Shown: positions 1 to 64,000 of the stretch, piece after piece | How the letters are laid out: each line of letters starts with the position of its first letter | How positions within the stretch are numbered: position 1 is the stretch's first letter | IMG/VR virus record: IMGVR_UViG_3300023174_000044 | Location: 124,001-188,000 of that record | Length of the DNA: 64,000 nt | From: a virus | Strand: one strand, 5' to 3' | Translations under genes and position numbers: made by a program | The notes under the pieces: model-generated | The model's input: the letters and a program-made list of their open reading frames with translations, nothing else | Database searches by the model: none | What the model was told of the DNA's origin: nothing

Positions 1-244
1 GACCCGCTGAGTAAAGACTGTACTTGTATGGAAATAAACCTTTTTGGGGATTAAGCCAATTAAGAGATTCCATATCAGGAATTGCTTTAGGCATACGTGC
101 TGGTTCAATATATTGTTCAGTGCGTTGCCTGCCCACATACGAAGCATAGAAACTACTAATAGCAGGCAAAAATACAGCATAGTCACTTTGCTGTGCTGTT
201 AGATTGTCCTGCGTGACTGAGCTATTATTTTCTTTAAGATCCAT
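1..244 (-). CDS. Hypothetical protein, N-terminal part (runs off the left edge)
   Basis: The reading frame opens at an ATG at 244 and stays open to the window edge, giving about 81 residues with no stop. It starts 15 bases after the clamp gene ends and is read in the same direction, so it is probably co-transcribed with the gp45-like gene. It begins MDLKENNSSVTQDN and is rich in aromatic residues further on. I do not recognise the family and see no signal peptide or membrane segment. Confidence 0.6.
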   Translation of the reverse strand, partial: MDLKENNSSVTQDNLTAQQSDYAVFLPAISSFYASYVGRQRTEQYIEPARMPKAIPDMESLNWLNPQKGLFPYKYSLYSAG

Positions 245-259
245 CAGAATAACAATCTT

Positions 260-991
260 TTATTTGCTATGTGCTGGAAGAATATAATTGTATTCTGCAA
301 TGCCACTATTCACAGTAATCTGTGCGGCACCGTCATCACTGATTTTAAATGTCTTGTCGCCAATTAAATCTAGAATGCTAATTACCTGTGCCTTGGGCCA
401 GGACCATGCACGTTTCAATTGACCATTAATTCCTGGATGAAACACAAACTCGCCTGCGTGTGTGCTATGGTCACCAAAATACAATTTTAGATCAGTACCT
501 TCAGTACGTGCCTGAAACGAAGGCTCTTCTGCGTTGGCCTGACTTTGCATCTTTAAACGTTGAATTCCTGCATTGGTTGGTTCAAATTCAATGTGCCAGT
601 TCACTCCCTTGAATTTGACAGTTTTAAGTTTTTCGGCAATAATTTCACTGGTCATGAAACGATAATCGTTTTTAAAATCATCTATTTTATTTTTAAAGTG
701 CAGGCCCACTGGCACAGACTCGCCATTGCGGTCTTGTCGCTTGACAGTAATCTCTGCATTTTCTTTATACTCTTGTAAGTTTAATAGAATTTTAAGTTTG
801 CTTAGATTAGGCATGCCAAATGTGCCAATAAAGTCAGGAACAGGATTTAAAAATTTTGCCTGGACTACAACTGAACGATCTTCGGCCATGCCGTCAATAA
901 CAGTTTCAGTTTCTGTACCTGTAATTTTAATTAGATCGATACAGCCAAGATCGAATGTGTGTTGTACTAAGTCTAGTAAGTGGTCTTTCAT
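260..991 (-). CDS. Sliding clamp, T4 gp45-like
   Basis: Probable DNA polymerase processivity clamp that would encircle DNA and tether the gp43-like polymerase encoded upstream. The 243-residue length fits T4 gp45 (228 aa). The segment around residues 55-80 (FIGTFGMPNLSKLKILL) resembles the gp45 segment that precedes its first domain boundary, and the acidic/beta-rich pattern fits a clamp fold. Similarity is weak, and the call leans on its place beside polymerase and on the clamp loader elsewhere in the window. A GGAG ribosome site precedes the ATG, and a sigma70-like promoter lies at 1015-1043. Confidence 0.72.
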   Translation of the reverse strand: MKDHLLDLVQHTFDLGCIDLIKITGTETETVIDGMAEDRSVVVQAKFLNPVPDFIGTFGMPNLSKLKILLNLQEYKENAEITVKRQDRNGESVPVGLHFKNKIDDFKNDYRFMTSEIIAEKLKTVKFKGVNWHIEFEPTNAGIQRLKMQSQANAEEPSFQARTEGTDLKLYFGDHSTHAGEFVFHPGINGQLKRAWSWPKAQVISILDLIGDKTFKISDDGAAQITVNSGIAEYNYILPAHSK

Positions 992-1014
992 AGTTTCTCC
1001 AAAGTGTTAAAAGT

Positions 1015-1043
1015 ATTATACAAGGGTTATTGAGATTTTGCAA
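1015..1043 (-). promoter_or_regulatory. Sigma70-type promoter upstream of the clamp gene
   Basis: Read on the minus strand, a -35 box TTGCAA (1038-1043), a 17-base spacer and a perfect -10 TATAAT (1015-1020) lie 24-52 bases before the clamp ATG at 991. The -35 box lies inside the 3' end of the methyltransferase gene. Confidence 0.55.
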
Positions 1044-1971
1044 CGATTTCGGCCAAACTTTGTCCACCTCTGATACTGGACAACGTACCCGGCTTACGCA
1101 ATTCTACCCAACAGCTAGCGGCATCTGCGTGAAATGTTTGTTTCACTTCATACCCAATTGAACGTGCAAGATTTAATACCATTGTGCCAGGTGTGTAGCA
1201 CATAAAGCTACGTTCGGCTAATTCGACTCCTGCGGCACGGTCGCAATCGTTAAATGTTATAGCAAATGTTCCACCGTTTTTGAGTTTTTTGTACACCTCG
1301 ATAAGGTAACATTTGATTACTTCAAATGGCTTAAAATTAAAAAAGTTATAGGCAAGGCAAAACCCAAATTGATTGTCTGGGATGTTATCTAGCATAGTGT
1401 GTTCTGATGATTCCTGAATCACATACGATCGTAAACGTCGCTGATATTGCCTACTAAATTTTAATATAGCAGGATCTAATAATTCATTAGAAACATCAAC
1501 AAGATACAACGGATCACATCCGACCAATTGCCTTACCCAATCTTCACGACCAGGTCGTATAATCAGACCTGCATGATGCCAGTCACCGTACAAGCCAATT
1601 CTTGCTTTGATAAAATCAAATGCTGATTGTTCTAGATCAGGACGACGATTTAAAATATATTCAGCTGAGTCATGCACCATTTCCTGGTCATAGAGTCTAT
1701 AACTTTCTTGAAAATACGCCGATTCTTGATTAGAAATTATTGATACAAGCTCATCTTTGATCTTTTCGATTGTGTCGTCAAATTTGGTAAAAGCTGAATT
1801 AATGTGTTCGTAGTCATCCTTTAATTCTTGAATTAGATCGTTAAACTGAATTCCATGGGTAGCCACTGTATGTAATACTGGCCCAAGCTTTTCGTGCGTC
1901 AATGGAATAGCATCAATTGGCGTTAAATCGTCTAGCAAATTTTTGTATGCCACAAGAGAACTTAGTTTCAT
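1027..1971 (-). CDS. Methyltransferase-like protein, class I SAM-dependent (tentative)
   Basis: A 314-residue protein whose C-terminal half has the outline of a Rossmann methyltransferase: a short strand-loop GLIIRPGRED in the motif I position, LYLVDVSNELL as the acidic strand 2, and LKNGGTFAITFND as the strand 5 region. The N-terminal ~100 residues look helical. The canonical GxGxG loop is imperfect, so activity is uncertain. Its ATG overlaps the polymerase stop by four bases (ATGA), implying translational coupling to the polymerase. The substrate cannot be told from sequence. Confidence 0.55.
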   Translation of the reverse strand: MKLSSLVAYKNLLDDLTPIDAIPLTHEKLGPVLHTVATHGIQFNDLIQELKDDYEHINSAFTKFDDTIEKIKDELVSIISNQESAYFQESYRLYDQEMVHDSAEYILNRRPDLEQSAFDFIKARIGLYGDWHHAGLIIRPGREDWVRQLVGCDPLYLVDVSNELLDPAILKFSRQYQRRLRSYVIQESSEHTMLDNIPDNQFGFCLAYNFFNFKPFEVIKCYLIEVYKKLKNGGTFAITFNDCDRAAGVELAERSFMCYTPGTMVLNLARSIGYEVKQTFHADAASCWVELRKPGTLSSIRGGQSLAEIVAKSQ

Positions 1972-4628
1972 GAGAAGTCAAATAATGTTTGGAATGTGTT
2001 TTCAGTATTGGTTGCACTAGCAAGTTCCCATTCTAGTACACCCAACAAGTTATCAATTTTTTGATCTACAACAGTAGTTTCCATCTCACCGTCATTGAAC
2101 GGCAAATCCTTAAACCATTGCGGCAAATGCAGTTCGTCTGTGGGATAACCAATTGATGTCCAGCCTAAAGGATTTGATTTTAGTTTGCACACAATGGTTT
2201 TCATACCGTCAACCACTTGCATGGAATAGTTGTCCCCGTTCATTCTACGCAAGTTGTTCCAGTTCATGGCTGCTCGCACATGCCCGGGCATGTTGGCTTT
2301 GCCCAGTCGCGCTTCTTCTGCCTGATACTTGGTCAAGTTGTTCACACGTTTGGGTGAACCTTTTTCCCAGCCCGGGCGATCAGCAAAAATGTACTTGAAG
2401 TCTCGAATTTTTTCAATAATAGCTTCACGCTTGGTACCTATTAGTACTTCATTAAGAATATCACTAAGAAATTCCTGAATGACCTTGGGTGTATCACTGC
2501 GTTTCAAATCCAGGCCCATGGCTTTGACCTTACCAGGCTTGCCTGCCACATCCAGTCGCTTGCCTTCTTTGTCAATGATCATCACAGCATAACGCTTCTT
2601 GGTGATAAACAAACCTTTGCTGGCAACAATTTCTCGACCGCCCTTGATGATTGATCCCATTTCTCTTGGCACATGAAATGCCTGTTCCATAAACCCTGGG
2701 AAACTTTGATTTACTTGTTCAGCAATAGAGTCATACAAAGCAATAGCAATTTCTTTTGACCATTCCATTCGACCTGCTTCTACTTCGGCTTTGACGGCAC
2801 TCCATGCACTGAAGTAACAGGAGTCGGTGTCACCATAAATGATACTTTCGCCTGTGTGGTCGTATTTGCCGTGTATGCACTCATTCACATGAGCATCCAT
2901 GTGCCGGGCAATGCTACGCCCAGTCAAAGTGGTGGATTGGCCAATTCGCTTGTCAAAAAATCTACAGCCAGGATTAAGAATAGCACCATACAGACTATTA
3001 AGGTTAATCTTTTTAACCAATTGCCTTTTGTCCCAGTATTCCTCATCTTCTTTAGTTTTACATTCTTTTAGTTTGGCCTGCATTTCCTTACGTTCAGCAT
3101 ACCAACGCTTGAGCAAGCCGGGTATGATACCTTCTGTGGCATAGGTAAAGATAGTGCCATTGGCGCTCAAGATCCAAGGTTGATTTGAATCAAAGATCAT
3201 CTTCCACACTTCGGCAGCACCATGCACAGTCTCTTCACCTGACTGCCAATCAATGGTAATCTCTGTACCACGTTGCTGTTCCATCACTGCTGTGTATTCT
3301 AAGGTGGCAAACAAACCCTCCCAGGCAGCGGCAAAACTGGCACCTTTACTGGTCTTTTCTTGAATCAAATGATCTGTCATTATCGGTCGGAGTTGACCAA
3401 CAATGGTTTCGGGCCCCATGTTAAGAGCACGGATTGCTGACGGGTAAAGCGAGTTGATGTCGATACTACCAATGTATTCGTGAACTCCTTTTTTGGGATA
3501 AGCAACATAGGCACCTGCGGCTTGCGTGTCTTCATCTGTGAGTCTTTCTTTACGGTTAGGAACTACCATTCCACGTTCGTGGGCTTCATTAATAATCGCT
3601 TGTTCTGTCACTGCCACAGCACCCATAGTGGTTGGCAGTAACACAGTATTCTCATGTGCCAGTGTGTTGGCTAGATCCAAGAAACGTAGTTTCTTGTCAA
3701 TATCTCTCAACAGTTTTGTATCTTGTCTGTTGTACTCAATAAATATCTTGAAGTTTTGATTGTACAACTGATCCAGGGTGCCTTCAAATGCTGTCTTTGA
3801 TCCCAGTTCTTCATACTCACCAATTGCGTCTAAACTGTATGAATGGCGCTCTTCGTATGTGTATTTGCGATACAACTGCATGTAGTCTAGATGTATACGA
3901 CCAATCAAGTCAAAGGTTTCATTCTCACTGCCAAAACGTTCAAACATACGCTTCTTAGGCAGTTGTCCCCACAAACAGAATCTTCTGGTGTCGTCTTTGC
4001 TGAGTACACGAGTTGTTCTGTTCACGGTGTAAGGTATGTCGTAGCCTTCTGAGTTCCAACCACTCAGCACGTCTGCGTCTTCAATGAGGTTTAAAAAGGT
4101 ATCCAACAAGTCTGCTTCTTTTTCAAACACAAAACAGTTAGAGAATTCTTTGGCAATTTCATTTGCAGTCTCTGCACTCATATGCCTAGGTGGAACAACT
4201 AATGTGACCATTTGATCCAGCCAGTCCATGTAAACACTAATGGCAGTGATGGGATTGAATGGATCATCGGGTCTGCTGAAGCCACGTTCAGGATCAAAGT
4301 CTACTTCAATGTCAAAGAACGCCACATTTAGTCGAGGTCCATCCTGCCCCTTATAGTTTTCTTCTAGACATCTAAACACAGGCTTGATATCTGCTTCATA
4401 CAAGTTCTTGTGACCTTGTGCCCGTAGTTCCTTACGAAACTCTTTGTTGTTGCGTGTGGAGAATCTACTGACAGATGTACCATAGATGCTTTGAAACTTG
4501 CCTCTAGGGTCATCATAATAAAAGATGTAGTTGGCAGGATATTCTTCGTAGTATCTTTGTCCATTCTTACGACCCACAATGTGAATACGATCGTGGTCAC
4601 GATCAAATAGTGCGTCAATGTAACTCAT
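1968..4628 (-). CDS. 43: Family-B DNA polymerase with 3'-5' exonuclease, T4 gp43-like
   Basis: Replicative DNA polymerase of 886 residues, close to T4 gp43 (898 aa). The exonuclease domain shows Exo I FFDIEVD (D106, E108), Exo II LSGWNSEGYDIPY and Exo III YNRQDTKLL. The polymerase domain shows motif A DINSLYPSA (about residue 392), motif B KINLNSLYGA and motif C YGDTDS (about residue 596). All catalytic acids are present, so the enzyme should be active in synthesis and proofreading. It is followed with overlap by the methyltransferase-like gene and the clamp, a replication operon. ClpP lies 16 bases upstream. Confidence 0.97.
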   Translation of the reverse strand: MSYIDALFDRDHDRIHIVGRKNGQRYYEEYPANYIFYYDDPRGKFQSIYGTSVSRFSTRNNKEFRKELRAQGHKNLYEADIKPVFRCLEENYKGQDGPRLNVAFFDIEVDFDPERGFSRPDDPFNPITAISVYMDWLDQMVTLVVPPRHMSAETANEIAKEFSNCFVFEKEADLLDTFLNLIEDADVLSGWNSEGYDIPYTVNRTTRVLSKDDTRRFCLWGQLPKKRMFERFGSENETFDLIGRIHLDYMQLYRKYTYEERHSYSLDAIGEYEELGSKTAFEGTLDQLYNQNFKIFIEYNRQDTKLLRDIDKKLRFLDLANTLAHENTVLLPTTMGAVAVTEQAIINEAHERGMVVPNRKERLTDEDTQAAGAYVAYPKKGVHEYIGSIDINSLYPSAIRALNMGPETIVGQLRPIMTDHLIQEKTSKGASFAAAWEGLFATLEYTAVMEQQRGTEITIDWQSGEETVHGAAEVWKMIFDSNQPWILSANGTIFTYATEGIIPGLLKRWYAERKEMQAKLKECKTKEDEEYWDKRQLVKKINLNSLYGAILNPGCRFFDKRIGQSTTLTGRSIARHMDAHVNECIHGKYDHTGESIIYGDTDSCYFSAWSAVKAEVEAGRMEWSKEIAIALYDSIAEQVNQSFPGFMEQAFHVPREMGSIIKGGREIVASKGLFITKKRYAVMIIDKEGKRLDVAGKPGKVKAMGLDLKRSDTPKVIQEFLSDILNEVLIGTKREAIIEKIRDFKYIFADRPGWEKGSPKRVNNLTKYQAEEARLGKANMPGHVRAAMNWNNLRRMNGDNYSMQVVDGMKTIVCKLKSNPLGWTSIGYPTDELHLPQWFKDLPFNDGEMETTVVDQKIDNLLGVLEWELASATNTENTFQTLFDFS

Positions 4629-4644
4629 TTATCTCCACTTAACA

Positions 4645-5238
4645 TTAAATATCACGTGTAGTTATCACTTTGTCAGCAAGACCGTAATTAACTGATTCCT
4701 CTGCTGACATAAACTTGTCACGATCCATATCTTCGGTCAGCTGTTCAAAAGTTTTACCTGTTGAATTATGCTTGACATAGATTTCAGTTAACCGTTTTTT
4801 CAAATAGGTGATTTCTTTGTAGCTAATCTCAATATCGCTTTGCATGCCACGAGCGCCACCGCTGGGTTGGTGTATCATGTGACGTGCATTAGGCAGGATC
4901 ATGCGCTTGCCTTTGGCACCTGACTGTGCCAACAAACTTCCCATGCTACATGCTTGTCCCATTACAATGGTGTTGATATCGGGTTTAATAAATTGCATGG
5001 TATCATAGATAGCCATACCAGCAGTGACACTACCTCCAGGGCTATTGATGTACATACTAATGTCTTTGTCTGGATTCTCGCTCTCAAGAAACAATAACTG
5101 AGCAACAATTAAATTTGCCATTTGATCGTGTACTTCACCTTCAAGTAAAATTACACGGTCACGCAACAAGCGGCTATAGATATCATAACTACGCTCACCT
5201 TTGCTGGTTTGTTCCAGCACCATTGGTACTAACGCCAT
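4645..5238 (-). CDS. clpP: ClpP-type serine protease subunit
   Basis: Full-length ClpP peptidase (197 aa; bacterial ClpP is about 195-207). The catalytic triad is complete: S98 in GQACSMGS, H123 in RHMIHQP and D172 in MDRDKFM. Family knowledge: ClpP forms a tetradecameric chamber that degrades proteins fed by a ClpA/ClpX unfoldase. A ClpA-type ATPase with an IGF-type docking loop is encoded at 21257-23548, so the phage may build its own ClpAP. The gene lies between the DsbA-like gene and polymerase, with 9- and 16-base gaps. Confidence 0.96.
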
Positions 5239-5247
5239 ATTTTACCT

Positions 5248-5508
5248 TTAAAGAGTTTTGCCAGCAGTTTCGAGAATAGTTTCCAAGAGCTCGTGGTCCT
5301 GACGTGTTTTCCCTAGTTCGGCTTTGTGTGCGATCCTGATTGCTTTTTTAAGAACAGCTGGTTTGATTTCAAGTTCTTCGGCAATGGCTTTAATGGTATC
5401 ATTTAGGCCGCCATTTAAAGTTTCAACTTCGTGCATGACCTGCATGCCTTCATTGATAATCTGAATAAGTTTAATCTTTTGATCGCCATTAAATGTTTTG
5501 TTGTCCAC
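5248..5508 (-). CDS. DsbA-like late-transcription DNA-binding protein (tentative)
   Basis: An 86-residue, mostly helical protein (residues 27-75 include a DTIKAIAEELEIKPAVLKKA helix pair). Length and pattern resemble T4 DsbA, a small double-stranded DNA-binding protein that binds near late promoters, and its cyanophage counterparts. The match is by pattern only. It heads the ClpP-polymerase-clamp operon and has its own strong promoter at 5529-5557, and a GGAG ribosome site before the ATG. Confidence 0.5.
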   Translation of the reverse strand: MDNKTFNGDQKIKLIQIINEGMQVMHEVETLNGGLNDTIKAIAEELEIKPAVLKKAIRIAHKAELGKTRQDHELLETILETAGKTL

Positions 5509-5528
5509 AAGAGTTCTCCTAAAGACTT

Positions 5529-5557
5529 AGTATAACAGGTTTATCTGCCTAGGTCAA
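5529..5557 (-). promoter_or_regulatory. Sigma70 promoter (TTGACC-17-TATACT)
   Basis: Minus-strand -35 TTGACC (5552-5557), exact 17-base spacer, -10 TATACT (5529-5534), followed by AGGAG and the ATG at 5508. It should drive the dsbA-like, clpP and polymerase genes. Confidence 0.7.
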
Positions 5558-5581
5558 CAATATATGGCTATTTTGGTAGAA

Positions 5582-6652
5582 TTATAATCCGCCAAATAAA
5601 AATACTCGGTCAAGATTTTTTATTTGATCTAACGCTTCTTGTGCTTGTTGATATTGACTGTGCTCGGGATCAAATACGTCAATCAACTTAAATTCATTGT
5701 TGGAGAATGTGCCCCAATTTCCAATTCTTCCATACTCAATTAAATCTACGCCCAGGTGCTGGCCCATGTTGTAAAATTCTAGCATCTCTTCAAAATTATC
5801 TTTTTGAACTATCATTCGAATTTTAAACAGCATGCCATTTTGTTTTTTCTTTTCAGAAATCCACAATAATGCATGTTGTAGGTCGTCCCAGCGTCCACCA
5901 CGACGCAATTTTTCATATGTAGCAGACCTTGCGGCATCGGTGGTAATGGTAATCGATTTTACTTTTTCTTGCATGCTGCCAAGTCGATGCCAACGGTCTG
6001 GTACCAGTAAACCATTTGATTGTATAGCCAATTGTACGTTTGGAAAATCCTCTGTTGATATTGTGTTAACAAACGACAACAACATTGGACTGGCAAATAA
6101 TTCTCCACTGGTACTCACATGTAGTACGATTGGTTGATTAGTAGGTGTACAAAACAAATTTGATTTTAGTGTTTGCCCTAGGTGTTCTAGATGTTCATTC
6201 TGTGCATCATTGTTTTTTATAATTTCCGTTCGACAACTTGGGCAACTGAGATTACAGGTTCGATCGCCAGATACCCAAATTTCTTTGGGCATAATGTAAC
6301 GAGATGCATCAAGAAGCAAGGGTTTAATATCATTGCCTACATTTTCTTTATCATTAAGATGATTGTGCCTTAAGATTCCGCAGGTGTTCTCGTTGCAATA
6401 ATCGTAGGTACCATCAATAATGCTCTGTCGCACATTGGTACTGTCAGCATTGGACAATATTTCGTCAAGTGAATTAATTAATAAATTTCCAACACTAGAT
6501 GGCATCCAGTCTTGACAACCACAGAGAGTTACTCTACCATCAAGTCCAATGCACATGCCCACAAAAGGACTAAGACAAACAAGATTTTGTAAATTTTTTG
6601 CTGGGAATTGTACTAGTGGCTTCTGTATCCAATTTAGTTTGTATTTTGACAT
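5582..6652 (-). CDS. Radical SAM protein with an N-terminal SPASM-like cysteine set
   Basis: The core motif CNLSCPSC gives C133, C137 and C140, the CxxxCxxC that binds the catalytic 4Fe-4S cluster and S-adenosylmethionine. Upstream, residues 26-91 carry C26, C34, C44, C46, C86 and C91 around a GLDGRVTLCGC segment and a GNLL..SLDEIL stretch, which is typical of the auxiliary-cluster SPASM/twitch domain. In most family members this lies after the core; here it comes first. The substrate is unknown; SPASM proteins often modify peptides. The gene stands alone between promoter and intergenic sequence. Confidence 0.82.
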   Translation of the reverse strand: MSKYKLNWIQKPLVQFPAKNLQNLVCLSPFVGMCIGLDGRVTLCGCQDWMPSSVGNLLINSLDEILSNADSTNVRQSIIDGTYDYCNENTCGILRHNHLNDKENVGNDIKPLLLDASRYIMPKEIWVSGDRTCNLSCPSCRTEIIKNNDAQNEHLEHLGQTLKSNLFCTPTNQPIVLHVSTSGELFASPMLLSFVNTISTEDFPNVQLAIQSNGLLVPDRWHRLGSMQEKVKSITITTDAARSATYEKLRRGGRWDDLQHALLWISEKKKQNGMLFKIRMIVQKDNFEEMLEFYNMGQHLGVDLIEYGRIGNWGTFSNNEFKLIDVFDPEHSQYQQAQEALDQIKNLDRVFLFGGL

Positions 6653-6754
6653 ATAGTAATTATGCTCACTTTGTAGTCTACGGTAGCGAATCGCTTTCTA
6701 CACCCAGCAGCCGGGTCACACTACGGTAACTAGTACCGGTCCTAAGGTGTGTTC
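6653..6754. other. Structured intergenic segment with 23S rRNA helix 69/71-like sequence
   Basis: A GC-richer patch between two minus-strand genes. On the plus strand, 6725-6748 reads GGTAACTAGTACCGGTCCTA followed by AGGT, close to the 23S rRNA helix 69-71 stretch that is also the I-CeuI target (GTAACTATAACGGTCCTAAG). A second match, GGTAGCGAA, lies at 6682-6690, so the order is permuted. CGGTA/TACCG can form a hairpin around ACTAG. No open frame of interest and no tRNA fold is evident. Confidence 0.4.
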
Positions 6755-7330
6755 TTAAAAAATTATTAATCTATCCATTGTAAATTCATTAACAGATACC
6801 GATGGGTCAATATCATTAACAGCACTACACCATGCTTGCCAAATTTCACTATCAGCGTTGTTAAAGTATGTTTTTAAATCAGGGCAAGATTTTTTATATG
6901 CACTAATACTTTCTTCTACAAAATCATAATTTTGTTGATACTGTAGTTTATTTTTATCTAAAATATCAAACAGAGAATTAGCAAACACCCTTGGAGAATC
7001 AAGAAGTTGATAATCTAAATCTACGTTAGATACATCTAGTTGTAATTTACTTTTTGCCGCTGATTTAAAATAATTTTGATTTCCTAGTTGGTTGAATCCA
7101 GTCTTGACTAAAGCATTAATATAAAAGTTAAAAGTACACCGCCCGCTAAATTTTGTATATGTTATATTTTTGTTAGGCGGGTTGTGCGATGCTTGTACGC
7201 TTGCTGATTCTATTTCACTGTGAAAATTTTTTAATCCTGATTTAATTATTAATTTGCCTGATTCTAATCTATAAATTAAATTTGATAACCATCTACCGCC
7301 TGCTCCGGGTGGATACTGTATGTGAATCAT
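6755..7330 (-). CDS. Sulfotransferase-like P-loop protein (tentative)
   Basis: 191 residues starting MIHIQYPPGAGGRWLSNLIY, a glycine-rich loop right after the first beta strand, as in small phage and bacterial sulfotransferase-like proteins, where it would hold the PAPS 5'-phosphosulfate. The rest shows no motif I can name, and the 3'-phosphate binding segment is not clear. AT-rich compared with neighbours. Three other sulfotransferase-like genes lie at 28940, 31767 and 33052. Confidence 0.45.
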   Translation of the reverse strand: MIHIQYPPGAGGRWLSNLIYRLESGKLIIKSGLKNFHSEIESASVQASHNPPNKNITYTKFSGRCTFNFYINALVKTGFNQLGNQNYFKSAAKSKLQLDVSNVDLDYQLLDSPRVFANSLFDILDKNKLQYQQNYDFVEESISAYKKSCPDLKTYFNNADSEIWQAWCSAVNDIDPSVSVNEFTMDRLIIF

Positions 7331-7341
7331 AGATTGATAAT

Positions 7342-7422
7342 TTATACAGGACTATAGGGATTGAGAGGGCGATCCCACTCGCCCTGTTGTTCAGGATACA
7401 CTGGGTACTCGTTGTTTTGCAT
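7342..7422 (-). CDS. Possible 26-residue peptide
   Basis: A short frame starts at an ATG at 7422, five bases after the stop of the gene upstream, and encodes a Pro/Tyr-rich peptide (MQNNEYPVYPEQQGEWDRPL and six more residues). There is no clear ribosome site. A perfect 7-bp hairpin (AGGGCGA/TCGCCCT, 7366-7385) lies inside it and could instead be an RNA structure. Weakly supported either way. Confidence 0.3.
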   Translation of the reverse strand: MQNNEYPVYPEQQGEWDRPLNPYSPV

Positions 7423-7426
7423 TGAT

Positions 7427-9085
7427 TTACTTGCTGGATTTATAACTAGCGTAGCCTCGACCGTAGCCACTTTGTTGGCTTTCGTCTAGCCCTGGTAATA
7501 GTCCGGCTTTTTTCATTGCGGCTTTGGTTGCTGGCCCAACATCCATGCCTGTGTCTACGATTTTTCCATCTTTTACTAAGAGAAAACGTGCTTGACTTCT
7601 AATAATAGCTGATCCGTTACTGCCACGATTTGGTGTAACACTTATATTACTTTCAGTGTCTAATACTGCTTTAACTGTGTGTCCAGCAACATCTATTGTG
7701 GTTAAAACAAAACCGTTGCCTAAATCTTGTTGTTGACTTGATTGTGCCATAGCACCGCCAGCGGCTCCAGCCAATGCGGCAGCGCCAAGTCCTCGCAAGA
7801 ATCCTCTACGATTCATATCGGCTTCCGATACACCTTGAGGTTTATCGTTGGGGTTGGTGGTCAACACAAACTCTTTGCCCTTGTTGAACAGTTTGGCCTG
7901 CATTGTTAGTGCGGCGTTGTTCGCGGTAGCCTTGTCACGGAATGAGTAAGGGTTGCCTGCTTTGTCTCTAATGAGTTTTCCATTGAGCCGGATATACCAG
8001 GTACGAGTGTCAGGTGCTGGGGCCTGGCCTTCAGGATCTCTAGCACCACGCTTGAAGCCTGTGCGATTTGTATAATAGTCGTTGCGGGCTTCGTCTAACT
8101 CTGCCTCCGCCACACCCTTCTTGGCAAAACGAGGATTGTGGAAAGCACCTTCGACGTACCATTCCATGTCATCATCATTTACTTTACAGTTCAATACTTG
8201 AACACTATAGCCTTGGTCATCTAACCAGGCCTGTGCTTGTTGTATCATTTCTTGTTTAGAAACGTCGCCACTGACGTCCAAATCGTTCCACCAACCATCA
8301 CCAACTAAGTCAGTCATTTGGTCATCCGTGTACCAACGTCCTGATTCGCCGCCGCCATTACCTGGAGCAAATTCTTTTAGGTTGCCTTGCTGGCCATACA
8401 TATCCATTAGTTGTCGAACATAGAAACTATAATGGCCACGACGGTCATTGTATTCTCTGTCTCCAAGCACAGTCTTTAATGCGGCCACAGCATCACTCAT
8501 TTCAGAACCATGCATTATTTTTAATGCGTCAGTAACCAGTGAATCAACTCGCTGTGAACTTTCTGCCATGTCTTGCTTTTTCTTTTTAGCAATAGCAATT
8601 GCGGCTTGCTGTGCGGCATTGGCAGCTTCGTCCATGGCCTTCTTGAATCCTTTGCCAGGCTCCCATCCTGCGATAGGTTTGCACTTGCAACTATCACCAG
8701 GGCACTTGCAATTCTGCATGCCACATTGCATACAGCGTTCTTTGGACTCTTGTATGCTTTCATTTGGCACACAGTTTCTTACTGACTTGCCTGTTGTAGC
8801 ACTTTTCTTTGTGCCTGCCGCATGATAGCCACTCCAGCAGTTGGTATAACCGTTGCTGTCTTTTTGGCCCTTCTTAATCTCATTGAGACTGCCATGTGTT
8901 TGACACATGCCACAGTCTTCACACACCATTTCCATCTCAACTGACTCGTTGTGTTTTTTCTTACCAGCACAATGAGCCTTTTGACTAAATCCTTTAGGGT
9001 GAGAGCAGTTGATACTGCTCTTGTATTTTTGACTCCACTGTTCCGCCACGCTCTGCGTGTTTTCAAATAAGGTATTGAGATTCAT
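7427..9085 (-). CDS. Modular capsid-targeted protein with GVAE/GVSE linkers and an internal Tat-type signal
   Basis: 552 residues. The N-terminus MNLNTLFENTQSVAEQW ends in a VAE site like the prohead-protease sites of its neighbours. Residues ~30-135 are Cys-rich (CEDCGMC, CMQCGMQNCKC), probably metal binding. Residues ~180-235 form a helical module (DSLVTDALKIMHG, DREYNDRRGHYSFYVRQLMD). Linker GVAE at 324-327 precedes a small module with TWYIRLNGKLIRDK; linker GVSE at 418-421 precedes MNRRGFLRGLGAAALAGAAG and AMAQ, a textbook twin-arginine signal, then ~100 residues. Hypothesis: packaged in the head, cut by the prohead protease, and the last fragment exported. No enzyme is recognised. Confidence 0.75.
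   Translation of the reverse strand: MNLNTLFENTQSVAEQWSQKYKSSINCSHPKGFSQKAHCAGKKKHNESVEMEMVCEDCGMCQTHGSLNEIKKGQKDSNGYTNCWSGYHAAGTKKSATTGKSVRNCVPNESIQESKERCMQCGMQNCKCPGDSCKCKPIAGWEPGKGFKKAMDEAANAAQQAAIAIAKKKKQDMAESSQRVDSLVTDALKIMHGSEMSDAVAALKTVLGDREYNDRRGHYSFYVRQLMDMYGQQGNLKEFAPGNGGGESGRWYTDDQMTDLVGDGWWNDLDVSGDVSKQEMIQQAQAWLDDQGYSVQVLNCKVNDDDMEWYVEGAFHNPRFAKKGVAEAELDEARNDYYTNRTGFKRGARDPEGQAPAPDTRTWYIRLNGKLIRDKAGNPYSFRDKATANNAALTMQAKLFNKGKEFVLTTNPNDKPQGVSEADMNRRGFLRGLGAAALAGAAGGAMAQSSQQQDLGNGFVLTTIDVAGHTVKAVLDTESNISVTPNRGSNGSAIIRSQARFLLVKDGKIVDTGMDVGPATKAAMKKAGLLPGLDESQQSGYGRGYASYKSSK
7744..7822 (-). other. Region coding an internal twin-arginine (Tat)-like signal
   Basis: Encodes residues 422-447 of the 552-residue protein: RRGFLR, a hydrophobic Ala/Gly/Leu run and an AMAQ signal-peptidase-like end. 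It begins right after the GVSE site, so a cut there would leave the signal two residues from a new N-terminus. Confidence 0.65.
8102..8116 (-). repeat. GVAE linker repeat, copy 1
   Basis: Minus strand GGTGTGGCGGAGGCA encodes GVAEA (residues 324-328). It shares GGTGTGGCGGA with the copies at 11865, 13752 and 14214, at the joints between different domains. Confidence 0.7.
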
Positions 9086-9678
9086 TATGCTTCATCCAAG
9101 TAATCGGGTGTGGCCTGTATAACTTCTACTGTGTTTTCTCTACGATGAGCACAGTACATTTCACAGGCCATCTCGGCATGTTTGAGTGATTCAAACTTTG
9201 CACTATGTGGTTTGTTTTTAATTGTAATTCTGAAACCATCATCATCGTTGCCGTGGATTTTAATTTCATGTCCGTCGTCGGTGTTGATAGTTCTAACTGA
9301 AGGCCCAATATGATCAACATCCTGTGGTATTTTATCTTTGAGATCAGAGTCTGACTTAATTTCGTTTGAAAGGTCAGCCAGGTAGTCGCCTAGTTTTTTC
9401 TTAACTGTGCTGATTACATCTTCGGATGTGACCACTTCAGAGATAGTTTCTTGATCTTCGTCTTGTTCAACACTCTCTGCTCCAACAAAGTATCCCTTGG
9501 TAGGATGCTCAGGATCAGTTCTATTGGTTAATACATTGATACTTTTTGGTTTAAACAGCGCAGGAAGTTCAGGAACTCTCCTTTGTTGTTTATTAAGTCC
9601 AGATTTAACATCCACAGGGGTAATTTCTCCCTCGGCAATTTTATCCAGCTTTGCTAAAATATCTTTTAAATCGCTCAT
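9085..9678 (-). CDS. Capsid-targeted protein of unknown function (CTS-like N-terminus)
   Basis: I place the start at the ATG at 9678, which overlaps the Dps stop as ATGA, rather than an upstream in-frame start at 9714 inside dps. The product (197 aa) begins MSDLKDILAKLDKIAEGE: a short amphipathic helix ending in IAE, like T4 capsid-targeting sequences cut after (I/L)xE. Residues ~90-180 are charged and include a beta-rich GHEIKIHGNDDDGFRITIKN module. The stop overlaps the next ATG (TAATG). No known enzyme motif. Confidence 0.68.
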   Translation of the reverse strand: MSDLKDILAKLDKIAEGEITPVDVKSGLNKQQRRVPELPALFKPKSINVLTNRTDPEHPTKGYFVGAESVEQDEDQETISEVVTSEDVISTVKKKLGDYLADLSNEIKSDSDLKDKIPQDVDHIGPSVRTINTDDGHEIKIHGNDDDGFRITIKNKPHSAKFESLKHAEMACEMYCAHRRENTVEVIQATPDYLDEA

Positions 9679-10115
9679 GCCCGCTCGCCTTTTAAGAAAC
9701 TTCTTAACATCCAACCATGCTTGGCCTGTGCGTCTAGGCGTTCAGCAATGAAGTTGGCAATGCCCTGGTTGTTTTCTTGTTCAGCACTGACAAATGTTTG
9801 ATTCAATAAATCAATTAGGGCTCCGTTGTCAGAAAGCAACTCTTCAATCATCAATCGGGCACGTGGGATCTTGGTTTGTCCTTGTATGATAGACAGTTCT
9901 TGAAAACGTTCAAAACTGCCTGGACTGTATTCTTGTAAGGTGCGAATGTATTCAGCAATTCGATCAACTGCGCCGTACACCTCTTCATAGAAGTTGGCAA
10001 AGAAATCGTGGTATTGAGCAAAGTCAGGACCTTCCACATTCCAGTGAAAATTCTGTGCTTTGATACTCAAAGCATATTGTGTGGCCAGCAAAGTCTTTAA
10101 ATCGTCCGATAACAT
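9675..10115 (-). CDS. Dps-like ferritin
   Basis: 146-residue Dps/ferritin-like protein. The intersubunit ferroxidase ligands are all present: H24 (NFHWNVEG), H36 (QYHDFF), D51 and E55 (AVDRIAEYI). Family knowledge: Dps dodecamers oxidise Fe(II) with hydrogen peroxide, store iron and protect DNA. It lacks the capsid-targeting peptide seen in its neighbours, and has no Lys-rich DNA-binding tail. It lies between two CTS-type genes with 4- and 1-base overlaps. Together with the superoxide dismutase (55106) it suggests oxidative-stress protection during infection or in the particle. Confidence 0.9.
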   Translation of the reverse strand: MLSDDLKTLLATQYALSIKAQNFHWNVEGPDFAQYHDFFANFYEEVYGAVDRIAEYIRTLQEYSPGSFERFQELSIIQGQTKIPRARLMIEELLSDNGALIDLLNQTFVSAEQENNQGIANFIAERLDAQAKHGWMLRSFLKGERA

Positions 10116-10282
10116 TATTTCTTCCTAGGTTTTACAGGCATCATTTTTTGTGCGCTGTTGGCATATTTAGCTGGTTTAGTACTCTTAGTCCTAGTTATCA
10201 CTTCGCCCATTGGTTGAGCCACGGTAGCAATACCGCCTGAGCATGTGCCGCCCATACTTTCAGTTATTTCACGTAGTCGCAT
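10115..10282 (-). CDS. Small CTS-type protein
   Basis: I choose the ATG at 10282 (preceded by a GGAG ribosome site ten bases upstream) over an in-frame start at 10336. The 55-residue product begins MRLREITESMGGTCSGGIAT; MRLREITE matches the MR..EI.E pattern of the neighbouring capsid-targeting peptides with a cut expected after E8. The remainder is small, Gly/Ser/Thr-rich, then basic (ends PVKPRKK). The 5' end overlaps the preceding gene by 14 bases. Confidence 0.62.
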   Translation of the reverse strand: MRLREITESMGGTCSGGIATVAQPMGEVITRTKSTKPAKYANSAQKMMPVKPRKK

Positions 10283-10568
10283 CGAATATAATCTCCAAGG
10301 TTTGTTGATCAACCCAGCGAGCCGATCCGTGTTCAATTCTGTGATTTTCTATCTGGAACGTGGCCAAGTTGGGCTTTAATGGCTCAAACTTAACTGTATA
10401 CATTCCTGCTGGTGCTTCTATTTGCAGTATTTCTTTTAGATACTCATTTACCCAATAGAATGTACGCTCAGCAAATAATTCATCGTTGACATAGATGCGA
10501 TAAGAAGGTGGTAATCCTTGCCAGTCACAATGCAAATCAAATAAAGCTTTTACGAATTGTTTTTTCAC
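10269..10568 (-). CDS. Hypothetical protein, beta-rich
   Basis: 99 residues, apparently starting at GTG (10568). Aromatic-rich and predicted beta (SYRIYVNDELFAERTFYW), reminiscent of carbohydrate-binding-like modules, but no family can be named. A TAAATAC late-promoter-like motif lies just upstream, with no good ribosome site. It overlaps the next gene by 14 bases. Confidence 0.6.
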   Translation of the reverse strand: MKKQFVKALFDLHCDWQGLPPSYRIYVNDELFAERTFYWVNEYLKEILQIEAPAGMYTVKFEPLKPNLATFQIENHRIEHGSARWVDQQTLEIIFDATT

Positions 10569-10595
10569 CCAGTATTTAGTTGGGCGTTAACTGAA

Positions 10596-10796
10596 CTAAA
10601 CTTTGAGTTCTCTTGGCTGTCCAACAATAACATGCTTGTTATTGTATTGTTGTCTGAGTATTCTACGAGCCATTTCTGGTGTACGAGCCATTACTGTAGT
10701 ATCAATGATGTTGATATAGCCCGTTTGTTGTAACTTAATCTTTACAACATAAGTTTTCATCTTGGTTTTAACAGGCTTAATTTCTTTGTAGCGCAT
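10596..10796 (-). CDS. Hypothetical protein with CTS-like start
   Basis: 66 residues beginning MRYKEIKPVKTK, which shares the MRxxEI opening of the CTS family but has Pro where the cleavage Glu would be. A second Met at residue 13 (MKTYVVKIKLQQTGYINII) could be the real start. The body is a small basic beta/alpha protein. One base separates it from the GP88-like gene upstream. Confidence 0.6.
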   Translation of the reverse strand: MRYKEIKPVKTKMKTYVVKIKLQQTGYINIIDTTVMARTPEMARRILRQQYNNKHVIVGQPRELKV

Positions 10797-10797
10797 A

Positions 10798-12168
10798 TTA
10801 GTGGAACATTAAAAACTGATTTTGTACATCGAGTCTTGTTGCACCCAAGTCGCCGTGGCCTGCTGGAAATACTACCACATTCCATTTAGGCTTGGGTCCT
10901 TCGGGGATACGATTCATTTGGTCGTATGTGATAATTGATCCTGGGTCAATATTGTATTTTGTAGATAACTTCTGTTTGAAGTTTTCCCATGCTTCTGGGC
11001 TTTTGACCTGTGTGCGGCCTTGTTCATCCTTGACATATTTGCCCTTGGCATCAGTCACAAACAAATCGCGGAACATGTCTTTGGGAATAGTCGGTGCGCC
11101 TTTTAGGTTCTTACCGGCATTTCTGTAGAGTTCAACTTTCTTGACTTCTCGACTCTTGGCACCACCATCACTGAAGTTGGGTAATGTATTAGACGGCGTG
11201 TTTGGATCAGTTACTGGATCTCCCATTTTGCTGTAGAAGTAAAAACGTACATCTGGGTTGTTGAGTTGCACTTTCTTACTAAGGTCCCAGTACTCTTTAG
11301 AGAAAAAGTCGCCAGCATCATGAATGCGCACCAGCAACTTGATGCCATTTTTGTCTGCCAGTGCTTTTGTTCGTTTGATTTCTGCGTCAAACATTGCCAT
11401 GTACTCATCAGGGTGATTAACCAAGAAGTTCAATGCTTGTGCGGCCGACATAGATGCGGCAGGGAACATAACGTAGCCGCCTTTTCTAGCATAACAGAAC
11501 AGTTGACATTCGCCTGCACCCGGGCATGTGGTAATTTCCACAAACTCTCCGGTGTCTTCATCCACAACAATACCACTTAGTGCTGGTAGTGTCAAGTCGT
11601 ATGTGATGGCACCTTCTTTTTTACTCTTGCTCATCTTGGCATTTGATCCAAGGATTGCCCTGGGCGGTGTAGTAATTTGACGCTTTAGATCTTCCAAGTC
11701 CCATTCTTCTGTACCATCGTCTTTGGTAATGGCTTTGACATTGCTACCGTGAATAATAGGCTTAAAGCGATCTTGTTTGGTTTTTGTACCTGTTTTAATT
11801 CGAGTTAGGTAATCCTGCATGTCTTGCTTAGACCATGACTTCTGTGGAGCATTTAACTTGATTGCTTCCGCCACACCGTTATCTGTGCCAATGTAGTGAT
11901 GATTGTGTACTTTGTAGCCTTGTTTACGATACCAATTGACAGCAGTATTAACAGCAGATTCACGATCTAATGCACGTACCTTGGCCTTGCGTTGTTTTAG
12001 TTCTTGACGTTGTGTCACAGCTGGACTGTGAGGATCACTGACAGTGACAGCAACTATGTGCTTGTCAAAGTTATGCTCAAGTTCTTCACTGACACCGGTG
12101 TTCTCAATATGCAAAGGTTTTACTTTGAATCCGCCCAGGGTAGTTTCTTGAAGTTCGTTAAATCTCAT
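10798..12168 (-). CDS. GP88-family protein with capsid-targeting peptide and GVSE/GVAE linkers
   Basis: 456 residues in three parts. Residues 1-8 (MRFNELQE) are a CTS-type peptide. GVSE (25-28) and GVAE (98-101) bracket a ~70-residue module (HIVAVTVSDPHSP, WYRKQGYKVHNHHYIG). The rest resembles the phage 'gene product 88' family: CPGAGECQLFCYARKGGY with clustered Cys, LVRIHDAGDFFSKEYW and FYFYSKMG. The biochemical role of GP88 is not established. By context it should be packaged in the head and released from its leader and first module by the prohead protease. Confidence 0.75.
   Translation of the reverse strand: MRFNELQETTLGGFKVKPLHIENTGVSEELEHNFDKHIVAVTVSDPHSPAVTQRQELKQRKAKVRALDRESAVNTAVNWYRKQGYKVHNHHYIGTDNGVAEAIKLNAPQKSWSKQDMQDYLTRIKTGTKTKQDRFKPIIHGSNVKAITKDDGTEEWDLEDLKRQITTPPRAILGSNAKMSKSKKEGAITYDLTLPALSGIVVDEDTGEFVEITTCPGAGECQLFCYARKGGYVMFPAASMSAAQALNFLVNHPDEYMAMFDAEIKRTKALADKNGIKLLVRIHDAGDFFSKEYWDLSKKVQLNNPDVRFYFYSKMGDPVTDPNTPSNTLPNFSDGGAKSREVKKVELYRNAGKNLKGAPTIPKDMFRDLFVTDAKGKYVKDEQGRTQVKSPEAWENFKQKLSTKYNIDPGSIITYDQMNRIPEGPKPKWNVVVFPAGHGDLGATRLDVQNQFLMFH
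11865..11877 (-). repeat. GVAE linker repeat, copy 2
   Basis: Minus strand GGTGTGGCGGAAG encodes GVAE at residues 98-101 of the GP88-type protein, between the small module and the GP88 domain. Identical over 13 bases to the copies at 13752 and 14214. Confidence 0.75.
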
Positions 12169-12221
12169 TTCTTTTTCCTATTTGCAAAGGCAATCTTTAT
12201 TAATTTACTTATGTTTTATTG

Positions 12222-12878
12222 TCAGATAAAGTTTGGATGATTGATAACTTGCTCTGCATATAGTTTATTGGTTTTTTCACCGGGGTGCATATTATCATCT
12301 GCAAAATCTAACATTTGTGACATCCAGGAAGCATTGTCATCTGATAAAAATTGTGTTTTATCAAGCTGATTAAACAGCATTGGAAAACCTCGAGCTTGTT
12401 CCAAAAATCCCATGCCGTTTATTAATATCATTTTAGAATCATGTTGCTTGCAATAATTTTGCAACAAAATTAATTTCAACAGATCTTGTTCAATTTCTTT
12501 TCTGGTATTAAAAAAATTAATTCCAACTTCTATAATAGAGTTAGTTTCTAAATTGGTTTTTGTATTAGAGACCCGGCCACCGTTAAAAATACAAAAGTCA
12601 GTGGAGTTGTTCCTCCAAAACCAACGTCGTCGAGTTGATGTTGTTTGTATTATAACAACGTCATAATGTGTAGATAAAATTTCCTGTATTGCACGATATA
12701 AGATTTCTTGGTTGCTAAGGCCGCCATAACTGATATTGGTAATAGAAACATTTGTTTTAGTGGATACTATGTTGTACCAACATCTAGGATCATCATGATT
12801 TCCAACAATCTCTCCAAATCCGCAATAATCGCTAAACGAGCATCCTACTAACAAAATAGATTTTAAAGATGCTGACAT
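12222..12878 (-). CDS. SGNH/GDSL-hydrolase-like protein
   Basis: Start placed at 12878, where the ATG overlaps the upstream stop (TAATG); product 218 aa. The SGNH blocks can be seen: LVGCSFSDYCG (block I, Ser), ISYGGLSNQEI (Gly/Asn block) and DNMHPGEKTNKLYAE (block V, D..H). Family members are esterases or lipases acting on acyl or acetyl groups of lipids and sugars; the substrate is unknown. One of four such genes here (30065, 35470, 39836). AT-rich relative to the CTS genes. Confidence 0.6.
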   Translation of the reverse strand: MSASLKSILLVGCSFSDYCGFGEIVGNHDDPRCWYNIVSTKTNVSITNISYGGLSNQEILYRAIQEILSTHYDVVIIQTTSTRRRWFWRNNSTDFCIFNGGRVSNTKTNLETNSIIEVGINFFNTRKEIEQDLLKLILLQNYCKQHDSKMILINGMGFLEQARGFPMLFNQLDKTQFLSDDNASWMSQMLDFADDNMHPGEKTNKLYAEQVINHPNFI

Positions 12879-13297
12879 TATTTTTTGCGACCAGCTTTCA
12901 TGTTGGCACACCAGTGCGCCATGCGTTGTCTTTCGCCGGAACTGTTGGCAGCAATGCTACGCAACTTCGAAACTGATTGTTTGCAGTTGACACCCTTGCG
13001 TTTGGCCAGACCTTTGCGTCCGGGTTTTTTACCATCGGCAAAGTTTTCTTTCATAACCCAGGTGTCTGGAACTTCATGGTACCGGTCAACCCACATGTCA
13101 TGTAACTTCTGACCACTGATGCTGTGAGTTTTTGCAATACGTGTCATAATTTTGTCAATACTATCGTACACTTGATCATCGCTGGCAGACTGCAATTTTT
13201 GTTTGCGAGCTATCAATGCTGCCTTGAGTTCCGCCACTGCTTGATGGTCTTTGCTGTGGTCCATGTTTTCTGATACAATAAATTCTTGTGCTCTCAT
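12878..13297 (-). CDS. Capsid-targeted protein with basic Cys-containing C-terminal module
   Basis: 139 residues. MRAQEFIVSE is almost the T4 IP leader (MKTYQEFIAE) in pattern. An inner AVAE at 20-23 could be a second cut. The C-terminal ~55 residues (KPGRKGLAKRKGVNCKQSVS ... WCANMK) form a strongly basic module that I recall from hypothetical proteins of T4-like phages and that would suit DNA binding in the head. The ATG overlaps the upstream gene's stop by four bases. Function unknown. Confidence 0.72.
   Translation of the reverse strand: MRAQEFIVSENMDHSKDHQAVAELKAALIARKQKLQSASDDQVYDSIDKIMTRIAKTHSISGQKLHDMWVDRYHEVPDTWVMKENFADGKKPGRKGLAKRKGVNCKQSVSKLRSIAANSSGERQRMAHWCANMKAGRKK
13277..13297 (-). 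repeat. CTS-coding DNA repeat, copy 1 (MRAQEFI)
   Basis: ATGAGAGCACAAGAATTTAT plus T: the start of the 139-residue gene. Nearly the same 21 bases begin the genes at 14652 and 15321. Confidence 0.75.
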
Positions 13298-14652
13298 GCT
13301 AGTCCAATCTTTCCTGGCGCCATTGGTCCAGTTGCAATTCTTTCACCACCATCAAAGTAACGTATTTCTACGGGCATGTCTGGCCAGTTTAATCTGTAGG
13401 CAGCCATGATGCGATGATTGCCTTCGTTGACCCAGGCTTCGCCATTGTAGGCCACCATGATATAGGGCAGGTATTCTTCGTTGGGGTTACTGCCCATGGG
13501 CGGCAATTTGCCAGTCTTGTCCATGTAGTCCATCAACCACTTTAGGTCATTTTTGCGCACATTCATTTGTTCGTTGCGCATACCAGGCAACGAAGCTAGT
13601 CGCATCACACGCACTCTAGGTGGAGTTCCAACCACACCAGCAGTGGTGCTACCCATGTAAGGAACACCGTAGCTGTTACGGCCTTTGCTCTTGGCATAGT
13701 CAATTTTATCTTGCAACCACTCTTCATTGGGTACGTCTACGCTTAGTTTGCCTTCCGCCACACCTTGCTTCTTCATATACTTCTTACGCAATTTTAAGTC
13801 TGCTGGCGTTGCTTTTCTGATTAAATTCAAATATTTGTTTACTGGAATTTCTTTTATCTCAATGGGTTTGATGCCTTCTACTCCAGGAATAGAATGAAAC
13901 TCTCTGCTATTGCCACCCTGAACAAACTGCGGTTTTCCATCTGGGCCATTGAATGGTAATTTATGTAGATACACATATTCACCTTTTCTAATCTTGCCAC
14001 TGAACAAAACCATTTGTGGATCATTGGGGAACATACCTGTATCTGACCCAGCAGTAGTTAGACCCATTGCTATGGCAACTTTAGGATCAGAGGTAGCATA
14101 GATAGCATTTTGATTACTACCAGCCGCACCACCTGTATCTACCGATTGTCTTGGCTCTAGCATAGGAATCTTTTGTCTTGACCCATGCCAAAGATAGGTA
14201 TTAATAACTTTGCCTTCCGCCACACCTTGCTGTATGGTGCTTAGTCTAGCAAGTTCTTGTTCACCTTCGGGAGTCAGTAACCAATAGCCGTCGGCATCTA
14301 CAATCCAACCAGCGTCATATAAACTGTCATACACTCTACTTTGGGCACGGCTTAGACTCTGACTATCTTCTTGAAATCCCAAACCATGATCATTTGCAAC
14401 TTCAATGGCTTTAAGTAACAAGGCTTTGCCATAACCTTTGCCGCGTACATCGTCAGTTACTTCTGCCTGATTGTGTACGTCTTCAGTCTCAGGATCCCTA
14501 TAGAATGAAAAATGTCCAACATTTTTTCCATCAGCGATTGCAGTAACAGTAAAACTACTTTGATAGTTGTCTGTGGATGCTGTGCGGAATTGTACTGCCG
14601 ATGCGTCTGCTTCGCCAAGGAAGCCTTCAGTGATAAACTCTTGTGCTCTCAT
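13294..14652 (-). CDS. Three-domain capsid-targeted chain: GNAT acetyltransferase, ADP-ribosyltransferase-like, ParB/Srx-like
   Basis: 452 residues. Leader MRAQEFITEGFLGEAD has two possible cleavage sites (ITE, LGE). Residues ~20-135 are GNAT-like (VRGKGYGKALLLKAIEVAN, acetyl-CoA loop RGKGYG). GVAE 143-146 opens domain 2, residues ~150-290, with YLWHGSRQKIPMLEP and NAIYATSDPKVAIAMG, the H-G-S and (I/V)YAT patterns of ADP-ribosyltransferase folds; this call is tentative. GVAE 297-300 opens domain 3, with WVNEGNHRIMAAYRLNWPDM like the GxHR motif of ParB/sulfiredoxin proteins. T4 Alt, also head-packaged, is an ADP-ribosyltransferase, which fits. Start overlaps none; the stop overlaps the next ATG. 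Confidence 0.75.
   Translation of the reverse strand: MRAQEFITEGFLGEADASAVQFRTASTDNYQSSFTVTAIADGKNVGHFSFYRDPETEDVHNQAEVTDDVRGKGYGKALLLKAIEVANDHGLGFQEDSQSLSRAQSRVYDSLYDAGWIVDADGYWLLTPEGEQELARLSTIQQGVAEGKVINTYLWHGSRQKIPMLEPRQSVDTGGAAGSNQNAIYATSDPKVAIAMGLTTAGSDTGMFPNDPQMVLFSGKIRKGEYVYLHKLPFNGPDGKPQFVQGGNSREFHSIPGVEGIKPIEIKEIPVNKYLNLIRKATPADLKLRKKYMKKQGVAEGKLSVDVPNEEWLQDKIDYAKSKGRNSYGVPYMGSTTAGVVGTPPRVRVMRLASLPGMRNEQMNVRKNDLKWLMDYMDKTGKLPPMGSNPNEEYLPYIMVAYNGEAWVNEGNHRIMAAYRLNWPDMPVEIRYFDGGERIATGPMAPGKIGLA
13752..13764 (-). repeat. GVAE linker repeat, copy 3
   Basis: GGTGTGGCGGAAG (minus), coding GVAE 297-300 and preceded by CAA (Q), between the ART-like and ParB-like domains. Confidence 0.78.
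14214..14226 (-). repeat. GVAE linker repeat, copy 4
   Basis: GGTGTGGCGGAAG (minus), coding GVAE 143-146 between the GNAT and ART-like domains. The flanks match copy 3 for several more bases (CAAGGTGTGGCGGAAGG). Confidence 0.78.
14632..14652 (-). repeat. CTS-coding DNA repeat, copy 2
   Basis: The first 21 bases of the three-domain gene; differs from copy 1 at two positions (third-base changes). Confidence 0.75.
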
Positions 14653-15321
14653 TTAATACACCAAACTATCTATACGTTTATATTTTATATTAAACGCATT
14701 CATTAATAATTCTACTTCACGCAGGCATTCGTCTCTGCCGCCACCAACCAAGTATGCACCATTAAAACGCTTTAGTTGACCAACACTGGCCCAGCCCACA
14801 GTCATTGGATCATCTTCCATTTCTTCTATGGCACCTTGAATCAAACTTTGTGTAGTAGTACGACGATTAAAGGCAGGGAACTCTAGGTCTCTAGTGTCAG
14901 AAACTTGTTGTGCGTACATTTCACGTATGGTTGCAATGATGGTACTTGGTTCTATTCCGTGATCCATCCAGCTACGGAGGTAGCCATAACCTTTGTCTAC
15001 TATTTGAAAGCGACGCCAATCTACGGGACTTTTGGGCTCGTTGTAATAGTCATCACCATTCTCGTCTTCGCCTTCTTCGCCTTCGGTTCCTAGTGTTTCG
15101 TCCCAGAATTGTTGTATCTGTTGAACGGAATCCCCACTCAGGCCTTGATCTTCAGCATTGACAAAGAACAGCACAGGACCAGTTTGCTTTTGTACAAAAT
15201 TCATTATTTGAATAAACTTTGGATTGGCAGGTGGCCAGGGTCCGCCATTGTATTCAGGTTGAACATCAACACAAATAACTGGCTGACTTAGGCCTTCAAC
15301 AATAAAATCCTGTGCTCTCAT
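14653..15321 (-). CDS. Isochorismatase-like cysteine hydrolase with capsid-targeting peptide
   Basis: 222 residues. Leader MRAQDFIVE, cut expected before GLS. The body has the isochorismatase/nicotinamidase pattern: PVICVDVQPEY (Asp of the catalytic triad), FQIVDKGYGYLRSW (Lys) and YLVGGGRDECLREVELLM (Cys nucleophile). An acidic insert (EGEEGEDENGDD) lies mid-chain. Family members hydrolyse isochorismate, nicotinamide or similar amides; the substrate is unknown. Nicotinamidase activity would be interesting given the NAD synthetase gene here, but that is speculation. Adjacent to the next CTS gene without a gap. Confidence 0.7.
   Translation of the reverse strand: MRAQDFIVEGLSQPVICVDVQPEYNGGPWPPANPKFIQIMNFVQKQTGPVLFFVNAEDQGLSGDSVQQIQQFWDETLGTEGEEGEDENGDDYYNEPKSPVDWRRFQIVDKGYGYLRSWMDHGIEPSTIIATIREMYAQQVSDTRDLEFPAFNRRTTTQSLIQGAIEEMEDDPMTVGWASVGQLKRFNGAYLVGGGRDECLREVELLMNAFNIKYKRIDSLVY
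15301..15321 (-). repeat. CTS-coding DNA repeat, copy 3
   Basis: The first 21 bases of the isochorismatase-like gene; encodes MRAQDFI and matches copy 1 at 18 of 21 positions. Confidence 0.72.
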
Positions 15322-17408
15322 TACATTTTACCTGATGTCTTTAATGTAGGTGGTGTGCCAGCGGCAGTGGTATGCCAGCCCATTTTTTTGGCTTGGCGTT
15401 GTACTTCTCCGGGCTTGATGTCCACAGTTAAGGCCATACTGTAACGTGGATCACGAGCTTCCTGGTCATTAATGGGGATGTAGCCTGATGCTTCTGCTAT
15501 TGGTTTTATTCTACTTAATTCGTACATGACTTTGTTGCCGGTGTCAGCACGGAAAGCACGGAAGCCCAAAGCCTTTGCATAACGCTGAACCAAACTGTCA
15601 TACAGTCTTGCCCTGGTCATTGCTTTTCTTTGATCCTCATCTGGGTTAACTTCTTTTGAAGCCGAAAAGTATATTTTGTTGGGCTTGTATCTTCCCTTGG
15701 CGCCAGGCACCCTGTCAGAAACAAATGTTTGAACAGCACTTAACACAGTGGCAAACACACGCTGTTGATCACCCTCGCCTGTTTTTTCTTGACTGTTGTT
15801 TCTATAAAACTCAACACTCCATGCTTCCTCTTTTGTATCTTGACTAAATCCCTTGGTAAACATGACACTTAGAAAGGTATTGTCATCTAATCGTGCTATT
15901 GCGTCTACATCACCATGGTCACCCTTTTCCCATCGAAGTATTTTATAGGGTTGGTCTAATGATTCATTAACATCTTCGGGTACTACTTGCCCTTGGCGAC
16001 GACGCAGATCATCTTTCATGCGCTGTAATAATTCTTCGCGAGCACCGGCAACGCCCATGTGCTTGATGGTCTGCGACGCACGCCCTATGGTTTGTATATC
16101 CTTGACTGTTTGTCCAACACCATTGGTGGTGGCGCAACCAGGTGTGCCGGCTATGCATGCTGCCGCAGCCACGGCTGCTAGTCGGTCTTTGACAGATTCC
16201 TCTAGTGGCATATCTTTAAAGAATTCTGGATACTGATCAACCCAGTGACGCATAATGCGGCCTGCCATGGCATTGGCTTCGTCTTCGTAAGGGGATCCTG
16301 TTTCACCTGCGTCCACAGGCATGTCAGCTAGTTCGTCTTGGCGAGCGTGTGTGAGCTCATGTGCTAGAGTACGCAAAATATCTAGCACATGACGGCCACT
16401 TACTGCCAGTGTAACTGAACGTGTTTCATGATCAAATTGACCGAATGTGCCGTTTCTACGTGTCCATTCCGGGTCACGTTTTAATATGATTTTTGGGGCT
16501 TGTTCAATTCCGAGATACTCAACACAACTATCAATGAATGGTTGTAGTACTTGCTTAATGTCTTGATTAATGTCTGGAGATTCTGTGTTTTCTTGTACAC
16601 TTTCGCCGCCACCATCGCCACCCTCGCTGTTGCCAAACGAGAATCCAGGCATCCAGTACCCACCATATCCGTAGCGTACTTTCTTTTTCTTGCGTTCTTG
16701 TAAACTTAGTTCATGATCTTTTGCGGCAAGCCTAGCTTCACGCAGTCGGTCAATCAAGCCGCTGGCCCTCAACAGTTTAAATGCTAGATTTTCTGGACCA
16801 AATTCTCCAGTATTGGCCAGGCCGGTTGTGCGCATTTCACGTATCTTTTTAGCCAGCAATTCCATGCGCTGTCTATCACCATCGGCAATGGCTGACTCAA
16901 TTCTGCGTCCTAGATCTTCGTACTTGCTACGTGTGCTCATGTCATCAACCACAGCTTGTTGACGTTTTGGAACTTGTAGCCAGTCATTGTTCAACACTGA
17001 ATACTCTCCTTGGCTTACTGGAGGTTGGTTGGCATTCTGTACATATAACTCAACATCGTAGCCGCCAATTTTAAAATTGTGCTGATCGTTATACTGATAT
17101 TTTTTAGCATCAAACAGTTCACGATAAACTTCGCTGGCATCAGCCTTGGGTAAATCTACTACCAAGTGTAGATCAATGTCTGAGTGTGGTGTATATGTGT
17201 AGGCGGCGTTTGAACCAGATATTGTGACGTCTTTTAGTTCAATGTCTGTTAGGCCAAGGAATTCACGGAAGTCATCCGCAATTGCCAATAGATGTTCACG
17301 AACATCAGGGAGAAGATTTTCGTCCTCTCCCCAAATGCGTGGGTTTAACTTGTCGTTAAACTTGATTGCGTTGCTTAAACGATAGGAATCTAGTTCATGA
17401 ATGTTCAT
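15321..17408 (-). CDS. Modular protein: nucleotidyltransferase, HExxH metalloprotease and C-terminal modules
   Basis: 695 residues. Residues ~20-180: nucleotidyltransferase-fold (GSNAAYTYTPHSDIDLHLVV, G65-S66 and D77/D79). Residues ~280-400: zinc-peptidase-like, HELTH at 350-354 with a probable third ligand E377 in DEANAMAGR. Residues 403-426: SVKDRLAAVAAAACIAGTPG then C, a hydrophobic lipobox-like stretch after LEE. Residues ~455-635: alpha/beta module. PIAE at 636-639 precedes a 56-residue tail (EARDPRYSMALTVDIKPGE). The N-terminus (MNIHELDSYR) lacks a clear CTS cleavage Glu, so packaging is inferred from the inner xxE joints and the cluster. Confidence 0.72.
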   Translation of the reverse strand: MNIHELDSYRLSNAIKFNDKLNPRIWGEDENLLPDVREHLLAIADDFREFLGLTDIELKDVTISGSNAAYTYTPHSDIDLHLVVDLPKADASEVYRELFDAKKYQYNDQHNFKIGGYDVELYVQNANQPPVSQGEYSVLNNDWLQVPKRQQAVVDDMSTRSKYEDLGRRIESAIADGDRQRMELLAKKIREMRTTGLANTGEFGPENLAFKLLRASGLIDRLREARLAAKDHELSLQERKKKKVRYGYGGYWMPGFSFGNSEGGDGGGESVQENTESPDINQDIKQVLQPFIDSCVEYLGIEQAPKIILKRDPEWTRRNGTFGQFDHETRSVTLAVSGRHVLDILRTLAHELTHARQDELADMPVDAGETGSPYEDEANAMAGRIMRHWVDQYPEFFKDMPLEESVKDRLAAVAAAACIAGTPGCATTNGVGQTVKDIQTIGRASQTIKHMGVAGAREELLQRMKDDLRRRQGQVVPEDVNESLDQPYKILRWEKGDHGDVDAIARLDDNTFLSVMFTKGFSQDTKEEAWSVEFYRNNSQEKTGEGDQQRVFATVLSAVQTFVSDRVPGAKGRYKPNKIYFSASKEVNPDEDQRKAMTRARLYDSLVQRYAKALGFRAFRADTGNKVMYELSRIKPIAEASGYIPINDQEARDPRYSMALTVDIKPGEVQRQAKKMGWHTTAAGTPPTLKTSGKM

Positions 17409-17429
17409 AAACTATATTTACCGCTTTGA

Positions 17430-18374
17430 TTACTTAGATGCTTTTGTTTTCTTTTTAGCTAGAGCAGGCGTTTCTATTGCCTTGACTGATTTAGCCACTG
17501 CTTTAACTGGCTTGGCTTCTGTCTTGCCTTGTTTGGCTGTTTCTGTAACAGGTGATTCATTACTGGCAATAACTCGAGAAGTTGCAGACACCTCTTGTTG
17601 AGCTAACTGTGCATCTGCTAGTTTCTTAGCTTCAACATTTGCCTTGGCAATAACACTAAGGTCTTCGTACAATTTGTCCTGTGTGTTAAAATCAAACACA
17701 TAGGTGCCGGTGTGCTTGAGCAATACCCGCTTGTCAATCCAGACTTTACCACCAATATCGCGCCAGTTTTCGCAGAATGTCCAGTCTTCTGAATAGTAGC
17801 GACCTTCGCGTACTGCTGTGTCGTAATATGTCTTCATGTATGGATCTAATTCTACTGGTAATCCAATGTCGTTTTTAAAGGGTTTGACTGCTTGATGTAC
17901 ATTGAGTTTATCAAATACATTGCGTTTTACCAACATAAAACCTGTGCCTGTTTTGCTAACTTCTTGAAGGTTGCCGTCTTCGCTGACTTCTGCATTTTCA
18001 AAACCATTAACTACCCACTTGATTGGCAAAGTTTTCATTGGATATAATCCGCCAACAACATCTTTTTGTGAATCAAGAAGTACTAGTAAATGCCAAGGTT
18101 CCCAACCAATGTCTGCATCAATGAACATCAGGTGTGTTGAGTCTGGGTTGTTTAAGAATTTAGCAACCAGTGTATTTCTAGCACGGCTAATTAATGATTC
18201 ATTGGTCATGGTTTCCATGGTCCACTCAATGCCAAGTTGTCGGCAAGTGTTGGCCCATTTGATATAACTCATGAATGTGCTTTCAGTTAACATGCCACCG
18301 TAGCAGGGCATACAGATATGCACTCTAGTGGTGCGCAGGTAGTCAACGTTGACTTGGATTTGTTGTTCAGCCAT
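17430..18374 (-). CDS. Glycosyltransferase, GT-A fold (family 2-like)
   Basis: 314 residues. HICMPCYGG opens the nucleotide-sugar fold, FIDADIGWEP contains the metal-binding DxD (D86, D88), and YYSEDWTFCENWRDIGG is the acceptor-side acidic region. The C-terminal ~70 residues are a low-complexity Lys/Ala/Glu tail (AKKKTKASK at the end), probably disordered. Target could be DNA, lipopolysaccharide or a virion protein. A late-promoter-like TTAAATAG lies at 18400-18410. Confidence 0.8.
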   Translation of the reverse strand: MAEQQIQVNVDYLRTTRVHICMPCYGGMLTESTFMSYIKWANTCRQLGIEWTMETMTNESLISRARNTLVAKFLNNPDSTHLMFIDADIGWEPWHLLVLLDSQKDVVGGLYPMKTLPIKWVVNGFENAEVSEDGNLQEVSKTGTGFMLVKRNVFDKLNVHQAVKPFKNDIGLPVELDPYMKTYYDTAVREGRYYSEDWTFCENWRDIGGKVWIDKRVLLKHTGTYVFDFNTQDKLYEDLSVIAKANVEAKKLADAQLAQQEVSATSRVIASNESPVTETAKQGKTEAKPVKAVAKSVKAIETPALAKKKTKASK

Positions 18375-18399
18375 ATGTTCCTCGTAAAAATATGTACTT

Positions 18400-18410
18400 C
18401 TATTTAACTA
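18400..18410 (-). promoter_or_regulatory. Candidate T4-type late promoter
   Basis: TAGTTAAATAG on the minus strand, 26-36 bases before the glycosyltransferase ATG. T4 late promoters are TATAAATA at -10 with no -35. Confidence 0.35.
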
Positions 18411-18445
18411 CGTACAAAACCCTGGCTATTTTTTTACTGGCGAAG

Positions 18446-18592
18446 TTATGATGCTATTTTTAATCCAACGCCTAAAACCATTACCTTACTGCAATTTCTT
18501 AGTGGAGTCATCAATACATTAGGAGATCCATGCTGTACTGTCTTGACAGGTAACTTTGGCGGATGAACGCGACGTTTACTTGTTTGTTTCAT
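18446..18592 (-). CDS. Possible 48-residue basic protein
   Basis: Frame from the ATG at 18592, overlapping the end of the nucleotidyltransferase gene by 17 bases: MKQTSKRRVHPPKLPVKTVQ and 28 more residues, ending VLGVGLKIAS. Basic start, hydrophobic end. No clear ribosome site. It fills the only 200-base space in this stretch; coding is plausible but unproven. Confidence 0.38.
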   Translation of the reverse strand: MKQTSKRRVHPPKLPVKTVQHGSPNVLMTPLRNCSKVMVLGVGLKIAS

Positions 18593-19568
18593 CAATATAG
18601 TCATTGTTTTCGCCAATGTCAATTTCTCGACCACGTGCAATTGGACGTCTGCCTTGCTTGTCTGAGAAATCCTCCAACCTTGCCAACGCTTGAACTTTAC
18701 TTTGCATGGCACCGGCTTTGTACATTAAATGTTCAACTCCTCGATAGTTACCAACTTTGAGCATTTCTGCTAACTCAACTAATTGTTTTACTAAACTGTT
18801 TTTAAGACTGCCTTCGTTCCAGGTTCCAAGTCCACCAGTGGGACGAATTTGAACTCCGTCATCAGGATCATTGACCAGGGTAGCTTCGTCAACTTCTTTA
18901 TCAGGACCGTTTGGCATTGGCATTCCTGCATTCAATCCTCCGGCTCCTACACCAAAGGCTGGGCCTTGTAGTGCTTCTTTTACATCATTGCCCATGCCTG
19001 CATCAATTAGTTTAGTTGTTACATTGGTTAACTTTTCGTTACCTTGGGTCTGTGGATACAGTGAATTAACCAATGAGGCTTTTTGTTCTGACGACATTGC
19101 AGGCCATTTAGCACGAATTTCTGTGGCACTGGTCATGCCTGAGCCAAACTGTACCACAGGCAAATATGCTATGTAAGCATGCTGAGTCATTGGCTGTAGA
19201 CCTGTGCGCTTGTATGGTTGTAAGTAGCCAGCACTACCATCCTTTTTTACATCGCCTGGCACGGGCTGTTCGTTACGATCCTTTTCACTGCGTACAAAAA
19301 TTAATTGTGTGCTACCAGGATCATAATGCTGTGTAATTTCATTGGCACGGAAAGGACTTTTAACCTGAATAAATCTGTGTGCAGGAATGCCGGCTAATTT
19401 TGCTAGTTTTTGTTTGACTGCAAAAGGAAAAGGTCTTGTTGAAGTATCTGCTGTGGCGGCAATATAAACGTCGGCACTAGGGAAAGCCGCTTGGGCCGAA
19501 TCGTATAGAGCTTTATGGCCTGCGTGAAAGGGGTGGAAACCACCGGGCATAATGACTAGTTTTTTCAT
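18576..19568 (-). CDS. HxGH nucleotidyltransferase (NMN adenylyltransferase/cytidylyltransferase-like) with C-terminal extension
   Basis: 330 residues. MPGGFHPFHAGHKALYD carries the T/HxGH nucleotide-binding motif (H12-H18), and FGSGMTSATEIR resembles the ISSTxIR motif II. Family members join NTP to nicotinamide mononucleotide, phosphopantetheine or similar. The last ~150 residues are extra, with Gly/Pro-rich and helical parts (VKQLVELAEMLKVGNYRGVE). The NAD synthetase gene at 58056 makes an NAD role possible. Substrate not determined. Confidence 0.72.
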   Translation of the reverse strand: MKKLVIMPGGFHPFHAGHKALYDSAQAAFPSADVYIAATADTSTRPFPFAVKQKLAKLAGIPAHRFIQVKSPFRANEITQHYDPGSTQLIFVRSEKDRNEQPVPGDVKKDGSAGYLQPYKRTGLQPMTQHAYIAYLPVVQFGSGMTSATEIRAKWPAMSSEQKASLVNSLYPQTQGNEKLTNVTTKLIDAGMGNDVKEALQGPAFGVGAGGLNAGMPMPNGPDKEVDEATLVNDPDDGVQIRPTGGLGTWNEGSLKNSLVKQLVELAEMLKVGNYRGVEHLMYKAGAMQSKVQALARLEDFSDKQGRRPIARGREIDIGENNDYIDETNK

Positions 19569-19582
19569 ACCTTATATTTAGC

Positions 19583-20011
19583 CTACATGTTCTCTAAGAG
19601 CCAAAGGTATGATGGTGCTTGAAATTTAAAAATTACTTGACCGTTACAACCAATTGCACCATAGAAAGAGTCAACAATGTTGTCTTGAGTCCCATTAAAA
19701 TTATGGTGATATGCGGCTTGTTGGAATACTATCTTGCTAACGTCAATGTCTTCAAGTTTAAAATCAGTAACAGTAACCAATACATCTTTTATAATATTTC
19801 CAAATTCATCTACTTTGGTATGATCAATGGTTTTGCCAGACATTTTAATAGTCAATGTGTATTCCTGATCAGTGTCATCAAATTCGTGGTTAATAGTTAT
19901 AGGATCAACGCTGGGTTTTCCTTGAAAAATATTAACATTGTTTAAATGAATTGACACGTCAAGCTCGGGTTCTGTAGCAGAAACCCGCAGGCTTAATGTT
20001 GAATTGTCCAT
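19583..20011 (-). CDS. Hypothetical beta-rich protein
   Basis: 142 residues, predicted all-beta (LDVSIHLNNVNIFQGKPS, QEYTLTIKMSGKTI), with an aromatic C-terminus. It looks like a carbohydrate-binding-type or virion accessory module but matches no family I can name. Its ATG overlaps the stop of the next gene by one base, so the two are probably translated together. Confidence 0.65.
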   Translation of the reverse strand: MDNSTLSLRVSATEPELDVSIHLNNVNIFQGKPSVDPITINHEFDDTDQEYTLTIKMSGKTIDHTKVDEFGNIIKDVLVTVTDFKLEDIDVSKIVFQQAAYHHNFNGTQDNIVDSFYGAIGCNGQVIFKFQAPSYLWLLENM

Positions 20012-20379
20012 TAATAACTTAACATTAACTTAGTGATTGTTCCAGCGGAAAATCCCTCTACATTGGCTCTGATCCATGTAAAGTTTCCGGTGACGTTAAC
20101 ACTAAAATTGTTGGTGGTTGTGGTAGTTAAAGAATCAAATTCGTATACTTTGAACCAGTCGGCGTCCGTTGCTGGTACTGAATCAACGGTGGCTTCAATT
20201 TTAATCAATCCTTCAAATCCATTCAGATAAAAAGCCAGCGTCTGCAGGGAACCAAAGCCACCGTAATAATTAGACGCTTGTTGATTTTCTCCAGACCAGT
20301 CTAAACTGCTACCATCGTAGTTACCCGAGGGTGTGCCATATGAGGTAGTTGGCAATAGCTGGAGAGTTGTAGTTTTCAT
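20011..20379 (-). CDS. Virion-associated-type beta protein, conserved in T4-like phages (function unknown)
   Basis: 122 residues with FYLNGFEGLIKIEATVDSVP, DADWFKVYEFDS and TGNFTWIRANVEGFSAGTI, a beta-sandwich pattern I recall from small proteins near tail-fibre genes of T4-like myoviruses. No catalytic motif. Four-base overlap (ATGA) with the 59-residue gene upstream. Confidence 0.62.
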   Translation of the reverse strand: MKTTTLQLLPTTSYGTPSGNYDGSSLDWSGENQQASNYYGGFGSLQTLAFYLNGFEGLIKIEATVDSVPATDADWFKVYEFDSLTTTTTNNFSVNVTGNFTWIRANVEGFSAGTITKLMLSY

Positions 20380-20555
20380 TGCTCTTGACCAACTCGTTCA
20401 ATTTCTACAACAACACCGTTTCCGCCAAGTTCTTCAGCCACAGCCGCTAAACTTTCTACCAGTTCTACTGTAGCGATTGTACCTTGATTTGGTGCATCAT
20501 CCTTGATCAATTTTGAAAGTTTGATCACAACTATTTCTTCGTGTATTTTTGCCAT
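20376..20555 (-). CDS. Small conserved phage protein, 59 aa
   Basis: ATG at 20555, stop at 20376. Sequence begins MAKIHEEIVVIKLSKLIKDD and contains TVELVESLAAVAEELGG, a beta-alpha pattern familiar from short hypothetical proteins of T4-like cyanophages. It overlaps the next gene as ATGA, which supports coding. Function unknown. Confidence 0.72.
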   Translation of the reverse strand: MAKIHEEIVVIKLSKLIKDDAPNQGTIATVELVESLAAVAEELGGNGVVVEIERVGQEQ

Positions 20556-20565
20556 GGTAATCTAT

Positions 20566-21297
20566 TTATGCTTTTATTAAGGTTACAGTTTTTCTGACTG
20601 TGCTTGGACTCACAAGACTAAGCATACTTACAAAAGATTCGTGATCGTATTCTACAAAAAAGTTTCCATACAAATAACAGTACTCGTCTTTTTTTACCCA
20701 ATGTGTAAGTGCAGGCCCTAATCTTATTTGCCCTTCGTAGTTTTTTAAGAAATTAACCAAATAACTTTTTTGTTGTTTGGTTATTTTTCTATCTTTAAAA
20801 TATAAACGATAAGAATGCTTTGGATTTTTTAATCTAATGGTACCTTTTGCAAACGCTACATTAATCTGATATACGTGTACATTTTTTATAAACGGTAATT
20901 TGGATAATTCTTCTATATATTTTTTATTGTTGGTGTATAGATATCCATAGCCGCCTGACTGTATTATTAGTCTTTTGGTATCCGATTCTAACGTATAAAA
21001 ATTATAGAACGACAATAAATTTTCTTCTACTTCATCACCAATGGGCAATCCCTCTGATCGGCTGTGCCAGTTTCCTCCCCAATTAACGTGTCTTAGGTGA
21101 TCTTTGAATTTTTTTCGTTGAGACAAGTTCCAAGAAATCATCTTACGATCTTTATCAGGATCATTTTTTAAATTTCTTAGACAAGGTAATTCTTGAAGAT
21201 AGAAAACAGCCCTATACTCAAATTGATCAAAGTATAGCTGGCTTGAATTAACTACTTCAAACTCTGGGTTTGAATTGATCAAGGATAATGTATCCAT
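20566..21297 (-). CDS. Hypothetical protein
   Basis: 243 residues from the ATG at 21297 (a GTG lies one codon earlier). Basic, aromatic-rich and AT-rich, with SQRKKFKDHLRHVNWGGNWH and several Tyr-rich strands. No recognised family. The 5' end overlaps the 3' end of clpA by 41 bases, so it is likely co-transcribed with clpA. Confidence 0.6.
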   Translation of the reverse strand: MDTLSLINSNPEFEVVNSSQLYFDQFEYRAVFYLQELPCLRNLKNDPDKDRKMISWNLSQRKKFKDHLRHVNWGGNWHSRSEGLPIGDEVEENLLSFYNFYTLESDTKRLIIQSGGYGYLYTNNKKYIEELSKLPFIKNVHVYQINVAFAKGTIRLKNPKHSYRLYFKDRKITKQQKSYLVNFLKNYEGQIRLGPALTHWVKKDEYCYLYGNFFVEYDHESFVSMLSLVSPSTVRKTVTLIKA

Positions 21298-23548
21298 CAC
21301 TATTAACTGTAGGTTGAGTTGTTTCTTGCACAGGCACGTTTATGTTTGTTTCAAAGTAAATTTCTCCATCCTTTACAACAACATTTATATTGCAATCAGC
21401 AAGACGGTCAAATAAAATTTTTCTACTTAACGGAACACGAATCAGCTCGTCAATTTTTCTACCCAATGGTCGAGCTCCCATTAATGGATCATATCCACGG
21501 TCAGCCAATAGTTCAACTGCTGGCTCTGTTAAAGTTAGTTTAATATTTTTATTAACCAAACTAGTTTTTAGTTCATCGACAAATTTGATAACAATTTTCT
21601 TAATTGCTAGTTTATCAAGCTTGCCAAATTTACAGACTGCATCCAAGCGATTTCGTAATTCAGGTTTAAAAAACTCTTTAAAGGCACGATCATCTTCGCC
21701 AGTTTTTGCCATGTCTCCAAAGCCAATGTTATTACGTTCACTGTCAGCACTACCAAGATTACTGGTCATAATAACAATGGTATTTTTACAATCAACTGTT
21801 TTTCCGTTGCTACCTGTAATTTTTCCTTCATCAAGCAATTGTAGAAAGATGTTACTTACATCAGGGTGCGCTTTTTCTACTTCGTCAAATAATAATATCG
21901 AAAATGGGTGCTTGCTCAAGTCGCTAATTAATTTGCCACCACCAAGATTGCCATCCTCAAACCCAACATAGCCTGGCGGTGCACCAATCAAACTTGATAC
22001 AGTATGCTTTTCCTGATACTCACTCATGTCGTACTTGAGTAATGTCATATCAAGGTATTCAGCCAACATACGTGCCAATTCAGTTTTACCTGTACCAGTT
22101 GGCCCCAAGAACAAGAAACTAGACATTGGTTTTCTTGTTGTATTAATGCCAGCAAAACTTACATAGATACGATCTAGTACTGTGTCAATGACCTGGTCTT
22201 GACCGTATACTCGTTGTTTGATATTACTTTCAAGATCAATAATACGTGTGCTCTGTTGATTGGCCAAGTGATCCATTGGTACACCGGCAACACGACTGAC
22301 CTGTTGCATAATTAACTCTTTTGTGACTGTTAATGTACCTGCATCCTTGACCCTTTCACGAGCACAGGCAGCATCAATTAAATCAATGCTTTTGTCGGGA
22401 TTCTTTTTGTCATGAATGTAACGACCACTTAGTTCAACTGCTGATATAATAGCATCTGTGTCAATCATCACATTGTGAAACTTTTCCAGTCGCGGACTGA
22501 GTCCAATAAGAATTTTTTCTGTAGTTTCTTTGTTTGGTTCGTCGATACTGAGTCGATAGAATCTACGCATCAACGCACGATCTTTTTCAAAGCTTTCGTA
22601 GTACTCTTCCCAGGTTGTGCTGGCCACAACTTTAAGTACACCTTTGGTAATTGCTGGCTTGATCATATTAGCAAAATCAAGCTGGCTTTGTCCTGAACTG
22701 CCTGCTCCACGCATGGTGTGTGCTTCGTCAATAAACAGCACACAATTCTTTTTACTTTCTAATGCATCAATTACCTGTTTGAGTTTTTCTTCAAACTCGC
22801 CGCGATACTTTGATCCAGCTAGTAAACTTCCGATTTCCAAACTCCACACTTCATGATCTCTAAGGAAACTAGGAACATCATTGTTGACAATTCGCTGTGC
22901 CAGGCCTTCAATGATGGCAGTTTTGCCCACACCCGGATCTCCTACCATTAGCACGTTGGCTTTAAATCTACGTGCTAACACAGTGACCATTTCTTCAATG
23001 TCTTTTTCTCTGCCAATCACTGGTTCAAGTTGATCTTTTTTTGCCTGATCGGTAATGTTGGTACAATGTTCTTCAAGTATCTCTGTGGCCTGTTGATTGG
23101 TGATTTTAACATCGCCGTGTTTGTAATTCTGTTCCCAAAATTTTACAAACTCTGCTTTTGTTACACCATATTTGAGCAAGAAGTAATGTGCATGACTATT
23201 GTTTTCACTCATAAGAGCAAGATAAAGATCAATGGTGGTAATTACTCGTCGACCGGTGAACAATACTTGTGTCAGCGCACGATTAAAAATACGTTCTAGT
23301 GCATTTGTTTTTCGAGGTTGTATATCTTCTTTACTACTGCGTAAGTTTGTCAAACTTTCTAGATACGCATTAAGTTCTGACTCAAGCATGTCTATTTCTA
23401 AACCAAAATTAATTAATACAGTTCTAAATGGATTGTATTGTAGCAACGACAGTAGCAAATGCTCAGTTAACACATACTCGTGTTTTTTGTCTCGAGCAAT
23501 TCTAACTGCCGCATCAATAATTTGTTCAATTTCGGGATTATTTTGCAT
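21257..23548 (-). CDS. clpA: ClpA-type AAA+ unfoldase
   Basis: 763 residues, like bacterial ClpA (~758). The Clp-N repeat (IIDAAVRIARDKKHEYVLTE) is followed by AAA1 with Walker A GDPGVGKT (~203) and AAA2 with Walker A GPTGTGKT (~482), then FLFLGP/LLFDEVEKAHPDV (Walker B). NNIGFGD (~605) is the IGF/IGL ClpP-docking loop, and there is no ClpB middle coiled coil, so ClpA rather than ClpB. It should feed unfolded proteins to a ClpP, either the host's or the phage's at 4645-5238. An extra ~20-residue tail follows the D2 domain. Confidence 0.95.
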   Translation of the reverse strand: MQNNPEIEQIIDAAVRIARDKKHEYVLTEHLLLSLLQYNPFRTVLINFGLEIDMLESELNAYLESLTNLRSSKEDIQPRKTNALERIFNRALTQVLFTGRRVITTIDLYLALMSENNSHAHYFLLKYGVTKAEFVKFWEQNYKHGDVKITNQQATEILEEHCTNITDQAKKDQLEPVIGREKDIEEMVTVLARRFKANVLMVGDPGVGKTAIIEGLAQRIVNNDVPSFLRDHEVWSLEIGSLLAGSKYRGEFEEKLKQVIDALESKKNCVLFIDEAHTMRGAGSSGQSQLDFANMIKPAITKGVLKVVASTTWEEYYESFEKDRALMRRFYRLSIDEPNKETTEKILIGLSPRLEKFHNVMIDTDAIISAVELSGRYIHDKKNPDKSIDLIDAACARERVKDAGTLTVTKELIMQQVSRVAGVPMDHLANQQSTRIIDLESNIKQRVYGQDQVIDTVLDRIYVSFAGINTTRKPMSSFLFLGPTGTGKTELARMLAEYLDMTLLKYDMSEYQEKHTVSSLIGAPPGYVGFEDGNLGGGKLISDLSKHPFSILLFDEVEKAHPDVSNIFLQLLDEGKITGSNGKTVDCKNTIVIMTSNLGSADSERNNIGFGDMAKTGEDDRAFKEFFKPELRNRLDAVCKFGKLDKLAIKKIVIKFVDELKTSLVNKNIKLTLTEPAVELLADRGYDPLMGARPLGRKIDELIRVPLSRKILFDRLADCNINVVVKDGEIYFETNINVPVQETTQPTVNSDGYIILDQFKPRV

Positions 23549-23562
23549 AGGTTTCCTATTAG

Positions 23563-23617
23563 GTACTGCGATAATTCTTTAATTATAAACTCAATATGTT
23601 AAAAACACAAGCAGTAC
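23563..23617 (-). promoter_or_regulatory. clpA promoter inside an inverted repeat
   Basis: Minus strand TTGTGT (23605-23610), 17 bases, TATAAT (23582-23587) upstream of clpA. GTACTGC (23563-23569) and GCAGTAC (23611-23617) form a 7-bp inverted repeat flanking the promoter, possibly an operator or a long-range hairpin. Confidence 0.45.
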
Positions 23618-23624
23618 GGTTAAA

Positions 23625-24416
23625 TTATTTATTTGACTGATCTTTAAGGATATCTATTATTTCATCTGGAATATGGTCGGGCATGACTGCATTTAATTTA
23701 ATCATGATATCTCCTGTTGTTCCATTGTTTGAACGCAGACCTAGTCCTCGTAATCTCAATGTGGTGTTTGGATTAGTCATCGGAGGAACAGTCACTGACA
23801 TTTCTCTACCTCTAAGGTCTTGTACTACTGCGTCAGTACCGATAATTAATTCCCAAAAAGATGCATTGTGTTTGGCATAAAGATCATTGCCTTGTCTTGA
23901 CCAAATTGGGTGTGGATGGATTCTAAACTGCACAACAAGATCGGAGTTACCCGGTCCGATACCCGGATAACGTATGTTAGATCCGTCTTCAACGCCTTCG
24001 GGTATGTGTATTTCAATTGCTGACGTGCCTAAATTTGATGTCACTGCTACAGTTCTTGCGCCACCAGTGACTACGTCGTCGAGCTTGATCCATAATGTCA
24101 TACGTTGAAACGACTGTCTCGGTTGATTAACATTCATCCTAGCGCCAAACATATTAAAAATAGCATCCATATCAAATGGGTCCTGGCCGGCACCCGGACC
24201 ACTAGATCTAAAATTAAAATTAGTCTGTGGAGTATCGTATTGTGCTCGTTTTTCTGGATCACTTAGTGTTCTGTATGCTTCTTCTACTTCTTGAAACTTT
24301 TTTGTATCACCACCCTTATCTGGATGGTGCTGGCTGGCCAGCTTACGATAAGCTTTTTTAATTTCATCAGCGGCAGCAGTTTTGGGCACACCTAATGTGG
24401 CATAGTGATCTGTCAT
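23625..24416 (-). CDS. DnaJ/CbpA-type co-chaperone
   Basis: 263 residues. J domain with HPD at 31-33 (QHHPDKGG), a short linker, then the C-terminal peptide-binding beta domains (IHIPEGVEDGSNIRYPGIG, TVPPMTNPNTTLRLRGLG). There is no zinc-finger CxxCxGxG domain, so it is CbpA-type. It should stimulate host DnaK. It lies upstream of clpA in the same direction; its start is embedded in a terminator/promoter element (24417-24464). Confidence 0.93.
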   Translation of the reverse strand: MTDHYATLGVPKTAAADEIKKAYRKLASQHHPDKGGDTKKFQEVEEAYRTLSDPEKRAQYDTPQTNFNFRSSGPGAGQDPFDMDAIFNMFGARMNVNQPRQSFQRMTLWIKLDDVVTGGARTVAVTSNLGTSAIEIHIPEGVEDGSNIRYPGIGPGNSDLVVQFRIHPHPIWSRQGNDLYAKHNASFWELIIGTDAVVQDLRGREMSVTVPPMTNPNTTLRLRGLGLRSNNGTTGDIMIKLNAVMPDHIPDEIIDILKDQSNK

Positions 24417-24464
24417 AAAAAATCCTGTACAGTTAATTATACAGGATTGTTAGCCAAGTGTTAA
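24417..24464 (-). terminator. Composite terminator / promoter / ribosome-site element before dnaJ
   Basis: On the minus strand AATCCTGTA...TACAGGATT (24421-24448) is a perfect 9-bp hairpin followed by six T (24417-24422), a rho-independent terminator for the secreted-protein gene. Overlapping it are TTAACA (24459-24464), 17 bases, and TATAAT (24436-24441) in the hairpin, a sigma70 promoter. The 3' arm supplies AGGA eight bases before the dnaJ ATG at 24416. Confidence 0.7.
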
Positions 24465-24467
24465 TAA

Positions 24468-24677
24468 TTATTTCTTGCCATCTGGGACTTTTTCACCTTC
24501 AAATTTCTTGTGTACTTTGATTTTTTTACAAGTTTGTTTTGGTGTTCCGTCGGCCTTTTTGATCACATTGCCCTTGGCGTCCTTGACGTCTGTGCAAACT
24601 TGTTTTTCTTCTCCACCAGCTACTGATGGGCCGGATAATACCAAACATAGACCTGCTACAAATATAACATTTTTCAT
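24468..24677 (-). CDS. Small secreted basic protein
   Basis: Start placed at the ATG at 24677; an upstream in-frame start at 24785 would read through the neighbouring 40-residue gene. The 69-residue product has a signal peptide (MKNVIFVAGLCLVLSGPSVA) and a Lys-rich mature part with two Cys and DAKGNVIKKADGTPKQ. Probably periplasmic. Function unknown; it lies just beyond the lysis genes. A terminator follows at 24417-24448. Confidence 0.6.
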   Translation of the reverse strand: MKNVIFVAGLCLVLSGPSVAGGEEKQVCTDVKDAKGNVIKKADGTPKQTCKKIKVHKKFEGEKVPDGKK

Positions 24678-24679
24678 TT

Positions 24680-24802
24680 TTATGTTTCTTTCTTGGCCAA
24701 CATAGCTTGAATTTTTTCCTGAATGATCTTTGCCCAAAACGGTTGTGGGAAATTCCATCCTACAAATGCTCCTAGTGCTATCCAAAATAATGTATCTAAC
24801 AT
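24680..24802 (-). CDS. Small membrane protein, 40 aa
   Basis: ATG at 24802, stop at 24680, ending two bases before the next ATG. MLDTLFWIALGAFVGWNFPQ is one transmembrane segment, followed by PFWAKIIQEKIQAMLAKKET. Very similar short proteins occur in T4-like cyanophages as far as I recall. Function unknown; it may belong with the lysis genes. Confidence 0.65.
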   Translation of the reverse strand: MLDTLFWIALGAFVGWNFPQPFWAKIIQEKIQAMLAKKET

Positions 24803-24814
24803 AACTTATTCCTA

Positions 24815-25399
24815 TTAAATTTCTGGGTTAACCTGAGGCGGCGGTGCTTTCTTTCCACCAAACCCAATGGTAATTGGCGCTGGATTACTGGCAGTCACTG
24901 CTGGTGAGCCAAAGTCGCTGCCAAATCCTGCTGGCGCTGGGGGTACTGCTCCAAATCCAGGTGCTGAACTTCCGAACCCACCACCAATGGGTGCGGTGCC
25001 CCAGGACTGTGTGACTGTTGTTGCTGTTGGTGCACCAAATGCACCGGGTCCGGACTGTTGTACTGCGCCCGGCGTTTGATATGTTGTTCCGACATTTGGT
25101 GGTAAGTTGATTCCGCCATTATTTGCTCCTGCTAATTTTTCTTGTGTACGACCGTATGCAGCCAGACCAAGTACAGCACCCATACTAATGTGAAATAGTC
25201 CTGCGCCTTGTAGCGTCAACGGTTGCCATTGGACATTTACTCCGCCATGAAATAATGCTTGTGTCAGACTCCATAATACTGGAGCAATCACAAAGTCAAA
25301 TATGCACACGCCCATGTACATCCATCCCATCATAGGGCGCCACTTTGAGTTCATCCAGTCTTCTTTTTTCTTTTCTGACTCGCTTATTTTTTCTGACAT
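24815..25399 (-). CDS. Holin-like membrane protein with Gly/Pro-rich tail
   Basis: Start set at the ATG at 25399, with a CGGAG ribosome site seven bases upstream (a TTG lies two codons earlier). Of 194 residues, ~20-90 hold three hydrophobic segments (WRPMMGWMYMGVCIFDFVIA, the middle segment after the Trp-rich loop, and GLFHISMGAVLGLAAYG) as in three-TM phage holins. The remaining ~100 residues are a Gly/Pro/Ala-rich low-complexity tail, unusual for holins. Its place before the spanin and endolysin genes supports the lysis role. Confidence 0.7.
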   Translation of the reverse strand: MSEKISESEKKKEDWMNSKWRPMMGWMYMGVCIFDFVIAPVLWSLTQALFHGGVNVQWQPLTLQGAGLFHISMGAVLGLAAYGRTQEKLAGANNGGINLPPNVGTTYQTPGAVQQSGPGAFGAPTATTVTQSWGTAPIGGGFGSSAPGFGAVPPAPAGFGSDFGSPAVTASNPAPITIGFGGKKAPPPQVNPEI

Positions 25400-25417
25400 T
25401 GTCAACTCCGTTTTATA

Positions 25418-26362
25418 TTAATTTGGATTAGCAAAATAAATGGTAGCACCCTGTGGCTGTACAGCACGGGCATTGCCATCAGGGAATACTGTTTTAAATT
25501 GTGCTACTTGTGCCACTGACAACTGGATGGGTTGTCTAAACAGTACCCAAGAAACAATTTGTGGATATGCTTGTTGAGTCAATTGACGCTGTGGATTGCC
25601 CCACCATGGACGACTGTTGGCAGGGTTAGTGGTGGCAACACAGGTGCTATTGGCACCCAGCGTACCAATTGAAATTGGTGCAGTTAATCCGCCACTGTAT
25701 CTATAACTTGGTGCTGTGTTGAAGTTGGCCATGCCCATCATTGATGCAATGTTGAAACTGACAGTCTGACCAGAATTTGCACCGCTGGCGTTGGCAGCCG
25801 GAATTGCATTAAACACACTGGCCCAGGCAGCATTTGGTGTATTACCATTGCCCACCATGCGTTGACCTAATACCAACAAACTGTCAGAGTTACACAATCC
25901 ATAAGGACCAGTAAAATCTGCCAATTTGAAATAAACAAAGTGTACTTCTAAATCAGTAACTGAATTATTAATCCAATGCTCTGCTGGTCCATGAAAGTGA
26001 AACTCTAGCAAGCAGTATTGAGCACCCCCAAATACAATACCAGGAGCACATGAACCTGCATTGGGATTGTTGAGTTTGTAGGTACCCCAACGTGTGTTGG
26101 CAATAGGATATGCGTTTGCACCAGCAGATGCTGTGGGTAAAGTACACACATCACCTGCGCCACTGTTGCAAAATGCGGAATTTAGTGTGTTTTGAGTTGC
26201 AAAAGTAAATGTGGCATTTAACCCACTGTAACTGGTAAACTGGGCTGGGCTACCTTGTGGAGTAGTTGCTGTGATGTTTACTGGTGTTTGGCTCTGAGAA
26301 TTGACCTGCAATGAAGTTAATCCAAGAATAAAAATTGTAGTTAATATTCTAATATATTTCAT
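25418..26362 (-). CDS. Alpha-carbonic anhydrase, secreted
   Basis: 314 residues with a signal peptide (to about residue 22, VNSQ). LLEFHFHGPAEHWINN and LEVHFVYF give the three zinc His (H122, H124, H141) and the E128 gatekeeper, in the spacing of bacterial alpha-CAs. WVLFRQPIQLSVAQVAQF matches the conserved C-terminal strand. Paired Cys (C65, C73, C105, C117, C157) could form disulfides. The enzyme interconverts CO2 and bicarbonate in the periplasm. It sits between holin and spanins, which is a strange place; a phage alpha-CA is unusual. Confidence 0.88.
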   Translation of the reverse strand: MKYIRILTTIFILGLTSLQVNSQSQTPVNITATTPQGSPAQFTSYSGLNATFTFATQNTLNSAFCNSGAGDVCTLPTASAGANAYPIANTRWGTYKLNNPNAGSCAPGIVFGGAQYCLLEFHFHGPAEHWINNSVTDLEVHFVYFKLADFTGPYGLCNSDSLLVLGQRMVGNGNTPNAAWASVFNAIPAANASGANSGQTVSFNIASMMGMANFNTAPSYRYSGGLTAPISIGTLGANSTCVATTNPANSRPWWGNPQRQLTQQAYPQIVSWVLFRQPIQLSVAQVAQFKTVFPDGNARAVQPQGATIYFANPN

Positions 26363-26363
26363 T

Positions 26364-26975
26364 TTATTTTCCTTTTGTTTTGTATTCTGCTTTGTCTTGC
26401 GCCTTAATTGGAAGACTCACAGGATATTTAGCACATGCATCAGGATCACCCTGACCGGCTTCGGTCAAAAATGATGTTGCTGGTGGTACTTGACCTGTAG
26501 GACATGAACATACTGCTATACCGTCAGCACCTTTGACACAATTCCAACTAAAACAGTTGCTTGATTGTGCGCCAAGATTTAAACTAGCATCACACTTTTG
26601 TACTGTGGCCTTTTGTTTCCAAGGCAATGGGCTAAAGTTGTTGGCTTCCTGTGGATAAAAGATTTTAGGTGCAAACAAACTCCAGACATGATTGCTATCT
26701 GTTGCGGCACAGCTTCCCTTCATATTACCAGCACTAGTATCAGCAATAGAAACACCATTAAGAATAGGACAACGACATTCTACTTCAGGGTAAGGTACGC
26801 CATTGTTACCAGTGATCATTTTTGATGTTCCATCTTTGTTCAGGACTGGTTTACAAGTACTTGCGGCACATAGTGCATATTCTCCTGTACAAGTCGTAAT
26901 GCCAGCTGGAGATGGTTGAGCAAATACCGAGGTTGATAGCATTAAGAATGCCAGGATTGTTAATAGTTTTTTCAT
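26364..26975 (-). CDS. Secreted cysteine-rich protein
   Basis: 203 residues with a clear signal peptide (MKKLLTILAFLMLSTSVFAQ) and about 14 Cys in the mature part, in pairs such as CRCP, CFSWNC and CSCPTG. Probably a disulfide-bonded periplasmic or outer-surface protein. It is one base from the carbonic anhydrase gene and likely expressed with it. I do not recognise the family. Confidence 0.72.
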   Translation of the reverse strand: MKKLLTILAFLMLSTSVFAQPSPAGITTCTGEYALCAASTCKPVLNKDGTSKMITGNNGVPYPEVECRCPILNGVSIADTSAGNMKGSCAATDSNHVWSLFAPKIFYPQEANNFSPLPWKQKATVQKCDASLNLGAQSSNCFSWNCVKGADGIAVCSCPTGQVPPATSFLTEAGQGDPDACAKYPVSLPIKAQDKAEYKTKGK

Positions 26976-26985
26976 TTGTTTCCTT

Positions 26986-27174
26986 TTATACTAATTTCAT
27001 TGCTATGTTGCAAGCTTGCACAACATAGCGGAATAATTCTTCGTTGCCAGCGCATTCTTGAGCGGCACGAATGTCACGTATCTCGGTAAGAAGATAATTG
27101 TGTTCATCTTCTGAGATGTTGCCCATCTGGCATTGTTCAACAATGGCCTGAATTTCTTGTTCTAGTGTGTGCAT
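26986..27174 (-). CDS. Hypothetical protein, 62 aa
   Basis: Acidic helical protein (MHTLEQEIQAIVEQCQMGNI). Its ATG overlaps the stop of the lipoprotein gene upstream by one base, so it belongs to the lysis operon. No signal peptide or family. Confidence 0.6.
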   Translation of the reverse strand: MHTLEQEIQAIVEQCQMGNISEDEHNYLLTEIRDIRAAQECAGNEELFRYVVQACNIAMKLV

Positions 27175-27527
27175 TATCTTCCTTGCCAGGCCAGCTTGGC
27201 AGCCTGTATACGTTGTGCGGCAGTTTTTTTTCCTAATTCGCAGAACATTTTACTACCGCCTTGACTCATACGCTCTGTATGTGTTTGTAGACCTTTTAAG
27301 TTTGGAGCCTGTGGATCTCCACGCCAGTCACTAAAACGTGCTAGACGAGTTGCTAGATCAACCGCCTTTGACCAGTCTGGTAACTCACAATTAATACGCT
27401 CGACAGCAATATCTGTGTCAACTAATGCACCAAACATTTCAGGATCGTGTTCTCTGGGCCAGTACTCTTTGATAGTACTGCATCCTGTTAATGTAACAAT
27501 TGCAACTAGTAATAAAACACGCTTCAT
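27174..27527 (-). CDS. Lipoprotein in lysis operon
   Basis: Start at 27527 (ATGA overlap with the gene upstream), not the in-frame start at 27566. The 117-residue product begins MKRVLLLVAIVTLTGCSTIK, a lipobox LTGC with Cys16. The mature part has Cys pairs and an Arg/Lys-rich end. It could be an outer-membrane spanin partner or an accessory lipoprotein; the gene before it is also a lipoprotein. Confidence 0.65.
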   Translation of the reverse strand: MKRVLLLVAIVTLTGCSTIKEYWPREHDPEMFGALVDTDIAVERINCELPDWSKAVDLATRLARFSDWRGDPQAPNLKGLQTHTERMSQGGSKMFCELGKKTAAQRIQAAKLAWQGR

Positions 27528-27787
27528 TTTATGTCCTCGTATATTTTCTTCTGCACATGATACCATTCAATCCACATGTCAACCTTTACAGCACATTCGT
27601 AATAGGTTCCATAGTTTTCAGCTATAGTTTTAGACACATCACTGAGCACAGGATCTTCTTTTAACTTTTTTAAATTAGGGCAACGTTCTAGTGTATTTTT
27701 GCCCGGTGTGTTGGGAAAACTAGGAACAACAGGCACAGACGTACAAGCCGACAAGAACATAACTAGTGAGATAATAATATATTTCAT
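27524..27787 (-). CDS. Probable o-spanin lipoprotein (Rz1-like)
   Basis: 87 residues: MKYIIISLVMFLSACTSVPV has a lipobox LSAC, then a Pro-rich stretch (VPVVPSFPNTPG) typical of outer-membrane spanins. It follows the inner-membrane spanin candidate with a four-base overlap. Family knowledge: o-spanins pair with i-spanins to fuse the two membranes in the last step of Gram-negative lysis. Confidence 0.68.
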   Translation of the reverse strand: MKYIIISLVMFLSACTSVPVVPSFPNTPGKNTLERCPNLKKLKEDPVLSDVSKTIAENYGTYYECAVKVDMWIEWYHVQKKIYEDIK

Positions 27788-28245
27788 TTCTTGGGTACCT
27801 CTGCTGAATCATTATGTGCTCGAATAAATTCTGTTGGTATTTCGCACTGGCCTCCTGGCATAAATTTAGTATCGTATTTTATAATCTCTTTGTCTATGTA
27901 ACGTGTGACATATTCGGTGCGTCCTTTAATATATCTAACTTTGTCTTCACCTTTTTTGGCCAATGCTTCGTTGGCTTTGTTGGATTCTTGTTCTGCTTTT
28001 GCTACCTGTGCCTGCGCTTCATCAACCTTGGCACGCCAGGCCATTTCAGTGTCATATCCGCCACGTAACCATACGCCCAACAATAGAATAACAACACCAG
28101 TTGGTTTTAATATATGTGCATAGCTTCCATAAAATGGAATAAATTTACCTAACCAACCTAACACAATGCTGATTACGCCAACTGCAATAATTGTCCAGTA
28201 CACCCAGTTTAGCATTGCATCAGGTATGAGGTTTAGTATCCACAT
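27784..28245 (-). CDS. Probable i-spanin (Rz-like)
   Basis: 153 residues with two hydrophobic segments (about 14-34, 46-62), then a periplasmic coiled coil (KVDEAQAQVAKAEQESNKAN) and a basic/charged tail. This membrane-anchor plus coiled-coil layout, directly after the endolysin and overlapping a Rz1-like lipoprotein gene, is the spanin arrangement. Two membrane segments rather than one is a departure from lambda Rz. Confidence 0.65.
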   Translation of the reverse strand: MWILNLIPDAMLNWVYWTIIAVGVISIVLGWLGKFIPFYGSYAHILKPTGVVILLLGVWLRGGYDTEMAWRAKVDEAQAQVAKAEQESNKANEALAKKGEDKVRYIKGRTEYVTRYIDKEIIKYDTKFMPGGQCEIPTEFIRAHNDSAEVPKK

Positions 28246-28246
28246 A

Positions 28247-28882
28247 TCAATCTCCTAATATGTGCAGAGCATGATTGTAGTGTTTAATACGATCGTCTAA
28301 GCCAATGGTACCACCGTTGATGCGTTTGGTGGCAGTGAGCACATCACCTTTGTCGGCCCACTGATTTAGATTGTTGGTTTCCCAAAACCAACAGGCTGAT
28401 TGTACAGCACCTTCAAAGGTTGCTAGATATTCAGGCACATCCTCTACAGCGGTTTCAATGCTCATGGCAAAATTTTCATAGTTGGACTTGCCAGTTAACT
28501 GAATTAGTCCCCGGCCACAATAACGATAACCATCTCCGGATTCTTCTGGACCGTTGCCCATTCTATTAGCATATATTCTATTGGCAATTGCTTCTTGTTT
28601 GTTGGGCAAACTGGCATATTGAGTGGCCATTGCATCATTGGGGAAATATTTTGGAAATATCTTGCGTAAACTTGCTGCCTTGTAATTTAAATTTTCTTTA
28701 ATGGCTCGAAAACCTCCAGATTCGTGTGCGCATTGTGCAATAAACATTGCCACACGAGATTTAGTATTGATGTCGTAATCGGGTAATATTTCTGCCACTG
28801 CTTCGTACCAATGATCAATATAGGGATTACCAGGAACCATTTGATTTAATTGTTGCTGTGTAAATTCAAAGTCAAAACTCAT
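28247..28882 (-). CDS. Endolysin, glycoside hydrolase family 19 (chitinase-like lysozyme)
   Basis: 211 residues. FIAQCAHESGGFRAIKENLN supplies the catalytic Glu (E54) and YRYCGRGLIQLTGKSNYENF is the conserved GH19 substrate-binding signature. No signal peptide, so it needs the holin for release. It heads the lysis operon, with a TAGGA ribosome site and a CATAAATAC late-promoter-like motif at 28903-28911. Confidence 0.92.
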   Translation of the reverse strand: MSFDFEFTQQQLNQMVPGNPYIDHWYEAVAEILPDYDINTKSRVAMFIAQCAHESGGFRAIKENLNYKAASLRKIFPKYFPNDAMATQYASLPNKQEAIANRIYANRMGNGPEESGDGYRYCGRGLIQLTGKSNYENFAMSIETAVEDVPEYLATFEGAVQSACWFWETNNLNQWADKGDVLTATKRINGGTIGLDDRIKHYNHALHILGD

Positions 28883-28902
28883 AATATTGTCCTATTTGAA
28901 AA

Positions 28903-28911
28903 GTATTTATG
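28903..28911 (-). promoter_or_regulatory. Candidate late promoter of the lysis operon
   Basis: CATAAATAC on the minus strand, 21-29 bases before the endolysin ATG. It lies in the divergent gap with the plus-strand sulfotransferase-like gene. Confidence 0.45.
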
Positions 28912-28939
28912 GAATTCAGAATTTTATAAGTATATTATA

Positions 28940-30073
28940 ATGAATGTTTTGATTCTCACTCCCGACCGTGTTGGCAGTACTCTACTACAACGATTAATCA
29001 CTGTTTACATGAATGCACACGCATTTGATCAGCCTGTGATTAATTTACATGAATTAACCAACGGCATTATGAAGTATTATAGCCCTACATTCAATCAAGA
29101 AGTGCTGGGCAAGTTTGAAGACCGACAAAAATGGGGGTATTATCAAACTCTTGAAGAAATCACAGAACTTCTTGGCTCAGTTGAACATTATAAAACCACA
29201 AGACTAGCACATTATCATATTAAAAAACGACAGGACACTATTGCTAGTCAAGTTCCTTTTTACGAATACCTAAATCAAAATTTCTACATCATCAGTGCCC
29301 AACGAGACAATTTGTTTGAGCATGGACTCAGTTGGTGTATATCAAACGAGTCAAAGAAATTAAATGTGTTTAGCCATCAAGAAAAAGTTGATGCATTTTC
29401 TAACATTTATAAAAATAAAATCAACGTTGATCCATTGGCGCTGATAAAATACCTTGACCAGTATGTTGAGTATCTGGCCTGGGTAGACAATCACTTTGAC
29501 GTTAACTCGTATTTTAAATACGACAAAGATATGTCAAGACTTGAAGAGTACATACTTGGGCTGTCTATCTTTAGCCAGCAACCAAACAAAAGGTCCTGGA
29601 AAGACATCTTTGAACTAGAGTTTGCTGACTGGAACAAGTGTCATTACCTAATCAGCGATCTAAGCGGAATCAGCACACAACTACCATCTGTTGACCATCC
29701 AAAGTTGACCTATGACGGAAAAGAATCCAACTTTGATAATGTGCAACTACAAAGCCTGGCAAGAACAGAGATACCAAAGTCTTTGTCTGTGGTCGATCAA
29801 CGGTTCTTAATAAAAAATGGCCCAGGGTATCAAAAAGCACACAATGCTATCAACCAGCTGGTAGAAAACAAAGTACTAGTTACGCCTGTGCCAATAAAAC
29901 TGCAAACAATGCTGGAAAAGAAGTTATTAATTAATAATTTTTCTCAGTGTGTTGATGTGTATAACAAATGGTCAGAGTCAACAGGCATGGGTATTCAGTA
30001 CTCTGATGAAGATATTGAGTTGTCAATAAAAGAAGAAATCAAAACCTGGCATGCTACTGCTTTGTTAAAGTAA
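28940..30073 (+). CDS. Sulfotransferase-like protein
   Basis: Start at the ATG at 28940; an earlier in-frame start would run into the endolysin gene. 377 residues. MNVLILTPDRVGSTLLQRLI is the 5'-phosphosulfate loop of PAPS-dependent sulfotransferases and NFYIISAQRDNLFEHGLSW resembles the 3'-phosphate binding strand-helix (R...S). Acceptor unknown. First plus-strand gene of the window; convergent with the next gene, overlapping its end by nine bases. AT-rich. Confidence 0.65.
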   Translation: MNVLILTPDRVGSTLLQRLITVYMNAHAFDQPVINLHELTNGIMKYYSPTFNQEVLGKFEDRQKWGYYQTLEEITELLGSVEHYKTTRLAHYHIKKRQDTIASQVPFYEYLNQNFYIISAQRDNLFEHGLSWCISNESKKLNVFSHQEKVDAFSNIYKNKINVDPLALIKYLDQYVEYLAWVDNHFDVNSYFKYDKDMSRLEEYILGLSIFSQQPNKRSWKDIFELEFADWNKCHYLISDLSGISTQLPSVDHPKLTYDGKESNFDNVQLQSLARTEIPKSLSVVDQRFLIKNGPGYQKAHNAINQLVENKVLVTPVPIKLQTMLEKKLLINNFSQCVDVYNKWSESTGMGIQYSDEDIELSIKEEIKTWHATALLK

Positions 30074-30910
30074 CTCTGTAATTTTGTCCACAAAGGCAGA
30101 GGCAGTTTTGATATCATAATGATATCCGTCCCGGGCAAGATCTAATTTTTCAAATTCAGGAATAAATTGTACATCTGGCAATTGCTCTTGAAACATTGAT
30201 TTAAAACCAGACGCACAGAAATTTGGAATAACGCTGTGAATTATGTTGCAGTTGCCTTTGTTTTCTTCTATCTTGTTAATACAATCAATAGTTAATGCTA
30301 TGTCTGCTTCATCTGTGCTTTTGACAAAATGCAGTTTTAAATCCTCGTCACTGACGTTTGTCCAAGATTGATCAGAATTTTTTAATTCTTCTTGAATAAA
30401 GTTGGGTAGGATATCTATATCAATGACGTTGGGACATGCGGGCCAGGAAGAATCTTTTACATTGTTATAAAAGTCCTTCCACTTTTTATTTAAGACTGTT
30501 TGATATTCATTTTCTCTACGATGCAGATAACTCCAGTGTATGATCACCATTTCAGGAACAATTTCTTCAATAACTGTTAATGCTTTTCTTGTAATCCATG
30601 AATTACTACCACCGTCCATGCTTACATTTACAATTCTTTGTTTCAACTGAGACTGTAGTATATTTGGCCAAGTGTGAGATAACGGGCTTCCAATGCCCAC
30701 AGTAAAGCTATCACCAATGCACCAAATTGATCTTTTTAAATCTACTGGCCATTCAGAATCTCTGAAGCCTCGACTGTTGTGTTTGTAATCTACAACAAAT
30801 TTATATCTAGTAAAATGATTTTTATCTAGTGCCAATTTAATGTTGTCAATGCCACTGTATTCCCAACGTTGATTTATCCTACTAGGTAAAATAAAATCAG
30901 GTAAAATCAC
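30065..30910 (-). CDS. SGNH/GDSL-hydrolase-like protein
   Basis: 281 residues. SIWCIGDSFTVGIGSPLSHT is block I with the catalytic Ser in GDSF; VSMDGGSNSWITRKA carries Gly/Asn blocks; LARDGYHYDIKTA resembles the block V DxxH. Esterase/acetyltransferase activity on a glycan or lipid is likely but undefined. The ATG overlaps the stop of the kinase-nucleotidyltransferase gene by four bases. Confidence 0.68.
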   Translation of the reverse strand: MILPDFILPSRINQRWEYSGIDNIKLALDKNHFTRYKFVVDYKHNSRGFRDSEWPVDLKRSIWCIGDSFTVGIGSPLSHTWPNILQSQLKQRIVNVSMDGGSNSWITRKALTVIEEIVPEMVIIHWSYLHRRENEYQTVLNKKWKDFYNNVKDSSWPACPNVIDIDILPNFIQEELKNSDQSWTNVSDEDLKLHFVKSTDEADIALTIDCINKIEENKGNCNIIHSVIPNFCASGFKSMFQEQLPDVQFIPEFEKLDLARDGYHYDIKTASAFVDKITELL

Positions 30911-31770
30911 TCAAGACCCATGCTCTTACGAATTTTAGTTGCGCTGATATCAGTTATTGATGAGTCAAATGACTCTTGTTCAATCTTATAGCCAACATCT
31001 CTACCATAGGTAATGTTTACAATGTTAGGTACAACCTGTATTTCATACTGTCCTTGATACAAAGTATCTAAGTCACGCCGTATGAAAGATTTGACTTTTT
31101 CAATTTCAAATGGGTTAGAGCCTTGCCACCCTTGACAGTCACGTATTTGAATTACCACTTGCCCTGTCTTGGCAATAGCACGTTCAAACAAAGCTCGATG
31201 GCCAGCATGCCAGGGCTGCCAACGACCTAACATTTGTACAGTTTCTTTTTGCCAATCAAACACTGGCCGACGGCGATTTTCTAATATATGCGATCCAATA
31301 AACTCAGCCCATTTTTCAGCATTTTGTTCTGTAATTCTAAAGTCATATACTTCAGGCGGAACAAAGGCCTTGTTGGTATCTTCGTAACGGCCTTTATCAA
31401 TGGTGTCAACCCAGATGGTCCAATCAGCTTTGAAATTGTTGCGCATCTCTACCAATGGTGCAACAAAGTCACAGATCACATATTCTCCTGAGCACTCTAT
31501 GGCAAATTGGAACATACGCAAACTTTGACGAATACGTCCAGCATCAGAAAAATCCCAATCGTTATACTTTTTACGAATGTCGTCGGCATTGAACCAATCA
31601 ACACCTACATTCATAAAGTTGGGACCGGGTATTCCTTCATAATTCATTACTCGACTGGGATTAATTTTCATTAAATCCCCATTGGTTTCAATATATTGTT
31701 TTAGTGCCTGTGCTAGATATGTTTTGCCTGCACCGGGCAAGCCCATTATTAAAATACGTTGTGTGCTCAT
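30907..31770 (-). CDS. Fusion of APS-kinase-like P-loop domain and HxGH nucleotidyltransferase
   Basis: Start at 31770, where the ATG overlaps the upstream stop as ATGA. 287 residues. N-terminal half: Walker A GLPGAGKT (10-17), DWFNADDIRKKYNDWDFSD and an R..F..T series like CysC-type adenylylsulfate kinases. C-terminal half (from ~180): MLGRWQPWHAGHRALFERA is the HxGH motif, DISATKIRK the ISxTxIR-like motif. Could make PAPS for the neighbouring sulfotransferase-like proteins, or act in NAD or polyol-phosphate metabolism (NadR is a fusion of the same two folds in the opposite order). Confidence 0.72.
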   Translation of the reverse strand: MSTQRILIMGLPGAGKTYLAQALKQYIETNGDLMKINPSRVMNYEGIPGPNFMNVGVDWFNADDIRKKYNDWDFSDAGRIRQSLRMFQFAIECSGEYVICDFVAPLVEMRNNFKADWTIWVDTIDKGRYEDTNKAFVPPEVYDFRITEQNAEKWAEFIGSHILENRRRPVFDWQKETVQMLGRWQPWHAGHRALFERAIAKTGQVVIQIRDCQGWQGSNPFEIEKVKSFIRRDLDTLYQGQYEIQVVPNIVNITYGRDVGYKIEQESFDSSITDISATKIRKSMGLE

Positions 31771-32393
31771 TTCCATTTCCTTGAAGAGTGTTTTGCTAAA
31801 TCATCTGTGGGATGATAATCCACAGGTTGAAAGTATTTACGATTGGTATCATCTTGTAAAATTTTATTTAATACTGGGTCTTTAAAATCTATTGGGAATT
31901 CCAATTGCTTTGAAATTTGCCGCAAATAATTTTCTTTATAAAGATGCAGTAACTCATAACTTAGGAATACAGGACTCCATGTTGTTAATTTTTCATATTC
32001 TGCCAGTGCTATATCAAATGTGGGTTCGCCGCGCACACGAGTTTCTTGACAGTTTAATACATTACGATCTCTACCAATGATAGCAATCTTTACCTGTATG
32101 CCCAGACCCATTGCAGTGGCAGCAAAACGCACAATATTGGGCACAGTACGCTCACCGTTCATCATGTACGGTGTACTTACACTGGTCACAAAGTACTTGC
32201 ATTCACCCCAGACAAACTCTTTTAATAGATCGGGGTTCTCCCAACAGGCCGCAAAGGGTTCTTGATCATGCCCTATCCAGTATTCGTGTAACAAGGCATG
32301 CCATGCATACACATCAGGGTGTAAGGCAAAGATCTTGCTCCATAAATGATTTCCCGAACCCTGCGGTCCTGTCAGGATTAACAGAGTTTTCAT
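31767..32393 (-). CDS. Sulfotransferase-like P-loop protein
   Basis: 208 residues, MKTLLILTGPQGSGNHLWSK as P-loop/PSB motif, VKIAIIGRDRNVLNCQETR as the likely 3'-phosphate strand. Gene overlaps by four bases with both neighbours, within the run from 30065 to 34661. Substrate unknown. Confidence 0.6.
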   Translation of the reverse strand: MKTLLILTGPQGSGNHLWSKIFALHPDVYAWHALLHEYWIGHDQEPFAACWENPDLLKEFVWGECKYFVTSVSTPYMMNGERTVPNIVRFAATAMGLGIQVKIAIIGRDRNVLNCQETRVRGEPTFDIALAEYEKLTTWSPVFLSYELLHLYKENYLRQISKQLEFPIDFKDPVLNKILQDDTNRKYFQPVDYHPTDDLAKHSSRKWK

Positions 32394-33055
32394 CTTGGCA
32401 AATGAGCTAGAAATTCTTGTGTGCGATCAGTTATAACGCCTGTTAATTGTAGCGTTACTCGGGGATGGTGCCCAGCATTAGCAGTCGAGTGTGGCATGTT
32501 GACCCAGTCAAATGTGCTGACATCACCGGAACGCCATTGATTCCAGTGATGGTTACCATATTCCCAGAACTGTCCAGGTTGCCAGTCTGTGAGCTGAACA
32601 AATATACGCATCACACGTGAGGGATCTTCAGGATTCCATTTCTGTAATTTATCCATGTGTAGGTTCCAAACTTCCCCAGGCTGTTGCACATGAATACGTT
32701 CCATGCAGTCGTCTAGCGCAAACTGGTTGGAAATCTTTTTGAGCGACTCGGGCATGTTCCAGTTTAAATGAGTGATAATTATTTTGGGGTCTACACCCAC
32801 ACGCTCTAGATCATATTCTTCTGCCACCAGGTCCTCACGTGGAGGCAACACACCCTCGCCTTTGTAACCACGTGTTTCCCAGGTGGCCGGCTTGGAATTG
32901 GCCACTATGTCAGCAACATCAGCTGACCACGTGGGTTCAATGTGTCCTAGATGTGCAATTACATCTTCAAAACGATCCAATCTTTTACTATCAAAATGGT
33001 ATGTGCTGGTGCTTTTGGTGAAATCCCAACTGCTTTTAAATTCGTCTGTTATCAT
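32390..33055 (-). CDS. 2-oxoglutarate/Fe(II)-oxygenase-like protein (Asp/Asn beta-hydroxylase type)
   Basis: 221 residues with a double-stranded beta-helix pattern: WNLHMDKLQKW (HxD iron ligands), FWEYGNHHWNQWRSGDVSTF and NMPHSTANAGHHPRVTLQ (distal His and the Arg for 2OG). Such enzymes hydroxylate amino acid side chains, nucleic acids or small molecules. Overlaps neighbours by four bases. Substrate unknown. Confidence 0.65.
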   Translation of the reverse strand: MITDEFKSSWDFTKSTSTYHFDSKRLDRFEDVIAHLGHIEPTWSADVADIVANSKPATWETRGYKGEGVLPPREDLVAEEYDLERVGVDPKIIITHLNWNMPESLKKISNQFALDDCMERIHVQQPGEVWNLHMDKLQKWNPEDPSRVMRIFVQLTDWQPGQFWEYGNHHWNQWRSGDVSTFDWVNMPHSTANAGHHPRVTLQLTGVITDRTQEFLAHLPR

Positions 33056-33681
33056 ATTACTTTTACCCTTATGTCGTTTACTGCGTACTCTTGTGTGTAT
33101 TCTGCGGGAGGTGCATCTATGCCCAGGGCCGCAGCCAGTCGTAGATTGTTGTCCATTACAGGTTTATCATTGTATTTCCACCATGCGGCCAATATGTCTC
33201 GATTCTGGCTGCAAATGATCTGTGCCATGTTCTTTAAGTCTCGAAAATACTCATGATAGTCAGGATATGTTATATCAAAATGCCCGCATTTGACCCACCA
33301 GCCCAGGCATGCGTCATCATTTCGATGCACAATTACAATGGGTGTTTCGGGGAATAGGTCGCGCAAATAGTCAATGTGATTTGAGAACACATGACTTTTG
33401 ATAATACGCACACCCTTGGATTCTTTAAATTGAAATGGCTCAGCAAATATTTCTTCTAGTTGCTGTCTGTTTAATGTTGTCAAATCCTCAGGCAGTGGGC
33501 TAATCATGCCTGGATCAAAGTACGCACCCAGATGCATGAGTTCCATTTTGCCCGATGCATCATGATAGTAAGTCCATTCATCTCTATAGTCCGAACGATC
33601 AATGTCAGGACTATAGTAGATGTTTTTGACTACACTACTCCATTTTGAGCCCGGAGCACCGGCTACAAAGATATATTTCAT
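33052..33681 (-). CDS. Sulfotransferase-like P-loop protein
   Basis: 209 residues, MKYIFVAGAPGSKWSSVVKN as the glycine-rich loop, TPIVIVHRNDDACLGWWVK as the central strand with an Arg. Second such gene in this operon, overlapping both neighbours by four bases. The acceptor is unknown. Confidence 0.58.
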   Translation of the reverse strand: MKYIFVAGAPGSKWSSVVKNIYYSPDIDRSDYRDEWTYYHDASGKMELMHLGAYFDPGMISPLPEDLTTLNRQQLEEIFAEPFQFKESKGVRIIKSHVFSNHIDYLRDLFPETPIVIVHRNDDACLGWWVKCGHFDITYPDYHEYFRDLKNMAQIICSQNRDILAAWWKYNDKPVMDNNLRLAAALGIDAPPAEYTQEYAVNDIRVKVI

Positions 33682-34661
33682 TCTTTACTTAAATCAATTC
33701 GACTCAACACAGGAATAAATGCCGCACGTAATTCGTCCATTTGCTTTCGAAGCCCTGCAGGAGTCAACTCATCTTCAGCATAGAAAATAACATTGGCTTC
33801 TCTGTATTCTGCATATTCTCGGCTACGAACCGCGGCACTAAATTGTTGTTGATACCAGGCAACAATTTCTCGATCTGTCCCAGGAGGCAATTGTATACTC
33901 CAGGCCGCATATACATTGATGCCAGGGGCAATGGTGTTCAACAACGGGACACCAGGAAACTGTGCCATCTTTTGTGTGCCTGTGAACCCAATAGGCTTTA
34001 CCTTGCCTGCGTCAACCAGAGATTTGGCCACTGTAATCGGTATAATAGCAAATTCAGTACCTGTTTTGCCGTCATAACTTGCGGCACTGGTTACTGCTGG
34101 CATAGGGCCGTTGAACCTTACAGGATTAACCATGTCTCTATTGCCTTTTCCTTTGTCCATCAAGTATTCATATGCTGTGCGATGTGCTCCACCGCCGACT
34201 GCAATATTAATTGTTCTGCCTGACTGAATATACTTCACAAACTCCTGTGGAGTATTAACACCGCTCTTGACACCGGCCACTAATACCAATGGTGATTTGC
34301 CCATGGTCAACACATCAATGAATGAGTCGTAATTGTATTTCTTTATATTCTTTTCCCAAATATCATTTGTTACATAACTGCTCATGTGGCTGGGCAAGTT
34401 AATAGTATGGCCGTCATTGACTGCTTCCAAAAACCGGTTGTTGGCAATAACCGAATCGGCTCCGGGAATGTTTTGCACAACATAAACAAATTTAGGGTTT
34501 TGTTTCTGTACAATATCCGCCAGTTTACGAAAGGCCATTTCATTGCCAGCACCGGGTGTGTTACCAATATACACAGTGACAGGCTTAGTTGGTTCCCATG
34601 CGTGAACTAGTGTGCTTGCAGTAACAAGCAATAAAGCAACAAACTTTTTTAATGTACTCAT
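33678..34661 (-). CDS. TctC/Bug-type periplasmic substrate-binding protein (tripartite tricarboxylate transporter)
   Basis: 327 residues with signal peptide MSTLKKFVALLLVTASTLVH (AW follows). PVTVYIGNTPGAGNEMAFRK, NIAVGGGAH, the GKVKPIGFTG strand and FPGVPLL are typical of Bug receptors, which bind carboxylates in the periplasm and deliver them to a TctA/TctB membrane pair. Bug proteins are hugely expanded in Burkholderiales, which hints at the host. No transporter membrane genes are nearby, so it would use host TctAB or act as a binding protein. AAGGAG ribosome site, and an insulating terminator upstream. Confidence 0.87.
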   Translation of the reverse strand: MSTLKKFVALLLVTASTLVHAWEPTKPVTVYIGNTPGAGNEMAFRKLADIVQKQNPKFVYVVQNIPGADSVIANNRFLEAVNDGHTINLPSHMSSYVTNDIWEKNIKKYNYDSFIDVLTMGKSPLVLVAGVKSGVNTPQEFVKYIQSGRTINIAVGGGAHRTAYEYLMDKGKGNRDMVNPVRFNGPMPAVTSAASYDGKTGTEFAIIPITVAKSLVDAGKVKPIGFTGTQKMAQFPGVPLLNTIAPGINVYAAWSIQLPPGTDREIVAWYQQQFSAAVRSREYAEYREANVIFYAEDELTPAGLRKQMDELRAAFIPVLSRIDLSKE

Positions 34662-34686
34662 ATTATCTCCTTAAATATACTTAATT

Positions 34687-34723
34687 AAAAAAACAAGACC
34701 AGTAAAATTTTTACAGGTCTTGT
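34687..34723 (-). terminator. Rho-independent terminator upstream of tctC
   Basis: ACAAGACC (34693-34700) and GGTCTTGT (34716-34723) pair, with an inner GTAAA/TTTAC stem; on the minus strand seven T follow (34687-34693). It stops minus-strand RNA antisense to the methyltransferase gene before it reaches tctC. A TATATTTA stretch between it and the tctC ATG may be that gene's promoter. Confidence 0.65.
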
Positions 34724-34754
34724 AAAATTATTTATCTCAAAGGTAAAATTTTAT

Positions 34755-35480
34755 ATGAATACCAAAATTTTTGACTTATTAACTAAAAATTTGCAGGCCG
34801 CCTTTAATTTACCCAAGTATCAGAGAATTCTTGACACCATTGGGCCGGACACAGAAGTTGACAAACTTCCTTGGACTCCGGCTAGATATCGTAAATTCAA
34901 AGACGCTGTGGATGCTGAATTGCAGTTGTCCTGCGATTATGTTGGTACATTAAAGAACATAACAGCTGATCTCAGCGAACGTTATATCAATCACTTTTTT
35001 GGCGAAATCTGGAAACCCAGAACTGGCGACTATGACTACACAGGCTGGCAGTTGGCTGAAGAAATTAATCAACTCAATCCACATAGTGTACTAGATGTTG
35101 GTTGTGGATATCATCCTTTTAAAGGTCGTATTAACAACGTTGTTGGTATTGATCCCTATAACAACTGCGCCGATTACATGGTTGACATTCTGGACTATGC
35201 TGGTAGTCACGATGTTATTATTGCTTTGGGATCAATTAACTTTAATAGTCGTGATGAGATTGAATCACGCTTTGCTAAGTGTGTTGATCTATTAGAATCA
35301 GGCGGCAAATTTTATCTACGAGCAAACCCTGGAATCACACACAAAACAGGACCATATGTTGACATATTCCCCTGGAGTTTTGAAATAGTCAAAGAGTTTG
35401 CTGACAAGTACAAGTTAAAGTTGTTAGAGTTTAAAAAAGACAACAACGATAGACTGTACTTTGTGTATTCTAAACCTTGA
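34755..35480 (+). CDS. Class I SAM-dependent methyltransferase
   Basis: 241 residues. Motif I HSVLDVGCGYHPFKG (~110-124), VGIDPY as the acidic strand 2, YAGSHDVIIALGSINF as motif IV and LLESGGKFYLRANPG as motif VI. The N-terminal ~75 residues may form a substrate domain. Plus-strand, flanked by minus-strand genes; 3' end overlaps the convergent gene by 11 bases. Substrate unknown. Confidence 0.75.
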   Translation: MNTKIFDLLTKNLQAAFNLPKYQRILDTIGPDTEVDKLPWTPARYRKFKDAVDAELQLSCDYVGTLKNITADLSERYINHFFGEIWKPRTGDYDYTGWQLAEEINQLNPHSVLDVGCGYHPFKGRINNVVGIDPYNNCADYMVDILDYAGSHDVIIALGSINFNSRDEIESRFAKCVDLLESGGKFYLRANPGITHKTGPYVDIFPWSFEIVKEFADKYKLKLLEFKKDNNDRLYFVYSKP

Positions 35481-36111
35481 TATCTTTGATTAAATCAAAG
35501 GCAGCCAAATGAGCTTGTTCTAAAGGGTGTAGTGTGTTGCTAATAGGATATCCTTTGACCTGGCTCCACTCTAAGAAATTCTTATCTTCAAACTTGGTCA
35601 TGTAAGGACGTACATAGTTTTGTAGGTCCATAATTCCTGGCGGTGCATGATATTTACTGTCAAAGGTTAAGTCGTCCATGTAGGTCATTATAAATGGACA
35701 GTTCTTTTCTTTAAGTGTGTCTATGGCCAAGCGCATACACATTAGAGTATTGAGTTTATCTCTGTACTCAGAGTGTAGGTTTTTAAAATAAAAAGTAGAA
35801 TTGGTATCTTTTTCAATAGGGCGTAGTGTTAGCCAATCATCTTTGTGATCAGTGTGATCAAATCGATCAATCCAGGTCCATCCGATCACAAACAAGCTGT
35901 GTTCATTGCAGCCTGCTTGATTTAGCACACGGTCAAGTATGCTGAGATTGCCAATGCCTGGGCGGGCATAACAAATATATTGGTAATCTAAATGATTAGC
36001 AAGATGTGCGGGCCAGGTTAGTTTACTGGGTGTGGCCCAAAGAGCACCATTTCCGTCGTCAGATAAATCTGTTCCAAAAATGAAACTGCACCCAAAGCTT
36101 TTGAGTTTCAT
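35470..36111 (-). CDS. SGNH-hydrolase-like protein
   Basis: 213 residues. MKLKSFGCSFIFGTDL (block I), YARPGIGNLSIL (Gly/Asn) and NTLHPLEQAHLAAF (block V His). Similar proteins are common in T4-like cyanophages. Substrate unknown. Confidence 0.6.
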   Translation of the reverse strand: MKLKSFGCSFIFGTDLSDDGNGALWATPSKLTWPAHLANHLDYQYICYARPGIGNLSILDRVLNQAGCNEHSLFVIGWTWIDRFDHTDHKDDWLTLRPIEKDTNSTFYFKNLHSEYRDKLNTLMCMRLAIDTLKEKNCPFIMTYMDDLTFDSKYHAPPGIMDLQNYVRPYMTKFEDKNFLEWSQVKGYPISNTLHPLEQAHLAAFDLIKDIKV

Positions 36112-36119
36112 AGGTATAG

Positions 36120-36662
36120 TTATATACCAGCGGCGGCCTGTAGACTGCGAATATCTTTTTCGCGTTCAAAAATTTGTTTTGGTTGAATACCTGCGGCTAT
36201 GCGCATTTCGTTTAGTCCTGACTCTTTTTCTTTACGATACAGTTTAGGACTTAGCGGAACTAAGCTATCAAATATTTCTTCAGTAAAAGGGTGCTCTTTT
36301 CCTTCGTAGCGCATGGTCCAGTCGTCAGGGCCAAACTCGGTGAGTGTACTTAAATCGTCAACTAACTCTGCTGTGTGCTTGCCAGAAGTACTACGTCTAC
36401 GCATTTCTACGTAGACCAGATATCTACCGGCTTTGATTTCTCCTGGACTGGTGTCTGAATCCAACACAAAGTCATAGCCTTTTTCAAACCAATTCACAAG
36501 ATCCTTTGCGGCTTGTTTACTGCGAACAAAAAAGCTTAGTACAATAATTTCGTCGTCGTCGCCCATTTTACTAGCAAATTCGTCCACGTGAATTGTGGGC
36601 TTCATCATGCCCTCTAGGTCCTTGTACTCAAGGCCTTCAAACAGCGGCTGGTTGTTGTGCAT
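36120..36662 (-). CDS. Conserved T4-like phage protein
   Basis: Start at 36662, with a GGAGG ribosome site six bases upstream, rather than the in-frame ATG at 36674. 180 residues with VDEFASKMGDDDEIIVLSFF, DLVNWFEKGYDFVLDSDTSP and YLVYVEMRRRS, a set I recall from conserved hypothetical proteins of cyanophages. Function unknown. It overlaps the gene upstream by 26 bases. Confidence 0.75.
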   Translation of the reverse strand: MHNNQPLFEGLEYKDLEGMMKPTIHVDEFASKMGDDDEIIVLSFFVRSKQAAKDLVNWFEKGYDFVLDSDTSPGEIKAGRYLVYVEMRRRSTSGKHTAELVDDLSTLTEFGPDDWTMRYEGKEHPFTEEIFDSLVPLSPKLYRKEKESGLNEMRIAAGIQPKQIFEREKDIRSLQAAAGI

Positions 36663-37227
36663 CTTGTCCTCCAATTGCTGGTTGTTGTACGTCGTCTTGC
36701 CGGAATTCTTCTTGGTCTAGATCTTCTTCGTAGGCGCTGTCTAGATCTTCTAGGTCAATTTGTTCGCCTTCCATCTCAATGGAGCCTGTGCGAATATCAG
36801 ACATCAATGTCTTGGGCATGACTATTTCAACCAGCCATACTTTTTTATCGATTAATCGTGCTTTGTGTGTACCAGGAATGAAATCATCGGGATCCTCAAT
36901 TTTAATTGGAATCTTTATGTTTTTCTTCATGTATTTTACTTCGCAGTCAAAGGGAAGTAAACGACGAGCCCCACGTGGGTCGGGCATGAGTTTTTCAGGC
37001 CACATAAAAATACAGCCAACTTTGTATTTTCCGATAGTTGGACCTTGTACTAGTTCACCCAAAATCCAATTTTTAAATGCATAGATATCTAGCTCATCCA
37101 GCACACGTTCAAAGTCCAACAGGCTCAACAGACTACCTTCAGACATGTAGATGTTTTTAATATTGTCGGCTACCAGCCAGTAATCACTGTGGTCTTTGAA
37201 GATATCTTTATCAAGTTTATTGCTCAT
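36637..37227 (-). CDS. Conserved hypothetical protein
   Basis: 196 residues: a basic/beta core (KVGCIFMWPEKLMPDPRGAR) with an acidic, Gln-rich C-terminal tail (DLDSAYEEDLDQEE). Likely paired with the following gene. An AATAAATAAT motif lies 12 bases before the ATG. Function unknown. Confidence 0.68.
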   Translation of the reverse strand: MSNKLDKDIFKDHSDYWLVADNIKNIYMSEGSLLSLLDFERVLDELDIYAFKNWILGELVQGPTIGKYKVGCIFMWPEKLMPDPRGARRLLPFDCEVKYMKKNIKIPIKIEDPDDFIPGTHKARLIDKKVWLVEIVMPKTLMSDIRTGSIEMEGEQIDLEDLDSAYEEDLDQEEFRQDDVQQPAIGGQDAQQPAAV

Positions 37228-37349
37228 ACTATTATTTATTGTTCTTTAGAAACTAGTTGGTTTTTGCTTTATTGTCAGGATCCGGACAGCCTAATACTTA
37301 TGACATAATTTACCGAAATACAGATACACTAAACTTATTTTTATAATGC

Positions 37350-37357
37350 CTAAATAC
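37350..37357 (+). promoter_or_regulatory. Candidate late promoter of phoH
   Basis: CTAAATAC 26-33 bases before the phoH ATG. The 155-base divergent gap (37228-37382) otherwise holds an AT-rich stretch and a strong AAAGGGAG ribosome site. Confidence 0.4.
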
Positions 37358-37382
37358 CTGTGCCCAGGAAAGGGAGTTAACT

Positions 37383-38135
37383 ATGTTCAAAGGAGAACCG
37401 AACTTGAGTAGAAACCGAGGCGCCAAGGCGCAAAAACGCATCCAAACAGTTACTGAAAATACCATTCAATTTAACTTACAACCCAACTTAAAACAACGAG
37501 CAATAGAACTTATACCCAAAACTAAAAACCAAGAAAACCTTATATTAAATCTACTCGACGTAGATCAGCACATCATAGTAACAGCAGGGCCAGCAGGAAC
37601 TGGTAAAACTTATCTAGCCATGCTGGCAGCGGTCAAAGCATTTAGAAGTGGAGAAGCCAAGCGTATCGTTCTAACTCGTCCCGCCATTGGCGTGGAGGAT
37701 GAACAACATGGCTTTTTACCCGGCAATCTAGTGGCCAAAATGGAACCCTGGACAAGACCCCTGCTTGATGTACTGCGTGAATACTACCGACCCACTGAGA
37801 TCACTGCAATGATTGAAGATGGTACTATTGAAATTTCACCCTTAGCCTACATGCGTGGACGCACGTTCAAGCATTCCTGGATTATTGCAGATGAAATGCA
37901 AAACGCTACTCCTGCACAGATGAAAATGCTATTAAGCCGTATAGGCACAGGCAGTCGTATTGTGGTCACCGGAGATGTGGAACAAGCAGATCGACAACAG
38001 GATAACAATGGGTTGTTGGATCTATGCTTAAAATTAGAAGCAAGACCCATCAACGGAATGGCTGTGTGCAGAATGACCGGCCGAGATATACAAAGACACC
38101 CAATAATTGGAGAGGTACTACAATTATATCAATAA
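37383..38135 (+). CDS. phoH: PhoH-like ATPase
   Basis: 250 residues. Walker A GPAGTGKT (69-76), RIVLTRPAIGVEDEQHGFLP after it, SWIIADEMQNATPAQMKMLL as Walker B and RIVVTGDVEQADRQ as sensor. A P-loop ATPase very common in T4-like aquatic phages; its role is debated (RNA metabolism or phosphate stress). Plus strand, ahead of the radical SAM gene. Confidence 0.94.
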   Translation: MFKGEPNLSRNRGAKAQKRIQTVTENTIQFNLQPNLKQRAIELIPKTKNQENLILNLLDVDQHIIVTAGPAGTGKTYLAMLAAVKAFRSGEAKRIVLTRPAIGVEDEQHGFLPGNLVAKMEPWTRPLLDVLREYYRPTEITAMIEDGTIEISPLAYMRGRTFKHSWIIADEMQNATPAQMKMLLSRIGTGSRIVVTGDVEQADRQQDNNGLLDLCLKLEARPINGMAVCRMTGRDIQRHPIIGEVLQLYQ

Positions 38136-38158
38136 ACATTTAACAACAAAGGGCAGAC

Positions 38159-38166
38159 TATAAATA
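38159..38166 (+). promoter_or_regulatory. Perfect T4 late-promoter motif TATAAATA
   Basis: TATAAATA ends five bases before the ATG of the radical SAM gene. In T4 transcription starts about six bases after this box, which would give a nearly leaderless mRNA. No ribosome site is visible. Confidence 0.45.
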
Positions 38167-38171
38167 TTTGA

Positions 38172-39158
38172 ATGATTAAAATAGACCAAATCCGTGCATT
38201 ACACATTGAACTTAGTTCTCGTTGCAATGCACGATGTCCCATGTGTATGCGTAACTACCGGGGCGTGGATTTTAATGGAGGGTATCCGTTGACTGAGTTG
38301 TCACTCAGTGATATTCAACACATATTCCCTTCACACTTTTTAAAACAAATTAACCGTATTAACTTTAACGGAAATCTTGGAGATTTTAGTCTGGCCAGCG
38401 ATGCGTTGGAAATAGTTGACTACTTTTTATCTAATAGTACTGCTCAAATACAGATTGAAACAAATGGTAGTACACGTTCTACTGCCTGGTGGCAGAAATT
38501 AAACAACCATCGAATTAAAGTATTATTTGCATTAGACGGACTCAAAGACACACACAATCTGTACCGTCAGAACACTGATTGGGAAAAAATAATAGATAAT
38601 GCTGTGGCGTTAATCCAATCAGGCGGAAATGCTGTTTGGAAATTTATTCCGTTTAAACATAACCAACATCAATTTAATAGTTGTCAGACACTGAGCCGTC
38701 AGTTGGGATTTTCAGATTTTACAGTACGAGATCAGGGACGTAATCAAGGACCGGTATTTACAAGAAACGGCGAGTTTAGTCATTGGCTTGGCGATGCACA
38801 ATCTGACATACCCGATTCTAATGCTTTAATTGAAGATCATTTGACCTGGTTTGATTATAAAAAGAAAATTCCCTGGGTTAATGATAATGCACAAATAGAT
38901 TGTGGCCATATAAAACAAAAAGAGATTTATATAGCTGCCGACGGATCTGTGTATCCTTGTTGTTATCTGGGATATTTTCCAAAGACAATGCATCAACCAG
39001 GAAACAGTCAATTTAAAGATCTTGTCAAAGAAAACAATGCATTAGAATACAGTCTAGAGCATTGCATTGATTGGTTTGACCAGGTAGAAAAAACCTGGAC
39101 TTTACCCAGTGTGGCACAGGGTAAGTTGTATACGTGTGTTAGTGCCTGCGGACACTAA
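38172..39158 (+). CDS. Radical SAM protein with C-terminal SPASM-like domain
   Basis: 328 residues. CNARCPMC gives C18, C22 and C25 for the catalytic cluster; NLGDFSLASDALEIVDYFL and IETNGSTRST are core-barrel segments. C-terminal CGHIKQKEIYIAADGSVYPC then C, and more Cys near the end, fit an auxiliary-cluster domain in the usual order. Substrate unknown. Convergent with the HAD gene. Confidence 0.85.
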   Translation: MIKIDQIRALHIELSSRCNARCPMCMRNYRGVDFNGGYPLTELSLSDIQHIFPSHFLKQINRINFNGNLGDFSLASDALEIVDYFLSNSTAQIQIETNGSTRSTAWWQKLNNHRIKVLFALDGLKDTHNLYRQNTDWEKIIDNAVALIQSGGNAVWKFIPFKHNQHQFNSCQTLSRQLGFSDFTVRDQGRNQGPVFTRNGEFSHWLGDAQSDIPDSNALIEDHLTWFDYKKKIPWVNDNAQIDCGHIKQKEIYIAADGSVYPCCYLGYFPKTMHQPGNSQFKDLVKENNALEYSLEHCIDWFDQVEKTWTLPSVAQGKLYTCVSACGH

Positions 39159-39165
39159 CACTTTT

Positions 39166-39789
39166 CTATTCACCAATGATAATATTGTAGAGTTCTTTCC
39201 AATTTTTTACTATTGGAATTGATTCATGGTAATGGTTCATGTTATGCCCGTGTTCAATGAGAATTGATTTGAGTCCAATATCAAACCCAACTTTGGCATT
39301 TTCGGGTTTGTCTTCTACCCACCAGCACCCTGAGTTTCTATAAGGCTCAAGTGCTTCGTGTTTGTCAGCACCTGTAGGCAAACAAACAATCTCTTCAAAT
39401 ACTGTATCGCCAAACAATTTGTCAAGATTCATTCTGCGTAATTTTTGTGCGTTGGGATCTGTACTAAGGCTAGTAATACAATGAAACACATAGCCATGTT
39501 CTTCATGAAGACGTTTTACATAGTACATGGCATCACGCAGGGGTGGCAAGAATCCAATTGCGGCGCTTTCATTGAACATCTTGATCAGTTTGCGACCTTG
39601 TTCGTAAGAGATATTGTAACGTTCCCCAATATCGTAGTTTAACTCGCCGCCGGGTACCTTTGTAAATCCATGTTCGTCCATCCAGATAGCAAAGGCGTAC
39701 TCCCAATTAAGCAGTACTCCGTCACAGTCAACTAGGATTACCTGACTGTTCACCTGGCTGAGAGATCGGTTCTTGTTTAGTAATTTCAT
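39166..39789 (-). CDS. HAD-superfamily hydrolase
   Basis: 207 residues. VILVDCDGVLLNWEYAF is motif I (nucleophile Asp in DCDGVL); HCITSLSTD motif II; CWWVEDKPENAKVGFDIGLK motif IV. Phosphatase-like, perhaps a 5'-nucleotidase type common in T4-like phages. Substrate unknown. Confidence 0.8.
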   Translation of the reverse strand: MKLLNKNRSLSQVNSQVILVDCDGVLLNWEYAFAIWMDEHGFTKVPGGELNYDIGERYNISYEQGRKLIKMFNESAAIGFLPPLRDAMYYVKRLHEEHGYVFHCITSLSTDPNAQKLRRMNLDKLFGDTVFEEIVCLPTGADKHEALEPYRNSGCWWVEDKPENAKVGFDIGLKSILIEHGHNMNHYHESIPIVKNWKELYNIIIGE

Positions 39790-39835
39790 ATCCGTTTTCT
39801 TTAAATAATCGTGTAATGGTCAATATAATATTAAG

Positions 39836-40687
39836 TCAATGTAAACGAGCAGTGATTGTATTGTATAGATAATCAGCCCAAATCTCATGACCAAGTTCAG
39901 TTGGATGTTTTGTGGCTTTTTGGTAATTTAACTTGCTTTTTTCTAACCATGAGATTGCCAATTCACTGCTGGCATATAGACTCATAAATTGGAATTTATA
40001 TTTTTTATACAGGTCAATATCTTTGAGTAGCTTGTGCAATGGTACCAGCGCAATGCCAGAAAGAAATCTAACATCTGTAGGATAATCTTGATTACTCTGA
40101 TACTCAGCCAAACAATCGACCCAGATTTTTTTAGTTAGATAATCTTCAAGCACTGAAATATTACTATCAAAACTGTAGGTAAAGTTTCTAGAAATTACAA
40201 ATTGAACCAAACTATGTTGCTTGCATGTTTGAGCAAGATTCTCAAACATATTTTTTTCGTATTCACACAAATATTCTTCAAGACTGGGTTGTTCTTCAGG
40301 AACCCAAACTCTGTCCCAATATGATTCTCGGCAGTTTTCAGTTAGAGTAATTGTCACAATAATCTTTTTATATTTTGTCTCAACTATAGGTAAAAGACTT
40401 TTTACCCAATCACAAAACTCTATATTGGCACCACCACACTTGGCAAGATTGATAAAATCAGCATCTAGTTTTTTTGCCAGCAATGCACCATATATTTTGT
40501 TGACTCTGTTGGGATGGTCATGCTTACCAGCTTCAGCATCAATATCAAGAAGACTATCTCCCCAGGTCCAGCTGTCCCCAGCTGTGATCAACAAAGTATC
40601 TTTGTTGTGTAGTGATTCATGATACCACGATCTTGCTGGAGATGAAAGATTGTTGTGTATTTCAGCTAATAAATTAAAATAACCCAT
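39836..40687 (-). CDS. SGNH-hydrolase-like protein
   Basis: 283 residues. LLITAGDSWTWGDSLLDIDA (block I), LAKCGGANIEFCDWVKSLLP (Gly/Asn) and TKHPTELGHEIWADYLY (block V). Largest of four SGNH-like genes here; AT-rich. Substrate unknown. Confidence 0.68.
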   Translation of the reverse strand: MGYFNLLAEIHNNLSSPARSWYHESLHNKDTLLITAGDSWTWGDSLLDIDAEAGKHDHPNRVNKIYGALLAKKLDADFINLAKCGGANIEFCDWVKSLLPIVETKYKKIIVTITLTENCRESYWDRVWVPEEQPSLEEYLCEYEKNMFENLAQTCKQHSLVQFVISRNFTYSFDSNISVLEDYLTKKIWVDCLAEYQSNQDYPTDVRFLSGIALVPLHKLLKDIDLYKKYKFQFMSLYASSELAISWLEKSKLNYQKATKHPTELGHEIWADYLYNTITARLH

Positions 40688-40699
40688 TGATCTAAGTTG

Positions 40700-41005
40700 T
40701 TAGGGCAACAGCGTTGCCGATTGTTTGTTCATTGGCTTTTCTTCTTTTTTAATTTCGTACCCGTTTTCTTTAAGTAATCGTGTAATGGTTGACTCGTAGT
40801 ACTGATAAAAATAAGTGATAATTTTGTCCCAGTCCTTGGGTAAATTTTGACCTTCCAGGGTGCATTTTACCACCTCAAGTTTTTTAAAGTCTAAGATAAC
40901 ACTACAGGTCTGGATGTCTTTGGTTTTGACATTTTTAGATACAGTCATGACTTCGTCAATTTTGCCATCAGCTTTTCTAAAGTATGTAATAAGCATGTAT
41001 CTCAT
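40700..41005 (-). CDS. Conserved T4-like protein next to the clamp loader
   Basis: 101 residues, MRYMLITYFRKADGKIDEVM, CSVILDFKKLEVVKCTLEG and a Tyr-rich helix (DKIITYFYQYYESTITRLLK). Overlaps gp44's stop by four bases. It sits where T4 has gp62, but it is shorter and I do not see convincing gp62 similarity, so I leave the function open. Confidence 0.68.
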   Translation of the reverse strand: MRYMLITYFRKADGKIDEVMTVSKNVKTKDIQTCSVILDFKKLEVVKCTLEGQNLPKDWDKIITYFYQYYESTITRLLKENGYEIKKEEKPMNKQSATLLP

Positions 41006-41922
41006 AGCTGACTTAACTCTACTAGTGTCGCTGACAAATTAATTTCTTGGTCTGCCATCATTGGAATGTTTACAATTCCTTGTCTAATGATAACAATGGC
41101 CTGATCTTGCTTTGCAGGATTATCACTCCATAAATCAAGATTATCATACATCCAACGATACACTTCTTCCATTTCTTCTGGACGCACACTTGAACATAGC
41201 AAAATACGTGCTTCTTTAACTCGACCAGCTTTGAATAAATTGACTACATCCAATTTCCAGTCTTTGATTGCACCGCCTTCGTCGCCCCTAGGAGAAGTAA
41301 GTTGTCCACTAGTGGAATTCATCTGACACATGTTAAGACATTTACGCAGATCAGGATACGTTGCTTTTACATAAGTATCCAAGGTATCCAAGTCAAACTC
41401 CATGCCTTCTGTGACCAACACAGTGGCAACACGAGCAGTAAACTCAGTGACGTCCACACGTTCAATGTGAAAACCCTGGCACCTAGAATGTAGCGCAGGA
41501 ATAATACGGTTAGGGTAGTTACAAGTAAGAATGAAACGAGCACTGGCATGATATGTTTCCATGACACCGCGCAATGCAGCCTGCCCATTTGGAGTGATAT
41601 AGTCTGCTTCGTCTAACAGTACAACTTTAAATTCACCAAACGGCATTGTTTGCACAAAGCCAGTGATCTTATCTCTGATTGTTTCTACAGAGTTTTCTCT
41701 CGATGCGTTAATTTCTAACACATCATATTCGTCAATGCCCAATTGATGTATCAGGATTTTGGCCAAGGTAGTTTTGCCCACACCCGGAGCTCCACTAAAC
41801 AACAAGTGAGGTATTGAAGCCGACTTGACCCATCCTGCTACCTGTTCCTTTTGTGCATTGTCTCTAAATACATAACCATCCAAATCTATAGGGCGGTATT
41901 TTTCTGTCCAAAGTTCTTTCAT
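41002..41922 (-). CDS. 44: Clamp-loader ATPase, T4 gp44-like
   Basis: 306 residues. Walker A GAPGVGKT (44-51), Walker B VVLLDEADYITPNGQAALRG, sensor 1 LTCNYPNRI and the SRC arginine-finger motif (ALHSRCQGF). With gp62 it would load the gp45 clamp onto primer ends. The start is one base from the 60-residue gene upstream. Confidence 0.95.
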   Translation of the reverse strand: MKELWTEKYRPIDLDGYVFRDNAQKEQVAGWVKSASIPHLLFSGAPGVGKTTLAKILIHQLGIDEYDVLEINASRENSVETIRDKITGFVQTMPFGEFKVVLLDEADYITPNGQAALRGVMETYHASARFILTCNYPNRIIPALHSRCQGFHIERVDVTEFTARVATVLVTEGMEFDLDTLDTYVKATYPDLRKCLNMCQMNSTSGQLTSPRGDEGGAIKDWKLDVVNLFKAGRVKEARILLCSSVRPEEMEEVYRWMYDNLDLWSDNPAKQDQAIVIIRQGIVNIPMMADQEINLSATLVELSQL

Positions 41923-41923
41923 G

Positions 41924-42106
41924 TTACCAACTCTCCACGTCTGTTATATCTAATTTAATTGTTGACTTAGGATCAAACTCAATGCTAACATTGGGTCCAA
42001 TGCCGCTGGTAGATTCTTCAGACCACGTTACTGTATCAATATCATACATTTCAAAAACTTCTTTGAGTTTTTGAAATTGCGTTTTAGTAATTACGATTGT
42101 TTTCAT
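41924..42106 (-). CDS. Hypothetical protein, 60 aa
   Basis: MKTIVITKTQFQKLKEVFEM then an acidic beta-rich end. It overlaps the gene upstream by 23 bases and abuts gp44. No family recognised. Confidence 0.6.
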   Translation of the reverse strand: MKTIVITKTQFQKLKEVFEMYDIDTVTWSEESTSGIGPNVSIEFDPKSTIKLDITDVESW

Positions 42107-42329
42107 TTCTTTTTAATACCTCAATCATTCTGTCTTGTTCCCACCGATCTTCATCAGTGAATTTGGGCAAGTCTGCATACAAATCTTCTATAAAACATTT
42201 TACACGATATAAGTCTTGTTTGCAACAGGAAGAGGTAAAACCGTCATTGTACGGAGAACGAACTTGGCTGGCAATAGAACGCAGTTGCTGAAAGATATCA
42301 GCAATGTCCCAGTTTTGTTTAAAACCCAT
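42084..42329 (-). CDS. Hypothetical protein, 81 aa
   Basis: Helical, charged (DRWEQDRMIEVLKRNENN) with a CC pair at mid-chain. The ATG overlaps the stop of the GroES-like gene by one base. Function unknown. Confidence 0.62.
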   Translation of the reverse strand: MGFKQNWDIADIFQQLRSIASQVRSPYNDGFTSSCCKQDLYRVKCFIEDLYADLPKFTDEDRWEQDRMIEVLKRNENNRNY

Positions 42330-42703
42330 TAACGGCGTGAGGATGCTTGAATAGCGTCTGACAGAGTGTCATCGGACGGCTGTGTTTTAGATATCAATAA
42401 AATGTCTTTTGGGTCAACTTTTCGGATTGTTTTTGCTCCAACGTCATCTTCAATTTCAACACCACGTGTCCAACGACCATGTGCCACGCAAATCCATTGT
42501 CCAACAGTGACATCTTTTTGTTCTGGACCAACGGCATAAACTTCACCCCAGCGTGGTCTTATTCCGGCTGTGGTACCATTGTCGTTTAGTAGTAAAATAC
42601 CGCTTTGTAGTTTGCGGCCTGAAAACTCCATTTCGGCAACAATCACTGTGTCACCTAGTGGTCTTAGTTTGGAAATTCTATGCGGTGCAAAAGCTAATTT
42701 CAT
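42329..42703 (-). CDS. GroES/gp31-like co-chaperonin
   Basis: 124 residues with the Cpn10 beta-barrel pattern: KLRPLGDTVIVAEMEF, LQSGILLLNDN (the mobile loop lies in between), RPRWGEVYAVGPEQKDVTVG. A 25-residue tail follows. T4 gp31 replaces GroES on GroEL so that the major capsid protein can fold; this protein may do the same. Neighbouring genes are conserved T4-like. Confidence 0.78.
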   Translation of the reverse strand: MKLAFAPHRISKLRPLGDTVIVAEMEFSGRKLQSGILLLNDNGTTAGIRPRWGEVYAVGPEQKDVTVGQWICVAHGRWTRGVEIEDDVGAKTIRKVDPKDILLISKTQPSDDTLSDAIQASSRR

Positions 42704-42704
42704 C

Positions 42705-43130
42705 TTAAATTTTCCTGTTTTCTTCCTGTGCCATCTGACGTGCTGTTTTTAATGGTTCTTGTTTGACCTGTCTTGCTCTGGCAATGGCCGCGGCTAAACC
42801 AACAACTTCCTGAGCCTCGGGCACATCAATTGGTTTAACAAAATCATCGTTGAAGTCTTCCGGTGCATCAGGTATGTCAACCACAGGAGTTGATGCTTCT
42901 GCTGATTTGGCACTAGAATAAATCTTTGTATCTTGTACATTTGTTTGACGTCCATATTGTTTGTTTACTCGATTGTTTCGAGAATCAATAGGACGATTCA
43001 TACTGTCAATTAAATCACCACGAGCATTTACGCCCATATTACCTACAGCACGTACTTCTTCGTTCTGAAGTTGTAGTGCCCCAAGGTCAACGGTTTTTCC
43101 GTTGGCAGTTTTATAAATTTTGCGTGTCAT
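42705..43130 (-). CDS. Conserved T4-like phage protein
   Basis: 141 residues. KIYKTANGKTVDLGALQLQN, RAVGNMGVNARGDLIDS and RPIDSRNNRVNKQYGRQ form a motif set I recall from hypothetical proteins of marine T4-like phages. The C-terminal half is helical and charged. One base from the GroES-like gene. Function unknown. Confidence 0.75.
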   Translation of the reverse strand: MTRKIYKTANGKTVDLGALQLQNEEVRAVGNMGVNARGDLIDSMNRPIDSRNNRVNKQYGRQTNVQDTKIYSSAKSAEASTPVVDIPDAPEDFNDDFVKPIDVPEAQEVVGLAAAIARARQVKQEPLKTARQMAQEENRKI

Positions 43131-43153
43131 TGTCTATCCTCTTAAAATTTTAT

Positions 43154-43678
43154 TTAACGTAAAAACTCGGTAGGGTCTAAATCATAGTGTAGACTGTCTA
43201 CTTGATGTACTTCTAACAAGTACAACACATAACTGGCCACGCTAGATCCTCGACCCACTCCCCAAATTACACGATTTTCCTTCATTACATCTACTAAGTA
43301 TTTCAGATAACGCAGTAGTCCAAATAAATTACGTGCTTGAAATAATAATAATTCTTGCCCTACTCTTTGTAGTTCTGTATCAGTTTTACAAAGAGTTAAC
43401 ACATGTTCAGCAATATCTAAATTTTTATAAGCATCGGGCATATACCAAGTGTCTTGTTTAAATCTGTCCCAATCTGGAATAGAAACATCACTGTTATCCG
43501 GAAATGTCCAGGTGGTCAACGACTCCGGCGCTTCCTCTAAGATTGATACCAATTGTTCAATGTTTACAGATTCGTCAACTATGATTCCAGGCATTGAACA
43601 AACATTATACCCTTGCATGGTAAGGTCACATAGATCATGGTCGGAGAATATTAATTCTCCAAATTTATTTTTTTTCAT
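43154..43678 (-). CDS. DnaE (polymerase III alpha)-like fragment
   Basis: 174 residues. The last ~40 residues (VIWGVGRGSSVASYVLYLLE, DSLHYDLDPTEFL) match the segment of bacterial DnaE that reads GRGS..GSLV.Y.L..TD.DPL....LFERFL, just ahead of the catalytic Asp pair, and the protein stops there. So it has the pattern of part of a C-family polymerase without catalytic residues. Known as a standalone gene in some T4-like phages as far as I recall; role unknown. Overlaps the gene upstream by 14 bases. Confidence 0.68.
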   Translation of the reverse strand: MKKNKFGELIFSDHDLCDLTMQGYNVCSMPGIIVDESVNIEQLVSILEEAPESLTTWTFPDNSDVSIPDWDRFKQDTWYMPDAYKNLDIAEHVLTLCKTDTELQRVGQELLLFQARNLFGLLRYLKYLVDVMKENRVIWGVGRGSSVASYVLYLLEVHQVDSLHYDLDPTEFLR

Positions 43679-44276
43679 CTTTTAAAAAATCTGCAAATAA
43701 CACAGTACTATGATCTTTGTCGTTTGTCAACTCGGTATTTCCCCAGTCTAGATCTAACTCTTTCCATTCAGGCATTCTATCCAATGTAATGACTTTGCTA
43801 GTTCCACGTTTCTTTTTGGAGTTATTTGCCCAACAAGGTTTAGAGTCGTTCCACCAACCTGTGTATTCAAATCCATTGATAGATTCATTTTCGTTGTGTG
43901 CATAAATCATACTGTCGCCGTGTCCACTGGATATTTCTAGGTCTGTAATAATCAGTCTAGACTCTGTGATTGCATTAAATTTTGAAAATAACACAAATCC
44001 AATCACTTGGTCAACAGGTTCACTTGGTAGGGCAATTAATCGTTGTCCAGTTTCCCTATAAGCTGTGATTATTTCGCTGTCATCAGCAATCAATACACCG
44101 TCATTCAATACTGAATCAATCCAGTAACGTATTCTTTCGTAGGCAATATTTTGCTCATCGGGGTCACTGGTTGCTGTAATCATTTTTAATTCTATGGAAT
44201 ACAAGTTAATTAAAAACTTTTTTTGATAGACCATGCCTGCGGCAAAGTCAAATGTTTTTCTTAATTTAACATTCAT
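43665..44276 (-). CDS. Hypothetical protein, conserved-type
   Basis: 203 residues, MNVKLRKTFDFAAGMVYQKK, then mixed alpha/beta with a Trp-rich end (EYTGWWNDSKPCWANN). The 3' end overlaps the DnaE-like gene and the ATG overlaps the upstream stop by four bases. No family recognised. Confidence 0.65.
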   Translation of the reverse strand: MNVKLRKTFDFAAGMVYQKKFLINLYSIELKMITATSDPDEQNIAYERIRYWIDSVLNDGVLIADDSEIITAYRETGQRLIALPSEPVDQVIGFVLFSKFNAITESRLIITDLEISSGHGDSMIYAHNENESINGFEYTGWWNDSKPCWANNSKKKRGTSKVITLDRMPEWKELDLDWGNTELTNDKDHSTVLFADFLKDEKK

Positions 44277-44512
44277 GATATATCTATTTTATCTGAAAAA
44301 TCAGGACCTGATTTTTTATTTGCATCATACATTTTTTGTGTTTTTTCTCGATATTTGTTGGTGTATGTTTCTATGGCCATTCTTATTTGACCAGACAAAA
44401 ATGCATTTCCTGTACGATGTGCAAAACTTAATTTTTTGTTCAAGTCGGATATCTTAGATTGTAATTCTTCTAAGCTCAGTCCGTCAATGTTGTTTATTAG
44501 TGGATGTTCCAT
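44273..44512 (-). CDS. Small coiled-coil-like conserved protein
   Basis: I choose the ATG at 44512, since the upstream in-frame start (44563) would place the terminator hairpin inside the coding region. 79 residues: MEHPLINNIDGLSLEELQSK then a long amphipathic helix (IRMAIETYTNKYREKTQKMY). Familiar from T4-like phages; function unknown. Its promoter and ribosome site overlap the terminator at 44517-44563. Confidence 0.65.
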   Translation of the reverse strand: MEHPLINNIDGLSLEELQSKISDLNKKLSFAHRTGNAFLSGQIRMAIETYTNKYREKTQKMYDANKKSGPDFSDKIDIS

Positions 44513-44516
44513 GAAT

Positions 44517-44563
44517 AAAAAAGCCCTTGATGCTATTATAGCAATAAGGGCCTGTGAGGTCAA
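44517..44563 (-). terminator. Composite terminator / sigma70 promoter / ribosome-site element
   Basis: Minus strand: GCCCTT (pairing 44546-44551 with 44523-44528), an inner GCTAT/ATAGC stem, then six T (44517-44522): terminator of the tail-fibre operon. The same bases carry TTGACC (44558-44563), 17 bases, TATAAT (44535-44540) in the loop, a consensus promoter. The 3' arm AAGGG can serve as the ribosome site for the ATG at 44512. Confidence 0.75.
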
Positions 44564-44572
44564 GTGTTTTGG

Positions 44573-45454
44573 TTAAGCAAATGTCACACCGTTTGCACCA
44601 ATTGCAAACCATTTTGAGTTAATATACATCAGTGTACATGCATCGCCAATGTCGTTGAATGTAATTGTGCCTGTGCCTGATGACTTCCATCCTGCATTGG
44701 TTACAGTGATAACCATATCCCCGGCGTCAGCGTACATGGCAAATACCTTGACCTGACCAGTGTAACCGGCTGCCAGGGTAGCAGTTTCGGCAGCTGACGT
44801 GCTGAAATATGATGTAGTCAACAATATGTTTGCGGCGCCACCAGATGCCAAGTCTTCTGAACTTGGCAAGTAAATTGGATCTAAGTTTCTGTTTTGGTCA
44901 ATGATGGTAATTGTACTTCCACCATCACCAGTTTCAAATTCAAATTCATAGGTACCTGTTTTGTTAAATGTAATAATATTGCTGGCAAGGCCTTGAATGT
45001 TACTAATGCCCAGGCTAACGGCAGCAGGCAACGTCAGCGTGTGGCCGGTACTGGCCACTGTTATTTGCAAACGTAAACGTGCCACTGATCCTGCGGCTGG
45101 AAAATTAGTAAAAGAAAGAGTAATAGCGCCAGATGTTGTCAGTGTATAGTATGGTCCGGCGGCATAGTTAATTGTTTGTGATCCAGTAACTGTTCCTAGT
45201 GCAACACGAGTTTCACTCATGTCTTGTAACTGGGCATTTTGCAATATGCTGCCTCCCATGTTATTATCCAAGGTTGATCCGGTTAGCGCCGCTTTTAAAA
45301 TTACCTTGCTCTGTAGGTCGCTGATTTCAGCCGACGCATAAGCAAAATTGGTTTTTGTGTTGGTAAAGTTGTCACGAAAACCTTGACTGTCGTTGTCCTG
45401 ACCAGCAACTGGGTAGGTGCCGTCGATGTTGTTTGGGTTGATATTACTTGCCAT
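44573..45454 (-). CDS. Tail-fibre/baseplate-associated structural protein
   Basis: 293 residues. The opening SNINPNNIDGTYPVAGQDND and SQGFRDNFTNTKTNFAYASA is a docking-type start known in T4-like phage fibre proteins (each fibre in this operon has a short N-terminal adaptor). The rest is Ser/Thr/Gly-rich beta sequence. Last gene of the fibre operon, before the terminator. Confidence 0.75.
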   Translation of the reverse strand: MASNINPNNIDGTYPVAGQDNDSQGFRDNFTNTKTNFAYASAEISDLQSKVILKAALTGSTLDNNMGGSILQNAQLQDMSETRVALGTVTGSQTINYAAGPYYTLTTSGAITLSFTNFPAAGSVARLRLQITVASTGHTLTLPAAVSLGISNIQGLASNIITFNKTGTYEFEFETGDGGSTITIIDQNRNLDPIYLPSSEDLASGGAANILLTTSYFSTSAAETATLAAGYTGQVKVFAMYADAGDMVITVTNAGWKSSGTGTITFNDIGDACTLMYINSKWFAIGANGVTFA

Positions 45455-45457
45455 ATT

Positions 45458-48400
45458 TTATCCTAAAATTGTCCTCTTTGGAAATACCAGATATTTATCG
45501 TACACATCGGTGTTTGTTAATATATTAACTGGTGATATAAATCTAGTACTATTACCATCAAAGATGGTAGGAGTTGTTGGTCTTTCTGGAATATAAGTCC
45601 AGGCTCGGTAGGTTAATCCGGGTGGCGCCGCGTAAGGAACATACAGCTCTTGTCCCCTGTAGGTATTTCCATGTACAATTTTAACATAGTCATCGGCCAT
45701 TACAGGCAATACTTCAGTTAAAAATACCACATTTTCAGCAGTGATAGAGATTCTATAAACACTCAAACGTTCAAGTGGAGGTATTATCACTGACTCATCA
45801 TAGGTGTCATCATCGTAGGGAACTATAGCCGGTTGTGTGGGATCGTACCCCCCTAGATAATTGCTAAAGGCTTCATCTATAGTCATTCCACCAAAGTTTT
45901 CTTGCTTCTTTAAGATAAGAGTTTCGCCGTTCAAATAACGTCCTGATGCTCCATCTATACCACCTAGAGTTCTAATGTAATCTAACGTTTGATTATTAAT
46001 TTGTGAGTACGCTAGTGTAGTAGCATACCCAACTTGTCCAATGTATCTTAATCCCAGCGGGCGTTCTACAGTATCAAATGTGGTGGCCGCTGGTGGATAC
46101 GGAATCCACTTGCCACCAAATACACTATCTTCATAAGGGAACCAGTTATAAGTCAGCGAGCGGTCTAGTTCATATCTATCAACTTCAAAGTCAATGATAT
46201 TAAGCTCTTGACCAAACAGTTCTTTGATGTTATAGGCAATTCTGCCAGAACTGCCTGGGTTAACATACGCAATTACCCAGGCGGTTGTAAATCCTAAAAT
46301 TTTCCCATTTGATTGTTTTGATGTCATCCACAATGGTAATACTGGACTAATTTGTCCAACAACGTCAATCACTTGATCTCGCATGTCAACTAAACTATTT
46401 GGATACACTACTGATATCTCAGTTGAATCACCAGCATTAACAGGGTAAGCAAGGGTTACAGACTTGCCAACGCTTTGTCCTTCGTTGTTGACCAAATTGT
46501 CAATGACTTCACTGTAGACAACTTCATAGATAACCTTGCCATTGTTGTCAAGTGCTTGTGCAGTTTTAATGTCGCCAAGTGTTAGATTTTTCCAATAGTG
46601 GTTGATGTCTAAGCTAGAAATATATTTTTCTAAACTTGATGCAGTTAATCCATATGCGTGATCATATACCACATTCTGTGATATTCCAAAATTAGCATCA
46701 TCCGAGCGATATATCAACTCTGCAGGAATAATATCCTGATTTTGTACCAATTGTCCAATGATTGCACGGTCATTAAGCGGTGGCATGGCCTTGATATATA
46801 ATCTTTCGTAAGGCTCGTTGTATGCACGATTCACTGTGATAGAAAATCTACGGAACACAGACACGAGATTTATATTTGCTGTATCTTCAACTTGTACTGT
46901 GGCTGTTGCTCCAACGCCGCCACCGCCAGTGATGGTAACAGTTGGCGGAGTTACGTATCCAAATCCGCCGTTGCCCAGAGCAATACTAGTAATAACTCCG
47001 CCAACTATGGTCACTACGCCAGCACTTGCACGTTCTGACTTTGAAGTGCTTGGGGGAGCGGAAATAGTCACAGTTGGGGCGGATACATATCCTGATCCGC
47101 CGTTGGTAATCTGAATTGCCGAAACTCTATAACCCGAAACTGCTGTCTGGGGACTATATGCATTGACAGTAAAATCAAACTTTAAGTCAAATGTGGTTGG
47201 ATCAGCAACAACTCGGGTACTAGGATCTGTATCAAACGTGGTTGTTCCGCTGTCCAAGGCAAATGTATTAAAACTGACTTTACCTACTATATTCCCCGAA
47301 GGCAATAATCTAAGACCCTGCGGAAGTTTGCTGTCGGAACCTGACACCAGTTGATATTCCAAAGGACGACCCCCGGTGTTGTATGCTTCCACAGAGTAGA
47401 GACTAATAGCACCATTATCTATAATGCCTAAATCTGGGTCAGTCAACCAAATAACATCTGTTTCCACATTGCCAATGATGGTCATTGTGTAATAGTAAAA
47501 CTCAGAAATGATTGTGGGGTCGTTGGCTTTTAATACACGGATTGCAAACTTGTAGGTATTTTCTGTTGCTCCAATTGCTGGAATATACCCATAGAACCAA
47601 CCAGTTGTGGGATTTAGTGAAAGACCAGGTGGGAGACTAAATGTTCCACGGTCAAAACCAACACCGTCTTCGTCGTATACTGTTCCGCTGGCGTCAAATC
47701 CAATGCCGGCGCCCACAGTTAAACTGTATTCAATTGGATCCCCGTCAAAGTCTATGGCGTCAAATTTAAATGCAAAGAAATTGTCAGCTCTGATCCTGCC
47801 TAGGTCGCCAGGAGGGGTAATCATCACTGGAGTACGTATAGGAACAACGTCGGCAGTGATAAATGTGTTGTCTGCTGTGAAATCTGTGGTGTCGGCACTC
47901 ATTGAATCTTTGCTGTATACAAATATTTCAAAAGTGCGTATGTTACTGTCTTTGCCATCACTGAGTTCTAGGCTAAATTGATAATTTTTACTGGTACTAC
48001 GTGTTGAAAAATCAAAAGGATATTGTTCATACTGAGACATATCGTAGCCGGGTTCGGCTGTGCCTGGCACCCCAGTCAATGGTTTAATAATTCCAGTTAT
48101 TAATCCTGAAGAAGTAACAATTAATCCAGGAGGAAGTGTGCCCGACAAGTAACTGACTTTTACAGTATCACCAGGATCAGTGTCTATGTACTGAATCTGG
48201 ATGTGTACTTCTGTACCGTCATAGAATGTGCCAATGTTGCCTGGTGGAGTAATAAAGTCAGGAGCATCTTGCCCTGTAACTGTTAGCTCAAAGGTGCGGT
48301 CAGTCAGGCGGTCTACAACTTCTTTTCCGTTGACTAATTTTTCAGTGTATGCTCGGACTGCAAATCTATAGGTAACATCTCTAGAAACCTCTGCAGGAAC

Positions 48401-48607
48401 ACCTTGTAGACTGGCAATTGCTTTTGGGACGCCTTCAATAATACCAGTTTTACGACATTGGATTCCATCGGGCAGTTGTCCGGCAATCATTCGGTAATAA
48501 ACGTCTTCGCCGTATGTTTCAGCCAAAATTGGAACTTGGTAAAATATACCCTCGGGTATAGTACCTAAGTTGCCAGCCGCGGTGATCCAAGTTGGTTGGA
48601 TTGACAT
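45458..48607 (-). CDS. Large virion protein with repeated Ig-like (He_PIG-type) domains
   Basis: 1049 residues. Ig-like repeats recur at about residues 115-180, 255-350 and 385-440, each with a turn like SGTLPPGLIVTSSGLITG or FSLPPGLSLNPTTGWFYG. A Gly-rich strand pair (GGSGYVSAPTVTISAPP, GGFGYVTPPTVTITGGG) lies near 510-570. C-terminal ~400 residues are aromatic and may be the receptor-facing tip. Probable tail fibre or adhesin; position within the fibre operon supports it. Confidence 0.78.
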   Translation of the reverse strand: MSIQPTWITAAGNLGTIPEGIFYQVPILAETYGEDVYYRMIAGQLPDGIQCRKTGIIEGVPKAIASLQGVPAEVSRDVTYRFAVRAYTEKLVNGKEVVDRLTDRTFELTVTGQDAPDFITPPGNIGTFYDGTEVHIQIQYIDTDPGDTVKVSYLSGTLPPGLIVTSSGLITGIIKPLTGVPGTAEPGYDMSQYEQYPFDFSTRSTSKNYQFSLELSDGKDSNIRTFEIFVYSKDSMSADTTDFTADNTFITADVVPIRTPVMITPPGDLGRIRADNFFAFKFDAIDFDGDPIEYSLTVGAGIGFDASGTVYDEDGVGFDRGTFSLPPGLSLNPTTGWFYGYIPAIGATENTYKFAIRVLKANDPTIISEFYYYTMTIIGNVETDVIWLTDPDLGIIDNGAISLYSVEAYNTGGRPLEYQLVSGSDSKLPQGLRLLPSGNIVGKVSFNTFALDSGTTTFDTDPSTRVVADPTTFDLKFDFTVNAYSPQTAVSGYRVSAIQITNGGSGYVSAPTVTISAPPSTSKSERASAGVVTIVGGVITSIALGNGGFGYVTPPTVTITGGGGVGATATVQVEDTANINLVSVFRRFSITVNRAYNEPYERLYIKAMPPLNDRAIIGQLVQNQDIIPAELIYRSDDANFGISQNVVYDHAYGLTASSLEKYISSLDINHYWKNLTLGDIKTAQALDNNGKVIYEVVYSEVIDNLVNNEGQSVGKSVTLAYPVNAGDSTEISVVYPNSLVDMRDQVIDVVGQISPVLPLWMTSKQSNGKILGFTTAWVIAYVNPGSSGRIAYNIKELFGQELNIIDFEVDRYELDRSLTYNWFPYEDSVFGGKWIPYPPAATTFDTVERPLGLRYIGQVGYATTLAYSQINNQTLDYIRTLGGIDGASGRYLNGETLILKKQENFGGMTIDEAFSNYLGGYDPTQPAIVPYDDDTYDESVIIPPLERLSVYRISITAENVVFLTEVLPVMADDYVKIVHGNTYRGQELYVPYAAPPGLTYRAWTYIPERPTTPTIFDGNSTRFISPVNILTNTDVYDKYLVFPKRTILG

Positions 48608-48608
48608 A

Positions 48609-48869
48609 TTAGAAAGTTGATCCGGCTACTCTTTTCCAAACATTACTGCTGCCGTCGTAGTCTTGATAGCAGTAATAAAAATATTGATCATCGTAGGCAA
48701 TCATTCCAGCTAGATCGCCAGTGGTGCCCACGGACGTTCCTGGAGGAATATCTTGTACACGACTATATAATTCGCCAAAATTATTGTTACATTTTGTGTA
48801 TGCTGTGCGTAGAGGATCGCCAGTGCCATCGTTTGGCGAGGTTCCTACGTTGATAATTTCTCTTGACAT
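48609..48869 (-). CDS. Short fibre-type protein with docking domain
   Basis: Start at the ATG at 48869 (AAGGA ribosome site; homology with the start of the 1219-residue fibre), not 48887. 86 residues: MSREIINVGTSPNDGTGDPL matches MSQEIINYGAAPNDGTGDPL of the large fibre. It ends YYCYQDYDGSSNVWKRVAG. Probably a small virion protein anchored through the shared docking domain. Confidence 0.75.
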   Translation of the reverse strand: MSREIINVGTSPNDGTGDPLRTAYTKCNNNFGELYSRVQDIPPGTSVGTTGDLAGMIAYDDQYFYYCYQDYDGSSNVWKRVAGSTF

Positions 48870-48886
48870 GCTAATCCTTGTTCTCA

Positions 48887-48895
48887 ATATTTATG
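48887..48895 (-). promoter_or_regulatory. Candidate late promoter
   Basis: CATAAATAT on the minus strand, 18-26 bases before the ATG at 48869. Confidence 0.45.
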
Positions 48896-48900
48896 GCGTT

Positions 48901-49632
48901 TTACAATCCGTAGTCCAGTGCTAGAGCATTGTAGTTTTGTTTTATTTGGTCAGCATTTAAGGCTCGTCCATAAATGGCACATACACCCATGTCACCACGC
49001 CAGTAGTTGTCTGACCGAGCCACTGCTTCTATTCCACTGTTTATAAATTGAGTAAATGTTATGCCGGTTGCTGGTGTGCCTATCTGTTGTCCGTTGACGT
49101 AATAAGTCACTACTCCACCGGTGGTTTGTGTAACAGCTACCACTATCCACTGGTTATCTGTCACTGTGAAAGATGAAGATATTGGGCCTGCCCATGGACT
49201 ATTGGGACCGGTGCTAAACTGCATTTGCCAAGTGCTTCCCGACACGTGATACATGTAGGTATTGAAGTTACGAGCGTTACCGCTGCCACCAAACAAGTTA
49301 CGATAAATGGCATTGCCGGTGTTGGCACTAACAGTTCTAATTGCAAACATTGTGGTTTTACCTGTATAGACCACATTCATTTTAGATGTTGTCACAGGAG
49401 CATACTGACTAGTACCATTGAAACTGAAGTAACTGGCTGTGCCAGCATTGGTAAAGGTTGGACTGCCAGTCAGGGTAGCATTGTTTTGATAAATGCTAAG
49501 GTCTGTCCAGGTAGTTCCTGAACCTGAATAACTGGCGCTGTTACCAGCGTCTAGGTATAGCAGGGCACCGTTGCTGTTAAACGATGCATCGTACGCTGAT
49601 ATTCCTGTTAATGTTACACCTTGTATGATCAT
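48901..49632 (-). CDS. LamG/concanavalin-like lectin-type virion protein
   Basis: 243 residues. LLYLDAGNSASYSGSGTTWT, DLSIYQNNATL, YFSFNGTSQY and WIVVAVTQTTGGVVTYYVNG are typical of concanavalin-A-like LamG domains, which bind glycans. Adjacent paralogue at 49633-50349. Likely a host-surface adhesin. Confidence 0.8.
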   Translation of the reverse strand: MIIQGVTLTGISAYDASFNSNGALLYLDAGNSASYSGSGTTWTDLSIYQNNATLTGSPTFTNAGTASYFSFNGTSQYAPVTTSKMNVVYTGKTTMFAIRTVSANTGNAIYRNLFGGSGNARNFNTYMYHVSGSTWQMQFSTGPNSPWAGPISSSFTVTDNQWIVVAVTQTTGGVVTYYVNGQQIGTPATGITFTQFINSGIEAVARSDNYWRGDMGVCAIYGRALNADQIKQNYNALALDYGL

Positions 49633-50349
49633 TTAGACTCCGTACCTTGTTCGTATTGTTGTGTAGTTGTCTTGTATTTCAGTTGATGTCAAGGCACGGT
49701 TGTATATCAATGCCTGCCCAATTTTACCATTTAAATATTCAGCACCAGATGTTTTTGCTATTTGTATTGCACTAGATGTTACATTGTGCCCACTTGTAGT
49801 TTGTGTACCAATTTGTACTCCGTTGACCCAAATACTTCTATTAGTTCCATCATACTGTGCCACAGCATTAAACCACTGAGTAGCAGGTGATAGTGTTGCA
49901 GTTGCAGAAAAATCATTGGCCCACCAATAATTTAACAAAACATTAGTACCGCTAGCTCTAAAAGCATTTGATTGATTGCTAGAACCAAATGGTCCAACGC
50001 TTATCATGCCACTACTGCCCCAACTTGAGCCTAGTTGTATCCACACGCTTAGTGTATAGTTACTGTTGCCAGTCGGAAGATTTGTTCCGGTAGCATTGGT
50101 AAACCAACCGCTGGATCCAGTAGTAAAGTATGCTCCGTTCGACCTGGTAAATGAGATACTGCCCGAGTTTTGCATCGCAACATCGTTGCTGTTGCCGCTT
50201 AAATCATACCAGGTAGTACCCGAACCGGAATAACTTGAGGAACTGGCCGCATCTAGATACAGTTGTAATCCCGATGTCACTGGCACAGGATCAAATGGAA
50301 CAGTGACCGCAACATTATTATTGATCAGGGCCATCATTGCTCCACTCAT
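49633..50349 (-). CDS. LamG/concanavalin-like lectin-type virion protein (paralogue)
   Basis: 238 residues with GLQLYLDAASSSSYSGSGTT, WYDLSGNSNDVAMQN and WFNAVAQYDGTNRSIWVNG; it shares the domain and many residues with the gene after it, implying tandem duplication. The ATG overlaps the upstream stop by one base. Confidence 0.8.
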   Translation of the reverse strand: MSGAMMALINNNVAVTVPFDPVPVTSGLQLYLDAASSSSYSGSGTTWYDLSGNSNDVAMQNSGSISFTRSNGAYFTTGSSGWFTNATGTNLPTGNSNYTLSVWIQLGSSWGSSGMISVGPFGSSNQSNAFRASGTNVLLNYWWANDFSATATLSPATQWFNAVAQYDGTNRSIWVNGVQIGTQTTSGHNVTSSAIQIAKTSGAEYLNGKIGQALIYNRALTSTEIQDNYTTIRTRYGV

Positions 50350-50981
50350 TATGCCACTCCAGTGCCGTTAATGAACCAAGTATTGGTGGCAACTTTTATC
50401 AGAGTGGCCATGCCAAATGTGGATACGGTTCTGTTGCCAGCAGTGGCATTGCCAGCTAGATATAGTGTAACGCCGGACCCTTGTGCCACTGTGATATTAC
50501 CGGTACCTTGATTGATAACAGTCACTGCCGATCCAGTCTGAAATGCTTGACTGGCATTGTTGGCAATGGTCAGTATGTAGTTGATGCTCTGTGTAGAATA
50601 GAAATGCTTGCCAGCGTCAGCAGTAGCTACAGTGGCATTGCCTGTGAATGCCACCTGCGGTATGTCTCGATAACCCAGAGAAAAGCCGCTGACATTGCCA
50701 GTCACGTTGCCACCAGTAACCAAGTTGTCACCTGTGACATTTCCTGACGCTAAAATTTCACCAGTGACTGCTAACCCATCTTCTATGTTCACATAAGATG
50801 AATCATCACTAACAATATTGTTAATTACAAGATTAACTGCTGATAAATTTCCACCAGTGATATTGCCTGTGGCTGTCAGCGTGTTTGTTTTGATATCGTC
50901 AAGTGCTACATCACCAATAGAGCCCTCTAATGGATTGCGTATTGTTCTTGCTATGCCATCTGTGCCTTTTAAAAATCCCAT
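50349..50981 (-). CDS. Short tail-fibre-type protein with GNVTG repeats
   Basis: 210 residues. IRNPLEGSIGDVALDDIKTN at the start, then TATGNITGGNLSAVNLVIN, SGNVTGDNLVTGGNVTGNVS: the same repeat type as the 1219-residue fibre upstream. Probably beta-helical. A 71-base spacer separates the two genes. Confidence 0.75.
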   Translation of the reverse strand: MGFLKGTDGIARTIRNPLEGSIGDVALDDIKTNTLTATGNITGGNLSAVNLVINNIVSDDSSYVNIEDGLAVTGEILASGNVTGDNLVTGGNVTGNVSGFSLGYRDIPQVAFTGNATVATADAGKHFYSTQSINYILTIANNASQAFQTGSAVTVINQGTGNITVAQGSGVTLYLAGNATAGNRTVSTFGMATLIKVATNTWFINGTGVA

Positions 50982-51052
50982 AACTGTTCCTTTGTTTTTT
51001 GTGTTATTTTGATATAATCATTAGATCAATCTTTCAATCATTGATCGATACA

Positions 51053-54000
51053 TTAACTGATTGCGATCCAACCGTAACGCACAGTTTGAGCACTACCGCT
51101 GGTGTTATTGATACCAAAGTCAAATCTATTGGTTGTTGCACTTGGCGCGGTATTACTGCGAACTATGGCATTTGCTGTACCTACAAACTGATTGGGTATG
51201 CTGGTAAAGTCAATGGGTGTGCCGCCGCCGTTGTAGACCCAGGCATACTGATAACCCACAACAGGCACATTGGTATTAGTAACAGTAGCCGTGGCGTTCC
51301 AAACCAAGATACCATTGGGAATATTGCAATCAACCCACATTTGATAGGTCTCGTTGATACCCACAGTGAAACTTTGAGTGCTGTTGCCTGTAGGCACAGT
51401 CCAAGTGCTTGAAAACCTTGTGACCGCATCCACTGGTGTGTTGTTGGCATAGTTTACGGCAAATGTGTTGCCGGGCAAAGTCAAGTTGCCGGTGTTGTTA
51501 AATGTCCAATTGTATGAACCGGCTACTAGGGTCACATTGGCGCTGGTTCCTTGAACATTGCCTGTGATACTAATATTACCAATCAAGTTGCCGGCTGTGA
51601 TGTTGCCTGTAGTACTAATAGTATTGCTACCATATGCAGCCAAGAATGTGGCCACATTGGCATTGCCGTAACTTGCGGCTATACCAGTTAGTTGTGATCC
51701 GTTACCAATAAAAAAGTTACCAGAAACATTGGCGGTTGTTGTAATATTACCAGTTGAGCTGATTGGATTTGAGCCAAGTGCAGCCAAGTTGGCTACCACA
51801 TTAGCATTGCCATATGTGGCTGGTAATCCAGTAAGTTGACTGCCGTTACCAATAAAGTAGTTGCCAGTGACGTTGCCTGTGGCCGAGATCAAACCATTTG
51901 TTAATATGTTACCACCAGTGATGTTGCCAGAGGAGGGCTCAACAGTGGCATAGTTTACATACTTTATGACGCCATCATAGGTCATTATACTCATGGCACC
52001 GTTGGAGGTGATATCTTGTGTGACTACAGGAGCCGGCAAGTTAGTCAATTCACTGCCGTTGCCTTTAATGTAAGCACCGGTGACATTGCCTGTAGCACTG
52101 ATGTTGCCAGGCGCTGCCAAGTTACCACTAGCACCAAACACCCAAGTGTTGCCACCGGTTTCAATATTGACATGGCCTTCGTTGGCTTGACCATTGCCTG
52201 AAGCACCGCCCCAGATATTGACATTGCCACCGGTTGCGGTACCATACCCACCGTATATTTTTACATCGCCACCTATGGTGTTACCTTGACCGCCGGTTAC
52301 ATTAACATATCCACCCACAGTATTACTGTAACCGCCGGTGATATCAATATAACCTGGGTTGCCACCGGTAGTGGCTGCATCGCCTGCTTCCATACGAATG
52401 TATCCGCCTGAACCACCTGCACCACCTACTGTGTTTGCACCACCTTGACCACCACGAATTTTAATGTCTCCGCCTGAACCACTAGCATTGCCACCACGTC
52501 CGGCCCATAAGTAGATGTCACCACCTTCACCACCTTGATAACCTTCGCCTGGATTAATTACTAGTCGCTGACTACTATCACCATTAATACCGAGTACACC
52601 ATCCGGTGTTGAAATGATTGCTTCTTGTGTGGCATTGCCAAACAATAATGTTTGGCCGCTAATTGTGCCACTTGGATTGTCACCGCGCTGTGTAGTTAAT
52701 GTTGGGAATATGGTTTCACCAGCCGCACCAAATGTCCAGTTGGACTCTACAAAGTTGTTGTTGCCTTGATTGCCCAGTACATTATATTGGGTCAGTCTAA
52801 ATGTTGCCGCACCATTGCCAGCAGTCATGGTGATCACATCACCGTCCTGATAGTTTCCATCACCTGGATTGATAACTGAAGCATTGACCACCTGACCACT
52901 TAGGCCATAACCATACGCCACTGTGAGTCCTGTACCCGAACCGCCAGTGGTGGCTGAAAAACTGCCACCACCACCATAACCACTGCCACCGGTCAGTATG
53001 GTGCAGATGTTGAATTGTCCACCGGCTGTTAAGGTCAATCCTTCTAGGTTGACTACCCTGCCAGTGGTGTCAAATGTCCACTGCGCTGAGTTGCCCACAT
53101 TATCATTGCTGTTGATCACAACATTGCCGGTGTTGGCCAGCTTGACATACAAGTTATCGTTGCCCAGGAACAGTTCAGTGTTGTACAAGTTACCCGAGGT
53201 CAAGTGCAAGTGATTGGCATCAGCGGTAGGATCAGCCGTTGGATAAATCAACAACTGTTGATCAGTACTGGTTCCGCCCTGTGGTGTTAAGGCAATGGTA
53301 TTGCCAGACAATACACCTCCAGGAATATTGGTTTCATAAACTATGCCACCCCGTGGTAGAGTTAAATTACCGTCGTATTCAAACGTCCAAGTATAAGGGG
53401 TTCCCGCATCAGATTGTATAGAAACCTTGCCATCAACATTGACAGCGACATTGGCACCTGTATCACGGCCAATGATGACATTTTCACCGTTGCCGGCAAT
53501 ATGAATGTCTGGGCCTGCACCACCCGTTAAGAAGATATCTAAATAAGCACTGGCATTAGCAGGATCTGGCTGTAAACGCAAGTTACCATCACCAATGATG
53601 TTGACGTCATCAAAGGTCACATTGCCGGTGTCGGCAGTTGAGATGCCAGTGAGTTGACTACCGTTGCCAAGGAAATAATCCGCAGTGACGTTGCCTCGAG
53701 TCTCTATGTCCCCGATCACATTGAGTCCGTCTTGGATGGTCACAAACGAACTGTCATCACTGCTGATGTTATTGGTAATGATAGTGGATGCAGTAACGGT
53801 ACCATCTGTGCTGATTACCAAAGGAATAGTACTTGCTGTTCTGTTCCGGACACTGAAGTCGTTGCTGCCATTGCCTAGGATACCAAAGTCCCATTGTTGG
53901 GTTGCATTTGCTTGGTCCTGAACTGACATGTAAGCACTACGGGGTGTGTTGTAGTTGTCATCATAGCCAACCACTGTTATACCCGGTCCGGCAACGATAT

Positions 54001-54712
54001 CAAAATCTGTACTTTCCACTCTTGGTGTGTTGACTGTCACATAAGACGTGTAGTCAACTCTTGGTTGATAAGCTGTGGTGCCGTTGACGTTCAATAAACC
54101 ATCACTGTCAAATTGCATAGTGCTATAGGTATCGCCCGGTGTGCCGCCTTGGTTACTAAACCCCTCCAGCCAGTTTATCTGTACTGCTCCGTTGTTTCCA
54201 GTAGGAACTCCATACGGACTACCATTGGCATAGAAATAGTCATCTGTATAAATTGCCCCGGCTCGTAGTACATTGTCAATGGCATCAACCATTATGGTGC
54301 TGTCATCTGCAAACACACTACCTTTTAAATCCCCAACAAAAACGTTGCTGGTGTAACTGATATTTCCTGCTGACAAGTTTCCTGTAATTGTCACGTTGCC
54401 GTCAATGTTTAGGCCGGTAAAATAACCTGTACGATATCGTAGATTTGCGCTGCCAATGTCATACACCTGTGACACACCAGGGCGAACATGATTTCTAGTA
54501 GAAATTACACCTGTGCCGTTGGTGGCCAACTCTAAATTACCGTTGGTATTGGTAACTTGTATGGTGTTGTTGAGTATGGTAATGTTTGAGCCAACAGGAC
54601 CGGTGGCCCAGATTTGGTCAAAATTATTGTCGGTTTTTATGAATGCTACACGTAACGGATCACCTGTGCCGTCGTTGGGTGCGGCTCCGTAATTGATAAT
54701 TTCTTGGGACAT
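51053..54712 (-). CDS. Large tail fibre with repeats and a Gly-rich segment
   Basis: 1219 residues. Docking domain MSQEIINYGAAPNDGTGDPL; then repeated NVTGNYFIGNGSQLTGLPA-type units (near residues 345, 895, 950, 1000). Residues ~715-850 are a Gly-rich region with GGxxxxGG spacing (GGDIKIRGGQGG, GGYVNVTGGQGNTIGG, GGNVNIWGGASG), which could form polyglycine helices or a beta-solenoid. The last ~150 residues are unrelated to the repeats and may be the tip. Codes the major adhesin in this window. Confidence 0.82.
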   Translation of the reverse strand: MSQEIINYGAAPNDGTGDPLRVAFIKTDNNFDQIWATGPVGSNITILNNTIQVTNTNGNLELATNGTGVISTRNHVRPGVSQVYDIGSANLRYRTGYFTGLNIDGNVTITGNLSAGNISYTSNVFVGDLKGSVFADDSTIMVDAIDNVLRAGAIYTDDYFYANGSPYGVPTGNNGAVQINWLEGFSNQGGTPGDTYSTMQFDSDGLLNVNGTTAYQPRVDYTSYVTVNTPRVESTDFDIVAGPGITVVGYDDNYNTPRSAYMSVQDQANATQQWDFGILGNGSNDFSVRNRTASTIPLVISTDGTVTASTIITNNISSDDSSFVTIQDGLNVIGDIETRGNVTADYFLGNGSQLTGISTADTGNVTFDDVNIIGDGNLRLQPDPANASAYLDIFLTGGAGPDIHIAGNGENVIIGRDTGANVAVNVDGKVSIQSDAGTPYTWTFEYDGNLTLPRGGIVYETNIPGGVLSGNTIALTPQGGTSTDQQLLIYPTADPTADANHLHLTSGNLYNTELFLGNDNLYVKLANTGNVVINSNDNVGNSAQWTFDTTGRVVNLEGLTLTAGGQFNICTILTGGSGYGGGGSFSATTGGSGTGLTVAYGYGLSGQVVNASVINPGDGNYQDGDVITMTAGNGAATFRLTQYNVLGNQGNNNFVESNWTFGAAGETIFPTLTTQRGDNPSGTISGQTLLFGNATQEAIISTPDGVLGINGDSSQRLVINPGEGYQGGEGGDIYLWAGRGGNASGSGGDIKIRGGQGGANTVGGAGGSGGYIRMEAGDAATTGGNPGYIDITGGYSNTVGGYVNVTGGQGNTIGGDVKIYGGYGTATGGNVNIWGGASGNGQANEGHVNIETGGNTWVFGASGNLAAPGNISATGNVTGAYIKGNGSELTNLPAPVVTQDITSNGAMSIMTYDGVIKYVNYATVEPSSGNITGGNILTNGLISATGNVTGNYFIGNGSQLTGLPATYGNANVVANLAALGSNPISSTGNITTTANVSGNFFIGNGSQLTGIAASYGNANVATFLAAYGSNTISTTGNITAGNLIGNISITGNVQGTSANVTLVAGSYNWTFNNTGNLTLPGNTFAVNYANNTPVDAVTRFSSTWTVPTGNSTQSFTVGINETYQMWVDCNIPNGILVWNATATVTNTNVPVVGYQYAWVYNGGGTPIDFTSIPNQFVGTANAIVRSNTAPSATTNRFDFGINNTSGSAQTVRYGWIAIS
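51600..51870 (-). repeat. Tandem repeat in the fibre gene
   Basis: Two ~135-base units code FIGNGSQLTGxxAxYGNANV and a following xxLAAxGSNxIS-TGNIT stretch. Further single copies lie nearer the 5' end. DNA and protein are both similar, so units can recombine. Confidence 0.7.
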
Positions 54713-54736
54713 GCGCCTAGATCCTTTTGGTTTGAA

Positions 54737-54745
54737 GTATTTACC
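54737..54745 (-). promoter_or_regulatory. Candidate late promoter of the fibre operon
   Basis: GGTAAATAC on the minus strand, 25-33 bases before the ATG at 54712, with AAAAGGA as ribosome site. Confidence 0.45.
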
Positions 54746-54772
54746 GCAAACCTGCGCATGTTAGAGTTACAG

Positions 54773-55093
54773 TTAAACGCTAAAACTTGACCCGCATCCA
54801 CAGGTTGTAGCGGCCTGTGGGTTATTGATCACAAAACTACTGCCCCATTCGTTTTCATCAAAGCGAATTTCGCATTCTTGCATGTAGGTCATTGACATAG
54901 AGTCAACCACAATAGTTAAATCGTCAAACTTGAAATCAAAATCGTCTTCATTTTGTTCTTCATCAAAGGTAAATCCGTATTGAAAACCCGAGCATCCTCC
55001 ACCTTGCACAAACACACGGAATTTGAGGTTGGGATTGTTTTCTTCTAGTTTTAACTCTTTGAGCCGAGTAACTGCTGATTCTGATATGTTCAT
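54773..55093 (-). CDS. A-type iron-sulfur carrier (IscA/ErpA/HesB-like)
   Basis: 106 residues. VFVQGGGCSGFQYGFTFDEE and TTCGCGSSFSV supply the three conserved Cys that hold a 2Fe-2S or 4Fe-4S cluster for delivery. Family length is ~107. Such carriers occur in T4-like cyanophages. Twelve bases after the superoxide dismutase gene and likely co-transcribed with it. Confidence 0.93.
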   Translation of the reverse strand: MNISESAVTRLKELKLEENNPNLKFRVFVQGGGCSGFQYGFTFDEEQNEDDFDFKFDDLTIVVDSMSMTYMQECEIRFDENEWGSSFVINNPQAATTCGCGSSFSV

Positions 55094-55105
55094 AATGTAT
55101 GTATA

Positions 55106-55654
55106 TTATAGGCGTTGGTTGCAAACGTCCCAGTCAATGATCTTCCAGATATTGTCTAGGTACTTTTCTTTATCACTTTGATAGTCCAGAGCCCAAACAT
55201 GCTCCCACCAATCCACCAACACACAGATGTCTGTGCGTACTGCATGATTGGCAATGGTCTTGATATCTCCCCCAGTGCTCAAGTAGACCCAACCAGATCC
55301 TTGAATCTTCATTGCAGTTTCCTTAAAAGCTTCTCGAAAATCTTCATAGGTTTTAAACTTTTCTTCTATCAGCGCAAGCACAGCGCCACGAGGGCGGTTG
55401 GCACCTTTTGGAGCTCGAAGCTGAGGGAAAAACTTGTTGTGTAAAAAACTGCCAGCACGATTAAAATCCGCATTACCTTCTCCTGCGTTGTAACGCTTGG
55501 CGTAGCCTCGGGCCAGGTGTCCATAATGGTATTCTAAGCTTTCTTTACTCAGCACTGGCTCAAGGTCTTTTTCGCCGTAAGGTAAAGGAGTAGTTTCCAG
55601 CTTGGCCGGACGGGTGCTGGCTTCCACAAGATTGATGTGATCACGTAATTCCAT
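55106..55654 (-). CDS. Fe/Mn superoxide dismutase with capsid-targeting leader
   Basis: 182 residues. Metal ligands are all present: H43 (EYHYGHLARGY), H72 (FLHNKFF), D148 and H152 (VLVDWWEHVW). Unlike bacterial SODs, which begin at about the LPY segment (residue 24 here), it carries an extra N-terminus MELRDHINLVEASTRPAKLE; INLVE is a prohead-protease-type site like the CTS proteins at 7427-15321. I infer that it is packaged in the capsid, cut after E11. It would remove superoxide during entry or protect the genome. Confidence 0.9.
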   Translation of the reverse strand: MELRDHINLVEASTRPAKLETTPLPYGEKDLEPVLSKESLEYHYGHLARGYAKRYNAGEGNADFNRAGSFLHNKFFPQLRAPKGANRPRGAVLALIEEKFKTYEDFREAFKETAMKIQGSGWVYLSTGGDIKTIANHAVRTDICVLVDWWEHVWALDYQSDKEKYLDNIWKIIDWDVCNQRL

Positions 55655-55662
55655 ATATGTAT

Positions 55663-55911
55663 TTACCGGCGTCGAGTGATACGCCCACGTGTGAGATCAT
55701 ATGGACTAAACTCTACTTCTACTGTGTCGCCTAGTAGAATTTTAATGTTATGTTGTCGCATTTTTCCTGAAATTACGCCTGTTACAGGCTGTTCCATGTG
55801 TGCAAGTTTTACTCTAAACATTGCATTGGGCAACACGTCGATCACTTGCCCATCTATTTTAAAACCTTCTTCTTTAGCCACTTTTTGAAATATTTCCTTT
55901 TTAGTAAACAA
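55663..55911 (-). CDS. Translation initiation factor IF-1 homologue
   Basis: 82 residues. [40 protein letters not shown] and [15 protein letters not shown] are the IF-1 signature (S1/OB fold, ~72 aa). The first ~18 residues ([18 protein letters not shown]) are extra and basic. IF-1 binds the ribosomal A site during initiation; a phage copy could bias initiation to viral mRNA. Eight bases upstream of the SOD gene. Confidence 0.92.
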
Positions 55912-55919
55912 TTACTTAT

Positions 55920-56753
55920 TCAAATTTCCACCAGCATTGGTTTCCAATGCTCAGCTCTATCTTCGTAGTCAATATATCCACGTGGGTTACACACAACTCT
56001 AGTAGACCCAATCATGTAGTCAAAATCTTCATGAGTATGCCCATGTGTCCACAGTTTAATCTGCGGATGATCCAGGATAAACTCATCTAGACTACTGCTA
56101 TAGGCTCCATTCATGAGAGTCTGATCAGCGTATTTTTCATGTGTGCTCATGCGACTGGGTGCCATGTGTCCCACAACTACAAATTTTGTGTCATGTTTTT
56201 CTGCCACAACTGATCTAATGTAGCCCACACTTTTTTTGTGTGCCTGTGCCACGTGTGCAGGGCGCAAGGTAGTAAATCCAAGATCACTGTTGCGAATGAT
56301 CTTAAAATCGTTCATCATGTCAGCTACAGCATGCAAGGTAAGAGGATCTCCGTTGTTCATGTCAGTCCACAATGTGGCACCAATAAAGGTAACATCGTTG
56401 ATGGTTTTGCAGTCGTTTTCCATAAAGTACACATTGGGAAACTTGGCACATTCTTCTCGTAGGTATTGTAGACCAATGGGCCACTTGCCATGATAGAATT
56501 CGTGGTTACCTGCAATGTAGACCACATGCGGAAACTGAAAACTGCAACGCTTTAAGAAGTCACGAAACCGTTGTGCGGCCACTTGCCTGCTTCCCAGTGA
56601 CACTAGTGGATTGATACTATCTTCGGGATGATCATGTAGATCCTGCGCTAACATGATGTCGCCACCGAGGATCAGAACTTCAGCATTGTGCTCATTCTTG
56701 ATCATACAATCACCAAACTCAAGATGAATATCGCTGGTTACATAAATTTTCAT
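55920..56753 (-). CDS. Calcineurin-like metallophosphoesterase
   Basis: 277 residues. VTSDIHLEFGD (DxH), LILGGDIML (GD), VYIAGNHEFYHGKWP (GNHE), VVVGHMAPS and TWTHGHTHEDFDY (GHxH) form the full dinuclear metal site. Substrate could be a phosphodiester or nucleotide. Overlaps upstream by four bases. Confidence 0.92.
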   Translation of the reverse strand: MKIYVTSDIHLEFGDCMIKNEHNAEVLILGGDIMLAQDLHDHPEDSINPLVSLGSRQVAAQRFRDFLKRCSFQFPHVVYIAGNHEFYHGKWPIGLQYLREECAKFPNVYFMENDCKTINDVTFIGATLWTDMNNGDPLTLHAVADMMNDFKIIRNSDLGFTTLRPAHVAQAHKKSVGYIRSVVAEKHDTKFVVVGHMAPSRMSTHEKYADQTLMNGAYSSSLDEFILDHPQIKLWTHGHTHEDFDYMIGSTRVVCNPRGYIDYEDRAEHWKPMLVEI

Positions 56754-56989
56754 TTGAATGCCTTTAATTCAGCTGGCTTAACAATTATAATATTATGCAC
56801 AGTATCTTTATATTTGATTGGTAAGTCCAAGTGTACGCTCACCCTGGGACCTTCAACCAGGTTAATCACAGTATCATTGCCAACTGTGCCAACAAAGGGA
56901 ATTCGGTTCCATTTGCCCGTTACACGATCGCCAATAAACCAAGTTGGCTTATAAGCATTACGCTCAAAATAGTCAGTGAGATTGCCCAT
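56750..56989 (-). CDS. Hypothetical protein, small beta-barrel type
   Basis: 79 residues. WFIGDRVTGKWNRIPFVGTV and GPRVSVHLDLPIKY suggest an SH3/KOW-like barrel. Familiar from T4-like phages. Overlaps the next small membrane gene by 17 bases. Confidence 0.68.
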   Translation of the reverse strand: MGNLTDYFERNAYKPTWFIGDRVTGKWNRIPFVGTVGNDTVINLVEGPRVSVHLDLPIKYKDTVHNIIIVKPAELKAFK

Positions 56990-57122
56990 CGCCCCGCCAT
57001 TGTTTTTTGGCTAGTTTAAATTCTTCAATTATTTTTAGAATTAACTTATAAAATAATGGACCAAATAATCCAAGAATAAATCCTGCCAAGAACAAATTTA
57101 TTGCGTTAACTAATTCTGTCAT
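56973..57122 (-). CDS. Small membrane protein, 49 aa
   Basis: ATG at 57122, stop at 56973. MTELVNAINLFLAGFILGLF and GPLFYKLILKIIEEFKLAKK: one transmembrane segment and a basic tail. Overlaps its neighbours by 17 bases at each end, as do other genes in this block. Function unknown. Confidence 0.62.
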   Translation of the reverse strand: MTELVNAINLFLAGFILGLFGPLFYKLILKIIEEFKLAKKQWRGDGQSH

Positions 57123-57378
57123 AATCAAAGTCCTTGCTGTGATGTTTTTTTAGTTCAAAATCCATGTGTAATTTGTCAATTGATTTTTCCAAAGTACATT
57201 TTACAATGCTCAGGTCATAGGTAGTATATGCACAATGTGTTGGAGTTTGATTAATAGATTCGATACATTCTCTAACTGTGAGTTCGATTAGTTTTTCTAC
57301 ATCCATAGTGCTCATCCAACGTCCACTGACATCTGTTCCTACTTTTTTAATTAATTTTTCTACAATTTCTTTGTTCAT
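57106..57378 (-). CDS. Conserved hypothetical protein, 90 aa
   Basis: Helical protein, MNKEIVEKLIKKVGTDVSGR, with WMSTMDVEKLIELTVRECIE; a pattern I recall from short T4-like phage proteins. The ATG abuts the upstream stop (57379). Function unknown. Confidence 0.68.
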   Translation of the reverse strand: MNKEIVEKLIKKVGTDVSGRWMSTMDVEKLIELTVRECIESINQTPTHCAYTTYDLSIVKCTLEKSIDKLHMDFELKKHHSKDFDYDRIS

Positions 57379-57771
57379 TTATCGTCTCATTGTTGAAATT
57401 GCAATGGCCTCCTCATCACTGAAGATGGGGACAGCATTGCTTTTATGCATGGTACCAATGCCTTTGACTTTGGTACCAGTATATTGTGGCGACGCCTTGT
57501 ACGTTGCAACACCAACTTCTCCTGTATTAAGAGAAGGAATATTAGAAGTAGACCTACCTGGGGGTGGGTCTAATTTATAAACCAAAGTCTCAGCTGACAT
57601 AGCACGACGACGACGTCGTTCTTCCTGCTCAATACCTTGAGACTTCAACAGCTCTCGCCAGGACTCTTCAAGTTCGCGGGCACGTTGTGCTTCAGCGGCA
57701 TTACGGAATTTGACCTTGCCACGCTTCTTGCCGTTGAGGCTCAAGCTAGGGTGATGTAAGTGCATGCTCAT
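57379..57771 (-). CDS. Hypothetical charged protein
   Basis: Start at 57771 (ATGA overlap with the gene upstream), since an earlier in-frame start at 57891 lies deep in that gene. 130 residues: a basic N-terminus, a helical KFRNAAEAQRARELEESWRE, RRRRR at ~58, then a Gly/Ser/Thr-rich part. Function unknown. Confidence 0.65.
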   Translation of the reverse strand: MSMHLHHPSLSLNGKKRGKVKFRNAAEAQRARELEESWRELLKSQGIEQEERRRRRAMSAETLVYKLDPPPGRSTSNIPSLNTGEVGVATYKASPQYTGTKVKGIGTMHKSNAVPIFSDEEAIAISTMRR

Positions 57772-58031
57772 TTTTTTATTCCTAATACAAATGCAGTGGC
57801 AATACCGCCTGACAAAAAACGAAAGCCTTGTTTGCAGGGCCAGTAGTGTCGCCCTGCTTGGTAACCATGTTGTGCTAGCCACCGGATCCAACGTTCTCGA
57901 CGGGCGGACAGTTCGTTGCGAGCTTCAAGGAAGTCGCCTATTTTGTGCCGGCCTTCAAGTATGTCCATGAGATCCTGTACCCATGGACCAGTGTCCACAA
58001 CAACATTACAGTGAGAATGTACAAGTTTCAT
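57768..58031 (-). CDS. Hypothetical protein, 87 aa
   Basis: NELSARRERWIRWLAQHGYQ and RHYWPCKQGFRFLSGGIATA; basic and aromatic. Preceded at a suitable distance by a consensus promoter (58038-58066), so likely an early gene. No family recognised. Confidence 0.65.
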   Translation of the reverse strand: MKLVHSHCNVVVDTGPWVQDLMDILEGRHKIGDFLEARNELSARRERWIRWLAQHGYQAGRHYWPCKQGFRFLSGGIATAFVLGIKK

Positions 58032-58037
58032 GCTAGT

Positions 58038-58066
58038 ATTATAGCACGAGTAAAATTACTGGTCAA
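58038..58066 (-). promoter_or_regulatory. Sigma70 promoter (TTGACC-17-TATAAT)
   Basis: -35 TTGACC (58061-58066) within the end of the NAD synthetase gene, 17-base spacer ending TCGTGC, -10 TATAAT (58038-58043). Drives 57768-58031 and genes after it. Confidence 0.75.
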
Positions 58067-58850
58067 CTGGTATTTTACAAACCGGAATTGGTTCCATTTT
58101 GTGCAAATTTCGGGCACGTATAGCACGGTATGCTTTGAGCTTTTTCTTTTCTTGTGTATTATCAACACCTGAATTGGTTTCTGCCTGTGTCATAGCCAAC
58201 TCTAATTCCGGATAAGTCATGCCCAATTGATCTTCATCTGTGCGGCCATCTGTCCATAATCCGTCTGTGGGTGCCGCATCAATAATTTCCTGAGGCAAAC
58301 CAAATTCACGACCCATGTCCCACACCGCAGTTTTCATGCAGTCACCAATTGGGCTGATATCCACTCCACCATCGCCGTATTTGGTAAAGAATCCCACACC
58401 AAAGTCTTCTACACGATTACCTGTGCCCACTACAATACCACCATGGCTTTGTGCAATTTGGTACAAGGTCATCATGCGCAGTCTAGCACGTGAGTTGGCA
58501 AATGCAAGATTAACCCTTTGTTCATCTACATTTTCTCTACAGTAGGGTATGAGATTTTTTTCAAATGAATCAAAAACTTTGGTCAAGTCCATGCTCATGT
58601 GTGTGACTGTTTCCTTGTGGCGTTCCAGCAACCAATCTGCCTGCATTGAGCTACAATTATCTAGTTTCTTGTTTTGCCTAATTGGCATTTGTACCACAAT
58701 GGTTCGGAGTCCGGTGTTGGCACAAAGTGCGCTGACAACTGAGCTGTCAATGCCTCCTGAAATACCAACAACTAAAGTATCAACTTTGGCACTACGAGCG
58801 TAGTCTTTGATCCACTTGGTAATGTGTTTAATGCGTTGCTTGGGTGTCAT
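58056..58850 (-). CDS. nadE: NH3-dependent NAD synthetase
   Basis: 264 residues from the ATG at 58850 (ATGA overlap upstream; an in-frame start at 58889 is less likely). VVGISGGIDSSVVSALCAN (ATP pyrophosphatase loop SGGIDSS), VVGTGNRVEDFGVGFFTKYG, GVDISPIGDCMKT and AAPTDGLWTDGRTDEDQLGM are all conserved in NadE. It amidates deaminated NAD to NAD. Likely supports NAD supply during infection, or counters NAD-depleting defence. Confidence 0.93.
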   Translation of the reverse strand: MTPKQRIKHITKWIKDYARSAKVDTLVVGISGGIDSSVVSALCANTGLRTIVVQMPIRQNKKLDNCSSMQADWLLERHKETVTHMSMDLTKVFDSFEKNLIPYCRENVDEQRVNLAFANSRARLRMMTLYQIAQSHGGIVVGTGNRVEDFGVGFFTKYGDGGVDISPIGDCMKTAVWDMGREFGLPQEIIDAAPTDGLWTDGRTDEDQLGMTYPELELAMTQAETNSGVDNTQEKKKLKAYRAIRARNLHKMEPIPVCKIPVDQ

Positions 58851-59404
58851 TCGATCTCCGGTGGTGGCATGCTCTTGAGTGTATCCCACATTTTGGTTTT
58901 TTCTTTAAACTCAGCTTCAAGTTTTCTATACTGGTCGCCTACTTCACGTAGTTGGTCCCATTCAGCTTCTAATTCAGGATTGGGTTGAAGTAAATTAAGA
59001 CGGTCTTGAATTACTTTTAGTGTGTCACAGAGACTGACTCCGTTGATTTTGATATCAGCGTTTTCACCCTTGACATCAATAACACCACTGCCTTGATTGG
59101 AGTTAATATTCACAGCAGATGGCTGTTGAGTGGTATTGATATTACTCCAGTTAAATCCTGGTCCAGAGCCGCTGGTTGTTATTGGCCCAATTGTATATAC
59201 TGGACTTCCACCTGTTATTGTCATTGATCCGTATCCTGACCCCAGTGTGATTGTATCCACAGTAGCAGAGGACGCCATGGTATTTTGATCAAGCCACGAA
59301 TTGTCAACTGTTGAATCTGTCAGATCTAAACTTAGTGTATCATGTATAGAGGACATACTATTAAACAAATCTAATTGTTCTGTATAATCTTTTTTAATTC
59401 CCAT
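58847..59404 (-). CDS. Conserved T4-like phage protein (virion-type)
   Basis: Start at 59404. 185 residues. Ser/Thr/Gly-rich middle (GSGYGSMTITGGSPVYTIGP), then ADIKINGVSLCDTLKVIQDR and a charged helix (QLREVGDQYRKLEAEFKEK). Pattern familiar from T4-like phages. Overlaps the upstream small gene by 34 bases. Function unknown. Confidence 0.7.
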   Translation of the reverse strand: MGIKKDYTEQLDLFNSMSSIHDTLSLDLTDSTVDNSWLDQNTMASSATVDTITLGSGYGSMTITGGSPVYTIGPITTSGSGPGFNWSNINTTQQPSAVNINSNQGSGVIDVKGENADIKINGVSLCDTLKVIQDRLNLLQPNPELEAEWDQLREVGDQYRKLEAEFKEKTKMWDTLKSMPPPEIE

Positions 59405-59544
59405 GATCCATCCTTTAAGTCTGTCCAATTAAGTACATCACCTTCTTGCCAACCGGCAGCTTCTAACAATTCCTCAGGGAACTTAAGAATAGCATCACCG
59501 GTTTCTGGGTCTTCTTCAACTGTGAGAGTCCAGGACTGAGTCAT
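59371..59544 (-). CDS. Small AbrB/MazE-like protein, 57 aa
   Basis: ATG at 59544. MTQSWTLTVEEDPETGDAIL then KFPEELLEAAGWQEGDVLNW: the beta-rich 'P..l....GW..GD.l' swapped-hairpin pattern of AbrB/MazE DNA-binding antitoxin-like proteins. Familiar from T4-like phages. No toxin gene is next to it, so a regulatory or unknown role. Confidence 0.7.
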   Translation of the reverse strand: MTQSWTLTVEEDPETGDAILKFPEELLEAAGWQEGDVLNWTDLKDGSWELKKIIQNN

Positions 59545-59545
59545 T

Positions 59546-59731
59546 TTATTTTGTTGCCAAAGCTTCTTTTTCTGCTGTGATTTCTTTACGGCGCTCTTTG
59601 ATGCCTTTGCTCATTTCTTGCAAGGCCTTGCGAGCACGGGCGGCGGCTGCCTTAACACCCTTTTGGGTAAACTTCTCATTTTCTGCCAGGTAGCTTTCGT
59701 AAGCGGCTACGATTTGTTCATGTTGTGTCAT
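59546..59731 (-). CDS. Small basic helical protein (histone-like)
   Basis: 61 residues: MTQHEQIVAAYESYLAENEK, then GVKAAAARARKALQEMSKGI, Lys/Arg/Ala-rich helix. Resembles short histone-like phage proteins. One base before the AbrB-like gene; own promoter at 59758-59786 and AAGGAG ribosome site. Confidence 0.75.
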   Translation of the reverse strand: MTQHEQIVAAYESYLAENEKFTQKGVKAAAARARKALQEMSKGIKERRKEITAEKEALATK

Positions 59732-59757
59732 TGTAATCTCCTTAAGTTGACTTTAGT

Positions 59758-59786
59758 ATTTTATGATTAAATGCCACCAATGTCAA
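59758..59786 (-). promoter_or_regulatory. Sigma70 promoter (TTGACA-17-TAAAAT)
   Basis: -35 TTGACA (59781-59786), 17 bases, -10 TAAAAT (59758-59763), 27-55 bases before the ATG at 59731. Drives the histone-like, AbrB-like and following genes. Confidence 0.7.
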
Positions 59787-59801
59787 TAGTTTTTGGCACT
59801 C

Positions 59802-60038
59802 TTAGTCTATATGTCTTTTGTTCCAGCAATCCCAGATTGTGACATTGTCCCAATCATGAGACCAATTAAGATGGAATACAGATAATCCTCTTTGCTCAAA
59901 TATTTTCATACGATTGTTTTCTATGGAGACCTGAACATTTGAATCTTTGGCCCATTGTTTGAGCAGTTGCTCTGCATTCTTATCTCGCAGAATAACTATG
60001 TACAGAGCTTCTTGAGCTCTGAAATTACTTATACTCAT
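59802..60038 (-). CDS. Hypothetical protein, 78 aa
   Basis: Alpha/beta protein (EALYIVILRDKNAEQLLKQW, MKIFEQRGLSVFHLNWSHDW). Tryptophan-rich end. One base after the 84-residue gene. No family recognised. Confidence 0.6.
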   Translation of the reverse strand: MSISNFRAQEALYIVILRDKNAEQLLKQWAKDSNVQVSIENNRMKIFEQRGLSVFHLNWSHDWDNVTIWDCWNKRHID

Positions 60039-60039
60039 T

Positions 60040-60294
60040 TTAATGTATGGTTGTACCGATTGGTATTGTTATATCGTTCAACAGAGATTGATCAGTTTCG
60101 TGAATCAACTCTTCAAACGCATGGTTAAGTTCTATGTAGTCTTCATCATATTTACTAGCAGACTTAGAATCCATTCCTAAAAGACGCATTATGTTTCCCA
60201 TGCGTATTTTTTTATAACCATATGAGTGCATTACTTTGCATAAATCAAGAAGTAATAATTTTATTGTGTCCTCAGAGACTTTGTCATCTAGCAT
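60040..60294 (-). CDS. Hypothetical protein, 84 aa
   Basis: Mostly helical (IKLLLLDLCKVMHSYGYKKI), winged-helix-like length. AT-rich. No family recognised. The 120-base space upstream holds the terminator at 60372-60396 and no clear promoter. Confidence 0.6.
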   Translation of the reverse strand: MLDDKVSEDTIKLLLLDLCKVMHSYGYKKIRMGNIMRLLGMDSKSASKYDEDYIELNHAFEELIHETDQSLLNDITIPIGTTIH

Positions 60295-60362
60295 ATTTTT
60301 AATTATGATTGAAACAAAGATATGGCGTTTTTGGCACTCTAATAATTTATGGTTTAAGATTA

Positions 60363-60396
60363 AGAGGCCATAAAAAAGCGGCCTCTAGGGCCGCTT
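60363..60396 (-). terminator. Rho-independent terminator with an overlapping alternative hairpin
   Basis: AAGCGGCC/GGCCGCTT (60376-60383 with 60389-60396), loop of five, six T after it on the minus strand (60372-60377): terminates the 60416-60775 gene. AGAGGCC (60363-60369) can also pair with GGCCTCT (60380-60386), excluding the terminator stem. Confidence 0.75.
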
Positions 60397-60415
60397 GTTA
60401 ATACAAGCATTGCGC

Positions 60416-60775
60416 TTATACTTGGGCTTCAGGAGCCTTTGCTTCTGTTTTTGCAACAGGAGCCTTGGTTGCCACAGTCTTTGCAGACTTTGCAGTTACC
60501 TTGATCTCGCCTTTCTTGGCAAGCTTGGTCTTCTCAGACAGCTTGTTAGCTACAGCATAGCTGGCATCACCAGTATAGCCTTGCGTGTCTTGCAAGAACT
60601 GCAGAGCTTGCAGTTTTGTCATGGGCAAGGGCAGTTCCATCAAATTGATGTTAGTGCATCCTGCCTTGTTGAGGATCTTGATGCGAGCGACCAAGTCGTT
60701 AGCAAAGCGAGCCTTTGTGGTACCGTCTGCGTTAGTTGCGGTACCTGCTACTGTAAAAAGTTTAGATTCTGACAT
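60416..60775 (-). CDS. Conserved T4-like early protein with Lys/Ala-rich tail
   Basis: 119 residues. TNADGTTKARFANDLVARIK, INLMELPLPMTKLQALQFLQ and a tail of Lys/Ala/Thr repeats (AKSAKTVATKAPVAKTEAKA). Familiar from T4-like cyanophages. Strong own promoter (60840-60868) and terminator (60372-60396), a single-gene unit expected to be highly expressed. Function unknown. Confidence 0.75.
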   Translation of the reverse strand: MSESKLFTVAGTATNADGTTKARFANDLVARIKILNKAGCTNINLMELPLPMTKLQALQFLQDTQGYTGDASYAVANKLSEKTKLAKKGEIKVTAKSAKTVATKAPVAKTEAKAPEAQV

Positions 60776-60839
60776 TGTGTTGCCTTTCGGAGTTGCCTGT
60801 TAAGTTAAAGTTTGTATGCTGTTTTATCAGCATATCATT

Positions 60840-60868
60840 AGTATAGCAAAAAAGGGTTTTTGTGTCAA
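60840..60868 (-). promoter_or_regulatory. Sigma70 promoter (TTGACA-17-TATACT)
   Basis: Consensus -35 TTGACA (60863-60868), 17 bases, -10 TATACT (60840-60845), followed by a ~60-base leader containing a GCTG..CAGC-type small hairpin and CCGAAAGG ahead of the ATG at 60775. Confidence 0.8.
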
Positions 60869-60882
60869 CCTTTTCTGCTACA

Positions 60883-60953
60883 TTTGAGCAAGTAAATGTG
60901 TTGTTTTTTTGCAACACATTTACCCGCTCAAAACTGGTTAATTTTTTGTCCAT
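60883..60953 (-). ncRNA. Possible short structured RNA between two promoters
   Basis: TTTGAGC + GTAAATGTGTTG pair with CAACACATTTAC + GCTCAAA (60883-60932), 19 bp with a two-base internal loop and a loop with an A-run. It lies directly downstream of the promoter at 60960-60988 and ends before the next one. An open frame can be read through it, but hairpin and promoter fill it, so I favour RNA. No U-tract follows on the minus strand. Confidence 0.4.
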
Positions 60954-60959
60954 GTATGT

Positions 60960-60988
60960 ATTATAGCACGAATCAATTAATTGGTCAA
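60960..60988 (-). promoter_or_regulatory. Sigma70 promoter (TTGACC-17-TATAAT)
   Basis: -35 TTGACC (60983-60988), spacer ending TCGTGC, -10 TATAAT (60960-60965). The flanks match the promoter at 58038-58066 (same GTGCTATAATAC). Confidence 0.75.
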
Positions 60989-60993
60989 CCATT

Positions 60994-61413
60994 TTATTGG
61001 TAGTCTTTGTCCAATTTGACATTGGTTAAACCTGCAATGGTTTGGAAACGATCCCAGGCATCCTGGGCCGCAGGGTTACGGGTTAGTTCACTGCTGGGAA
61101 GTACTGCTTCTAACCAAATCTCTGGGCGACGGCTTGGATGCGCACCAAACTTGCGAGGTTGGTGTAACTTGCCTTGTTCCCAAAGTTCAATGCTAACACT
61201 ACGAAATTTAGCTTCATCTTCGTCTGAATAGTGCGCCCATTCAGGATTGCTCCACCCACTTCTCAAATGGTATCCTGACCAAATACCTGTCCATTGTTCA
61301 TCATCATGAGGATCAAAATCCGTGCGACTGATGATAATCAAAACGTCGTTGATGTCTACTCGACCGTCTACAATATCTCGAACACAACGACTATAACTAA
61401 GTCCAATTTTCAT
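60994..61413 (-). CDS. Conserved T4-like phage protein
   Basis: 139 residues. MKIGLSYSRCVRDIVDGRVD, ISRTDFDPHDDEQWTGIWSG, LHQPRKFGAHPSR and NPAAQDAWDRFQTIAGLTNV, all typical of a conserved hypothetical family of T4-like phages. Function unknown. Confidence 0.78.
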   Translation of the reverse strand: MKIGLSYSRCVRDIVDGRVDINDVLIIISRTDFDPHDDEQWTGIWSGYHLRSGWSNPEWAHYSDEDEAKFRSVSIELWEQGKLHQPRKFGAHPSRRPEIWLEAVLPSSELTRNPAAQDAWDRFQTIAGLTNVKLDKDYQ

Positions 61414-61419
61414 AATATG

Positions 61420-61842
61420 TTACCAACTAGAATTATAAAATACTTTGAGTCCCATGAACAACTCAGCTCGAGCGTTCCGTATAAATTCAAGATCAAGATC
61501 TTGATAGTGGTCATCTGCGTCGTTGCCAAAAAAGAATCCTGATGTACCCGGTAATGTACCTGCAATGACATCAAGCTCAAGTCGTTCTAAATCATCATAA
61601 GTTAACTCAAGTTCAATACCATTAAAGGTGTTGCCATCCTGATTGCCACCGTTGCGTTGATTCCATAACTGTTCCATCCAACCATGCAGGTTAGGGTGCT
61701 TGCGCCAGTAGGCAAGTTCACGTGGTTTAGATACCACCTTGTTGACAAAATCCCTAGAATCTTGGTCAAATTCGGCACCCTCGTAAAACTCACTTTGTTG
61801 GCCAGCCCTTGCGGCCACGTATGCGTACATATCAAGTCCCAT
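61420..61842 (-). CDS. Conserved phage protein (MGLDMYA family)
   Basis: 140 residues. MGLDMYAYVAARAG, RELAYWRKHPNLHGWMEQLW and GTSGFFFGNDADDHYQ. Widely found in phages, at times labelled phosphoglycerate kinase without support. Function unknown. Seven bases from the next gene. Confidence 0.78.
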   Translation of the reverse strand: MGLDMYAYVAARAGQQSEFYEGAEFDQDSRDFVNKVVSKPRELAYWRKHPNLHGWMEQLWNQRNGGNQDGNTFNGIELELTYDDLERLELDVIAGTLPGTSGFFFGNDADDHYQDLDLEFIRNARAELFMGLKVFYNSSW

Positions 61843-61853
61843 GCTGGTGCTCC

Positions 61854-62195
61854 TTATCTAATTGCAATTGCATTTTCGTCACGTCGATTGCTGTAATAAC
61901 GATGACCGATTCTGCGAATGGTATCTGCGGCCATCTGCGGATCAGCATCAAACATATCCTGAACGTCATCTTTGGTAATGCCTTCTTGAGCATTAAAAAT
62001 ATAAATTTCGTAGTGTCGTTGACTATTATAACGTGCTCTGAGTTCAAGGTGCATTAGATTGGGAATCCTTACAGTATCGGGTTCACCTTTTAGTGCGGCC
62101 CAAACTTTAGCGCCTTGTGTTTCCGTAATGTCAATCAAAGTTTCAAGACCATAACAGTCCCACATGGCTAGAAATTGATGATCTTTGGGATTCAT
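61854..62195 (-). CDS. Conserved hypothetical protein
   Basis: 113 residues: MWDCYGLETLIDITETQGAK, MHLELRARYNSQRHYEIYIF, AADTIRRIGHRYYSNR. Familiar from T4-like phages. ATGA overlap with the gene upstream. Confidence 0.72.
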   Translation of the reverse strand: MNPKDHQFLAMWDCYGLETLIDITETQGAKVWAALKGEPDTVRIPNLMHLELRARYNSQRHYEIYIFNAQEGITKDDVQDMFDADPQMAADTIRRIGHRYYSNRRDENAIAIR

Positions 62196-62440
62196 AGATG
62201 AAACTTTTTCAAATAGTTTTTGGCCAAGGTCAAATCTTCTTTGTTAATGGTATTGATGGTTTCATCAACTAGTTCTAGTAGAATTAGGCGCATGAGTGTT
62301 TCGCTCATTTCTCGTTCTTCAAGATCCAAAGTTGCCTGCCAAGCTTCTATGTCCTCATAGTGTTCAAGGCTCCACATTATGTCCAGCATTTCAACCTGAC
62401 GACCAGTGAGATTACTAATATTAATATCTTTATCAAACAT
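62192..62440 (-). CDS. Hypothetical acidic helical protein, 82 aa
   Basis: ISNLTGRQVEMLDIMWSLEH and LEEREMSETLMRLILLELVD. Acidic, helical, possibly regulatory. Overlaps both neighbours by one to four bases. Confidence 0.66.
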   Translation of the reverse strand: MFDKDINISNLTGRQVEMLDIMWSLEHYEDIEAWQATLDLEEREMSETLMRLILLELVDETINTINKEDLTLAKNYLKKFHL

Positions 62441-63171
62441 TATAACACCTTGACACGATTGAGTTGGGTTTTGTTGTCACGGTGAGCTTTTACAGTACCA
62501 ACCAATTTGATTTGGATGCCCGAATTCAGCTGAGATTTGTAGCTGAAAAACAAGGCTCGATTATCTTGAGTAATTGCAGTAACCCAAAAAATGTTGTATG
62601 TGTTGCTCCAATTGGCACTTACAACTTCTGCGTCCAATGCTACTTTGTCGCTGACATTGCCAACATAGCCGCCGCTGGCATTGCGTACACGATCCTGGAT
62701 TGATTGGCGCACCAATGCACGTTGGTGGCTCTGTGGCAAACATGCAACCACAGCCAGTTCCAGGCGATGTTGTACTGAGTCAAATTCTTCTTCAACAGCT
62801 ACAACTTTACTGACGCTTGCATCAAATGCACTTAGCTGACCTTTGAGCGCACGGAAGGTAAGGTCATTTTGCAAGAACCTACGGCACTCCTGCCCAATCA
62901 CACGATCCTCGTCGGTGATGGAGCCGGGTACAGCCAGGAAGTCCATCATAATGTCACGATTGCGCTTCTTGATAGTTTCATGAGTACCATCTTCAGTGAT
63001 ATTAATTTTATCTTCTTTGAGATATTCTCCGTTGACACGTTGTGCCGCTACAGCCGCACCCCAAACATCATCAACAGAATACTTAAATGAATTCACTGTG
63101 GCTTTGGTGCGACGAACACCATAACGAGGATTGTAACCATTTGCTGGGGTAAAATAAGTCTTGGGATTCAC
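62440..63171 (-). CDS. Hypothetical protein
   Basis: 243 residues. NRDIMMDFLAVPGSITDEDR, ALVRQSIQDRVRNASGG then a beta-rich end with VKAHRDNKTQLNRVKVL. The C-terminal strand pattern (VTAITQDNRALFFSYKSQL) suggests an OB or SH3-like part. No family recognised. Confidence 0.66.
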   Translation of the reverse strand: MNPKTYFTPANGYNPRYGVRRTKATVNSFKYSVDDVWGAAVAAQRVNGEYLKEDKINITEDGTHETIKKRNRDIMMDFLAVPGSITDEDRVIGQECRRFLQNDLTFRALKGQLSAFDASVSKVVAVEEEFDSVQHRLELAVVACLPQSHQRALVRQSIQDRVRNASGGYVGNVSDKVALDAEVVSANWSNTYNIFWVTAITQDNRALFFSYKSQLNSGIQIKLVGTVKAHRDNKTQLNRVKVL

Positions 63172-63183
63172 GGTGTCTCCTGT

Positions 63184-63591
63184 TTACTTAACTAATACGT
63201 AGGGCTTGCTCCACTCACCAATATTCAAGTGAATGTAAAAAGCGGTGTCAAAATAATCTGTCATTGCATCACTGCGGTCGTACCACTGACGCTCGGGTGA
63301 AGTTTTAATGATACGCAAGAACTGATCGATTGCGTCCTTGGCTTCGCCAGTAAAATGATCTTGGAACCAGTAGGGGTTAATCTGCATGTAACCTTCTGCA
63401 AGACGACTGTCAACATGACGGTGATCTATGGTCTGATTGTGATTTTCAAAGAAATCAATAGGACCAGATTTAACAGTGACTTCAACGCTGAGCGAACCAC
63501 TGCCTTTACGGGCACTGAATTTAAACTTGGGGAATTGTGCTTTGAGTGCTTCGCGAATTGACTTGACTTCTTGTGCTCCGATGTATGCCAT
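63184..63591 (-). CDS. LPD29-like phage protein
   Basis: 135 residues. EVKSIREALKAQFPKFKFSA and GSLSVEVTVKSGPIDFFENH match the start of 'large polyvalent protein-associated domain 29'-type proteins. Standalone domain. Promoter at 63624-63652; GGAG ribosome site. Confidence 0.68.
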   Translation of the reverse strand: MAYIGAQEVKSIREALKAQFPKFKFSARKGSGSLSVEVTVKSGPIDFFENHNQTIDHRHVDSRLAEGYMQINPYWFQDHFTGEAKDAIDQFLRIIKTSPERQWYDRSDAMTDYFDTAFYIHLNIGEWSKPYVLVK

Positions 63592-63623
63592 TTTCTGCTC
63601 CTGTTTTGTTAGTGTATGTGTAT

Positions 63624-63652
63624 ATTATAGCAAATTGGGAATTATTGGTCAA
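63624..63652 (-). promoter_or_regulatory. Sigma70 promoter (TTGACC-17-TATAAT)
   Basis: -35 TTGACC (63647-63652), 17 bases ending TTTGC, -10 TATAAT (63624-63629), 33-61 bases before the ATG at 63591. Confidence 0.75.
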
Positions 63653-63658
63653 CCAAAA

Positions 63659-63910
63659 TCAATTGGCCATCAAATTGATTTGGACCTGGTGACCTTCGTG
63701 TGTAATCACGGTGCCCACTGGCCGGCCTTCGCCCAGAACTGGACTACGACGACGAATTTCCGCCAGATACTCCACAGCATATCGCAGAGCCGCACCATGT
63801 GATACTGTGGCTGTTTTTGTAAAAACATCGTTGATGGTTGCGTACATACCAAATCCGTCAATGATAAAACGAATTCGGGTGCTGTTGCTAAAACCAGATA
63901 CATGACGCAT
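63659..63910 (-). CDS. Hypothetical protein, 83 aa
   Basis: Beta-alpha protein (TRIRFIIDGFGMYATINDVF, AALRYAVEYLAEIRRR). An AAAGGA-type ribosome site precedes the ATG. No family recognised. Confidence 0.65.
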   Translation of the reverse strand: MRHVSGFSNSTRIRFIIDGFGMYATINDVFTKTATVSHGAALRYAVEYLAEIRRRSPVLGEGRPVGTVITHEGHQVQINLMAN

Positions 63911-63922
63911 TTTGCTTTCCTT

Positions 63923-64000
63923 TCAGCGGCTGAGATTCATAACACGGGCATCAAATTCCATGAAGCTGACTTCAAATGGAACCGATACTTCTTTGCCAAC
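63923..64000 (-). CDS. Hypothetical protein, C-terminal end (runs off the right edge)
   Basis: Open frame from the window edge to a TGA at 63923-63925, ending SFMEFDARVMNLSR. Only 25 codons visible; 12 bases separate it from the next gene, as elsewhere in the block. Confidence 0.5.
   Translation of the reverse strand, partial: VGKEVSVPFEVSFMEFDARVMNLSR

Follow-up and report, generated by a model that had tools for sequence, protein, structure and literature searches.

The internal proteins of phage T4 (IPI, IPII, IPIII, and Alt) have a short leader with an (L/I)xE end at the N-terminus, ahead of diverse small cargo, and their capsid targeting sequence (CTS) is cut by gp21 (PMC9026906, PMC3012670, PMC12373910). 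In T4 each gene supplies one cargo with N-terminal processing (Alt also C-terminal), and both cleavage and injection have been proven. The recently found targets of T4 internal proteins are host restriction systems. Polyvalent proteins are multi-domain chains that are rapidly reshuffled, many of them predicted to be packaged and injected, and their processing, if any, is ascribed to fused peptidase domains; the parts of their description available to us mention neither a repeated prohead-protease linker nor a DNA joint (PMC5512222). Furthermore, the large phages phiKZ and SPN3US have ejection proteins with prohead-protease propeptides: a gp21-like protease cuts many of their inner-head proteins after (S/A)xE, some of these share identical N-termini on diverged bodies, and in some several cuts fall within the propeptides (PMC5694885, PMC9026906). 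These are propeptides, not reusable inter-module linkers, and the parts of that work available to us describe no module exchange at the cut sites. As for exchange, Tetart, Desplats and Krisch reportedly found in 1998 that short conserved coding motifs are the crossover points at which segments of T-even tail-fibre adhesins are swapped. That exchange concerns adhesins, whereas the one described here concerns predicted head cargo, and we know of no report that the tail-fibre crossover motif is a protease site. Finally, cyanophage proteins of the T4-GC119 type (S-SM1, S-SM2, S-SCSM1, and P-TIM68) likewise hold several homologous modules per chain and are encoded in the head/packaging region; unlike the present proteins, the chains examined have no QGVAE linkers.

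We analysed a window of 64,000 nucleotides (positions 124,001 to 188,000 of the IMG/VR virus record IMGVR_UViG_3300023174_000044), with a focus on a gene cluster at 7427-17408. As in T4, the cluster combines short leaders with diverse small cargo, an S77 protease with gp20/22/23-type neighbours is encoded by phages of this kind, and the cargo varies between related phages. In contrast to T4, several modules occur per chain, a linker conserved in its DNA joins them, and module borders are also recombination borders; cleavage and injection are here predicted. T4 internal proteins and polyvalent proteins supply the underlying concept; polyproteins linked by QGVAE, with a joint conserved in its DNA, appear to be new.

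Genes and leader peptides of the cluster

The genes are given below with their leaders and modules (a slash marks a candidate cleavage position).

18576..19568, minus strand: cytidylyltransferase-like protein (profile matches)
15321..17408, minus strand: 695-residue polyprotein (phrog_36119, 2.8e-41); nucleotidyltransferase-like N-part, residues 14-236 (weak NTP_transf_2 match, 0.006); module 'SLDQPYKILRWEKG...', residues ~480-634, after EDVNE/ (phrog_16075/6387); C-terminal piece after PIAE/ASGYIP
14653..15321, minus strand: leader protein MRAQDFIVE/GLSQPVICVDVQPEY..., predicted alpha/beta fold; capsid-targeting-like leader MRAQDFIVE/G at 15295..15321 (protein start 15321)
13294..14652, minus strand: three-module polyprotein; leader MRAQEFITE/G at 14626..14652 (protein start 14652); linkers at residues 143-146 and 297-300; part 1, leader and GNAT, residues 1-146 (Pfam Acetyltransf_1, 3e-6); part 2, 'GKVINTYLWHGSR...', residues 147-300; part 3, 'GKLSVDVPNEEW...', residues 301-452
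13753..14214, minus strand: mobile module 'cluster 0', with its own QGVAE linker at the end
13297..13752, minus strand: mobile module 'cluster 18' (GKLSVDVPNEEW...)
12878..13297, minus strand: leader protein MRAQEFIVSE/NMDHSKD... with a basic C-terminal domain; leader MRAQEFIVSE/N at 13268..13297 (protein start 13297)
10798..12168, minus strand: GP88-type polyprotein; leader MRFNELQE/T at 12145..12168 (protein start 12168); GVSE/ELEHNF, GVAE/AIKLNAP, and GP88 (Pfam, 1e-25)
10115..10282, minus strand: 55-residue leader protein MRLREITE/SMGGTCSGGIATVAQP...; leader MRLREITE/S (protein start 10282)
9675..10115, minus strand: Dps/ferritin-like protein in the same gene run, without leader (Pfam Ferritin 3.8e-23, phrog_3636)
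9085..9678, minus strand: protein with leader MSDLKDILAKLDKIAE/G (protein start 9678)
7427..9085, minus strand: 552-residue Cys-rich polyprotein MNLNTLFENTQSVAE/QWSQKYKSSINCSHPKGFSQKAHC...; leader MNLNTLFENTQSVAE/Q (protein start 9085); joints GVAE/A and GVSE/A

The seven leader peptides listed in the preliminary description are all present on the minus strand within 7427-17408 and exceed chance, although that description paired starts and peptides in mismatched order. They are leaders of 8-20 residues with a hydrophobic-x-Glu end on unrelated proteins, as in the T4 CTS system, a likeness that is strong in the three MRAQ leaders and weaker in the others. Because [ILV]xE is a weak motif, occurring at about 1.8% of positions, single leaders prove little. 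A stricter pattern was found in 3/12 cluster ORFs and 11/334 ORFs elsewhere in the same genome (p 0.009), so only the three MRAQ leaders stand out alone; the four weaker ones depend on comparative evidence and would not stand without it. Among related loci, the pattern M[RKN]xx[EDQ][FLI]..E was present in 66/153 linker-bearing proteins, compared with 281/2358 other ORFs (43% vs 12%, Fisher p 2.5e-20). In 26 homologues of the protein starting at 15321, the leader body varies, but Glu9 is almost always kept. The Dps protein and the proteins at 10269-10568 and 10596-10796 have no clear leader, and thus part of the gene run lies outside the scheme.

The cluster might also consist of ordinary cytoplasmic accessory genes whose leaders are chance similarities or a relic of gene duplication: GNAT, Dps, GP88, and nucleotidyltransferase are common phage accessory proteins, and the MRAQ leaders of three neighbouring genes could stem from duplication. 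However, the bodies behind the leaders are mutually unrelated, as first described, the leader Glu is kept across divergent homologues, leaders are enriched to the extent given above, and cyanophage relatives lie within the head/packaging block, all of which makes this explanation highly improbable.

With regard to domain names, GP88 and GNAT were confirmed by profile and the Cys-rich protein by eye. The isochorismatase-like assignment of the protein starting at 15321 was not confirmed, with no significant match in Pfam, a PDB profile search, or Foldseek; its model had a pLDDT of 87 overall, with approximately 53 in the leader and mostly 75-95 in the body.

ATAAATA, a T4-type late promoter, occurs upstream of 24 ORFs vs 1.7 expected in this phage, among them the 144376 gene, which lies close to the start of the gene run, and CTAAATA variants precede 134269 and 142576. 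These promoters lend mild support to late expression.

Linker DNA and exchange of modules

The preliminary description missed a feature larger than the leaders. The cluster proteins also hold an internal linker, QGVAE/G, whose coding DNA is near-invariant (CAAGGTGTGGCGGAAGGC), and because of these linkers, together with QGVSE, several cluster genes are polyproteins. The sites are as follows.

14214..14226, minus strand: linker DNA GGTGTGGCGGAAG, coding GVAE/G, with the Q codon upstream
13752..13764, minus strand: linker DNA GGTGTGGCGGAAG, coding GVAE/G
11865..11877, minus strand: linker DNA GGTGTGGCGGAAG, coding GVAE/A
9041..9052, minus strand: linker-like DNA AGCGTGGCGGAA, SVAE/Q, ending the leader of the protein starting at 9085
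8104..8116, minus strand: linker DNA GGTGTGGCGGAGG, coding GVAE/A
7823-7834, minus strand: QGVSE joint, GVSE/A, in the 552-residue Cys-rich polyprotein

The 262-kb record contains four exact linker copies, all in the cluster and all on the coding strand, and a reversed-pattern control gave 0 copies. At 56 distinct QGVAEG sites, silent choices are nearly fixed: GCG for Ala at 50 (9% background), GTG at 52 (22% background), and GGT at 53 (41% background). The GVAE frame is used at 83/83 copies in loci selected by protein and at 245/247 in loci selected by pattern. A search of 257 Gb of bacterial genomes with a 20-base version gave 3 matches, about chance level, with 0 in phage-like contigs. The linker is restricted to phages and is always coding. 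Chains carry up to 7 strict linkers.

Modules, defined as segments between linkers and grouped by mutual-coverage clustering, formed at least 603 clusters in at least 232 linker proteins, in nearly unique contexts; the commonest has 19 copies across 18 contexts. As in polyvalent proteins, unrelated domains share a chain and shuffling is extensive. In related phages, module DNA can be up to 99% identical while the neighbours are unrelated. We counted 84 pairs from 24 module families with ≥75% DNA identity and both flanks unrelated, and the identity profile steps at the linker from approximately 0.33 to approximately 0.9 in 29 families on the left and 31 on the right. Segments between linkers are exchangeable cassettes among related phages.

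The cluster itself provides examples. The DNA of module 'cluster 0' is 98% identical to L020 and 95% to L023 between unrelated flanks, and the modules of the 13294..14652 polyprotein recur in other phages with borders at linkers. Module 'cluster 18' stands alone after MRAQEFITE, MRAQEFIIE, or MRVSEFITE leaders in L069, L032, and L071. The GP88 gene of a close relative (L024/L238) has one extra GVAE-ended module of 43 residues, inserted exactly at the 11865-11877 linker. Along 15321..17408, identity to L069 rises from 68% to 93% at approximately 15965, and stand-alone relatives read MRATEFITE/AFDKPYELLRWEKG. The 12878..13297 protein has a second candidate site, PDTWVMKE/NFADGKKPGRKG, and its modules occur elsewhere as QGVAE/NMDHSKD (L035) and QSVAE/NFADG (others). 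In related phages, linker polyproteins also begin with the N-terminal domain of the 18576..19568 protein. No cultured phage matched the cluster DNA in a megablast search.

The points at which identity breaks off fall on a motif whose silent positions are conserved, as expected of a recombination joint. With one short coding sequence at both ends of every module, linker DNA could serve as a crossover point, its homology driving recombination; identical borders could also come from selection for in-frame, cleavable joints. The linker might instead be mainly a DNA signal (a nuclease or recombinase target, a Chi-like site, or a mini-mobile element) with incidental translation, for which the nearly fixed silent positions speak, as does the reported swapping of T-even adhesins between conserved motifs. 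We regard this as very unlikely, given that a single frame is kept at the copies counted above, at protein module borders, and that leaders with quite different DNA fill the same position.

Most modules tested were unannotated and without a Pfam family match. For the commonest module (YLWHGSR...NAIYATSD), an ADP-ribosyltransferase proposed by eye found no support in structure or profile searches: its AlphaFold model was moderate (pLDDT 76), the best Foldseek and PDB profile E values were 0.45 and 0.17, and Pfam gave only DUF3990 (E 0.21, one member). A search for polyvalent-type domains (MPTase, DarA, ParB-like DdrB, ART, and PBECR) yielded a weak ParB-like match (E 0.056).

Head protease, candidate cleavage sites and cyanophage relatives

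A gp21-type Peptidase_S77 gene, such as the preliminary description proposed to look for, is present in 11/11 large related records, flanked by gp22/gp23/gp20-type genes. One of them, G001, matches the window at 100% identity across the cluster, encodes the S77 protease, and has PHROG matches for portal, protease, and MCP (major capsid protein). On ORF inspection, the record of the window is incomplete and without the head gene block, so the protease was taken from G001 and other relatives; a Pfam search of this record for S77 and Gp23 gave no match, and neither did control genomes. Among the relatives, S77 protease and T4-like portal, scaffold, and MCP genes occur together in the same phage.

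Judged by sequence, LxE is invariant directly before the mature N-arm in the MCPs of nine relatives, scaffolds carry VVTE/SR or VISE/SV, and the protease starts with IIVE/G. These candidate sites match the leader sites, as in the T4 CTS system; the preliminary description had proposed this comparison. At P3 the linker has Val and the MCP site Leu; scaffold C-termini and the starts of some proteases also show Val there, at sites where cutting is presumed. Moreover, an N-arm-like sequence is common to an MCP (YLKE/NASAGSTSAGNIAT) and leader proteins (MKIRDILE/SATAGATSAGNIAA and MRAKEFMIKE/TASAGATSAGNIAT), and follows a polyprotein joint (DDIAE/TATPGATSAGNVAT) that sits exactly where the MCP has LxE. 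The 10115..10282 protein weakly resembles, by alignment, small proteins with the mature MCP N-arm.

Leaders and linkers are also interchangeable. A module that stands behind a leader in one phage stands behind a linker in a second (MRAQEFITE/GKLSVDV vs KKQGVAE/GKLSVDV), with Glu in register. An [ILVF]xE end lies directly before the shared module in 39/109 leader proteins and five residues later than the module border in 38 more, mostly one family with the linker partner GVAE/GSLNE/. The linker is sometimes doubled in this way (QGVAE/GSLNE/), and a second LxE follows at a fixed offset in 9% of cases vs 0.5% background.

Such observations bear on whether the modules could be polyvalent-type injected single chains in which QGVAE is not cut by a protease and only provides a flexible link between domains and a joint for recombination. 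Polyvalent proteins hold 2-15 domains per chain and some are transferred uncut (PMC5512222), and silent-position conservation would be expected from a recombination joint alone. Yet short leaders also stand before these modules with Glu in register, the second LxE exceeds background, and an MCP N-arm-like sequence comes after one joint at the MCP's own LxE position, which renders uncut chains unlikely.

In cultured cyanophages, homologous module proteins adjoin gp21-gp22-gp23 or gp16-gp17, and homologues of the 7427..9085 polyprotein adjoin head genes. The S-SCSM1 homologue is annotated 'virion protein', a label that likely stems from the virion mass spectrometry that exists for this phage, while the S-SM1 T4-GC119 homologue is labelled 'hypothetical' though the S-SM1 virion had mass spectrometry. 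NMNAT/cytidylyltransferase proteins have been detected in cyanophage virions (PMC9602691, PMC3037559). Taken together, the S77 protease, capsid sites, leader/linker equivalence, and cyanophage homologues support the original reading of T4-internal-protein-like, protease-cleaved, head-packaged proteins at the level of sequence.

Proposed mechanism and meaning

We think it likely that the cluster encodes head-packaged cargo and polyproteins, cut by the prohead protease and diversified by recombination at cleavage-site DNA. Each protein or module of this cargo would be preceded by an [ILV]-x-Glu site, either in an N-terminal targeting leader (MRAQEFIxE/ and relatives) or in the internal linker QGVAE/G. 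During head assembly, the S77 protease would remove the leader and cut the polyprotein into modules, just as it would cleave capsid and scaffold proteins at sites of this type; the freed modules would remain with the DNA, be injected at infection, and may act in the host. The linker DNA CAAGGTGTGGCGGAAGGC would double as an in-frame crossover point between co-infecting phages, where recombination may swap, insert, or delete whole modules with reading frame and cleavage pattern intact. It appears that large freshwater T4-type phages hold such mix-and-match cargo with head-protease sites, with modules swapped at site DNA, and the swapping probably serves fresh cargo combinations for head packing and injection. 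There is perhaps an even chance that this amounts to an integron-like, open-ended cassette system, in which prohead-protease site DNA is the recombination joint for virion-delivered effectors and lake phages share a pool of hundreds of modules, strung in frame and released by the head protease.

If this is true, large environmental phages have made the T4-type system of one cargo per gene into a modular polyprotein system with parts recognisable by sequence, and the protein processing site and the DNA exchange site are the same 18 bases. Any segment between two QGVAE sites would then be a candidate injected effector or anti-defence module, and the leaders and linkers would offer a natural tag to load proteins into phage heads.

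Leaders and internal linkers of the cluster

All seven N-terminal leaders (peptides ending in hydrophobic-x-Glu) of the preliminary description proved real, but the starts in the minus-strand gene run had been matched to the wrong peptides, their order being mismatched. The corrected assignment is as follows.

Leaders of the cluster at window 7427-17408, by gene start
15321, minus strand, MRAQDFIVE
14652, minus strand, MRAQEFITE
13297, minus strand, MRAQEFIVSE
12168, minus strand, MRFNELQE (weaker)
10282, minus strand, MRLREITE (weaker)
9678, minus strand, LDKIAE (weaker)
9085, minus strand, SVAE (weaker)

As had been claimed, unrelated bodies follow a shared leader, with MRAQ starts in the three consecutive genes 15321, 14652 and 13297. 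The four weaker candidates take their weight from comparison alone. Of the domain assignments, those to GP88 and GNAT were confirmed; the one to isochorismatase was not.

The same pattern, overlooked in the preliminary description, also lies internally, at domain joints of cluster proteins, as QGVAE/G (the slash marks the predicted cut). The linker DNA, GGTGTGGCGGARG, has four exact copies in 262 kb, all inside the cluster and on the coding strand, and in loci fetched by protein similarity it is in the GVAE frame in 83 of 83 cases. Furthermore, the codon series CAA GGT GTG GCG GAA GGC characterises 56 distinct QGVAEG sites. Its GCG is a rare Ala codon, used at 50 of the 56 versus 9% in the same loci. 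The linker is thus conserved both as DNA and as peptide. A 17-base form occurs in at least 119 stretches of viral contigs, and a 20-base form in bacterial genomes at about chance level only. A second LxE lies two residues past 39 of 427 linkers (0.5% expected).

A search of all ORFs with the module starts gave 109 leader-type proteins, in 41 module clusters, that aligned near their N-terminus. [ILVF]xE ended directly before the aligned start in 39 of the 109; other offsets gave counts of 0-15, save 38 at +4, mostly from one family whose linker partner bears a doubled site, GVAE/GSLNE/. For example, KKQGVAE/GKLSVDV in the window corresponds to MRAQEFITE/, MRAQEFIIE/ and MRVSEFITE/GKLSVDV elsewhere, MRAQEFIVSE/NMDHSKD in the window to EEQGVAE/NMDHSKD elsewhere, and one module follows either MRAKDILNE/DWQKVNK or QTQGVAE/DWQKVNK. 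By these alignments, leaders and linkers are equivalent.

Prohead protease and major capsid protein

The window covers bases 124001-188000 of a 262,308-base IMG/VR virus record, in which inspection of ORFs found no portal, scaffold, protease or capsid genes. They are carried by a 345-kb relative, G001, whose sequence matches that of the window at 100% identity across 4001-13898 and 13947-22000, the entire cluster except 48 bases at G001 contig ends. The S77-type protease sought was recovered in relatives: Peptidase_S77 exceeded its curated cut-off in 11 of 11 large related records, adjoining portal, core, scaffold and major capsid protein (MCP) genes. Candidate protease sites in the MCP were likewise found, LxE being invariant ahead of the expected mature N-arm in nine close relatives (YLKE/NASAGSTSAGNIATLN, HLAE/SASSGATAAGNVATLN, HLME/TATTGATAVGNVATLN). 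This arm is repeated behind a leader in small cluster proteins (MKIRDILE/SATAGATSAGNIAAV, MRAKEFMIKE/TASAGATSAGNIATVV) and behind a linker in one polyprotein (DDIAE/TATPGATSAGNVATL), so one Glu is in register across capsid site, leader and linker. A 54-aa family, phrog_17311, matches both the small-protein N-terminus and the MCP mature N-arm.

Small leader proteins with an MCP-arm-like predicted mature N-terminus
L225, 9775-10035
L195, 295-507
L259, 3576-3803
L260, 4510-4770
Window, 10115-10282 (MRLREITE/SMGGTCSGGIATVAQP), weak candidate for a diverged member

Such proteins are possibly capsid-lining or decoy peptides.

In G001 the MCP gene (L139 8249-9466) seemingly consists of two ORFs, at 8561-9466 and 8249-8530, where near relatives have a single 405-aa ORF; an assembly error, a frameshift or an interrupted gene could account for this.

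Across the own record (G000:C1), 24 ORFs, tail and baseplate genes among them, have the T4-type late promoter core ATAAATA no more than 80 bases upstream (1.7 ORFs expected). A second cluster, G000:C1:249993-255924 (L011 1993-7924), has leader-like starts (MRLDEIEQ, MKLQELDA, MINRLLEGG, MQIHELTKLTEAG), a DUF6267 protein and a match to a virion-structural PHROG. An Fe/Mn superoxide dismutase (window 55106-55654, minus strand; Pfam Sod_Fe_C, 3.7e-21), with the leader-like start MELRDHINLVE/A, is possibly a further head cargo enzyme. By eye, a biosynthetic-looking run (L003 about 13017-19480; L004, G000:C1:42003-67815) resembles carbamoyltransferase, AMP-ligase, tryptophan-halogenase, radical-SAM and sugar-aminotransferase genes; two secreted substrate-binding proteins resemble the tripartite tricarboxylate transporter type (G000:C1:4875-5828, 157678-158661); and several related amidinotransferase-like proteins start like YSVYQHWDPLKVCVVGRSYPPEFY (L003, L009).

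Amidinotransferase-like proteins in G000:C1 (by eye)
57215-58276
218840-219898
219974-221113
224169-225086

Modules as exchangeable cassettes

Viral contigs searched with one cluster protein gave many matches bounded by linker sites (query residues 137-151 to ~301, or ~279-299 to 452), with identity up to 99%. Modules, the segments between linkers, were cut from 232 distinct linker proteins among the matches listed (472 strict sites, up to 7 per chain). This sample over-represents the relatives of two window proteins and sequences with one exact pattern. With ORFs called mechanically, they formed 603 clusters, many small and 503 singletons; the most frequent module had 19 copies in 18 contexts. 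Eighty-four module pairs from 24 clusters shared at least 75% DNA identity with both flanks unrelated, and in the window the middle module of the 14652 protein has a counterpart in L020, with unrelated neighbours, at 98% identity. Mean identity steps at the linker from background up to 0.8-0.9 (29 and 31 clusters), and the GP88 gene of a relative has one additional 43-residue module inserted exactly at a GVAE site. In these comparisons modules move as cassettes. Their borders could arise either from homologous exchange inside the 18 bases or from random exchange, with selection then retaining those joints that preserve frame and cleavage; the conserved silent sites of the linker make the former the likelier of the two.

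Cyanophage relatives and the proposed cargo system

In Prochlorococcus phage P-TIM68, homologues of several modules lie directly after gp21-gp22-gp23; in the Synechococcus phages S-SM2 and S-SM1, they are encoded between gp16 and gp17. No QGVAE linkers were found in the cyanophage chains examined. In S-SCSM1 the homologue carries the annotation 'virion protein'; mass spectrometry in the study of that phage detected 45 proteins of the virion. NMNAT/cytidylyltransferase-type domains head linker polyproteins of the related phages, and proteins of this type were detected in cyanophage virions (PMC9602691; PMC3037559). The sequence-level features of the T4 internal-protein system are present, and the cluster would work like the T4 capsid targeting sequence system and like polyvalent proteins. 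In the literature searched, which was of partial coverage, exchangeable cargo modules connected by prohead-protease linkers were not described. The best reading is that a T4-internal-protein-like cargo system has probably been turned into protease-released, recombination-shuffled polyproteins.

Follow-up and report, generated by a model that had tools for sequence, protein, structure and literature searches.

Results

The window analysed here is a 64,000-nucleotide stretch from a large freshwater phage, corresponding to positions 124001-188000 of a 262,308-base virus record (G000). Its minus strand carries an intact gene for a Fe/Mn superoxide dismutase (SOD) of 182 amino acids (55106..55654), which begins with ATG and was identified from the open reading frame, Pfam, AlphaFold and Foldseek; the N-terminus of the protein reads MELRDHINLVEASTRPAKLETTPLPYG. 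Two conserved neighbours flank the gene on the same strand, an IF-1-like protein of the translation initiation factor type upstream (55663..55911; Pfam eIF-1a, 1.7e-20) and an IscA-type Fe-S carrier downstream (54773..55093; Pfam Fe-S_biosyn, 9.1e-17). At least 535 relatives of the window SOD exist. We confirmed 270 relatives in IMG/VR and examined the best 80 of the 270 as close relatives; the IF-1-like gene was found directly upstream of SOD in 54 of 78 and the IscA-type gene directly downstream in 61 of 79. The closest long relative is a 345 kb genome (G001) encoding an identical SOD, with 338 of its 427 ORFs matching G000 at a median identity of 100%.

A TAAATA motif (55660..55665, minus strand) lies 5 nt before the ATG and shares nucleotides with the stop codon of the upstream IF-1-like gene. 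It is conserved 4-5 nt ahead of the SOD start codon in 77 of the 80 close relatives and in 55 of 79 diverse ones. The late promoter of phage T4 is TATAAATA, which this motif resembles. In the near-identical G001, TAAATA also precedes the portal, gp25-like and tail-completion genes, and an ATG follows within a few nucleotides at 28% of TAAATA sites, compared to 12-20% for permutations of the letters. The G001 genes with the motif were enriched for homologs of MS-detected proteins of Pseudomonas phage PA5oct (7/8 vs 34/81, p = 0.017, with SOD itself counted). We infer that TAAATA acts as a T4-like late promoter, which would give rise to a nearly leaderless mRNA. Across G001, the motif occurs close to the start codon of ~39 genes, often at a distance of 4-7 nt.

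The window protein has the two-domain SOD fold, as seen from Pfam (Sod_Fe_C, 3.7e-21; Sod_Fe_N, 9.7e-7), from an AlphaFold model with a mean pLDDT of 91.6 and a confident, compact SOD body at ~95, and from a Foldseek comparison with SOD structures (best E 9.5e-14, TM ~0.8). An earlier sequence-only reading of this DNA had credited the enzyme with all four metal ligands, and these were indeed found, as H43, H72, D148 and H152 of a predicted mature SOD that would begin at Ala12 (55109..55621, minus strand). The ligands, the gateway residue Y51 and the second-sphere H137 are invariant in an alignment of 47 phage relatives with identities down to ~50%, which points to selection for catalysis in the phage SODs.

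The fold and the four ligands are common to cellular Fe/Mn SODs of the SodFM3/SodFM4 type, but at ~30-40% identity the phage enzymes differ in having an alpha-hairpin that is ~20 residues shorter and an added N-terminal leader. A C-terminal second-sphere His is a feature of most SodFM3/4 proteins (PMC10172142), and the window SOD is like them in this respect. SodFM4 proteins are marked by a C-terminal water-coordinating His and by an HXXXHH motif that has lost its terminal His (PMC10172142). The phage SODs have His137, but their motif reads HYGHLA, so that not one but both terminal His residues of the cellular motif are gone, the last and the one at the fifth position.

Residues 1-11 of the window SOD, MELRDHINLVE (55622..55654, minus strand), form a predicted capsid-targeting propeptide with a predicted cut after Glu11, on the basis of P1 and P3 conservation, the alignment and a helix in the AlphaFold model. 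This helix spans residues 3-12 and was predicted with low confidence (pLDDT ~51). The region reads MELRDHINLVE/ASTRPAKLE (a slash marks the predicted cut here and below), with residue 11 at P1, and the translation of the ORF bears out the earlier observation of INLVE followed by AST. The figure of 20 extra N-terminal residues given at that time was too high. The actual number is ~16-17, as bacterial SODs align from query residue ~18-20, with residue 3 of E. coli FeSOD, for example, aligned to residue 20. The protease gp21 of T4 cleaves after L/I-X-E, and the targeting sequence of IPIII is its first 10 residues (PMC9026906). The window leader has both the length (~10-20 residues) and the terminal L/I-X-E of a T4-type propeptide.

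Comparison of related phages, which had been proposed as a check, showed a leader of 8-15 residues ending in L/I-X-E in all 80 close relatives (the best 80 of 270) and in the diverse set. Among the close relatives, both the sequence and the length of the part before the predicted cut differ (MREQIDLIE, MDTAASIYDFINIVE, MNHVAITDYMQIIE, MHYEIRQDLNLVE and others), and the segment after it is nearly constant (ASTRPAKLETTPLPYG). Glu11 is invariant in the 47-row alignment of phage relatives. In the wider family, we compared 103 distinct leaders with P1 at residue 8-15. P1' was Ala, Gly or Ser in 90 and another residue in 13, P3 was Leu or Ile in 102, and P1 was Glu in every one; this invariance beside variable neighbours rules out the L/I-X-E site as a chance match. 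Column entropy was 0.00 at P1 and 0.65 at P3, compared to 2.2-3.2 at positions -1, -3, -5 and -6, and the 54 leaders with a downstream TRPAKLET segment had 52 different upstream halves. Both GAA and GAG are used for the P1 Glu, indicating that selection acts at the protein level. The conservation at P1 and P3 therefore supports the capsid-targeting reading of the leader.

The leader was absent from the SODs of the five nearest bacterial genome hits, three of which have longer signal-like N-termini and two none. It was also absent from SOD matches in the PDB, where alignments begin at about residue 18-20 of the query, and was not seen in 20 plasmid-record SODs, with alignments starting mostly at residue 15-24. 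A common bacterial SOD feature is thus ruled out by the genome, PDB and plasmid comparisons, and an extension in host SODs too, named beforehand as evidence against a phage leader, was not seen in the nearest and sampled bacterial SODs. The related SOD of Vibrio phage 2.275 (L003:2968-3537) has no N-terminal leader. Its C-terminus, MLDE/SVNIRHLINFISK, looks like a counterpart of the leader helix, with an L-X-E site, at the other end of the protein; such a mirror-image tag (LDE/SVNIRHLINFISK) showed no clear enrichment in this phage, with 13 tails compared to 3-10 in internal control windows.

The distant cluster of genes with capsid-targeting (CTS) leaders, to which the SOD leader had been likened, is real and lies on the minus strand at 12878-15321 of the window. 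The three proteins start with MRAQEFIVSE (12878..13297), MRAQEFITE/G (13294..14652) and MRAQDFIVE/G (14653..15321); the second carries a GNAT acetyltransferase domain (Acetyltransf_1, 3.2e-6), and the first and third had no Pfam or PHROG match. T4 ipII/ipIII start with MKTYQEFIAE/A, similar to MRAQEFITE/G of the window cluster and to MRAQDFLTE/S of one SOD clade among the relatives, whose other members begin with MRARDFLTE/S, MRATEFLTE/S or MRAVEFLTE/S. The leader of the window SOD itself is of a different type (MELRDHI), and lacks the QEFI core of T4 ipII/ipIII.

In one relative (G003), the SOD gene (67083-67616) comes after genes starting with MRARQFILE, MRARDFIKE and MKASDFLNE, and in another (G002) it lies near genes starting with MRAKQF, MRAKDL and MKPSEFINE. 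In both genomes the MRAxxF SOD gene thus sits in a run of genes with such leaders, so that one leader type, also found in the window cluster, is carried by SOD and by unrelated proteins adjacent to it. Judged from sequence, this sharing is the strongest single argument for targeting. In the tree, the MRAxxF and YNFI leader types each form one clade, and each therefore looks like one replacement event.

Several further observations concern this part of the genomes. A 552-aa protein of the window (7427-9085, minus strand) starts with MNLNTLFE/N...WSQKYKSSINCSHPKGFSQKAHCAG, and a protein with a similar body in G006 (34476-36722) has a different leader, MKSKDFLNE/K, an apparent leader exchange on another putative cargo. 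An internal ATG at 10115-10336 (minus strand) yields a further CTS-like N-terminus, MRLREITE/SMGG. Adjoining the CTS cluster is a gene for a Dps/ferritin-like protein (9675-10115, minus strand), which has no obvious leader and is the second gene of an antioxidant type here. A similar Dps/ferritin-like protein (MDEKFINSLKIAFASQYSFAIKAQNFHWNVEG) is encoded in the corresponding cluster of G002 (172842-173285).

A T4-type (gp21-type) S77 prohead protease scored above the cut-off in G001, G002 and G006. The protease and the other head genes looked for were not found in G000, a 262-kb record that is a fragment. PA5oct (Arenbergviridae) matched 89 ORFs of G001, among them those for the major capsid protein, the portal and the protease. 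A strict L/I-X-E site at residues 7-16 was present in 14 G001 proteins, compared to an average of 6 across six windows farther downstream. The major capsid protein of G001 (193560-194465, minus strand) starts with MSQELLEGRWDETKEALLEGLKGNRRNSMNVILENTRKYLKENASAG and has several L/I-X-E sites, the last of which (LKE/N) is probably where it is cut during maturation.

The SOD ortholog of PA5oct, EST35_0261, is 37% identical to the window SOD and annotated as 'hypothetical protein'. It starts with MNDSIKKYISIAE/AASS, and has a leader with I-A-E/A at the position matching that of the window SOD, in a phage that shares the head genes and protease of the group. Its gene neighbours, unlike the IF-1-like and IscA-type genes of the window, encode ClpS, ClpX and FtsH. 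PMC6950013 refers to an analysis of the PA5oct structural proteome, and the record of EST35_0261 carries the note 'ESI-MS/MS'. The same mark is found on the RNR subunits, thymidylate synthase, FtsH and ClpP of PA5oct; since these are non-structural enzymes, the mark supports, and does not prove, a location in the head. Enrichment of N-terminal L/I-X-E sites among MS-detected PA5oct proteins was weak (p = 0.01 with lenient and p = 0.10 with strict settings), and one of the control windows was as strong (p = 0.014).

Discussion

Our results suggest that this SOD is packaged into the phage head by means of a T4-type targeting propeptide, a reading to which we assign a probability of roughly three in four. 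The T4 internal proteins IPI, IPII and IPIII likewise have a short N-terminal leader with L/I-X-E followed by a small residue. In contrast to those proteins, the predicted cargo here can be recognised as an enzyme, and its catalytic residues are conserved. Counting against this reading are the leaderless SOD of Vibrio phage 2.275, the 13 leaders with a P1' residue other than Ala, Gly or Ser, the weak enrichment of sites and the marked non-structural enzymes in PA5oct, and the failure to find the protease gene in G000.

The gene could also encode an ordinary auxiliary metabolic enzyme that works in the host cytoplasm during infection. The N-terminal helix would then have a structural or regulatory role, such as oligomer contact, membrane or nucleoid binding, or stability, rather than serve as a targeting propeptide. 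The IscA and IF-1 neighbours are indeed genes of a cytoplasmic type, and the PA5oct SOD adjoins ClpS, ClpX and FtsH. However, the sole invariant position of the leader is the Glu at the protease P1, accompanied by Leu/Ile at P3, whereas the rest of the leader changes freely in sequence and length, and some versions match the leaders of unrelated cluster proteins. The leader is also modelled with low confidence next to a well-defined body, and the promoter-like TAAATA is common to virion genes. We therefore consider a purely cytoplasmic enzyme unlikely.

Less probable still is that the leader directs SOD to the head but catalysis is beside the point, the protein serving as a metal store, or as an internal protein with a structural or spacer role. 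The internal proteins of T4 differ widely and have the targeting sequence alone in common (PMC3012670), and the loss of both terminal His residues of HXXXHH in the phage SODs is a further point in favour. The invariance of the four ligands, Y51 and His137 across the 47 relatives, however, speaks against this. Finally, a mis-annotated start, with translation beginning within the leader and hence no extension, was rejected as highly improbable: the identical G001 gene has no Shine-Dalgarno-like hexamer ahead of its ATG, but the leader with its conserved P1 Glu (encoded by either codon) and P3 Leu/Ile occurs in all 80 close relatives, TAAATA is spaced to this exact ATG in 77 of them, and the window protein has no further Met between the leader and the SOD body.

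Packaging by a T4-type propeptide could proceed as follows. The Fe/Mn SOD would be expressed late and made as a precursor, whose first 11 residues may form a short amphipathic helix similar to T4 capsid-targeting sequences and attach the enzyme, already folded, to the core of the prohead. The gp21-type (S77) prohead protease would then cut after Glu11 (LVE/A), such that mature SOD stays within the head. There it might shield packaged DNA from superoxide, for example in sunlit water, and/or enter the next host along with the DNA and blunt an oxidative burst or superoxide early in infection. From sequence and predicted structure, we infer that the leader is cleaved, that the enzyme is packaged and active in the particle, and that this is of benefit to the phage.

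A virion SOD has a precedent in some algal viruses, which infect eukaryotes. The Cu/Zn SOD of chlorovirus PBCV-1 (A245R) is expressed late and packaged in the virion, and infection with PBCV-1 results in less superoxide than infection with a relative that has no SOD gene (PMC7019647). It is thus, like the proposed phage protein, a late viral SOD in the virion, but it has the unrelated Cu/Zn fold and is not reported there to have a leader of this kind. We found no report of SOD in phage heads in the open-access literature searched, and SOD is unmentioned in the MIJ3, PA5oct and Callisto phage papers.

More broadly, the heads of jumbo phages of this group may contain active SOD that enters the host with the DNA as an immediate shield against the superoxide raised by infection. 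SOD would then be one of several enzymes loaded through interchangeable leaders. We put this forward tentatively, and at somewhat less than even odds. The cultured phage PA5oct makes SOD packaging testable. If SOD is indeed packaged, it would be the first known antioxidant enzyme that a phage loads into its head by a T4-type leader, as judged from the open-access literature searched, and a counterpart of the chlorovirus virion SOD. A short N-terminal helix with an L/I-X-E that is conserved within an otherwise variable leader may, in addition, provide a sequence rule to predict other packaged enzymes of jumbo phages.
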